The notes: generated by a model from the letters alone, not told the origin. DNA of 32,175 bases from an uncultured Bacillota bacterium (GCA_900318075.1 ONJI01000040.1:1-32175); one strand, 5' to 3'. Counted from the stretch's first letter, positions 1 through 32,175 are shown. Program-made: numbers and translations.

Positions 1-67
1 ATAGTAAGAATAGTAAAAGGAAGATAATAATTACTAAAGATAGAATTAAAAAATCCTTCTTGTTCAT
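1..67 (-). CDS. 5' end of a membrane protein gene (truncated by window edge)
   Basis: On the minus strand an ATG at 67-65 opens a frame that stays open for 22 codons to the window edge. It is preceded by GGGAGG (80-75) at about 7 bases, an excellent ribosome binding site. The visible peptide starts MNKKDFLILS and continues as an unbroken hydrophobic stretch, so it is an N-terminal membrane anchor or signal sequence. An N-terminus of this type (short charged start, then one helix) occurs in NusG-domain-II-like proteins and many others, but the family cannot be decided from 22 residues. It is transcribed away from the rest of the window from a promoter at 132-160. Confidence 0.7.
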   Translation of the reverse strand, partial: MNKKDFLILSLVIIIFLLLFLL

Positions 68-131
68 ATTCTCGCCTCCCTTCTTTTTAAGAAGTTTGGC
101 TCCACCTAACTTATTAAATGTTCCTAATAAA

Positions 132-160
132 ATTATAACAAACGTTTGTTTATGTTCCAA
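132..160 (-). promoter_or_regulatory. Promoter with palindromic operator for the left-edge gene
   Basis: Read on the minus strand: -35 TTGGAA (160-155), a 17-base spacer, and -10 TATAAT (137-132) preceded by TG one base upstream (extended -10). The spacer contains a perfect 14-base palindrome, AACAAACGTTTGTT (137-150). A palindrome lying between -35 and -10 is the classic position for a repressor operator. Leader length to the ATG at 67 is about 60 bases. That a repressor binds here is inference. Confidence 0.65.
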
Positions 161-281
161 TAATTTTATAGTATATTTTTCTATTATTTATAATCCACTA
201 TGGTATTTGGATACTTGTGTCAAAACACCTGGAGGTTAAAGATTTTGTCATTAAATAAAAATAATACGAGGAGAAGTTATT

Positions 282-1010
282 ATGAACCATATTTTATTTC
301 ATGTTCCACATGCGTCATTAAAAATTCCAAAATTATATTGGAATATATGTACTAAAGATACTAATTATATAACAAATATTAATATCGAATTATGCGATTA
401 TTTAACTGATAAATTGCTTCCTGATAATTGTCATAAACTAATTTTTAAATATTCTAGATTATTTTGTGATGTAGAAAAATTTAAAGATGATTCAAAAGAA
501 ATTATGTCAAAAAAAGGGATGGGTGTAGTTTATACAAAGGATTATGATAATGTTGTCATTGCCATTCCAATAAAGTGTCATAAGACAAAGGTAATAAAAT
601 CTTATTATGATAAACATCATAGTAAATTAAATAAAACAGTTACTGAAATGATAAAAAAACACAATAAATGTATAATTATTGATTTTCATAGTTATTCTGA
701 TACAATGGTTAAAAAAATGTTTAATGCTACTAATAATCCAGATATTTGTATAGGTGTTGATACCTTTTATACAGATGATAAAATTATCGAACTAACTGTT
801 GAACATTTTAAAAAAAATGGTTACTCCGTTGAAATAAACAAACCATACTCTGGTACAATGATTCCCAATAAATTTTTAAATAAAAGAAACAAAAAATTAC
901 AATCAATTATGCTGGAAATTAACAAAAGATGCTATTTAAATACTAAGGAAGATTATTATAAATTTAAAAATTGTGTAAACGATTATTATAAAAAAATACA
1001 AAAATTGTAA
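282..1010 (+). CDS. N-formylglutamate amidohydrolase family protein
   Basis: The 242-residue protein matches the N-formylglutamate amidohydrolase (FGase) family in size and motif order. HVPHAS lies at residues 7-12, a KGMGVVYT block near residue 78, DFHSYS at 134-139, a PDICIG segment near 152, PYSGTMIP from about 188, and a late SIMLEINKR block. The His and Asp/Glu residues in these blocks are the metal ligands and catalytic residues in the family. Members hydrolyse N-formyl-glutamate to formate and glutamate in histidine breakdown, or act on related N-acyl amino acids; the substrate here is not known. No signal peptide is visible, so it is cytoplasmic. GAGGAG (268-273) sits 8 bases before the ATG. 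No histidine-utilisation genes are adjacent; it stands alone. Confidence 0.85.
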   Translation: MNHILFHVPHASLKIPKLYWNICTKDTNYITNINIELCDYLTDKLLPDNCHKLIFKYSRLFCDVEKFKDDSKEIMSKKGMGVVYTKDYDNVVIAIPIKCHKTKVIKSYYDKHHSKLNKTVTEMIKKHNKCIIIDFHSYSDTMVKKMFNATNNPDICIGVDTFYTDDKIIELTVEHFKKNGYSVEINKPYSGTMIPNKFLNKRNKKLQSIMLEINKRCYLNTKEDYYKFKNCVNDYYKKIQKL

Positions 1011-1296
1011 TAAAGAATTAAAATTTAATTAAAAGTATATTATATATTTTTTGTCATCATTCCAAAGATTATCTTTAAACTTTTCACATTATCTTATCTT
1101 TAATAAAAAAAGAGCTATGCCGTTATAAAAGTTGATACTATAGGCCCTTGTTATAATCTGCCTTAACTCAACCGCATAAATTTACTCCAAAAAGAGTAAT
1201 AATACTATACTAGTAAACTGATAATTAGCAACTTCATCAATTTACTAAAATACATTATACGTGTTATAATAATTATTGAAAGTTAGGTGAAATATA
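1011..1296. other. Intergenic region with unexplained segment and a promoter
   Basis: No open frame of useful length on either strand. The segment of about 1108-1200 is less AT-rich than its flanks. It contains an extended -10-like TGTTATAAT near 1149-1157, a short inverted repeat TACTC/GAGTA (about 1184-1199), and, read on the minus strand, a run of seven T at 1114-1108. I cannot assign it; it could be a decayed insertion, a small RNA or nothing functional. The promoter of the next gene is at 1241-1270. Confidence 0.5.
1241..1270 (+). promoter_or_regulatory. Promoter of the alpha/beta hydrolase-lipoprotein operon
   Basis: Extended -10 TGTTATAAT (TATAAT at 1265-1270, TG at 1262-1263) with a TTTACT -35-like hexamer at 1241-1246, spacer 18. 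The ATG follows 27 bases downstream of the -10. Confidence 0.6.
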
Positions 1297-2286
1297 ATGA
1301 AAGAAGAATTAAGCTTAGTTCAAGAATGGGATAAAGTGTTTCCTCAAAGTGAAAAAGTTAATCATAAAAAAGTAACATTTAAAAATCATTTTGGAATTAC
1401 ATTAGCTGCTGATTTGTATGAGCCAAAAGAATATGAAGGTAAATTACCAGCACTAGCAGTTAGTGGCCCTTATGGAGCAGTAAAAGAACAATCAAGTGGT
1501 TTATATGCACAAGAAATGGCTGAAAGAGGTTTCTTAGCAATTGCATTTGATCCATCATTTACCGGAGAATCTGGTGGTAATCCTAGGTATATGACTTCTT
1601 ACGATATTAATGTAGAGGACTTTCAATCAGCAGTAGATTATCTTATTAGTCTTGATAATGTTGATAGTGAAAAAATTGGAATCATTGGCATTTGTGGTTG
1701 GGGTGGAATTGCTCTTCAAACAGCATGTATAGATACTAGAATTAAAGCAACTATTGTTTCTACAATGTATGATATGTCTAGAATAGCAGGAAATGGATAT
1801 AATGATTCTCAAGATAATGAAGCTGCAAGATATAACCAAAGAGTTAATTTAAATAATCAAAGAAATGAAGATTATAAAAATGGTAATTATGCATTAGCAG
1901 GAGGAGTTGTTGATCCTCTTCCAGAAAATGCACCTGAATTTTTACAAGGGTATCATGCGTATTATAAAACCCCAAGAGGATACCATAAAAGAAGTTTAAA
2001 TTCAAATGAAGGGTGGGCAATTCAAACTAATACTTCAATGATGAATGTTAGATTATTTTATTATGCTAATGAAATAAGAAGTGCCGTAATGATTGTTCAT
2101 GGAGATAAAGCACATTCTTTCTATATGGGAAAAGATGCATATGATAATATGATTAAAGATTCTAAATATACTGATAATAAAGAGTTTGTTGCTATACCAG
2201 GGGCAACTCATACAGATTTATATGATCAAAAAGATAAAATACCGTTTGATAAAATAGAAAAATTCTTAAAGGATAATTTAAAATAA
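1297..2286 (+). CDS. Alpha/beta hydrolase, dienelactone-hydrolase/YcjY-like
   Basis: The 329-residue protein has an alpha/beta hydrolase layout. The nucleophile elbow reads GICGWGG, placing Cys133 as the likely nucleophile, as in dienelactone hydrolases (GxCxxG). The acid is a candidate Asp270 in the VHGDKAH strand and the histidine is His305 in PGATH. The central YDMSRIAGNGYNDS block and the lid-like PRGYHKRS region are typical of a YcjY-like group of bacterial hydrolases with unknown substrates. No signal peptide, so cytoplasmic. The ribosome binding site is weak (TTAGGTGA, about 1283-1290). The stop codon overlaps the next ATG by one base (TAATG at 2284-2288), so the two are translationally coupled. 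The substrate cannot be read from sequence. Confidence 0.85.
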   Translation: MKEELSLVQEWDKVFPQSEKVNHKKVTFKNHFGITLAADLYEPKEYEGKLPALAVSGPYGAVKEQSSGLYAQEMAERGFLAIAFDPSFTGESGGNPRYMTSYDINVEDFQSAVDYLISLDNVDSEKIGIIGICGWGGIALQTACIDTRIKATIVSTMYDMSRIAGNGYNDSQDNEAARYNQRVNLNNQRNEDYKNGNYALAGGVVDPLPENAPEFLQGYHAYYKTPRGYHKRSLNSNEGWAIQTNTSMMNVRLFYYANEIRSAVMIVHGDKAHSFYMGKDAYDNMIKDSKYTDNKEFVAIPGATHTDLYDQKDKIPFDKIEKFLKDNLK

Positions 2287-2762
2287 TGAAAAAAGAATTA
2301 TTAATTGTAATTTGCTGTTTACTACTGCTTACAGGTTGTAAAAATAATTCTAATAATTCTAACTTTAATAATAATGAAACAAATAATTTCACCACTCAAA
2401 ATAAGGATATTAAAGGGACTGATGAAAAAGTGTCAGATATAAAAGTAATTATTAATGACAAAACTTATACTCTTAAATTAGAAAATAATAGTACTGTGGA
2501 AGGGTTTATTAATTTATTACCACAAGAATTTACTATGAGTGAGTTAAATGGTAATGAAAAATATGTTTATATAGATAATTCTTTAACTACAAATTCATAT
2601 TATCCAAAACATATTAAAAAAGGTGATGTAATGCTTTTTGGAAATAATTGCTTAGTTATATTCTATAAATCATTTGATACAAGTTATAGTTATACTAAAA
2701 TAGGTCATATTGATAATTTAGAAGATTTAGGAAATGAAAGTATAATTGCAAAAATAGGATAA
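2286..2762 (+). CDS. Lipoprotein with cyclophilin-like domain
   Basis: 158 residues. The N-terminus is a lipoprotein signal peptide ending LLTGC, so Cys18 would be lipidated after signal peptidase II cleavage. An Asn-rich linker follows (about residues 19-45). The rest matches the cyclophilin-like fold family seen in Firmicutes lipoproteins: a strand with DIKVIINDKTYTLKL, then LPQEFTMSELNGNEKY, then the KKGDVMLFGNNCLVIFYKSF block and an SYTKIGHI segment. In this family the domain is thought to bind a ligand or peptide; isomerase activity is not established. It sits on the outer face of the membrane. The ATG overlaps the previous stop, so expression is coupled to the hydrolase, perhaps hinting at a shared uptake/processing job (inference). 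Confidence 0.8.
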   Translation: MKKELLIVICCLLLLTGCKNNSNNSNFNNNETNNFTTQNKDIKGTDEKVSDIKVIINDKTYTLKLENNSTVEGFINLLPQEFTMSELNGNEKYVYIDNSLTTNSYYPKHIKKGDVMLFGNNCLVIFYKSFDTSYSYTKIGHIDNLEDLGNESIIAKIG

Positions 2763-2800
2763 TAAAAATAATCGGAAGATTAATGTTTTTCCATATATTT

Positions 2801-2830
2801 AAACTAGATGATTTTTATCACCTAGTTTTT
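2801..2830 (+). terminator. Intrinsic terminator after the hydrolase-lipoprotein operon
   Basis: Stem AAACTAGATGAT / ATCACCTAGTTT with a four-T loop and one A-C mismatch, ending in a T-run at 2826-2830. Confidence 0.75.
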
Positions 2831-2937
2831 ATTTGAAGTGGATAGTTTAATTAGTGCAAATAAGTTCAAAAATGAATAGGTTGTTTACCAAGACTTTACT
2901 TGAATATAAAAAGATAAATACAAAACTTCATTATTTT

Positions 2938-2991
2938 AAAGTGCAAAATTGGCACTTTGAAATATAAATATTAATAGATTTATAGTATAAT
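2938..2991 (+). promoter_or_regulatory. Inverted repeat plus -10 box before the leader ORF
   Basis: A perfect inverted repeat AAAGTGC (2938-2944) / GCACTTT (2952-2958) with a 7-base loop can extend outward through TTTT/AAAA pairs with one G-T. It has no T-run on either strand, so it is not a terminator. It lies 28-48 bases upstream of a TATAAT at 2986-2991, where an upstream operator would be placed. The -35 is poor, which would fit activator-dependent transcription (inference). The rest of 2763-3037 holds only the upstream terminator. Confidence 0.45.
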
Positions 2992-3037
2992 ATATATGGT
3001 TGAAATCATTGAGAGAAAAAGGCAAGGAGGAAGTAAT

Positions 3038-3100
3038 ATGAATTATTATAAAACAATAGGAAGAATAAGATATTTAGATAATTCATTATTTACGTTATAA
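3038..3100 (+). CDS. 20-codon leader ORF
   Basis: ATG at 3038 is preceded by AAGGAGG (3024-3030) at 7 bases, the best ribosome binding site in this part of the window. The frame encodes 20 residues (MNYYKTIGRIRYLDNSLFTL) and stops with TAA at 3098-3100, two bases before the next ATG. The downstream gene at 3103 has no ribosome binding site of its own outside this ORF, so its translation probably depends on termination here. It is either a leader peptide that couples or regulates the membrane protein genes, or the truncated remnant of a longer gene. I recognise no known leader motif. Confidence 0.5.
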   Translation: MNYYKTIGRIRYLDNSLFTL

Positions 3101-3102
3101 AA

Positions 3103-3315
3103 ATGAAAAACAAATGGTACTTAATAAGTTCAATTTTTCAAGTATTGATAGGCTTAATTGCAATAGTGTTTTTTATAATATTAGTTATTAATGGTGAGGA
3201 AATGACTAAATGGATTATAACTTTACTCTTAGCTATTTTTTATGTTGTAATTGGCGTGATAGGTATAATTGATAATATAAAAAATAGAAAAATAAGATAT
3301 AGGGTGAATCAATGA
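3103..3315 (+). CDS. Small two-helix membrane protein
   Basis: 70 residues with two predicted membrane helices (about 6-29 and 36-56) and a basic C-terminal tail (KNRKIRYRVNQ), so both termini are probably cytoplasmic. The start is fixed by the leader ORF that ends two bases upstream. The stop overlaps the next start (ATGA, 3312-3315), so the pair is translated together. No family is recognised. Two small hydrophobic proteins in tandem could be partners in one membrane complex, but nothing in the sequence shows a function. Confidence 0.65.
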   Translation: MKNKWYLISSIFQVLIGLIAIVFFIILVINGEEMTKWIITLLLAIFYVVIGVIGIIDNIKNRKIRYRVNQ

Positions 3316-3641
3316 AAAAATATAGTAAGGAAATAATATTATTATTTCAATTATTAATGTTTTACATCTATCCATTATTTGTGGGAATGGATAATCCTTT
3401 TGGTATGGTATTAATGATAGTATTAATAACATTTATTTTATCAATAATAGCTGGAAGAATAATAAAAGAGAAAATAAAGTATTTTTATCCAATTATAATT
3501 TCGATATTATTTATTCCATCAGTATTTATATACTATAATGAATCGGCATTAGTTCATTCTTTGTGGTACTTAGCCATATCGTTTATTGGAATTGGACTAG
3601 GAACACTATTATATAAACTAAAAAATAGTCATGATATTTAG
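3312..3641 (+). CDS. Small multi-pass membrane protein
   Basis: 109 residues with about four hydrophobic segments (roughly 8-27, 30-49, 57-76 and 82-101) and few charged residues between them. It overlaps the previous gene by four bases (ATGA) and is followed within 10 bases by a strong terminator, which closes this short operon. No family is recognised; the compactness resembles small integral proteins annotated as hypothetical in low-GC Firmicutes. Confidence 0.65.
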   Translation: MKKYSKEIILLFQLLMFYIYPLFVGMDNPFGMVLMIVLITFILSIIAGRIIKEKIKYFYPIIISILFIPSVFIYYNESALVHSLWYLAISFIGIGLGTLLYKLKNSHDI

Positions 3642-3647
3642 ATATAG

Positions 3648-3670
3648 AACGGATGAGAATCCGTTTTTTT
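3648..3670 (+). terminator. Intrinsic terminator
   Basis: Perfect 7-bp stem AACGGAT / ATCCGTT with loop GAGA and a run of T to 3670. Confidence 0.85.
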
Positions 3671-3894
3671 GTGTAATGTTTAATTAAGATAGCTATTTAT
3701 GAAAAGAAAAAAGCAGTGTAAATATTTCTTTAATAGTATTAGAAAATCTAAAATTGAGAACTTACTATTTATTCATTTATATATCTTATTTTTTATTCAT
3801 ATATTTTTTTACTTAATAAATTTTATTATTTATCTTTTTTTTAAAGCTAAAATATGATAATATTATTATAGATATAATAAAGGAGGGGCTATAA
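3671..3894. other. AT-rich intergenic region before the secretion gene array
   Basis: No gene is visible on either strand. It is very T-rich. A TATAAT at 3873-3878 and TATTAT boxes just upstream are candidate -10 elements, but no convincing -35 could be placed. AAGGAGGGG (3880-3888) is the ribosome binding site of the next gene. The promoter of the whole array probably lies here. Confidence 0.45.
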
Positions 3895-5514
3895 ATGATA
3901 CTGAGAAAGCCTTATGCAGTTTTTATTAAATATTTTAAACTATTACATGCAGTAATGGCTGCTTTTATAGCTTTAGTTCTTTATAGATCTATTAGGCTTT
4001 ATAATTTCTTTAGAGTTTATTCTATCGATTACCGTGCAGCAATGGGTGATTTTTCAGTTAGTAGATATTTGAACACATATAGTTTTGTTTTTACTATATT
4101 TATTTTAATTCTGACTATAGTTTTACTTTCAGTACTTATTTATAAGAAAAAACCTAAGTCACTTTATTTATATAATTTGATTTTATATGTTTTAGTTATA
4201 GTTTTATATATGTTTTGCGATACGGCTTTAAGGAATGCGAGTAGTGTCATTTTAGATGTAAGATTATCTAAAGCTCTTAGGGACTTTACTTTAATTGCAA
4301 TTATCTTTCAGTTTGCTAGTTTAGTATTGGTCATCGTTAGAGCAATTGGTTTTGATATTAAGCGTTTTGATTTTGGTGCTGATTTGCAGCAACTTGATAT
4401 TTCTGAAAAAGATAGTGAAGAAATTGAGGTTGCTATAGATTTTGATAAAGATGAAATTATCCGCAATTTTAAAAGTAATATTAGACATTCCAAGTATGTC
4501 TATGTAGAGCACAAGTTTATCATAAACGTTGCTATTGCAATTATAGTATTTGCTATATCTGTTTTTACATATTTAACTATTGGTGCTTATACTGAAAACT
4601 ACAATCAAGGTCAAACTTTTAGTGCGAGCGGTGTGACTATGAATGTTATTGATTCTTATATTTTAGATAGTGATGCTAGTGGTAAAAAACTTGTAGAAAC
4701 TGAAGGCAGTAATGCTGGAGCGATAGTTGTAGTTAGATTTCAAATAAAGGGTTTTCGCGTTAATCAAACTCTTAATACGGGACTTGCTACTTTAAAAATT
4801 GGTGATTTATCTTATAGTCAGAGTGTGAATCATGCTGTTGCGCTTTATGATTTAGGAACAGCATATGATAATCAGGAATTAACTGATGAATTTCAAACTT
4901 TTATACTTGCTTATGAAATTCCTTCAACACTTTCTAATAAAAAAATGATTTTGAAGTTTAATGATAGTAATAGTTTTGTAAGAGGCGAGATTGGTTCTAA
5001 AAATATTTTAATCAAATTAAAACCATCTGATTTGAGAAAAGATGGCCAAAATTTTGAAAAAAAACTTAATGAGACAGTTAATTTTGACGAAAGTATTTTA
5101 GGTTCTTCTAGCTTTACTATTAGTGCTTTTGAAATAAGCAATAAATTTAAGCTTGATTATAAGTATTGTTATAAAAAGGATAAATGCGTGGATTCTTATG
5201 AGTTTATTGTGCCAACAGCTACTGGTAATTATTTTAAAACTTTACTTAAAATTACTGGTAATATTACTTTTGATCAAAATTATAATATAAAAGATATTTA
5301 TGACTTTAGAACTTTACTTAATAATTATGGCTGGATAAACTATAAAATAGGGGATAATCTTATATCTAAAAAAATAGATTCAAAGCTTATAAAGACAAGT
5401 TTTGCAAGGACTGATGATAGTTTTATAGAAATACCTTATGAGGTAAATAATGCTTCAGAAATCAGTTTGACTATAAAAATACGAAATCAAAATTATAAAT
5501 ATGTTTTGAAATAG
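3895..5514 (+). CDS. Multi-pass membrane protein with C-terminal ectodomain
   Basis: 539 residues. Four membrane helices lie in the N-terminal part (about 15-35, 58-83, 89-108, 130-152), followed by a charged cytoplasmic segment (about 155-205) and a fifth helix (about 207-230). The remaining 300 residues would be extracellular. The first part of that ectodomain (about 240-365: SASGVTMNVIDSYI, AIVVVRFQIKG, YEIP and similar strands) resembles the immunoglobulin-like DUF4352 type of surface domain; this is a weak resemblance. One Cys pair (YKYCYKKDKCVD) lies late in the protein. It is the first gene of the co-directional Tad/T4SS array, has an AAGGAGGGG ribosome binding site, and may be a scaffold of the machine. 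No catalytic motif is seen. Confidence 0.7.
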   Translation: MILRKPYAVFIKYFKLLHAVMAAFIALVLYRSIRLYNFFRVYSIDYRAAMGDFSVSRYLNTYSFVFTIFILILTIVLLSVLIYKKKPKSLYLYNLILYVLVIVLYMFCDTALRNASSVILDVRLSKALRDFTLIAIIFQFASLVLVIVRAIGFDIKRFDFGADLQQLDISEKDSEEIEVAIDFDKDEIIRNFKSNIRHSKYVYVEHKFIINVAIAIIVFAISVFTYLTIGAYTENYNQGQTFSASGVTMNVIDSYILDSDASGKKLVETEGSNAGAIVVVRFQIKGFRVNQTLNTGLATLKIGDLSYSQSVNHAVALYDLGTAYDNQELTDEFQTFILAYEIPSTLSNKKMILKFNDSNSFVRGEIGSKNILIKLKPSDLRKDGQNFEKKLNETVNFDESILGSSSFTISAFEISNKFKLDYKYCYKKDKCVDSYEFIVPTATGNYFKTLLKITGNITFDQNYNIKDIYDFRTLLNNYGWINYKIGDNLISKKIDSKLIKTSFARTDDSFIEIPYEVNNASEISLTIKIRNQNYKYVLK

Positions 5515-5533
5515 TGTAAAATTATGTTATAAT
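5506..5533 (+). promoter_or_regulatory. Promoter before the ectodomain/thioester gene pair
   Basis: TTGAAA (5506-5511), spacer 16, then TG-T-TATAAT (TATAAT 5528-5533). The -35 overlaps the end of the upstream gene. The ribosome binding site GGAGG starts at 5539, only five bases after the -10, so the transcript leader would be about ten bases. Confidence 0.7.
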
Positions 5534-5548
5534 AAAAAGGAGGATACG

Positions 5549-6166
5549 ATGATGGAAAACAGATATGTGAAATATTTTGTATGTTTGCTTTTTTGCTTTT
5601 TTGTGTCTCCTTTGATTACGAAGGCTACCTGCGATTATCAAAGAATGGCTGAGCTTTCTAAAATTGCTAGTAATGTTCAATTTAGTTATACTTATAAAGT
5701 CGAAAATAATATGCCAATTTTTTACTTAAGTGTTAGTAATATAACTAGCGATATATATGTTACTGATAATTATGGAAATATTTATAGGCAAAATATAAAC
5801 GATATTCAAATTTTTCTTGGTTCAAATATGACATTTAATATTTATTCACATGATTATAATTGTCAAGGGGATAAACTACTTACGAAATATCTTAATTTAC
5901 CATTTTATAATAAATATTCTAGTTATCCAGAGTGTGCGAATTATAGAAATTATAGTGCGTGTCAAATGTGGACAAACGATGCGCCTGTAACTGATGGCGA
6001 GTTTTATGAAAAAATAAATAGTTATAAAAAAACTAATAGTGATAAAATTATAGATAATAACGATGATACAGGGTTTATTCAAAAATATTCAATATTTATT
6101 ATTACTGGAGTTATATGCGTTATTGGCATTTCAATTATGATTTTAGTTTGGAGGAAAAGAAAATGA
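5549..6166 (+). CDS. Secreted single-pass surface protein, Cys-containing
   Basis: 205 residues. A signal peptide (about residues 1-27: hydrophobic CLLFCFF core, then LITKATC), an ectodomain of about 145 residues, and a C-terminal membrane helix (about 178-199) ending in WRKRK as a stop-transfer signal. The exported part has at least four cysteines (TCDYQ, YNCQG, PECANY, SACQMW), suggesting disulfides. No catalytic motif or known family is recognised. AAGGAGG precedes ATG-ATG at 5549/5552. The stop overlaps the start of the thioester protein (ATGA at 6163-6166), so both are made together; it is a candidate membrane partner or anchor for that protein (inference from coupling). Confidence 0.7.
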   Translation: MMENRYVKYFVCLLFCFFVSPLITKATCDYQRMAELSKIASNVQFSYTYKVENNMPIFYLSVSNITSDIYVTDNYGNIYRQNINDIQIFLGSNMTFNIYSHDYNCQGDKLLTKYLNLPFYNKYSSYPECANYRNYSACQMWTNDAPVTDGEFYEKINSYKKTNSDKIIDNNDDTGFIQKYSIFIITGVICVIGISIMILVWRKRK

Positions 6167-9135
6167 AAAAAAAGCTTATTTTATTGTTTGTTTTCATGAT
6201 GTTTTTAGGAATGGGAAGTGTTTCGGCCGATTATACGTGCAGTGCTAACAAAAATTGGTATAATTGCGATGGTGATGCATGTTCCTGTGAAATAAGTAAA
6301 GACAGCATTGATGGAATGTATTCAACATTTTATTATGCTAAAATACGAAATAAAAAAACTAATGAGGAAGATATAGCATATTGTATGGATGCTACTAGGT
6401 TATTTTATGGTCCTGTTAAAACACTTGAGGCTGACGCCGTATCTTATTGGTGGAATTATAGACTTACTACTTTTGATTACTCAATTCAAGATTACACTCG
6501 TATAGCGTCATTGAAAGAAAGAGGAAAAAGTGTAGAAGACGTTAAAGAATTTATAAAGCATGTTGGAGTTTACAAGTATTATTTTGAAAAGGAAAATCCA
6601 TATAATGGTTCAACCTTTGGCAGTGATAACATGAGATATTATGTCCAAAAGGCTATTTGGTGGCTTATGGCAAGAGAATACGGCATAGTAGAGGGTACGA
6701 CATTAAACTATATGTGGTCAAAAGGCTTTAAAGCTCATATTTCTAATGCTGAAAATTTTTATAATCAGCATAAGGATGAATTTGAGGTATCTGCACAAAT
6801 ATGGACAACCCCTGGTGATGGTGGCCAGCCAATTGCAACTTTAGATGTTAAAAGAAGACAAAACTATGATTACTCATTAGATATAGCTTGTACTAACTGT
6901 GATTCTAAAAATTCTGATAGTAAAGCATATGTTATTCAAGATACAACTGACTGGGATGCAATTAGAAATAGTAGAAAAGCAAGTAATTGTTCAGATGGAG
7001 TAAAATCACATTTTTATAAATCTGAAACTGGTTCATATTGTAGAGAAGAGTATCATGTTTATTTCCCTAACTCAACTAATAAAATAACTATTCAAACTGG
7101 AAGATATTTTACTTTAAATAGAAGATCTAGTGATGATAAGTATGTGGCTGCAGACATTCCTGATTTTAGGCCAGTAAAGGTTACTAAAATTAGAGAGTGT
7201 AAAGATGGTGATTTAAATAAATTAAAACAATTATCTGATTCATCTTTTACTAAATGTACTGGAGATATAACAATAGAATATAAAGAAGATAAATATAGTG
7301 TTACTAAAAAACTTGAACGTTATGCTAAAGCTTTAGAAAGCTCTTCTGCAATTAATGGTGATACATTAGTACAAAAGGCAACTTATGAATATACTTTGCC
7401 TAGTGATTTATATAGATATGTTGCTGTAGGAAGTGGACTTTCTAAATCAGCTATTACTGATTCAGAATTAAAATCAGGTGGTTTTAAAAATATTGGAGTT
7501 GGTAATTTACCAATTAGTAATAATAATAGTGGAAAGGTTTACTTACAATTTTCGTATGAACTTCCTAAGAGTAGCTGTGATAAATATACTAAAATGGCTA
7601 CAGCTTACAAAAATGGTAATTTAAATTGTAAAAATGATAATCTTGAAAATGTCTATAAAAAATATGTAAATGGTAAAACTGACGGTAATGAGAAAATAGA
7701 ACAAAGTGCCTGCGTAAAACTATATGGTTCAAGTAAACTTGGTCAAGGGGGCAGTGATGTTGAAAATTGTATTAAGGCAAGAGTAAACAATAGAACAAGC
7801 AAAAGCTGTATAAATCAAAATAAAATAAACGAAGATAAGACTAAGGGTTATTCTTGTTTATTAGTCGGCGATGATGATGAAGAACCTAATTATTGTACGG
7901 ACAAAGATGGAAAAAAACAAAAGTGTGCAGACGGTGAAGATTTAGAAACTTGTAAAAAGAGATTATGTCCTGGAGGACCTAATTATTGTATGGACAAAAA
8001 TGGAAATAAAAAACAGTGTGCAGACGGTGAAGATTTAGAAACTTGTAAAAAGAGATTATGTCCTGAAGTACCTAATTATTGTACGGACAAAAATGGAAAT
8101 AAAAAACAGTGTGCCGATGGTGAAGATTTAGATGCTTGTAAAAAGAGATTATGTCCTGGAGTACCTAATTATTGTACGGACAAAAATGGAAATAAAAAAC
8201 AGTGTGCCGATGGTGAAGATTTAGATGCTTGTAAAAAAAGATTATGTCCTGGTGGCGGTGGTGGTAAATGCCGCACAGAAAATGGTAAGTATTATGACGA
8301 CAATAACAATGTGATTACTGCAAAAGAATATAGTAAGATTTGTTGTAATGAATCAAATCATGAAGAATTAGGACTTTCATGGAATCCAACTAGTAAAAAG
8401 TGTTGCCCACCTGATCAAAAATATTCTGAGGATACAAAAACATGTGTTCCAGATGGCAGTGGCAAATGCAGATATGAAAACAATGTATACTATGATGATA
8501 ATGGAAATCGAATTACTAAAGAACAGTATGATGAGGTTTGCGTTAGCTGTAGTTTCTTTACTTATGCAGCGAGTGGACGTTCATGGAACCCGGTTGCTGG
8601 AGCTTGCTGTCCAGTTGGTCAATATTACAATGAGGAGACAAAAAAATGTGAAAATAAGCATTGTTCTGATGGACAGACTCCTTGCCCAGATGGAAAGTGT
8701 CCTACTAAAGAAGGACTTTGTTCTGGAACGCCAGGTATAAAACCTCCTGGAGCTAATACTGTAGTTTACCATACAATTGATTTAACAAATCCGTTTATTG
8801 GAAAAGCTGGAAAGAATAGAACTACTGGTGGTAACTGGTGTGAAAACGGCAATAATTTTGATTGCAGCACTAATAATGCGGTTGTTAAAAAGATTATAAC
8901 TAGTAAGTCAGTATATAATGAGGAACATAAGCTTTACGAAATTACTTTAGATTCTAAAACTATCAATACAATTAGGAAATATAATAGAAAAAGAACTTAT
9001 GATGATTGGGATTTAACTTGTAAATCTGATGGTAGTGCTTGCACAAGTAAATTCCTCAATAGCGTTATTAGAAGTAATGTCCAAGGTAAATGTGCTAATG
9101 CTTCAAAGGGTAAGTTCTATACTTGTGATGATTAA
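6163..9135 (+). CDS. Large secreted thioester-domain adhesin with Cys-rich repeats
   Basis: 990 residues from ATG 6163, chosen because GGAGG (6150-6154) precedes it and a signal peptide (MKKKLILLF...SVSA, cut near residue 23) begins there; an upstream in-frame ATG at 6115 lies inside the previous gene. The N-terminal domain carries the three signatures of a thioester domain (TED): AYCMD with Cys74, VQKAIWW (the TQxAxW block) at about 161-167, and GQPIA with Gln222. The Cys-Gln spacing of 148 is close to that of known TEDs. In that family the internal Cys-Gln thioester bonds covalently to host surface proteins. Then come four 31-residue Cys-rich repeats, two larger Cys-rich modules (GKCR...YYDDN...SWNP...CCP) and a C-terminal domain ending FYTCDD. 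There is no LPxTG signal and no C-terminal membrane helix, so its anchoring is unexplained. Confidence 0.8.
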   Translation: MKKKLILLFVFMMFLGMGSVSADYTCSANKNWYNCDGDACSCEISKDSIDGMYSTFYYAKIRNKKTNEEDIAYCMDATRLFYGPVKTLEADAVSYWWNYRLTTFDYSIQDYTRIASLKERGKSVEDVKEFIKHVGVYKYYFEKENPYNGSTFGSDNMRYYVQKAIWWLMAREYGIVEGTTLNYMWSKGFKAHISNAENFYNQHKDEFEVSAQIWTTPGDGGQPIATLDVKRRQNYDYSLDIACTNCDSKNSDSKAYVIQDTTDWDAIRNSRKASNCSDGVKSHFYKSETGSYCREEYHVYFPNSTNKITIQTGRYFTLNRRSSDDKYVAADIPDFRPVKVTKIRECKDGDLNKLKQLSDSSFTKCTGDITIEYKEDKYSVTKKLERYAKALESSSAINGDTLVQKATYEYTLPSDLYRYVAVGSGLSKSAITDSELKSGGFKNIGVGNLPISNNNSGKVYLQFSYELPKSSCDKYTKMATAYKNGNLNCKNDNLENVYKKYVNGKTDGNEKIEQSACVKLYGSSKLGQGGSDVENCIKARVNNRTSKSCINQNKINEDKTKGYSCLLVGDDDEEPNYCTDKDGKKQKCADGEDLETCKKRLCPGGPNYCMDKNGNKKQCADGEDLETCKKRLCPEVPNYCTDKNGNKKQCADGEDLDACKKRLCPGVPNYCTDKNGNKKQCADGEDLDACKKRLCPGGGGGKCRTENGKYYDDNNNVITAKEYSKICCNESNHEELGLSWNPTSKKCCPPDQKYSEDTKTCVPDGSGKCRYENNVYYDDNGNRITKEQYDEVCVSCSFFTYAASGRSWNPVAGACCPVGQYYNEETKKCENKHCSDGQTPCPDGKCPTKEGLCSGTPGIKPPGANTVVYHTIDLTNPFIGKAGKNRTTGGNWCENGNNFDCSTNNAVVKKIITSKSVYNEEHKLYEITLDSKTINTIRKYNRKRTYDDWDLTCKSDGSACTSKFLNSVIRSNVQGKCANASKGKFYTCDD
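7885..8256 (+). repeat. Four tandem 93-bp coding repeats
   Basis: Units begin at 7885, 7978, 8071 and 8164, each exactly 93 bases (31 residues). Each encodes PNYC.DK.GKK/NKK, then CADGEDL, then CKKRLCPG, with four cysteines. Units 3 and 4 are almost identical at DNA level, including synonymous positions, which points to recent duplication and possible copy-number variation. Confidence 0.9.
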
Positions 9136-9149
9136 GGTGAGGTGATAAA

Positions 9150-9551
9150 ATGAAGGAATCATTTTGGGGAATATTTGTAGTTTTTATGGGTGTACTCGCC
9201 CTTACCTTTATAGTTTTATTTCAAAATTTAACAAATACTGACCAGCACAATTCCCAGCTGCTTCAAGAAGTAACTGAAGCAGCTATGTGGGATGCTGTAG
9301 ATTATGCGGAGTATAGGGCTACAGGTACATTAAAAATTAACAGAGAAAAATTTGTTGAAAATTTTGTTAGAAGATATGCTGAAAGTGCGAGTAGGTCAAG
9401 AGAGTATGTTCTTACATTCTATGATGTTAATGAAGTTCCACCTAAGGTTAGTGTAAGTGTAAAAAGTAGAGTGGTTGGGAATAATAATAGTACTCAAGTG
9501 ACATTCGACCTTCAAAATAGATTGGACGCTATTTTAGAATCAAAATATTAA
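9150..9551 (+). CDS. Pseudopilin-like protein with N-terminal helix (DUF5411-like)
   Basis: 133 residues. It starts MKESFWGIF and has a single N-terminal hydrophobic helix (about 5-27), then a mostly charged ectodomain with the conserved-looking segments QEVTEAAMWDAVDYAEYR and FVENFVRRYAESA. No cysteine. The layout (very short leader, one helix, small exported domain) is that of TadE/TadF-like minor pseudopilins, and the sequence resembles a family I know as DUF5411; that family name is from memory and could not be verified. The start follows AAGGTGAGGTGA (9134-9145). It lies between the thioester protein and CpaB-like genes, the position expected for a minor pilus subunit. Confidence 0.65.
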   Translation: MKESFWGIFVVFMGVLALTFIVLFQNLTNTDQHNSQLLQEVTEAAMWDAVDYAEYRATGTLKINREKFVENFVRRYAESASRSREYVLTFYDVNEVPPKVSVSVKSRVVGNNNSTQVTFDLQNRLDAILESKY

Positions 9552-9574
9552 TAAAAGAGAAAAGAGGAGAGAAT

Positions 9575-10639
9575 ATGAATAATAATTTATTGGATTCGAT
9601 CAAAAGATTTTTCAAGAACAAGAATACAGTAACAATTATTGGTGTTATAGCTATTTTAATTTTACTGTATATTGGCTATAGCACGCAGATTAAAAAAGCG
9701 GTTGATCCTCTGCAAGTGCCAGTAGCTACGCAAACTATTCAACCAAGAACAGAAATCACTAGTGACATGGTTCAACTTGTCGATATGCCTAATATTTCTG
9801 TTGGTTCAAATGTTATTACTTCTAGAGGAGCAGTTGTTGGTAAATATTCTAATATCAATTCTGTTATTCCAGAAGGTAGTATGTTTTATACCGATATGGT
9901 TATAAATAAAGATGAACTTCCAGATGCCGCATTTACTAAGGTTAAATCTGGAGAAGTTGTCTATAGTTTTCCTGTCGATATGGAAAGTACTTATGGTAAT
10001 TCTATTTTTCCAGGTAATTTAATTGATATTTACATGAAAGTCGGTAATGGTACTGATGAAAAAATCATGATTGGTAAATTACTTGAAAATGTTGAAGTTT
10101 TAGCTGTTAAAGATTCTTCAGGTAGAGCGGTATTTGAAAATACTAGTGAAGATAGATCTCCTGCAATGCTTATTTTTGGACTTTCTGAAGAATACAATTT
10201 ATTGCTTAAAAAAGCATCTTATATGGATGTATTAGGAGTTGAACTATATCCAGTACCTCATGGTGGTGCGGTTGCTAGTACAGGTTCTACACAAGTTTCA
10301 ACTCAACAGTTAGTTGATTATGTAAACGCTCATGCTGTTGATATTCCTGTTGCAACACCTACACAGACACAAACTGATAATTTGCTTCCTACTGTTACAG
10401 AAACTGGTGGAAGTAATAATAAAGTAACTATTACTTATCCTATTGGATGTGGAAGTACTTATACTTGTACTTATCAAAAAGACGGTGGCAAGGTTACTAC
10501 GGTTACTAAAACAACGCAAGTGCTTAATTATAAAACTAATGGTACTTTGACAGCAACTGTCACTGAGAAAAATGGAACGGCTCATACTTTTACTACTAAT
10601 ATTCCTATGACTAATTCAACTACGGGGAATAATGGTTAA
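9575..10639 (+). CDS. CpaB/RcpC-like SAF-domain pilus assembly protein
   Basis: 354 residues: N-terminal membrane helix (about 18-35), then a SAF domain (about 47-110: PVATQTIQPRTEITSDMVQ, later GKYSNINSVIPEGSMF) and an RcpC-like domain (about 115-225) with VDMESTYGNSIFPGNLIDIYMKV. SAF/RcpC proteins are the CpaB subunits of Tad pilus machines and are thought to organise the pilus channel at the cell surface. The last 120 residues are Thr-rich and contain a YPIGCGSTYTCTY segment with two cysteines, an addition that CpaB proteins usually lack; it looks like a small Ig-like surface domain. AAGAGGAGAG (about 9562-9571) is the ribosome binding site. The stop overlaps the cpaF start by one base (TAATG). 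Confidence 0.8.
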   Translation: MNNNLLDSIKRFFKNKNTVTIIGVIAILILLYIGYSTQIKKAVDPLQVPVATQTIQPRTEITSDMVQLVDMPNISVGSNVITSRGAVVGKYSNINSVIPEGSMFYTDMVINKDELPDAAFTKVKSGEVVYSFPVDMESTYGNSIFPGNLIDIYMKVGNGTDEKIMIGKLLENVEVLAVKDSSGRAVFENTSEDRSPAMLIFGLSEEYNLLLKKASYMDVLGVELYPVPHGGAVASTGSTQVSTQQLVDYVNAHAVDIPVATPTQTQTDNLLPTVTETGGSNNKVTITYPIGCGSTYTCTYQKDGGKVTTVTKTTQVLNYKTNGTLTATVTEKNGTAHTFTTNIPMTNSTTGNNG

Positions 10640-12144
10640 TGGATGCTAATTTCGATCAAATAGATTTTGGACCGTTAAAGCCTTATTTGGACGATGATGA
10701 TATTACCGATATTTCTTATGATAATGGCGGACAGATACATTTAAAAACATTATCTAAGGGTATATTTAGAGTAGATAATCAAGCGATTAATAATGCTTTT
10801 ATGGAGAAGCTTGCCTTTCAGTGTTCAAATGTAATGGGTAAGACATTTAATATGGCTCATCCTTTCTTGGATGCTGAAAGTGCAGAACTTCGTCTTGCGT
10901 TTATACATGATTCTGTTTCAAGAAATGGTATTGCATGTGTTGTTCGTAAAACGCCGGCGAAGATAAGACTTCAAAAAGAGAAAATTCTAGCTGAAAAATA
11001 TGTTGAATTAGATATCCTAGATTTTTTAGAGCAATGTGTTTTAGGACATTGTAATATGATTGTAAGTGGTGAAACTGGTTCTGGTAAAACTGAACTTGTC
11101 AAATATTTGGCTTCTAAGATAGCTGAAAATGAAAAAATTATTACAGTCGAAGATACGCTTGAATTACATTTGGACAGGATATTTCCACATAGAGATATAG
11201 TATCGATGAAAACTAATAATATTGCATCTTATACTGATATTTTGGAAGCTTGCATGCGACAAAATCCAAAGTGGATATTGCTTTCAGAAGTTCGTAGTGC
11301 GGAAGCGGTTCTCGCTGTTCGTAACTCTATTTCTTCTGGACATTATATTCTTTCAACTATTCATGCGGATAAAGCTTCTTCTATACCAAACCGTATGTAT
11401 AGTCTACTTGAAACTAACCAAGATTTGGATCAATTTATGAGTTCAATTTGTAGGTATATTCAAATAGGTATATATGTTAGAGGTTATACTGATAAGGCTA
11501 CACATAATTTTAAAAGAGAAATTGCTGAAGTTACGGAATTCTTTGTAACTAGCGATACAAATAAAGCTGGTCATAATATAATTTATCGTAAGGGTGCGGA
11601 TGGTAAAGTAATTAGAAATAATCCTAGTCCTTATTTGATTGATTATTTGGAAGTTCAAGGTGTCTTTTTGCCTAAGGAGCTTCAAAATATGGCTGGCGAT
11701 GCAAATGAAAAAAATGACACTTTGTTAACAGTTCAAGAACCACTTAGTGAAAAAGAAATTTCTGATAATCAGACGGTAACTTTCAATCGCAGTGGTGTGA
11801 CTATTGAAACAAATGATAATATTTCTTCAGAAAATAGTTCTAAAGAGAGTGAAGATGTTGTTCCTTTGGAATCGCCTGCGGAAGTTTTAGAAAGTCAAAC
11901 TTTTGGAACTGCCAGTACTCAAAATTCAGTAGGACCTATGGTCCAACCTAATTTAGTTCAGGAGCCTGTTCCTGAGGTAGTACCTATAAGTCCTGTTGTT
12001 TCTACACCTTCGCAGATTAATGATGGAACGTTAAATCAGGTAGAAGCTCAACCAGTTAATCAGTCAGCTTTTACACAGGCTAGTGTTCAATCAGTTCCTA
12101 CACAAACTGTTGAAGCGCCAGTTGTAGATAAATTATTTGAATAA
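10639..12144 (+). CDS. cpaF: CpaF/TadA-type secretion ATPase with long C-terminal tail
   Basis: 501 residues. The core is a VirB11/CpaF hexameric ATPase: a Walker A GETGSGKT at 144-151, the Asp box VEDTLELHLD, a Walker B region WILLSEVR at 212-219, and a His box STIHADKA near 240. It powers pilin polymerisation from the cytoplasm, acting on the TadB/TadC platform encoded just downstream. In most CpaF proteins the Walker B context is LVGE.R; here it is LLSEVR, with Ser in place of Gly. Residues from about 355 to 501 form a low-complexity tail rich in Pro, Gln, Ser, Thr and Val, unusual for this family. It has no separate ribosome binding site and relies on coupling with the cpaB-like gene. Confidence 0.9.
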   Translation: MDANFDQIDFGPLKPYLDDDDITDISYDNGGQIHLKTLSKGIFRVDNQAINNAFMEKLAFQCSNVMGKTFNMAHPFLDAESAELRLAFIHDSVSRNGIACVVRKTPAKIRLQKEKILAEKYVELDILDFLEQCVLGHCNMIVSGETGSGKTELVKYLASKIAENEKIITVEDTLELHLDRIFPHRDIVSMKTNNIASYTDILEACMRQNPKWILLSEVRSAEAVLAVRNSISSGHYILSTIHADKASSIPNRMYSLLETNQDLDQFMSSICRYIQIGIYVRGYTDKATHNFKREIAEVTEFFVTSDTNKAGHNIIYRKGADGKVIRNNPSPYLIDYLEVQGVFLPKELQNMAGDANEKNDTLLTVQEPLSEKEISDNQTVTFNRSGVTIETNDNISSENSSKESEDVVPLESPAEVLESQTFGTASTQNSVGPMVQPNLVQEPVPEVVPISPVVSTPSQINDGTLNQVEAQPVNQSAFTQASVQSVPTQTVEAPVVDKLFE

Positions 12145-12157
12145 AGGAGGCTAAAAT

Positions 12158-13063
12158 ATGACATTTTTAATATTTATTGCTGTCTTGGCAATTTCTATAT
12201 TCGTAGTTCTTTATAGGAATAATAGTAACAGTAACAATGTTTATAAGTTCATCAATACTAAAATCAATGTTGTATATGATAAATATGCTCCTTATTCATT
12301 TAAGGTTATTAGGGCTAAGGTTAAAGAGCTTGGACAGGAGTATACGCCAAGACAATATGCGATTCAAATTATAGTATTTGCTGTTGGAGCGTCTGTTGTA
12401 ACTTATTTATATTTTTATAATATTTTGACTTCGTTAGTTTATGCTGTAATTGCAGTATCAGCTATTCCATATTTAACTTATTTGCGTTGTAAAAGACTTT
12501 ATAGTGAATTTATATTTGAACAAATTCAAGTATATACAACCAATACAATTATGGAATTTGCGACAACCCAGTCGTTTGTAAAGGCTTTAGAAGGTGTTTA
12601 TCAATCTGAAGTGCTTGAAGATCCTGTAAAGTCTGATGTAAAGATGATGATTGATATGGCATATGAAAATGGAACGATTGATCAGTCACTTGATTATATG
12701 AATTCCAAATATGATTACCATATTGTAAGAAATATGCATCAATTATTTTTACAGATTACAAATGAGGGTTCGAGAGATGCTGGAGAGTCACTTGAAAATA
12801 TGAGTCAGGATATAGATATGCTTGTCGAAAGTGTCTATCGTGATCGTATCGATAGGGCTGGCTTTCACAAAAAGTTTTTACAATTTGGTATAATTTTATA
12901 TTTAATGGTTATGCTTGTACAGTTTATGCTTGGAATCGAAACTTATAATGAAATGCTTAATGATTTGTGGGTAAGAGTTTTATTACATGGAATAATTATA
13001 CTTAATACATATTTCCTACTTTCTGGTGAAAAATATTATAATGAAGATGTGGGGGCGGAATAA
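12158..13063 (+). CDS. TadB-like inner membrane platform protein (T2SF fold)
   Basis: 301 residues. One helix at the N-terminus (about 1-20), a hydrophobic pair at about 70-110 and a C-terminal pair (about 240-290). Between them is a helical cytoplasmic domain with the T2SF/GspF pattern: QVYTTNTIMEFATTQSFVKALEGV, later NGTIDQSLDYM, and ITNEGSRDAGESLENMSQDID. TadB and TadC form the membrane platform on which CpaF acts. AAAGGAGG (12144-12151) precedes the ATG. The stop overlaps the tadC-like start (TAATG at 13061-13065). Confidence 0.8.
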   Translation: MTFLIFIAVLAISIFVVLYRNNSNSNNVYKFINTKINVVYDKYAPYSFKVIRAKVKELGQEYTPRQYAIQIIVFAVGASVVTYLYFYNILTSLVYAVIAVSAIPYLTYLRCKRLYSEFIFEQIQVYTTNTIMEFATTQSFVKALEGVYQSEVLEDPVKSDVKMMIDMAYENGTIDQSLDYMNSKYDYHIVRNMHQLFLQITNEGSRDAGESLENMSQDIDMLVESVYRDRIDRAGFHKKFLQFGIILYLMVMLVQFMLGIETYNEMLNDLWVRVLLHGIIILNTYFLLSGEKYYNEDVGAE

Positions 13064-13857
13064 TGAGTACTGGTGTGTTATTTATATTTATCGGTATAAT
13101 TTTAGTTTTTATACTTGAGTACAATCAGCATTTTAGCTCTCGCAAATTTATCCAAGATAATTCTGTATATTTTAAAGGATTAATGGAAGATGATTATAAG
13201 TTTTTATTAAATGTAAAATATGGTAAGGAAGTTGATGTTGAAAAGCTTTTTAATCAAAGAGTAAGAAATGCTTTGATTGTAATTGTATTTTTCTTCTTTA
13301 TATTTTTAAATAAACTTACGTTTGCATATGTTTTGCTTTCTGCATTATTAGGATTTGGAATGTTTAAACTTCCATATATCCAGCTTAAAAGTTATTACAA
13401 TGCAAATTTACATAAAATTAACTTAATGCTTCCATACTATTTAAAGGGACTTGAAATTTTGATTCAGCACTATACTGTCCCTGTAGCGCTTGCTAGAAGT
13501 ATTAATACAGCCCCAGAAATATTTAAACCTGGACTTGAAAGATTAATTGCTAAAATAGATGCTGGTGATTCATCTGTACAACCTTATATGGATTTTGCAC
13601 AGGAGTATCCAGTTAGAGATTCGATGAGAATGATGCGACTTTTATATCGTTTAGGTTTAGGTAGCCAGGAAAATAAACAAGAACAATTGATGATGTTTTC
13701 TAGAACGATATCTACTTTACAGAATAAAGCTCGTGAGCAAAAGTATAAAGAGAGATTAGATAAAATGGAAAATAAGACGATGTTCATGTTATTTGGTACT
13801 GGTGGAGGTATACTTTTATTCTTACTTTTGTCAATGATGATGATGATGAATTTCTAA
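13063..13857 (+). CDS. TadC-like inner membrane platform protein
   Basis: 264 residues. N-terminal helix (about 4-20), hydrophobic pair (about 68-105), and a C-terminal helix (about 242-263) ending in a Met-rich stretch. The cytoplasmic domain contains the T2SF-type segments LPYYLKGLEILIQHYTVPVA and MRMMRLLYRLGLGSQENKQE. It is the partner of the preceding TadB-like protein and overlaps it by one base. The ATG context lacks a strong ribosome binding site other than GGGGGCGG just upstream (about 13051-13058), consistent with coupling. It ends 59 bases before the pilin gene, which has its own promoter. Confidence 0.8.
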   Translation: MSTGVLFIFIGIILVFILEYNQHFSSRKFIQDNSVYFKGLMEDDYKFLLNVKYGKEVDVEKLFNQRVRNALIVIVFFFFIFLNKLTFAYVLLSALLGFGMFKLPYIQLKSYYNANLHKINLMLPYYLKGLEILIQHYTVPVALARSINTAPEIFKPGLERLIAKIDAGDSSVQPYMDFAQEYPVRDSMRMMRLLYRLGLGSQENKQEQLMMFSRTISTLQNKAREQKYKERLDKMENKTMFMLFGTGGGILLFLLLSMMMMMNF

Positions 13858-13861
13858 ATGG

Positions 13862-13889
13862 TTTACAAAAAATAAAAATATGGTATAAT
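13862..13889 (+). promoter_or_regulatory. Dedicated promoter of the Flp-like pilin
   Basis: TTTACA (13862-13867), 16-base spacer, and extended -10 TGG-TATAAT (TATAAT 13884-13889). It lies directly after the tadC-like stop. The leader is about 20 bases, containing AGGAGGAAGGTG. Confidence 0.75.
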
Positions 13890-13915
13890 TAAAAATAGGA
13901 GGAAGGTGAAAATTT

Positions 13916-14128
13916 ATGAAAGAAGCAGCTGGAGAAGCTAACTTAACAGTTGTAGCTATTATTTTAATAGGTGTTGTAGTTGCAGTTGTAACACCACTTG
14001 TTACTAGTTTAATGGGAAGTACCGCAAAACGTGCATGCTGTACTGACGCTGGCGGAGTATGGAAAGGTAATTCTTGTACTGGTGCTAATACAACTGAATA
14101 TAATTCATGTGTTAAGTCTACTAAATAA
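13916..14128 (+). CDS. Small Flp-like major pilin candidate
   Basis: 70 residues. It starts MKEAAGEANLTVVAIILIGV: a short charged leader followed directly by a long hydrophobic helix (to about residue 33), the layout of Flp/type IV pilins. The canonical prepilin motif (Gly, then Glu at +5) is not clearly present; a Gly6-Glu7 junction is the nearest. The short C-terminal part has four cysteines (RACC, GNSC, NSC), probably as disulfides outside the cell. Its own promoter lies upstream and an intrinsic terminator follows directly, the arrangement expected for an abundant subunit. It sits between tadC-like and pseudopilin genes. Assignment as major pilin is inferred from size, topology and context. 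Confidence 0.7.
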   Translation: MKEAAGEANLTVVAIILIGVVVAVVTPLVTSLMGSTAKRACCTDAGGVWKGNSCTGANTTEYNSCVKSTK

Positions 14129-14135
14129 AGTATAA

Positions 14136-14165
14136 AAAGTGCTTGCTATATAAGCAAGCTTTTCT
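14136..14165 (+). terminator. Terminator/attenuator after the Flp-like pilin
   Basis: Stem GCTTGC (14141-14146) / GCAAGC (14154-14159) with a 7-base loop, flanked by an A-run and followed by TTTTCTT. The downstream genes lack an obvious promoter, so it is probably leaky and lowers their transcription relative to the pilin. Confidence 0.65.
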
Positions 14166-14186
14166 TGGTAAATGGGGTGATGAAAA

Positions 14187-14708
14187 TTGAAAGAAAGTAT
14201 AGGTAGTACATTTCTATACAATATAATTTTTGTTTTTATTATAATTGTTTTTGGCCTTTTATCGGCAACTATTAGTTATTATAAGGGATTTAAGGTAAAT
14301 ACTCGTATCTTGTCATCTATTAATAAATATGCTGGTTATAATGCTTGTTCTAACGCGGAGATAGAAAATTATTTGTCAAGTATTGGTTATACTTATAGTG
14401 ATACTGGTCAAAGAGAGTGTAAAGCTAGAGATGGTTTAGAACCAATAACATCTAATAATAGTAAGTATTTATACTGTGTATATTATCATAATGATGAGAC
14501 TGGGGCAAAGAATAAAGGCGAGAAAAATTATAATTCAGATCCTACTTATTATAGTTATAGTGTAACTAGTTATATTTATGTGGACTTACCTATTGTTGGT
14601 CAATTTAAGGTACCTGTTTACTCTAAGGGTGAAAGGATTTATAACTTTAGTGATTCTCAAGAACAGAGTTCAAAAGTGGCTAGTGGAAAGTGTGGTATTA
14701 GTTCATGA
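14187..14708 (+). CDS. TadE-like pseudopilin A
   Basis: 173 residues from a TTG start, chosen because GGGGTGA (14174-14180) lies 6 bases upstream and the resulting N-terminus (MKESIGSTFL) matches the MKE start of the neighbouring pseudopilins; the ATG at 14180 is in another frame and stops after eight codons. One N-terminal helix (about 10-33), then an ectodomain with four cysteines (NACSN, RECKA, YLYCVYY, SGKCGIS). Segments IENYLSSIGY, KYLYCVYYHND, SYIYVDLPIVGQFKVPVYSKGE align with the next gene, so the two are paralogues. Probably a minor pilus subunit. The stop overlaps the next ATG (ATGA). Confidence 0.7.
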   Translation: MKESIGSTFLYNIIFVFIIIVFGLLSATISYYKGFKVNTRILSSINKYAGYNACSNAEIENYLSSIGYTYSDTGQRECKARDGLEPITSNNSKYLYCVYYHNDETGAKNKGEKNYNSDPTYYSYSVTSYIYVDLPIVGQFKVPVYSKGERIYNFSDSQEQSSKVASGKCGISS

Positions 14709-15208
14709 AGGAAGCAATTGCAAATGCTGGTGTATTTAATTTAATTATAATTTTTGTTGTTATTTTAATTGCATTTTTTGTTGGGTCACTAGGTTATTCT
14801 AAAGCTTTTAAGGTTAAAAATAGAATTATTGATGAAATTGAGAAGGATCAGTGTTATTATCCTGATGAAACAAATGGTAATTGTGCGAAGGTTTCAATGT
14901 CAGAGACGACGCAGGATAGAATTGATAAATGGCTTGGCAGTATTGGTTATAGAGTCAATACTGATAAATATGTAAGCTGCCCTATAATAGAAAGTGACCA
15001 TGTTTTAAATGGGGGTCAAGCTATCAATAAAACTGGTGATTATCAATACTGTATTTATAAATTTAATACTTGTAGTGGTTCTAGGGCAAGATGTGGTACA
15101 TATTATAGAGTTATTGCTTATATGTATTTTGATGTACCAATAGTTGGTGATCTTATAAGAATTCCGGTTGTTGGAGAAACTATAACTTTTACAGAGTTAA
15201 ACAGTTAA
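14705..15208 (+). CDS. TadE-like pseudopilin B (paralogue of A)
   Basis: 167 residues, starting MKEAIANAGVF with one N-terminal helix (about 7-30). It shares with pseudopilin A the post-helix GYSKAFKVKNRI (GFKVNTRI in A), the IDKWLGSIGY segment, YQYCIYKFN, and the C-terminal AYMYFDVPIVGDLIRIPVVGET block. It has five cysteines in the exported part. The four-base overlap with A implies coupled synthesis at similar amounts. The function is inferred to be a second minor pilus subunit; a DUF-type name cannot be given. Confidence 0.7.
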   Translation: MKEAIANAGVFNLIIIFVVILIAFFVGSLGYSKAFKVKNRIIDEIEKDQCYYPDETNGNCAKVSMSETTQDRIDKWLGSIGYRVNTDKYVSCPIIESDHVLNGGQAINKTGDYQYCIYKFNTCSGSRARCGTYYRVIAYMYFDVPIVGDLIRIPVVGETITFTELNS

Positions 15209-15221
15209 GGAGGGATGGAAA

Positions 15222-16226
15222 GTGAATGTAATAATTGCAAATAAATATCGTGACGCCCTTGCTGGCCTTGAGATTGAGGTTATCAAAAATCTTGAGGGGG
15301 AATTTACTGTTGATGAGATTATAGAGACATTTAAAAATTATTTTTTCCAAAAGATGATTTTAGATATTACAGCTTTAAAGGATTATAAGAATATTAAGAC
15401 TTTACAGCAGTTATCTTTATCTTTAGATGTGGATAAGTTAATTTTGTTATTAGATGGTTCACCTGAAACTTCTAATCCAGAGTATTTATCTGATTTAATA
15501 TCTATGCGTATTTATAATTTTACGATGAATGTTGATGGTGTAAAGTGGCTTTATGAACATCCAAACAGCTATAGAGATGTGGCTCAGTATCATCAATTAG
15601 ATACTATTCATAGCATGGGTACGCCTATGGCTCCTAGTGTTTCTACTCCTAAAGAGATGAGGAAAACAACGGTTATTTGTTTTAAAAATTTAACTGATGG
15701 AGCTGGAGCGACAACTTTGGCTTATGTAGCTAGAAAGCAACTTGCTCGAAATTATAAGGCTGTAGCTATTGAAGTTGATAAGCATGATTTCATGTATTTT
15801 GGTGATGATAAATTAGTTAGTGTAACTAATGGGGAACTTGGAAATACTATTACTAAATATAGTAATATGGATGTTATTTTAATTGATGCCAATGAAAGTA
15901 CTGCTGCTGAAGGTCTTTCTGATGTATGTATATATTTGTTAGAACCATCTAAGATTAAAATTAATAAATTACTTTCTAAAAATTCTGGAGCTTTTGCTAG
16001 TGTTCAAAACAAAAAAGTTGTTTTAAATAAATGCATGTTAACAAGTCAAGATGTATCTGATTTTGAATATGAAACTAGATTAAATGTATTTTATAAATTG
16101 CCACCTATAAATGATCAGAGTGATGAAAATAAGGAATTGGATGAGTTTTTAAATAAGCTAGGTTTTTATAAACAGGTATCTAGTTCTGATGGTGAAAAAA
16201 AAGGATTGGGAGGACTATTTAAATAG
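15222..16226 (+). CDS. CpaE/TadZ-like protein with degenerate P-loop
   Basis: 334 residues from a GTG start with AAGGAGGG (15207-15214) upstream. An N-terminal domain of about 140 residues of unknown fold is followed by a ParA/MinD-like domain from about residue 147 (KTTVICFKNLTDGAGATTLAY would be its P-loop strand). The deviant Walker A of ParA (KGGxGKTT) reads TDGAGATT here: both lysines are gone, so ATP hydrolysis is doubtful. VILIDANES corresponds to the Walker B strand. CpaE/TadZ proteins with atypical P-loops act as polar localisation factors of Tad pili, which fits the position between pseudopilins and the next machine. It is the last Tad-type gene before the T4SS genes. Confidence 0.7.
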   Translation: MNVIIANKYRDALAGLEIEVIKNLEGEFTVDEIIETFKNYFFQKMILDITALKDYKNIKTLQQLSLSLDVDKLILLLDGSPETSNPEYLSDLISMRIYNFTMNVDGVKWLYEHPNSYRDVAQYHQLDTIHSMGTPMAPSVSTPKEMRKTTVICFKNLTDGAGATTLAYVARKQLARNYKAVAIEVDKHDFMYFGDDKLVSVTNGELGNTITKYSNMDVILIDANESTAAEGLSDVCIYLLEPSKIKINKLLSKNSGAFASVQNKKVVLNKCMLTSQDVSDFEYETRLNVFYKLPPINDQSDENKELDEFLNKLGFYKQVSSSDGEKKGLGGLFK

Positions 16227-16261
16227 TTCTTTTTTCTATATGTAAAGTGTTTTGCCAAGTA

Positions 16262-16290
16262 TTGACAGTTGATAAAAAATAAGGTATATT
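16262..16290 (+). promoter_or_regulatory. Dedicated promoter of the VirB2-like pilin pair
   Basis: Consensus -35 TTGACA (16262-16267), exact 17-base spacer, -10 TATATT (16285-16290). The ribosome binding site GGAGGAGG begins at 16301, so the leader is only about 15 bases. It is among the best-matched promoters in the window. Confidence 0.8.
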
Positions 16291-16313
16291 ATACGTATAA
16301 GGAGGAGGAAAAT

Positions 16314-16667
16314 ATGAATTTAGTAAATGTTTTAGCAGCAGCTGATGTTACATGTGGAGATTTGACTATTCCTGGCGCTGTTGCAGGTCTTATTCATACT
16401 GCTATTCTTATTATTCAAGTAGTAGTACCAATTTTATTAATACTTTGGGGAATGCTTGATTTTGCAAAAGGTGTAATGGGATCTGATGAAGATAAGATTA
16501 AAGAAGGCCAAAAGAAATTTATCCAAAGACTTATCGCAGCTATTATTGTTTTCTTAGTTGTTACAGTTGTACAATTAGTGATTTCTGCAGTTGGTACTTT
16601 AGGTGGTAATGACGCTGATGATGCTTGGAGCTGTGCTAAACAATTAATAAGTGGGTCAGCTAAATAA
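16314..16667 (+). CDS. VirB2/TrbC-like T4SS pilin 1
   Basis: 117 residues from the ATG at 16314, chosen for the GGAGGAGG at 16301-16308; an upstream TTG at 16269 in the same frame lies inside the promoter. Two long hydrophobic helices (about 25-48 and 70-95) are joined by a charged cytoplasmic loop (DFAKGVMGSDEDKIKEGQKKF), the VirB2/TrbC pilin topology. There is no classical signal peptide. Cysteines at VTCGDL and WSCAKQ flank the helices on the outer side and could pair. It forms a paralogous pair with the next gene and has its own strong promoter. Confidence 0.8.
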   Translation: MNLVNVLAAADVTCGDLTIPGAVAGLIHTAILIIQVVVPILLILWGMLDFAKGVMGSDEDKIKEGQKKFIQRLIAAIIVFLVVTVVQLVISAVGTLGGNDADDAWSCAKQLISGSAK

Positions 16668-16681
16668 GGAAGATAATAAAT

Positions 16682-17050
16682 ATGATTTTAAATTTATTAG
16701 ATGTTGCCGATACGACTTTATGTAACGGTATATTAGTACCAAATGAATTATTCAATACTGTTGCTACAATCATTAAGGGAATAAAGATTGCCGTTCCAGT
16801 TTTACTTATTATTTTTGGAATGCTTGATTTTGCTAAATCTGTTATAGCTAAAGAAGAAGATGATGTAAAAAAATACAGAAAATCATTTATTTCGAGAGTT
16901 ATTTCAGCTGTTATAGTATTTTTGATAGTTTTTGTCGTTCAACTGGCTGTTAATTTATTGGCTAGTGTTGAAGATACTAATAATCAAAACGGCCAAACAG
17001 TTAGTGATATATGGAACTGTAGCAAAAAATTTATTAGTGGTGTTAAATAA
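16682..17050 (+). CDS. VirB2/TrbC-like T4SS pilin 2
   Basis: 122 residues, paralogue of the preceding pilin with the same layout. Cys in TTLCNG, first helix with VPVLLIIFGMLDFAKS, charged loop EEDDVKKYRKSF, second helix with AVIVFLIVFVVQLAV, and a C-terminal WNCSKKFISG like the WSCAKQLISG of pilin 1. The ribosome binding site is AAGGAAG (16666-16672). It is followed directly by a terminator hairpin. Two non-identical pilins may form a mixed pilus or a pilus and a cap; the sequence does not say which. Confidence 0.8.
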   Translation: MILNLLDVADTTLCNGILVPNELFNTVATIIKGIKIAVPVLLIIFGMLDFAKSVIAKEEDDVKKYRKSFISRVISAVIVFLIVFVVQLAVNLLASVEDTNNQNGQTVSDIWNCSKKFISGVK

Positions 17051-17052
17051 TT

Positions 17053-17084
17053 AAAAGACGATATTGTGTATTGTCTTTTTTTTT
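17053..17084 (+). terminator. Terminator after the VirB2-like pilins
   Basis: Eleven-bp stem (AAAAGACGATA / TATTGTCTTTT, one G-T pair), loop of 5 bases, then a run of T to 17084. The promoter of the next gene starts inside it. Confidence 0.8.
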
Positions 17085-17092
17085 GTTATAAT
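17064..17092 (+). promoter_or_regulatory. Promoter overlapping the terminator
   Basis: Extended -10 TG-T-TATAAT (TATAAT 17087-17092) with TTGTGT at 17064-17069, spacer 17. It restarts transcription immediately behind the pilin terminator, so the channel genes downstream are set independently of pilin output. Confidence 0.65.
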
Positions 17093-17128
17093 GTAAATGG
17101 TAGAAAACTATTTAAAGGAGTTTTATAT

Positions 17129-18085
17129 ATGAAAAAGAATTATAAATGGTTATTTTGGCTATTTTTATTAATGTTTTTTTGTGTAAATGTTGATAGGGTT
17201 AGTGCTGAACAATTTGATATTTTTTTTAAATGTGATGGTGCAACTAGTAATAATTGTCCTTTGTCAATATTTAATGGGAAACTTGTTGCTAATAGTAATT
17301 ACTGTGATATTTCTGGAAACTGGGATGGAAGTATCGATAATCGTAAAATACAGATTGGTAGCATTGAAGTTTCAGGTACGTCAAAATGTTATAAAGCTGA
17401 ATATTCGTGTGAACGGAATACTGAAACAAATTATTATGAAATAAAAAAATTAAAATTTGTAAGTTCTGATGATACTAAAAATGATGCTGCAAAGGGAATT
17501 ATTTGTCCCAGTGTGCCTTTAATAGATATGTGTAAGGATTATACAGAGGAAAATTTCAAGGAAAAATGTCCTAATGCTCCCAAAGATGCTACATATGAAA
17601 AATTTAGAGGAAAATGTGATTTAAGTTATACAGATGCTATGAATTATTGCGAGGGAAAAAGGGGTTATTATAGTAAAAGTGATATAACGACAGATGATAT
17701 AAAAAAATGGGCTGAGGAACAAGAAAGTTTAAGTATTGATGATGGCGTTAGTAAAGACAATGTAGAATGCTCAGAATTATTTGGTGGAGGCTTGGCTGAT
17801 ATTATTAAAAATTTAATTTTTATTTTGTCTGTTATTGGAGTAATACTTTTAGTGATATTAGTTTCTATGGACTTTATAGGTGCAATTACTTCTAGTGAAG
17901 AAGGTATTGCTGATGCATGGAAGAAGTCAAAAATTAGAATTCTTGCAACAGTTATATTACTTTTATTGCCAGTCCTTACCGGTTTTATTATTGATGTTAT
18001 AAACAATAATTTGTACTTGGATGAAAACAATAATTTGAAAGTCGGAAATGTTTCTGAATGTTTGGGAGAAACTTCAAATAGCTAA
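17129..18085 (+). CDS. VirB2-like membrane domain with N-terminal Cys-rich ectodomain
   Basis: 318 residues from ATG 17129 (AAAGGAG at 17115-17120); an upstream ATG at 17066 in frame falls inside the terminator. Signal peptide (about 1-29, ending RVSA), then a Cys-rich exported region of about 195 residues (for example FKCDGA, NNCPLS, YCDIS, KCYKAEYSC). Two helices follow (about 227-250 and 270-292) joined by a charged loop, SSEEGIADAWKKSK. The membrane part aligns by eye with the pilins upstream (MDFIGAITSSEE versus MLDFAKGVMGSDE). It therefore looks like a VirB2-type pilin fused to an ectodomain, perhaps a tip or adapter subunit. The fusion reading is inference. Confidence 0.65.
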   Translation: MKKNYKWLFWLFLLMFFCVNVDRVSAEQFDIFFKCDGATSNNCPLSIFNGKLVANSNYCDISGNWDGSIDNRKIQIGSIEVSGTSKCYKAEYSCERNTETNYYEIKKLKFVSSDDTKNDAAKGIICPSVPLIDMCKDYTEENFKEKCPNAPKDATYEKFRGKCDLSYTDAMNYCEGKRGYYSKSDITTDDIKKWAEEQESLSIDDGVSKDNVECSELFGGGLADIIKNLIFILSVIGVILLVILVSMDFIGAITSSEEGIADAWKKSKIRILATVILLLLPVLTGFIIDVINNNLYLDENNNLKVGNVSECLGETSNS

Positions 18086-18177
18086 TATGCTATTATTAGG
18101 TAATTGGTCAAAGTGTTTATAATTATTTGTCAATTTTACAAATTTTATTTTTTAAGATTATAGTAAGGAGGATTACT

Positions 18178-20493
18178 ATGTTTAAAGTAAGTATTCTAAA
18201 TACTTTTCTTAGGGGGATAGCTTTCTTTATAGATAAGATTGTTTATTCTTTTATACCAAAGCTATATAGTCTAATTGTTTCGCTTGCTAATGTTAATTTA
18301 TATGAAGATAATTCAACTATTGCGATTCTTATGAACAGAGTATATATATTAATTGGGATTTTTATGCTATTTAGATTATCTTTTTCTATCTTGGCATATA
18401 TAGTTGATCCTAGTTCTTTTTCTGATAAAACAAAAGGATTTACTTCTCTTATTAAGAGAGTTTTAATTGCTTTGGTACTTCTTGTATCGATTCCTTTTCT
18501 GTTTGGAAAAATGTATGAATATCAAGGAAAAATATTAAATAGTGGTATTATCCCTAGACTTATTTTAGGCAGTAGTGCTAGTACTGGAAATAGTTTAGAA
18601 AGTGATGCTACAGGTCTTCAATTCTTAGTGTTTGGCGCATTTTATACTATTAATTATAATAGTGATGAGTTTGCTGCTTGTAATCCTGAAACTTCTAATC
18701 GTTCTTTAGCAAATGTCATAGGAACTACTGATATGGCTTTAGCTAAAGATGGAGAATGCTTAACTAAGTTTTCTGATTTTATTAAGGGTGATGCTAATGT
18801 AGGTGATTTTTTCCCAACGAGCGAAAAAGATGATAGGGATTTTTCAAACTTATCTGATTTATTGGATTTAACTACAAAAAATGGTGAATATGCTATTAAT
18901 TATACTCCAATTGTTTCTACGTTATGTGGAGGGTATTTAGTGTTTTTGCTTTTGTCATTTTGTATAGATGTGGCAGCTAGGATTATTAAGTTAATGTTTT
19001 TACAAATTTTATCACCTGTTGCTGTTATTTCTTCAATTGATCCTACTTCTTCAGACGATAGACTTAAAGAATGGGGAAAAGAATGCTTAACTACTTTTCT
19101 TTCTGTCTTTTTAAGACTAGCAGTTATATATTTACTGATTCAAATGGTAAGAGTGATTACGGGAAGTTTATTCTCTGGTAATTTATATTATGAAGGATTT
19201 ACTGATTCTAATAGGGTTTCAAATATATGGATATATATATTCTTAGTATTTGGTGCATTTAGTGTCGCTAAAAAGATTCCAGATTTGATTGAAAAAGCAT
19301 TAGGTATTAAGTTAAGTGGAGAGTTAAATTTAAATCCATTTAAAGCCTTAGGAGAAAACACAGCTTTTCAAGTTGGTACCGGAGTAGCTTTAGGTGGAGC
19401 TGTTGGTGCTGTATCTGGAGCATTTGGTGGTGCTTTAACAGCACACGGTCTTGGTAAAAATGTGATTGGTGGTGCGTTAGGCGGATTGGCTTCTGGTGCT
19501 GTTAGAGGTCAGTATGGTGGTTTAAGATCTGCTAATATTGGTAAATCGTTTAATAATGCTATAAAAGCTGGAGGGCGAGTATCTAAAGCTCAACAGGTTA
19601 GGGCTGAAACTGGTGGATGGGCTGGATTGCCTGCAATGCTTATAGATAGAGCATTATATGAAATGGGAGCACCAACTACTTTCCAAGCTCAAGATTCAAG
19701 AGTTCAAAGATATAAAAATATAGATAATTCTATGAAGGAAGTAGAAGAAGCGGCTGATGCTGAAATGAGAAAAACATGGAATAATGCTGAAGAGGCACGT
19801 GCTTTCCGTGCTCAAGAAGAGGAAATGATGAGAGCAGAGACGGCTTTTAGAACTACTGGTGCGGCGACTGTTGATGTGGTTCAGAGTATTGAATCACAAG
19901 AAGAAATTGATAGATATATGGAAGAAATGGAGCGTTCTATTAATGATGATCAAGAAGCGTTTAATCAAGCGGTGAGTAGTGGAAGGTTGACTATTAATGA
20001 TGAAGAGTATAGCCGTATTAGAGCTGACTTGGATGCTCGCAGGCAACAATTTGAAAGAGCACAGGAAGAACGTAGAACTACTGGAAAGATATCTGTTATA
20101 TCTTCTAAAACTATTAAAACGGCAGAAGAAATGGATGCATATAGAGAGCAAGCTAATCAACGAAAGAATGCGCTTAGAGCTAGTTATATTGATAAAATCA
20201 CAAATGAAGAAGATAAAGATAATTACAATGCAGAAATTGCATCTAAAAGACGTGCTGTTGATAAAGCTGTTAGAGATACTAATCTATATAGAGATCATAA
20301 AACAGAGGGCGTTAGTTGGAGAGAGATTGCTGATCCTTCTGGAAAGGATTCTGCTGGTAATAAGACAGTCAGAAAACTTTCTAAAGAAAATGCAGCTGAC
20401 ATTGAGTTTTCTTCAGGATATGATGATTCAAGGGATAGAGATAAGGCACTTCATGATACTGCACAACGTGCTCATATAAATGATAAAAATTAA
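18178..20493 (+). CDS. VirB6/TrbL-like channel protein with long cytoplasmic tail
   Basis: 771 residues from ATG 18178, chosen for TAAGGAGG (18163-18170) just upstream. The N-terminal 380 residues hold about six membrane helices (around 10-35, 45-72, 88-106, 245-268, 307-330, 348-370) with a large loop between the third and fourth, as in VirB6/TrbL-type T4SS channel subunits. A Gly/Ala-rich stretch follows (about 400-445, GVALGGAVGAVSGAFGG), then about 320 polar, strongly charged residues (EEMMRAE, ERAQEERR, EEMDAYREQ) predicted to be helical or coiled coil and cytoplasmic. It sits upstream of the PrgI and VirB4 genes, the usual order in Gram-positive T4SSs. The tail is longer than in typical TrbL proteins. 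Confidence 0.75.
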   Translation: MFKVSILNTFLRGIAFFIDKIVYSFIPKLYSLIVSLANVNLYEDNSTIAILMNRVYILIGIFMLFRLSFSILAYIVDPSSFSDKTKGFTSLIKRVLIALVLLVSIPFLFGKMYEYQGKILNSGIIPRLILGSSASTGNSLESDATGLQFLVFGAFYTINYNSDEFAACNPETSNRSLANVIGTTDMALAKDGECLTKFSDFIKGDANVGDFFPTSEKDDRDFSNLSDLLDLTTKNGEYAINYTPIVSTLCGGYLVFLLLSFCIDVAARIIKLMFLQILSPVAVISSIDPTSSDDRLKEWGKECLTTFLSVFLRLAVIYLLIQMVRVITGSLFSGNLYYEGFTDSNRVSNIWIYIFLVFGAFSVAKKIPDLIEKALGIKLSGELNLNPFKALGENTAFQVGTGVALGGAVGAVSGAFGGALTAHGLGKNVIGGALGGLASGAVRGQYGGLRSANIGKSFNNAIKAGGRVSKAQQVRAETGGWAGLPAMLIDRALYEMGAPTTFQAQDSRVQRYKNIDNSMKEVEEAADAEMRKTWNNAEEARAFRAQEEEMMRAETAFRTTGAATVDVVQSIESQEEIDRYMEEMERSINDDQEAFNQAVSSGRLTINDEEYSRIRADLDARRQQFERAQEERRTTGKISVISSKTIKTAEEMDAYREQANQRKNALRASYIDKITNEEDKDNYNAEIASKRRAVDKAVRDTNLYRDHKTEGVSWREIADPSGKDSAGNKTVRKLSKENAADIEFSSGYDDSRDRDKALHDTAQRAHINDKN

Positions 20494-20503
20494 GGTGATA
20501 TAA

Positions 20504-21052
20504 ATGAATTTTGGAAATATATTTGGTCAGTGGTTTAGAGATGCAACTGGTATGCCTAGTAAAGCTAGTACTTATGATGTTAGGTTGTCACCATATAGGG
20601 ATATTGTAGAGTGTATTACTGAATTAAAAGAAAATGTTATCAAATATTTTGATGAAGTTCATAATTCTGCTTGGGGTGTAATTCAAGCTCAGAAAATGTT
20701 ATTAGAGGGGCAGCTTATAAATGGAATTATATCTCCTGCAGATTATGACAGGCAAATGTCCATAATTCATATAGAGGAAGAAAAGACAATTGCTAAATTT
20801 ATAGAAACAAGTGATGAATATTTTGTCGTAGGTTATAAGCGAAGACTAACCACTATAAAAAATAGGCACAAACGGGATCAATACATTGGTTCAATGGATT
20901 TTGATTCTTGGAGTGGAATGACATCTGCTTTAGAAGTTGCTAGAACTGTTGTTGCTATTGTTGAAAATGATGCAGATTATATTGATTCTAAACGAGTTGC
21001 AGCAATTAGTGATAAATTTAAATATGAAAGACATATAAGAAGGGGAAGGTGA
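20504..21052 (+). CDS. Unrecognised soluble protein between VirB6-like and VirB3-like genes
   Basis: 182 residues, no signal peptide or membrane helix, rich in charged helices (ECITELKENVIKYFDE, YDRQMSIIHIEEEKTIAKF) and ending in RHIRRGR. I do not recognise a family. AAGGTGATATAA precedes the ATG and the next gene starts four bases after the stop, so it is a firm member of the T4SS operon. Its position and cytoplasmic character suggest an adapter or chaperone for the VirB6/VirB4 complex, but this rests on context only. Confidence 0.6.
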   Translation: MNFGNIFGQWFRDATGMPSKASTYDVRLSPYRDIVECITELKENVIKYFDEVHNSAWGVIQAQKMLLEGQLINGIISPADYDRQMSIIHIEEEKTIAKFIETSDEYFVVGYKRRLTTIKNRHKRDQYIGSMDFDSWSGMTSALEVARTVVAIVENDADYIDSKRVAAISDKFKYERHIRRGR

Positions 21053-21056
21053 GTTT

Positions 21057-21371
21057 ATGGACTTTTTAATACCAGCCAATTCAAAAAAATCAATGCTTAT
21101 ATTGGGAGTATTTGATATATTTGATTTAATATTATTTGTAAGTGGAATTGGAATAACGTTAATACTATTATTAGTGATTAATCCTTCATCTTTACTTGCG
21201 GCCGCTATTGATTTAGCTCCAGCTTTGATATGTGGTTTTTTGGTATTTCCGATTCCAAATTATCGAAATGTTAGAATTCTTTTAACAGAGGTATATAGAT
21301 TTTATACGCAAAGGGAAAGATTTATATGGAAAGGTTGGTGTGTTAAAGATGAATACGGAGAAAAGAGGTAA
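21057..21371 (+). CDS. PrgI/VirB3-like T4SS membrane protein
   Basis: 104 residues: two adjacent membrane helices (about 18-40 and 44-64) after the N-terminal segment FLIPANSKKSMLILGVFD, and a basic cytoplasmic tail (EVYRFYTQRERFIWKGW). This is the size and layout of PrgI family proteins, the Gram-positive counterpart of VirB3, which sits in the membrane with VirB4. It directly precedes virB4, as in known systems, and overlaps its N-terminal cistron by about 23 bases. GGGGAAGGTGAG is the ribosome binding site. Confidence 0.8.
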   Translation: MDFLIPANSKKSMLILGVFDIFDLILFVSGIGITLILLLVINPSSLLAAAIDLAPALICGFLVFPIPNYRNVRILLTEVYRFYTQRERFIWKGWCVKDEYGEKR

Positions 21372-21894
21372 GTATACTAATGATTTTGTTCCGATTAGGT
21401 CAATTACTAATGGAATAATAATGCTTGATAACAATGAAAAGGTCACAGGTGTTAAAATATATCCTAGGAATATATTTATTATTGATCCTGAAACGAGAAA
21501 TTTAATTATTAATAATTTGCGTAATGTTTATAATTTAATTGATTATGAGTTTTGGATTATTGCAGCTGATAGACCAGTTGATATTACAGCTTATTTATCT
21601 AGATTACAACTTTTATATAATTCACAAATCAATCCAGTAAAAAGAAAACTAATTTTAGAAGACATTGATAAGGCAAACATGTTTACTACAACGATGAATG
21701 TTGTAGATACGGAGTTTTATTTACTTTTTAAAGAAACTGATATGGATAGAATACAGAAGAAAATTAGGGCATTAATTCAAGCTTTTGCAAATGCAGGGCT
21801 TAATGCAACACAAACTTCTAATGATGATTTAAGAGTTGTTCTTGACAATTTCTTAAATGGTGGTCAAACTACTACTTTTGGGGCGGTGATGTAA
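21349..21894 (+). CDS. virB4: VirB4 N-terminal domain as a separate cistron
   Basis: 181 residues if started at ATG 21349 (GGTG eight bases upstream); a GTG at 21340 in the same frame is an alternative. The sequence (KYTNDFVPIRSITNGIIML, then NVVDTEFYLLFKETD, RALIQAFANAGLNA) matches the N-terminal domain of VirB4 ATPases and has no nucleotide-binding motif. It ends with a single in-frame TAA directly followed by the ATG of the VirB4 ATPase cistron, in the same reading frame. The bases before that ATG (GGTGATGTAAATG) resemble ribosome binding sites used elsewhere in this operon, so the split is likely real and not a lesion. The two polypeptides together have the length of a normal VirB4. Confidence 0.75.
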   Translation: MNTEKRGKYTNDFVPIRSITNGIIMLDNNEKVTGVKIYPRNIFIIDPETRNLIINNLRNVYNLIDYEFWIIAADRPVDITAYLSRLQLLYNSQINPVKRKLILEDIDKANMFTTTMNVVDTEFYLLFKETDMDRIQKKIRALIQAFANAGLNATQTSNDDLRVVLDNFLNGGQTTTFGAVM

Positions 21895-23679
21895 ATGGAT
21901 ATAAAAACACAAATTGCGCCTAAGGGCCTAGAATTTAAACCTGATGGTTTTATAGCTAGTGATAAGCACTCTTGTATTTTAACAGCTATATCTTATCCAA
22001 AAACGATACCGGTTGGTTTCTTATCTAGTTTAACTAGTATGCCTGGAATTAAAATGGTAATAAAACATATTCCACTTCCTTTTGATGTTATTACTAAAAT
22101 GATTAATAAAGAAGTTGCGGATTTAAAGGTTAGGTATCAGGAAGAAAGAGATCTTACTTTTCAAGAAAAGATAAGACAGGATTATGAATCTTTAGAAGAA
22201 TTTATTAAGCAACTTGCAGCTAGTCAAGCTAAGATTTATGATTTTCAATTACATATTATGATAACAGCTGATTCAGCAGAAGAGCTTACAGCCAAGAAAT
22301 TACAAATAAAGAATTATCTAGGGGCCATGGATGTTAGGGCTTTACCTTTAAGATTTGAACAGGAAAAGGTTTTAAAATCTATGCTTCCAATATTTCCTAA
22401 GCAAGATATTGAAGAAAGAATTGGAATACCTATTCCTTCTCCGACAATAGCGGCTATGTATCCTTATGTCTTTGATAGTATTAAAGACCCAGGTCTTTCA
22501 ACACTTCTTGGTGTGGATTTTTCTGGTGGTGTTGTTTTATTTAATCAGTTCTTATATCAAATACAAAAAGAACATAATAGAAATAATGCTAATATGATTA
22601 TTTTAGGTACTTCTGGTAGTGGAAAATCTACAGCTGCTAAGTTACTTTTAAGAAGTCATATTAGGAATGATTATAAATTAGTAATAATTGATCCTGAGGG
22701 TGAACTTGAAGACATGACCAGACTTTATGGTGGAGATTTTATCGATTTAGGTAAAGGTGGAGAATTTGGCATGGTTAATCCACTTGAGGTCATTATGGAT
22801 GCTGATGATGAGGAAATTAAACAGGGGATGGGTTATGCTGTTTTAACTAGATCTTTACAAACTGTTAAAGCTTTTATGAAGTATTATGATCCATCTATTA
22901 CTGAGGATGTTCTTAATGTCTTTAGTGAAGTAGTTCAGGAAACATATAAGAGGTTTAACATTGATTTTAATACCGATTTTACTAATTTTACTTCTGCTGA
23001 TTATCCTACTTTTAAAGATGTTTATGCAACTGTTAGAGGTAAAATAACAGCTATGCCTGAACAAAATAGAGAAAGAGATATTTTAGAAAGTTTAGAATTA
23101 AAGTTAAGACCTTTAATTAACGAACTTAGATTTTATTTTAATGGAACAACAACAATTTCGCCAAAGAGCAATTTTATAGTTTTCAATATTAGAGAACTTA
23201 TGAATGCGGATATAAATATTAGAAATGCATTATTCTTTAATGTTTTAAAATATGCATGGAGTTTAACTTTGGATCCTAGTATTAATACTATACTAACAGT
23301 TGATGAGGCACATGTGCTTTTATCTGGTAATAATACATTAGGTGCGGATTTCTTGGCACAGGTTCAAAGAAGAGCTAGAAAGTATAATACTGGAACAATT
23401 ATAATTACTCAACAACCAACAGACTTTAGTGATCCTAGTGTTATTACACAAGGTAAAGCTATATTTGATAATGCTTCTTATTATTTAGTAATGGGTCTTC
23501 GTAAGCAGGCAACTACTGATTTGGCTAAATTAATTGATTTAAATGATAATGAAGTTGAACAAATTAAAAATTTTCAACAAGGACAAGCTTTGTTTGTATG
23601 TGGAAGTAAGCGAATGACTATTGATATAGTTGTCACTGAGCAAGAGTTAGAATCATTTGGAAGCGGCGGAGGCTTTTAA
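21895..23679 (+). CDS. virB4: VirB4 T4SS ATPase, C-terminal cistron
   Basis: 594 residues. Walker A GTSGSGKS at 238-245; Walker B ILTVDEAH with Asp470-Glu471; the intervening IDPEGELEDMTRLYGGDFIDLG and LNDNEVEQIKNFQQGQAL blocks are typical of VirB4/TraC-type ATPases. It energises pilus assembly and substrate transfer at the inner face of the membrane with the PrgI-like protein. The N-terminal domain is in the preceding cistron, separated only by a TAA. All nucleotide-binding residues look intact, so this part should be active. The next gene follows after 12 bases with AAGGAGAG. Confidence 0.9.
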   Translation: MDIKTQIAPKGLEFKPDGFIASDKHSCILTAISYPKTIPVGFLSSLTSMPGIKMVIKHIPLPFDVITKMINKEVADLKVRYQEERDLTFQEKIRQDYESLEEFIKQLAASQAKIYDFQLHIMITADSAEELTAKKLQIKNYLGAMDVRALPLRFEQEKVLKSMLPIFPKQDIEERIGIPIPSPTIAAMYPYVFDSIKDPGLSTLLGVDFSGGVVLFNQFLYQIQKEHNRNNANMIILGTSGSGKSTAAKLLLRSHIRNDYKLVIIDPEGELEDMTRLYGGDFIDLGKGGEFGMVNPLEVIMDADDEEIKQGMGYAVLTRSLQTVKAFMKYYDPSITEDVLNVFSEVVQETYKRFNIDFNTDFTNFTSADYPTFKDVYATVRGKITAMPEQNRERDILESLELKLRPLINELRFYFNGTTTISPKSNFIVFNIRELMNADINIRNALFFNVLKYAWSLTLDPSINTILTVDEAHVLLSGNNTLGADFLAQVQRRARKYNTGTIIITQQPTDFSDPSVITQGKAIFDNASYYLVMGLRKQATTDLAKLIDLNDNEVEQIKNFQQGQALFVCGSKRMTIDIVVTEQELESFGSGGGF

Positions 23680-23691
23680 GGAGAGTAGTAT

Positions 23692-24378
23692 ATGAAATTC
23701 TTAAAACGTGCTGCTTCTTTGTTTAGCGGCAATAATGAAAAAGATAACGAAACTTTTGAACTAGTGAAAAATACTATAGGTGGAGTTTTTAAAGCTGGTA
23801 GTCTTCCTTTTGTAATGCCAATCGTTGTCTTAATTTTTGGACTTGCGATAGCTGTAATGGCTTTAATGGTTAATTTTGGTTATAAGCTTAATTTGATGCA
23901 GGTGGTTGATCCTAAAACAAATAAAACTGATAATAGTTCTTCAATAGCTACTGGGACTCATCAAGCTATTGTTGATGCTGCAATGCAGTATTTAGGTGAG
24001 CCATATTGTGAAACTGGATCGGTTGCTGATCCTGGTGGATGTGGTTTTAACTGTTCTGGGCTTGCATGGTGGGCTTATGAAAAGGCTGGTTTCACTATTC
24101 CACATGCTCAAGGATATTATTCTTATTACACTGGTTATACAAATGGTGAGGATTCACAAATGTGGTGGGTTGAAAGTCGAGGACACTGGAAAAACAGTAC
24201 TAGTGAATGTAGCCCTGGTGATTTAGTTTTTTATTCTCCAGTTAATGATAAATATAACACTGGGCATGTTGCTATTTATATGGGTAATGATCAAATAGTT
24301 GAATCTAATTATGGCGGTGTTCAAGTAAGCGATGCAACCACTAGCAGCTTTGTTGGATGTGGGTGGCCACTTGATTAG
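23692..24378 (+). CDS. Membrane-anchored NlpC/P60 peptidoglycan hydrolase (VirB1-like role)
   Basis: 228 residues: a short cytoplasmic start, one membrane helix (about 43-67), a linker, and an NlpC/P60 cysteine peptidase domain (about 85-228). Catalytic Cys121 lies in FNCSGLAWW and His192 in GHVAIYMG, with the polar third residue expected in the following QIVESN strand. NlpC/P60 enzymes cut the gamma-D-Glu-diamino acid bond or related stem-peptide bonds. Such an enzyme beside VirB4 is common in Gram-positive T4SSs, where it opens the wall for the channel. The insertion QMWWVESRGHWKNSTSE between Cys and His is Trp-rich. No separate GH23 or GH73 domain is fused. Confidence 0.85.
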   Translation: MKFLKRAASLFSGNNEKDNETFELVKNTIGGVFKAGSLPFVMPIVVLIFGLAIAVMALMVNFGYKLNLMQVVDPKTNKTDNSSSIATGTHQAIVDAAMQYLGEPYCETGSVADPGGCGFNCSGLAWWAYEKAGFTIPHAQGYYSYYTGYTNGEDSQMWWVESRGHWKNSTSECSPGDLVFYSPVNDKYNTGHVAIYMGNDQIVESNYGGVQVSDATTSSFVGCGWPLD

Positions 24379-24387
24379 GGTGATTAA

Positions 24388-25125
24388 ATGAAGAAAATAT
24401 TATTTTTATGTTTTTGTATTATTTTTATAACAGGTTGTCAGGCTAATTATGATATAAATTTAAATTCAGATAGTTATGATGAGTATTTAACTATTACTGA
24501 GACTGATTTAAGTAAATTTTCTTCTTATAATATTGGTGAAGATTTCGAATATTATGATAAGATGCCTATTCCTATGTCTATCACGTATGCTGAACTATCA
24601 TATAATGAACTTAATAAATTAGATAAGTCTTTATTATATACAAAAACGAATGATTTGAATGATAATGGTATTTCTTTTATTGTTTCTGGAAGAACTGATG
24701 AAAAACTTTCGTTTGAAAAATCTAATTTAATTAATATGTTTGGAACTATTAATAGTGTTCATAAAAATGAAAGAGTTGAAGTTAGTTATAATTTAAAACC
24801 AGAAGTTTTCAATAAATATAGTATGGTGGATAATATTACTATAAATATCAGAGATAATGATAATAGTTTACTAAGTAATAATGCTGATAAGCGAGATGGT
24901 GATATTTATACTTGGATTATATCTAGAGATAATTTTAACAAAAAAACTATAAATTTTGTTTTAAGTTATAAGGAAAATACCGTAAAAAAAAATGTGAAGG
25001 AGTATAAGCAAAAGTTAGATAATCCTATGGGAAGGTTTTCGATATTTTTAATAGTAATTTTACTTATATTCCTCATAGTTTATAAATTTGTTATTATTAA
25101 GTTTAATTCTTGTAATAAATTATAA
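24388..25125 (+). CDS. Lipoprotein with C-terminal membrane helix (LppM/DUF3153-like)
   Basis: 245 residues. Lipoprotein signal peptide ending ITGC, with Cys17 as lipid attachment, then an ectodomain opening QANYDINLNSDSYDEYLTI and a C-terminal helix (about 212-234) followed by a basic tail. The combination of lipobox, beta-rich domain and terminal helix is that of LppM/DUF3153-type proteins; the match is by layout and by the opening strand only. AGGGTGATT precedes the ATG. It is the last gene of the long array and is followed by a terminator. Its role in the machine is unknown; it could secure the channel at the membrane surface. Confidence 0.65.
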   Translation: MKKILFLCFCIIFITGCQANYDINLNSDSYDEYLTITETDLSKFSSYNIGEDFEYYDKMPIPMSITYAELSYNELNKLDKSLLYTKTNDLNDNGISFIVSGRTDEKLSFEKSNLINMFGTINSVHKNERVEVSYNLKPEVFNKYSMVDNITINIRDNDNSLLSNNADKRDGDIYTWIISRDNFNKKTINFVLSYKENTVKKNVKEYKQKLDNPMGRFSIFLIVILLIFLIVYKFVIIKFNSCNKL

Positions 25126-25157
25126 AAGACCGTTTAGACGGCCTTTATTTTATTTTT
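25125..25157 (+). terminator. Terminator closing the Tad/T4SS array
   Basis: Stem AAAGACCGT / ACGGCCTTT with loop TTAG and one A-C mismatch, followed by ATTTTATTTTT. Confidence 0.75.
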
Positions 25158-25163
25158 ATATAA

Positions 25164-25550
25164 TTAGGATTTTTTTGATTTTTTAATTATTTCTGTTTTA
25201 AATTCTTCTGTATATTTTTTGAGTAAGTCGCATCTAGTAGTATAACCTTTATTAGAAATAATTTGACAATTGAAGTCTTTATTTTTTAAAGTTGATTTTA
25301 AGTATTAAACTACATTTATTCCATAGTTGTTTTTACCATGTATTTCTAATGTGCCTATTATACTTTTATCGTTCTTACAGCTTATTGGCTATATTGGAAC
25401 TATATTTATCATTTAATTTTGTGGCTTTTGTAAGTATGTGTTTTTGTTTTAAAGGTATAATATATTTTTTCTTCTTTATTTGTCTCATATTTACTTGTAA
25501 TATGTTTTCAAATTCTTTTGTTGCACTTGACTTTTTATTTAATAATTAAT
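25164..25550 (-). pseudogene. Decayed minus-strand gene
   Basis: Read on the minus strand, three protein-like stretches follow one another, separated by stops and frame changes. The first starts near 25550 (LNKKSSATKEFENILQVN...) and ends ...SSNIANKL-stop. The second reads IGTLEIHGKNNYGINVV-stop. The third (LKSTLKNKDFNCQIISN, then GYTTRCDLLKKYTEEFK, ending KKSKKS-stop at 25166-25164) has a normal amino acid mix. The plus strand over this region gives only Phe/Leu/Tyr-rich T-tract translation. I read it as a broken gene; the original family is not recognised. It occupies nearly all of the 480-base gap between the array and the next gene. Confidence 0.5.
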
Positions 25551-25578
25551 TTACTTATTTTTTATAAAATGTTATAAT
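25550..25578 (+). promoter_or_regulatory. Promoter of the large wall hydrolase
   Basis: Extended -10 TG-T-TATAAT (TATAAT 25573-25578), with TTTACT at 25550-25555 as -35 and a 17-base spacer. The ATG at 25606 follows AAGGGTGAG. Confidence 0.7.
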
Positions 25579-25605
25579 TGTAGTGATTGTATAAGGGTGA
25601 GTTAA

Positions 25606-27810
25606 ATGAAAAAAAATAGGTTTTTTTCTATTATTATTTGTTTTATATTTATTAGTTTAGTCTTACTTTCTTCTTTGTCACCTAAAATAGTTTTTGCTGA
25701 TAATAAAGAAGAAAATAAAGTTGGTCCTAGCTGTATTCTTTGTAAGCATACAGATCCGGATGATCCTCTTTATGAGAAAGAAAGACAATTTTATGAGAAA
25801 GTTAATATTATAAGTAGTAAATATGGAAAGAGTGTTGATCCAATAGTTTTAGTTGCGGCAGTTACACATCATTATAGTGGTGTTGATTTAGCTTATGAAG
25901 GTGAGTATGACGAAGATTTTAACGAGGCGAAATATAGTAAGATAAATGGTATTTTTGCTTCAAGCTCAAGTGAACTAACTGATGAAGAAAAACAATTAGT
26001 TCAAGAAAATGAAAAAATAGATTTGCTTACACTTGCGGCATTAGTTATGGTTGATTCTAATCGTCATGGAACTTACAATGATGCATGTTTTAAAAAGGGA
26101 CTTGCTGGAAATGGTTTATCTGGTAATATTACTTCTAATGATGATCCTTCACCTTTTGATAAAGTTTTTAATAAGATAGTTAACGAAGTTGTATGTTCAA
26201 AAACTATAAATGAAGATGGAGCAGCAGCTAATGATAGTAGTTCTAATGTACGGTCTGCTTCTGAGAAGCTTAGAATAGAAAATATTAAAAATGTTTGTAA
26301 TAATGGATATGTCGGCGGGCTATATAATGGAATTTCTAAGCTTACAGATGAGCAAAAAAAACAGAAAGCTAAAGAAAAATATGCTCAAGATATTATTGAT
26401 CTTGCTAATTATTATAAAACTTTATATAGTGATGATAGTGGAAAATGTGCGGCAAATATTGCTGGAACAACAGGAACTTTTGCAGATTGGAAACAGTTTG
26501 ATAATACTTGGGGTGATATTTCAGTTGGCGGTTCTAGGCCAATGAGAAGGATTGGTTGTTTAATTACTTCTGTTTCCATACAAGTCGCTCGATCTGGCAC
26601 CAAGATTGGAACGTTACCAAGTGGATTTAATGACTTTAATCCTGGAGCTTTTGTTACTACTTTAAATAATAATGGTGGATTTGCTGGCGGTGGAAATTTT
26701 GCATGGACCGGTTTTTCTCCTATAGCTCCTAATTGGCGCATTGGTGGTTCATTTGTTACTATAAATAGTAGTAATACTAAGAAGATTGCGGAAATAATTA
26801 GCAATGAATTATTAACTGGTTATGATAATAAATATCAGAAATTTATAGTAATTTGTCTATACCATAATGGAGGAGAGCACTGGGTTGCCGTAAACGGTGT
26901 AGAAAATGGACAAGTTAAAATTTTTGATCCAGGTAGAGATGGCGATACTATTGAAGAAAATTATGCTGGTGAGTCTTGGTATGTTGATGGATATAAAGTA
27001 ATGTATGCGACGGATGTTTTGCAAGGACAAAGTGGAACGACTTCAAATAATAGTGTTTGTTCTAATAATAGTGATTTAAGTAGATTTGCTAATTTCTTAG
27101 CTGCTAATGAAGGACATGCTACTTGCAATTATAAAGGGCGTGGCGAAAATACTGGCTATACGGCTTCTACTTTGGCTGGGGATGCTGGTGGTCAAACAAC
27201 AGCATTTGGTATGACTAGTAGTGTTGCTTGGAAAGCTGATGAAATTGGTTATACTAATTTTAAAGAGGATCTTTATAATGGATGCACTGATAAAGCTATG
27301 ACAGAAAAATTATTCCTTGCAGTTATTGATTATTTTGCAAATGATCTTACTCAAGCGCAAGTAGATAGAGCTGGCATTACAGTTAGTCAAAATGAATTAT
27401 ATGCTTTATCTAGTGTAAATTATGGAGGTGTAACTTTAGCTGAGCCGATTATATCAGCAATAAAAACGTATGGTAAAGCTAGTGAAGAAGTTTTTTATGA
27501 ATTTAAAACTAGTTTTGGAGTTAGTTATGCTATAAATAATGGTTTTCATGGGTTGATGAGAAGAAGACTTACAGAATATGAAATATTTGCAACTGGAAAC
27601 TATGAGGCGGAATCATCAGACTATTTACAATCACCATATATTCAAAATGGTCTTGCGATGAGTAAGTCAGATGTTACTTCTCATTTTCCAACAAGAAGAA
27701 CTTTTGGAATTGATGAACTTGATTTTATTCCAGTTGACTATTCTGCTATAGATTATGGAGAAGAGGTTGAGTGTGTCAATGGGCGAGCTCAGCCAGTTAA
27801 ACAAGCTTAA
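25606..27810 (+). CDS. Secreted wall hydrolase: C39-like peptidase plus GH24-like muramidase
   Basis: 734 residues. Signal peptide (about 1-31, ending VFADN). An N-terminal helical domain (about 38-260) with four to six cysteines and no recognised motif. A C39-like cysteine peptidase domain (about 290-475) has QFDNTWG, then RRIGCLITS with Cys318, GEHWVAVNGV with His425 and IFDPGRDG with Asp441. A C-terminal lysozyme-like domain (about 490-705) opens FLAANEGHATC with Glu502, continues GDAGGQTTAFGMTS and ends with GFHGLMRRRLTEYEIFATG, the RR..E..L/F..G signature of GH24 muramidases. It would cut both stem peptides and glycan, in keeping with a T4SS-linked wall-opening enzyme. It has its own promoter and lies between the array and virD4. 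Confidence 0.75.
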   Translation: MKKNRFFSIIICFIFISLVLLSSLSPKIVFADNKEENKVGPSCILCKHTDPDDPLYEKERQFYEKVNIISSKYGKSVDPIVLVAAVTHHYSGVDLAYEGEYDEDFNEAKYSKINGIFASSSSELTDEEKQLVQENEKIDLLTLAALVMVDSNRHGTYNDACFKKGLAGNGLSGNITSNDDPSPFDKVFNKIVNEVVCSKTINEDGAAANDSSSNVRSASEKLRIENIKNVCNNGYVGGLYNGISKLTDEQKKQKAKEKYAQDIIDLANYYKTLYSDDSGKCAANIAGTTGTFADWKQFDNTWGDISVGGSRPMRRIGCLITSVSIQVARSGTKIGTLPSGFNDFNPGAFVTTLNNNGGFAGGGNFAWTGFSPIAPNWRIGGSFVTINSSNTKKIAEIISNELLTGYDNKYQKFIVICLYHNGGEHWVAVNGVENGQVKIFDPGRDGDTIEENYAGESWYVDGYKVMYATDVLQGQSGTTSNNSVCSNNSDLSRFANFLAANEGHATCNYKGRGENTGYTASTLAGDAGGQTTAFGMTSSVAWKADEIGYTNFKEDLYNGCTDKAMTEKLFLAVIDYFANDLTQAQVDRAGITVSQNELYALSSVNYGGVTLAEPIISAIKTYGKASEEVFYEFKTSFGVSYAINNGFHGLMRRRLTEYEIFATGNYEAESSDYLQSPYIQNGLAMSKSDVTSHFPTRRTFGIDELDFIPVDYSAIDYGEEVECVNGRAQPVKQA

Positions 27811-27811
27811 A

Positions 27812-27843
27812 AAAACTTCTAGTTTTGAACTAGAAGTTTTATT
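27812..27843. terminator. Bidirectional terminator between convergent genes
   Basis: Perfect 13-bp stem AAAACTTCTAGTT / AACTAGAAGTTTT with a TTG loop, T-rich on the plus side and A-run (T on the minus strand) on the other. The stop codon of the minus-strand gene (27839-27841) lies partly in the stem. Confidence 0.85.
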
Positions 27844-28327
27844 TTAATAATTTATTTTTTTCTTTAACCATATCTTTAGCTTCTTCAAGTAAGAGATTAC
27901 ATTTTGCTTTGCAAGAACCTTTTTTTTGGGTAACATTACAAGTGAATTCTTTTTTATTAGTATATGTAGCTTCTTGATTTAAACTACAACCAGTGGTTCT
28001 ATATATATAACTAATAATTATATTATTATTTTTATTAATAGTTGAGATAGTTGTTTGCATTTCATTTTCATCATTAACACTTGTAGTTTTAGAAAATTCT
28101 TCTAATTTTATGTTGTATGTATAGCTATATTCTTTGTAATCTTCTTTTGATGTTTTGATAAATATGTCTTTAGCGCCTTCTTCATAGCCGTTTTTTTGTA
28201 GTTTTTTAATTATTCTTTTACTACTGTTTTGATTTGTATATGTATATGCAAGTAAAACTATAAATATAATTACAAAAATTGCTGCTGTTATTTTTATGAT
28301 TTTTGCTATTTTATTGTTGCTATCCAT
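27839..28327 (-). CDS. Single-pass membrane-anchored protein of unknown function
   Basis: 162 residues on the minus strand, the only intact opposite-strand gene in the right half. N-terminal helix (about 11-30), then an exported domain with many Asn, Lys and Thr. Four cysteines cluster in the C-terminal third (TTGCSLN, FTCNV, GSCKAKC, the last with two), again suggesting disulfides. No family is recognised. It has a perfect consensus promoter (28373-28345) and GGGTGAT just before the ATG. It is divergent from the next gene and convergent with the wall hydrolase. Its high promoter quality suggests steady, strong expression. Confidence 0.65.
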   Translation of the reverse strand: MDSNNKIAKIIKITAAIFVIIFIVLLAYTYTNQNSSKRIIKKLQKNGYEEGAKDIFIKTSKEDYKEYSYTYNIKLEEFSKTTSVNDENEMQTTISTINKNNNIIISYIYRTTGCSLNQEATYTNKKEFTCNVTQKKGSCKAKCNLLLEEAKDMVKEKNKLLK

Positions 28328-28344
28328 ATCATCACCCTAAGTAA

Positions 28345-28373
28345 ATTATATAAATTTTGTTTCTTTGTGTCAA
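28345..28373 (-). promoter_or_regulatory. Perfect consensus promoter (minus strand)
   Basis: TTGACA (28373-28368), spacer exactly 17, TATAAT (28350-28345). Both hexamers match the housekeeping sigma consensus at every base. Confidence 0.85.
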
Positions 28374-28381
28374 CATGTGGA

Positions 28382-28410
28382 TTGAATAAATTAAACATAG
28401 CTGATATAAT
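28382..28410 (+). promoter_or_regulatory. Divergent promoter (plus strand)
   Basis: TTGAAT (28382-28387), spacer 17, TG-A-TATAAT (TATAAT 28405-28410). Its -35 begins nine bases from the -35 of the minus-strand promoter. The gap to the ATG at 28426 is only 15 bases, giving a very short leader. Confidence 0.75.
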
Positions 28411-28425
28411 TAAAATGGTGATGAT

Positions 28426-29199
28426 ATGGAATATGTTTTAGAAAATATAAATTTAAAAAATATACTTCGTTTTTTTGCTATTTTGATATTACTTTTGGTT
28501 GTGATATTTATCACAATTGTTAGTAATAAAAAACCTACTGATTTTATTATTATTGATGAATCGTGCATTTTAACAAAAAAAGGTAATAAATGGTTACAAA
28601 TAAAAGAGCTTGACGAAAATATACTTTCAAAAAAATATACTTTAGTTAGTAAAAATCAAATAAAAAATAATGTTAAGATTAATTATACAAAGGATTCTAA
28701 TTTATGGACTTATTTTGATAACCAATATAATGATTTAAATTCTAAAGATGTGCTTGCGGCTTATACTAAAAAATTTAATAAATTGAAAGTTGCTGATTAT
28801 TCTACTTCTTATTATGATGAAAATGATGATGAAATACTTATGAAGGCATTAGGTGATGATTATAGCAATATAAATAAGGGATTTATTTTTAAATATTCTT
28901 ATGATTTAGATAATGATGGAACTACCGAAATAATTTATACAATAACTGGGCAATCTTTAAGTGCTGAAGATTATAATTCCAAGTCTACTATATTTTTGGT
29001 CAAAAATGGTGAAGTAGTTGGTAAATTTGATAATGATGATTCTCCATATAGAATAATTTCGATTGTTGACTTAGATGGTGATGGATTTTTTGAAGTTGTT
29101 GTTAACAAGGGAGATATTGATATGAGTTATTTTGATAGTTGTTATCAGATATATAATTTTAAAAATGGTAAAATTAATAGACTTATGGGCTGTAACTAA
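28426..29199 (+). CDS. Membrane-anchored protein with FG-GAP/VCBS-like calcium loops
   Basis: 257 residues. A short start, one membrane helix (about 13-33) and an exported domain. Two Asp-rich loops of the D.D.DG type occur: DLDNDGTTEIIYTI and VDLDGDGFFEVVV, each followed by a beta-strand, which is the calcium-binding pattern of FG-GAP/VCBS beta-propeller repeats. Only two loops are visible, so it is a partial propeller or a small derived fold. A weak GGTGAT lies a few bases before the ATG; nearby ATGs at 28415 and 28421 are in other frames. It precedes virD4 but is separated by a terminator and two promoters. A role in adhesion or cell-surface sensing is possible but unproven. Confidence 0.65.
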   Translation: MEYVLENINLKNILRFFAILILLLVVIFITIVSNKKPTDFIIIDESCILTKKGNKWLQIKELDENILSKKYTLVSKNQIKNNVKINYTKDSNLWTYFDNQYNDLNSKDVLAAYTKKFNKLKVADYSTSYYDENDDEILMKALGDDYSNINKGFIFKYSYDLDNDGTTEIIYTITGQSLSAEDYNSKSTIFLVKNGEVVGKFDNDDSPYRIISIVDLDGDGFFEVVVNKGDIDMSYFDSCYQIYNFKNGKINRLMGCN

Positions 29200-29222
29200 G
29201 ATGAATTATTTTCATCTTTTTT
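29198..29222 (+). terminator. Intrinsic terminator before virD4
   Basis: Stem AAGATGAA / TTCATCTT with loop TTATT, followed by a T-run to 29222. Confidence 0.8.
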
Positions 29223-29255
29223 AGTCAATATTGTTTAAAAAAAATTCTGTATTTT

Positions 29256-29332
29256 TGTTATAATGTTATTGGTAGGTATCGAAACTTATTTTATGACTGT
29301 TCGTTTACTTATTAATTTATAAGTGTTATAAT
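29256..29332 (+). promoter_or_regulatory. Tandem promoters of virD4
   Basis: P1 is an extended -10 TG-T-TATAAT (TATAAT 29259-29264) without a clear -35. P2 is TTTACT (29304-29309), spacer 17, TG-T-TATAAT (TATAAT 29327-29332). AAGGGAGG precedes the ATG at 29366. VirD4 is thus expressed separately from the array. Confidence 0.7.
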
Positions 29333-29365
29333 TAAATTGATTTTGAATTTTAAGGGAGGATTTTT

Positions 29366-31591
29366 ATGAAACTAAAATTAAGAGCTGAATCTAAAGATTG
29401 GGCTATGTTTGGTGTTTATTGTGTGGTACTTTTATTTTTTGTAGCTATAGCTCTTTTAAATATTATACAGTTTGCTAAAGGCGATTTAGATCATCCATTT
29501 CATGGTATTAATCCTTTTCCGGCTTTTGGGCCAGATTATATTGGTTTAACTTTTTTTTGCTATATTATAGCTTTAGCTGCTAGTATATATAGTGTTAAAG
29601 ATAGATTTTTTGAAATGGAAGAAGGTTTTGGTTTTTCCACTGAAGGTTCGAAGAATAAAAAAGGTTATTCTAGATGGGCTACTGATTCAGAAATTAAAAA
29701 AGAACTAAAAATGGTTAGAGTTCAAGAAGAAAAATCTGAATATGGTGGAATTCCACTAATTAATAATGGTAAAAAAATGTGGGTTGATAGTGGTGAAGGA
29801 CATAATATCATAATAGGTTCTACTGGTGCGGGTAAAACGCAAGTTGCTATTTTCCCACTTGTTCATAGTTTAGCTAAACATGATGAATCTATGATAATAA
29901 CAGACCCTAAAGGTGAGATATATGAAGAGACATCAGAGATGCTTAGAAAAAGGGGATATAATGTAGTTTTACTTAATTTACGTGATCCACAAAAAGGAAG
30001 TGGATGGAATCCTCTACATTTACCTTATAAATATTTTAAAAATGGTAATACTGATAAGGCTAACGAGCTTACTGATGACCTTGCAATGAATATTTTGTAC
30101 GATGAAAATGCGCAAAATCAGGACCCATTTTGGGAAAAAACTTCTGCCGATTATTTTTCTGGTATTTGTCTAGGTTTATTTGAAGACGCAAAAGAGGAAG
30201 AAATTAATTTAAATAGTGTTAATGCTTTTACGACTATTGGTGAAGAAAAATGTGGGCCAAATTCAGTTTATGTCAATGAATATTTTAAAAGTAAAGATCC
30301 AAATTCTCCAGCGTATATTAGTGCGTCTTCTACAATTGTCGCACCTACGGATACAAAGGGAAGTATTTTGTCAGTGTTTAAGCAAAAGTTAAGATTATTC
30401 GCAGCTCGTGAAAATTTATCTGAAATGCTTTCACATAGTGATTTTGATTTTGAAGACATTGGTAGTAAAAAAACGGCTGTATTTATAATTGTTCAAGATG
30501 AGAAGAAGACATATCATTCACTTGTTACTATATTCCTTAAACAATGTTATGAAGCGTTAGTTGATTATGCTCAAAAAAATGGTGGAAAGCTTCCTTATAG
30601 AACTAATTTTATTCTAGATGAGTTTGCAAACATGCCACCACTTAAAGATGTTGATACTATGGTATCGGCTGCGCGTTCACGTAAAATGAGATTTTATTTT
30701 GTTATTCAAAACTATGCTCAACTTGCAGAAGTTTATGGCAAGGAAAAAGGCGATACTATTAGAGGAAACTGTACTAATATAGTTTATTTAATAAGTACTG
30801 AACTTGCTGCATTAGAAGAGATAAGTAAGATGTGTGGAGAGTACGAAATAAAAGAAAAAGATGATGATGGAAAAGAAAAGAAGGAGACTCGTCCTTTAAT
30901 TACAGTAAGTGATTTACAGAAACTTAAAATGGGAGAAATTATTTTACTTAGACTTCGTATGAATCCTTTTAGAACAAAATTGAAATTGAATTATCAAATT
31001 GATTGGGGTCCTTATGAAAAAGTAGAAAAAGCAGTTTATCCAGATCGTGAAAAAGAACCAGTTCATATTTTTGATTTAAAAGGGTATGTTGATGCAAAAC
31101 GTCAAGAGAGAATGAATAATTTGGTTAATTCGGTCATGCCTGGTCTTGCTGGAAAGATGAATCCTACGAATAAACCGATGAGTACTGATGATTTCATTAA
31201 AGGGATAGATGCTAAAATAGCAGAACTTGAAAAAGAAGAGAAGAAAATTGTTCAAAGTAAGGCTCCTGCTGTTGGTAAGATTGAACCTGTTAAGGTTCCT
31301 GCTGCTTCTAATCAAGATTCTTTAAAAACTGAAAATAGAAAAGCTGATGTTGTTAATACATCTATTCTTTCTAAAATTGAGCGTAAAGCTGGTGATAAAT
31401 CTAAAGAGTTTTCATCTGAGGATTTTGCTGCTAAGATTACTAATAGTGTGAATAAAGTGATTAAAGAAGAAAAAACTTCTAAGCCAGTTAAGAATGATAC
31501 AAATTCAAGTAATGTTTTACATGATGATTTTAACGATGATTTTGTTACAGATGATCAATTCTTTGATGATTTCTTTGCTGATGATGAGTAA
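29366..31591 (+). CDS. virD4: VirD4/TraG-type T4SS coupling ATPase with acidic tail
   Basis: 741 residues. Two N-terminal helices (about 14-34 and 54-75) anchor it; the motor domain follows, with Walker A GSTGAGKT at 151-158, the conserved IITDPKGEIYE strand, WNPLHLPY, and Walker B FILDEFANMP with Asp418-Glu419. SAARSRKMRFYFVIQNYAQL is the coupling-protein signature region. These proteins select substrates and pass them to the T4SS channel. After about residue 565 the sequence becomes low-complexity with Lys/Glu/Ala/Pro, and the last 25 residues are acidic with repeated DDF motifs. No relaxase is near, so the substrate may be protein instead of DNA, or the relaxase is elsewhere. Confidence 0.9.
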   Translation: MKLKLRAESKDWAMFGVYCVVLLFFVAIALLNIIQFAKGDLDHPFHGINPFPAFGPDYIGLTFFCYIIALAASIYSVKDRFFEMEEGFGFSTEGSKNKKGYSRWATDSEIKKELKMVRVQEEKSEYGGIPLINNGKKMWVDSGEGHNIIIGSTGAGKTQVAIFPLVHSLAKHDESMIITDPKGEIYEETSEMLRKRGYNVVLLNLRDPQKGSGWNPLHLPYKYFKNGNTDKANELTDDLAMNILYDENAQNQDPFWEKTSADYFSGICLGLFEDAKEEEINLNSVNAFTTIGEEKCGPNSVYVNEYFKSKDPNSPAYISASSTIVAPTDTKGSILSVFKQKLRLFAARENLSEMLSHSDFDFEDIGSKKTAVFIIVQDEKKTYHSLVTIFLKQCYEALVDYAQKNGGKLPYRTNFILDEFANMPPLKDVDTMVSAARSRKMRFYFVIQNYAQLAEVYGKEKGDTIRGNCTNIVYLISTELAALEEISKMCGEYEIKEKDDDGKEKKETRPLITVSDLQKLKMGEIILLRLRMNPFRTKLKLNYQIDWGPYEKVEKAVYPDREKEPVHIFDLKGYVDAKRQERMNNLVNSVMPGLAGKMNPTNKPMSTDDFIKGIDAKIAELEKEEKKIVQSKAPAVGKIEPVKVPAASNQDSLKTENRKADVVNTSILSKIERKAGDKSKEFSSEDFAAKITNSVNKVIKEEKTSKPVKNDTNSSNVLHDDFNDDFVTDDQFFDDFFADDE

Positions 31592-31620
31592 GCAAGCAAA
31601 ATGTTTTTGCTTGCTTTTTT
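31590..31620 (+). terminator. Intrinsic terminator after virD4
   Basis: Twelve-bp stem AAGCAAGCAAAA / TTTTGCTTGCTT with loop TGT and a T-run to 31620; the virD4 stop overlaps its first bases. Confidence 0.9.
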
Positions 31621-31679
31621 AGTCTTTTATAAATTAATAAGTCGTTTTTAAAACATATAATGTTTTAGAGGTGATTGAT

Positions 31680-31964
31680 GTGGAAATTTCAATTAGAGAT
31701 TTATTGAAAATTAAAAGTCCTAACATTATTGATATTAGATCTAATCAGAAATACAATGATAATCATATACCAGGTTCTGTGAATATAAGTAATGATATTT
31801 TACTAAGTAATCCTAATAAATTTTTAGATAAAGGTTTATTATATTATATATACTGTCAAAGAGGTATAACATCTAAAATGACAACTCAAATATTAAGAGC
31901 TTTGGGATATAATGTGATTAGTGTTAAGGACGGATATGAAGCATATATTTTAAATAAAATATAA
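31680..31964 (+). CDS. Rhodanese-like domain protein
   Basis: 94 residues from GTG 31680, chosen because GAGGTGAT (31668-31675) is five bases upstream; a GTG at 31671 in the same frame is a possible earlier start (97 residues) but has a poorer site. Rhodanese fold: SPNIIDIRSNQKYNDNHIPG, the strand-turn of the family, then YCQRGITS as the active-site loop with Cys59, and ALGYNVISVKDGYEAY at the C-terminus. Single-domain rhodaneses move sulfane sulfur. It is cytoplasmic and unrelated to the secretion genes. A TATAAT at 31656-31661 may be its -10. Confidence 0.85.
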   Translation: MEISIRDLLKIKSPNIIDIRSNQKYNDNHIPGSVNISNDILLSNPNKFLDKGLLYYIYCQRGITSKMTTQILRALGYNVISVKDGYEAYILNKI

Positions 31965-32004
31965 AAAGTATTAAAAAAGGAAAAAGAAAATAAAAATAAT
32001 GATA

Positions 32005-32039
32005 AAAAAGGTAAATTCAGTAAGTGAATTTGCCTTTTT
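32005..32039 (+). terminator. Intrinsic terminator after the rhodanese gene
   Basis: Fifteen-bp stem (32005-32019 with 32025-32039; one T-G pair), loop GTAAG, ending in five T. Confidence 0.9.
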
Positions 32040-32136
32040 CATTGAAAAGATAAGTTAAAAATAGGTAAAAATATCATTTGCTCAAAGAAAATAAATGTGA
32101 TAGGATGAGTTAAATTTTTGAAAAAGGAGGTAAAAA

Positions 32137-32175
32137 ATGACCGAAGCATCTACAAAAAGTATAGATGATATAATA
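32137..32175 (+). CDS. 5' end of an unidentified gene (truncated by window edge)
   Basis: ATG at 32137 with AAGGAGG (32124-32130) six bases upstream. Thirteen codons are visible (MTEASTKSIDDII) and the frame runs off the window. Too short to assign. A weak promoter (TTGCTC at 32078-32083, spacer 17, TAGGAT at 32101-32106) may precede it. Confidence 0.6.
   Translation, partial: MTEASTKSIDDII

Follow-up and report, generated by a model that had tools for sequence, protein, structure and literature searches.

Organisation of the locus

The window (the entire 32,175-nucleotide stretch of DNA that we analysed) carries a cluster of Tad-like pilus and T4SS genes, and every feature given here lies on the + strand. 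The first conserved gene of the cluster, defined by gene order, encodes a 539-aa membrane protein (3895..5514). It is followed by a gene for a 205-aa protein in which a sequence scan finds a signal peptide and a C-terminal TM segment with RKRK (5549..6166; referred to below as the partner), by the gene for a 990-aa thioester-domain (TED) adhesin (P0001; 6163..9135), and by a gene for a DUF5411 single-TM pseudopilin-like protein (9150..9551; domain match and gene order) that adjoins the adhesin gene in the loci examined. Domain matches and gene order then identify the Tad-like pilus core (9575..13857), which consists of RcpC/CpaB (PF16976, E 6.4e-9) and a TadA-like T2SSE ATPase (PF00437, E 2.9e-28), the two matches by which we call the system Tad-like, and two membrane proteins assigned as TadB/TadC by position only. 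Downstream are three small pilin-like proteins with an N-terminal TM segment (13916..15208; sequence and gene order), T4SS pilin-like proteins with a 320-aa membrane protein (16269..18085; weak PF18895 matches below the cut-off), a VirB6-like protein related to the pLS20_p028 and mycoplasma ICE families (18172..20493; below the families' cut-offs), a protein that is VirB3-like by position and a VirB4 ATPase (together 21057..23679; domain matches), an NlpC/P60 wall hydrolase (23692..24378; domain match) and a VirD4 coupling protein (29366..31591; PF02534, E 1e-55). The original prediction had placed the adhesin inside a pilus/T4SS array, and its neighbours are indeed of these two kinds. VirB4 (21340-23679) is encoded by two adjacent genes of 184 and 594 aa; the same split is found in other loci, and is therefore not a sequencing error. 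Also between the T4SS genes is a 734-aa secreted protein (25606-27810) that has no Pfam match above the cut-off and may be a wall hydrolase.

The open frame of the adhesin would allow an earlier start at position 6115. We prefer the ATG at 6163 because it has a GGAGG ribosome site upstream, forms an ATGA overlap with the stop codon of the partner gene, and places a signal peptide at the N-terminus. This predicted signal peptide spans residues 1-22 (6163..6228; hydrophobic N-terminal stretch, KD 2.34), with cleavage between VSA and DYT. Residues 23-234 (6229..6864) make up the head, which motifs, profile comparison and predicted fold assign as a class I-like TED. It includes the predicted thioester Cys74 (AYCMD; 6382..6384), a TQxx-hydrophobic-W helix motif at Gln162..Trp166 (VQKAIWW; 6646..6660) and the predicted thioester Gln222 (GQPIA; 6826..6828). 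The body that follows (residues 235-574, 6865..7884; CxxC...IQDT..W...YCREEY) is conserved among homologues and is the confident part of the full-length structural model. Next come four tandem Cys-rich repeats of ~31 aa (PNYCxDKNGxKKQCADGEDLxxCKKRLCP; 7885..8256) and, at the C-terminus, a domain that is also conserved among homologues (IDLxxPF...YDDWDLxC; 8740..9132) and in which a scan found neither LPxTG nor a membrane segment. The repeats, together with the 55 cysteines of the protein, suggest a disulfide-stiffened stalk, and we consider this their probable role. A scan of P0001 against Pfam and NCBIfam returned nothing of use: no isopeptide or ester domain was recognised in the stalk, and the body has no Pfam match. 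In structural alignment, the model of the body resembles beta-sandwich folds only weakly.

Sequence and fold evidence for a class I-like TED in the adhesin head

Cys74, VQKAIWW and Gln222 are where the original prediction had put them, and the Cys-Gln spacing is 148 residues. In solved class I TEDs the two residues are 129-153 apart, whereas in BaTIE, a class II TED, the spacing is 195 (PMC4450167, PMC6194298). Five homologues share the head type of the adhesin at 18-23% identity, and across these six heads the spacing ranges from 137 to 158. Gln162, Trp166 and Gln222 are invariant in all six, and none has lost the Cys, which stands within DCVN in L035; length differences near the N-terminus cause the Cys of L087 and L035 to be misplaced in head alignments. 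AYCMD agrees with the class I Cys motif ([YFL]C-hydrophobic-hydrophilic) and VQKAIWW with the class I helix motif. The surroundings of the Gln (GQPIA or KQPLI) are unlike the textbook hydrophobic-Q-hydrophilic-hydrophobic-hydrophobic, a motif described as weak. The number of cysteines per head is odd in all six (5, 1, 3, 5, 3 and 3); only the motif Cys is common to all, and it is the sole cysteine of the L032 head. Homologues lacking either bond residue would have counted against the original prediction. Every homologue with the same head keeps both, and those with other heads lack them because the whole domain is replaced rather than the site having decayed.

P0001 does not match the Pfam TED family PF08341; one homologous head, L038, scores 19.8 bits against it, below the curated cut-off of 22, and a phmmer search of PDB sequences with the adhesin head gave chance matches only. 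Ordinary PF08341 TED proteins are abundant in the genus, with one in the source genome, and we compared a profile of the six heads with a profile of these genus TEDs. The two profiles matched with a probability of 94.7 when signal peptides were included, and with a probability of 88.7 (E 2.5e-6) when they were removed. In this match Cys aligns with Cys, and VQKAIWW aligns with TQxAIW. Two other head types found at the locus (FDLVY and VRATAVD, described below) served as negative controls and gave E values of 0.02 or worse.

AlphaFold models were built for the full-length protein (18 sequences; mean pLDDT 65, poor before residue 118) and for the head only (three sequences; pLDDT 56, pTM 0.60). 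For the prediction input the L087 row was trimmed, and the homologous heads L035, L038 and L040 were left out. In the head-only model the strand with the Cys and three core helices are resolved, and the region around Gln222 is poor. Foldseek found no match at E 0.001 for either model; Cas9 chains, which filled the head-only list at E values of 0.2 and above, were taken as noise. With VIA-align, places 1-6 for the head-only model were all class I TEDs (5a0d, 5a0g, 5a0n, 4bug, 5a0l and 4c0z, from C. perfringens twice, S. pneumoniae, Cpa twice and SfbI), with Z values of 3.9-5.2 that are low and come from a low-confidence model. Place 7 was the S. equi adhesin FNE, and unrelated helical proteins ranked below it. 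For the full-length model, Cpa (4bug) came second with a Z of 5.7, and two further TEDs were lower in the list. Since these Z values are low in themselves, it is only the leading position of TEDs in the list that we take as evidence for a TED fold. SfbI residues 105-258 aligned to residues 48-196 of the head-only model, in which residue 1 is residue 24 of the adhesin, putting Cys74 within one residue of SfbI Cys109. By extrapolation, Gln222 would fall at SfbI Gln261, a position that gaps could shift. Hence, in the structure prediction proposed as a check of the thioester, proximity of Cys74 and Gln222 is supported by the fold, with models that are weak around the Cys or the Gln. We conclude from several lines of evidence (sequence, profile and predicted fold) that residues 23-234 are a class I-like TED, as originally proposed, in which the bond itself is predicted to form.

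The adhesin occupies a fixed chromosomal position

Homologues of the adhesin body were found in 35 of 44 genomes of the genus, and the adhesin is present in 13 of the 14 good ones. All genus loci examined share one gene order: the 539-aa protein, the 205-aa partner, the adhesin, DUF5411, RcpC, and TadA onward. Where enough sequence is available, the pilus genes are followed by T4SS genes that include VirB4 and VirD4. Thus, the search for family members at the equivalent position in related arrays, suggested with the original prediction, found them across both genus and family. Outside the genus, the order partner-adhesin-DUF5411 is kept and the adhesins are strongly diverged. In many of these family-level adhesins a YC[ILMV]DP motif stands close to the N-terminus, and comparison of their profile with that of the genus TEDs gives an E value of 8.4e-6, with no bond Gln established. 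Several family-level adhesins (among L192 and L199-L204) end in similar short motifs (GGPSWK, GPAFR, GGPSYK). Named relatives are metagenome-assembled genomes (MAGs), among them a bacterium from sheep jejunum and Candidatus Coprosoma intestinipullorum.

Two genes that we take, from their sequence, to be scpA and scpB precede the cluster in eight loci; the genes upstream in the window differ. Relaxase PF03432 was found in 9 of the 44 genus genomes; the window has none, and the source genome has one on another contig. Searches of plasmids with P0001, and of viral contigs with the head and with the body, found no relatives. An origin of the cluster as an ICE was considered, and was dropped after the synteny and scpA/scpB results. 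Given the fixed synteny, near-universal presence and scpA/scpB-like flank, we conclude that the machine is a resident of the chromosome and not an ICE; it may nonetheless transfer DNA.

Heads are exchanged on a conserved body

Most machinery proteins are 55-90% identical between the window locus and its relatives; the adhesin is 26-39% identical. The same body is joined to at least four heads: the TED type of the window (6 loci), a class II-like TED (3 loci; E 1.3e-10 in profile comparison with genus TEDs), an FDLVY type (21 loci) and a VRATAVD type (4 loci). Two further heads at the locus are unclassified. On a machinery tree built from six neighbouring genes, head type needs 9-10 changes. 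In TadA and DUF5411, loci L038 and L041 agree at 98% identity, yet their heads are unrelated. Conversely, L041 and L184 share a DNA tract of ~1.5 kb at 99-100% identity, against ~75% on both sides. This tract, known from two MAGs, begins inside the partner gene, covers most of it, and ends with the head. The simple reading of these sequences is a double-crossover exchange, for which assembly error is the main worry. We also considered that the partner tree might track head type. This was not supported overall: the partner tree, itself weak, needs 10 changes and so follows head type no better than the machinery tree, which gives no support for strict co-inheritance of partner and head across the genus. 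The swapping of heads between related species suggests an attachment device that switches targets, and not a fixed adhesin.

One genome (G428) has a second partner-adhesin pair (L183, 65-3567) that lacks pilus genes and lies directly upstream of two genes that we read as recA and rny. This pair may serve as a spare cassette from which heads are exchanged; a contaminant of the MAG is the alternative.

The adhesin lacks a sortase signal

No LPxTG or variant of it, and no C-terminal membrane segment, was found in any of 57 locus proteins scanned, of which at least two (L037 and L190) end before the true C-terminus; hence, among homologues at the locus, all those whose C-terminus is complete lack both a sortase signal and a membrane anchor. 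The absence of an anchor noted in the original prediction therefore extends to these homologues. Sortases are encoded in all 44 genus genomes. Since the adhesin has no anchor although a sortase is available in every genome, it is likely retained by the pilus/T4SS or by the membrane-anchored partner (5549-6166), two routes that sequence data do not separate. Display at the pilus tip, as we infer it, would be one form of the former.

Discussion

The pairing of a TED adhesin with a T4SS or pilus is less unusual than originally held. Cpa was reported in 2010 to carry a TED at the pilus tip. Cpa/Spy0125 of Streptococcus pyogenes resembles the window adhesin in being a pilus-associated class I TED, and no other TED aligned better with the full-length model (4bug, Z 5.7); it differs in having a sortase signal and a sortase-built pilus, where the window adhesin lacks a sorting signal and lies among Tad-like/T4SS genes. 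SfbI, PnTIE and CpTIE are like the window adhesin in predicted fold, motifs and spacing (129-153 versus 148), but are LPxTG-anchored and lie outside any secretion-machine cluster. The closest parallel is TIE-pLS20 (p34 of the Bacillus subtilis plasmid pLS20), published in 2021: a TED adhesin with a signal peptide, encoded in a T4SS operon, that has no LPxTG and is sortase-independent, and whose Cys is required for conjugation (PMC8092201). Its anchoring is likewise unexplained, and its machine includes a remotely related VirB6-like protein. In contrast to the window adhesin, it has a class II TED (Cys68-Gln256) and a CnaB-like stalk, and is plasmid-borne; the window adhesin combines class I-like spacing with Cys-rich repeats, has no recognised CnaB domains, and belongs to a chromosomal locus with Tad-like genes and exchangeable heads. 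Because TIE-pLS20 and Cpa precede it, neither feature is new alone. Recombination also creates pilus adhesin diversity among T-pilus genes of group A Streptococcus, where exchange is reported between strains of one species (PMC11078000); the exchange described here is between species and within one gene, bringing in an unrelated head while the body is kept. What is new is the placement of a class I-like TED within a chromosomal cluster of Tad-like/T4SS genes, and head exchange between species that includes replacement of TED by non-TED heads.

We propose that the adhesin is exported by Sec and carries an exchangeable N-terminal head. In the source genome, an internal thioester would form in this head between Cys74 and Gln222 and would react with a lysine on the target surface to give an amide bond, the established chemistry of TEDs (PMC4450167). 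The body, Cys-rich repeats and C-terminal domain would act as a stalk whose retention needs no sortase; most likely, it binds parts of the Tad-like pilus/T4SS or the partner. Homologous recombination would exchange the head, on at least one occasion along with most of the partner gene, and different binding heads would in this way be presented by a single conserved machine. Host mucosa and other bacteria are both possible targets. Taken as a whole, we consider this explanation probable.

Three other readings have to be weighed against it. The head could have TED ancestry and no longer form a thioester, or be an unrelated domain with a chance motif. Low model confidence and the lack of a Pfam match on P0001 are in line with such a reading, but the helix motif and both bond residues are retained although the heads are only 18-23% identical, cysteine counts are odd in every head with the motif Cys common to all, and the best structural matches are TEDs; we regard it as very unlikely. 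A more substantial competitor is that the adhesin serves in mating-pair formation for a conjugative element, with the TED gluing donor to recipient for DNA transfer by the T4SS in the manner of TIE-pLS20. The cluster has VirD4, VirB4 and VirB6-like genes, the VirB6-like protein matches the pLS20_p028 family, and TIE-pLS20 is itself a sortase-independent TED adhesin needed for efficient conjugation (PMC8092201). We nevertheless find this reading rather improbable, given that the locus is chromosomal, fixed in place and nearly universal (13 of 14 good genomes), with scpA/scpB-like genes ahead of it in eight cases, and given the lack of relatives in plasmids or viral contigs and the scarcity of relaxase PF03432 (the sole family searched; 9 of 44 genomes), which is absent from the window and occurs once elsewhere in the source genome.

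The third reading concerns retention alone: the partner, and not the pilus, would hold the adhesin, and the pilus genes would be mere neighbours. The partner has the signal peptide, C-terminal TM segment and RKRK tail suited to this role; its stop codon overlaps the adhesin start (ATGA), its gene lies within the exchanged L041/L184 tract, and in one genome the pair occurs without the machine, beside the presumed recA and rny. However, the strict family-wide adjacency to DUF5411, RcpC and TadA argues for a link to the pilus, and head type follows the partner tree no better than the machinery tree (10 changes). We give this reading a real but minority chance. Our preferred explanation remains an exchangeable-head TED adhesin with a sortase-independent stalk held by the pilus/T4SS or by the partner.

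If this explanation is correct, covalent thioester adhesion would also be found, in uncultured gut bacteria, with a pilus/T4SS machine that is not of the sortase kind, and the loci would offer a naturally occurring series of adhesins that differ in the head and share one scaffold. Two questions become testable: how TED adhesins without sortase signals stay at the surface, a question left by pLS20, and what selects covalent over other binding heads. More tentatively, the conserved hybrid Tad-like pilus/T4SS of a family of gut Bacilli might display a sortase-independent tip adhesin with a replaceable head cassette, which can be a class I TED, a class II-like TED or one of two or more unrelated types and is swapped between species together with the partner gene, allowing cells to switch between covalent and other binding while keeping one machine.

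The ~1-Mb genomes of the genus each encode 1-5 ordinary PF08341 TED proteins and 1-7 sortases, high numbers for their size. The ordinary TED protein of the source genome (L001, 375-1631) ends in VPPTAANT, a membrane segment and a basic tail, an ending that is perhaps a non-standard sortase signal.
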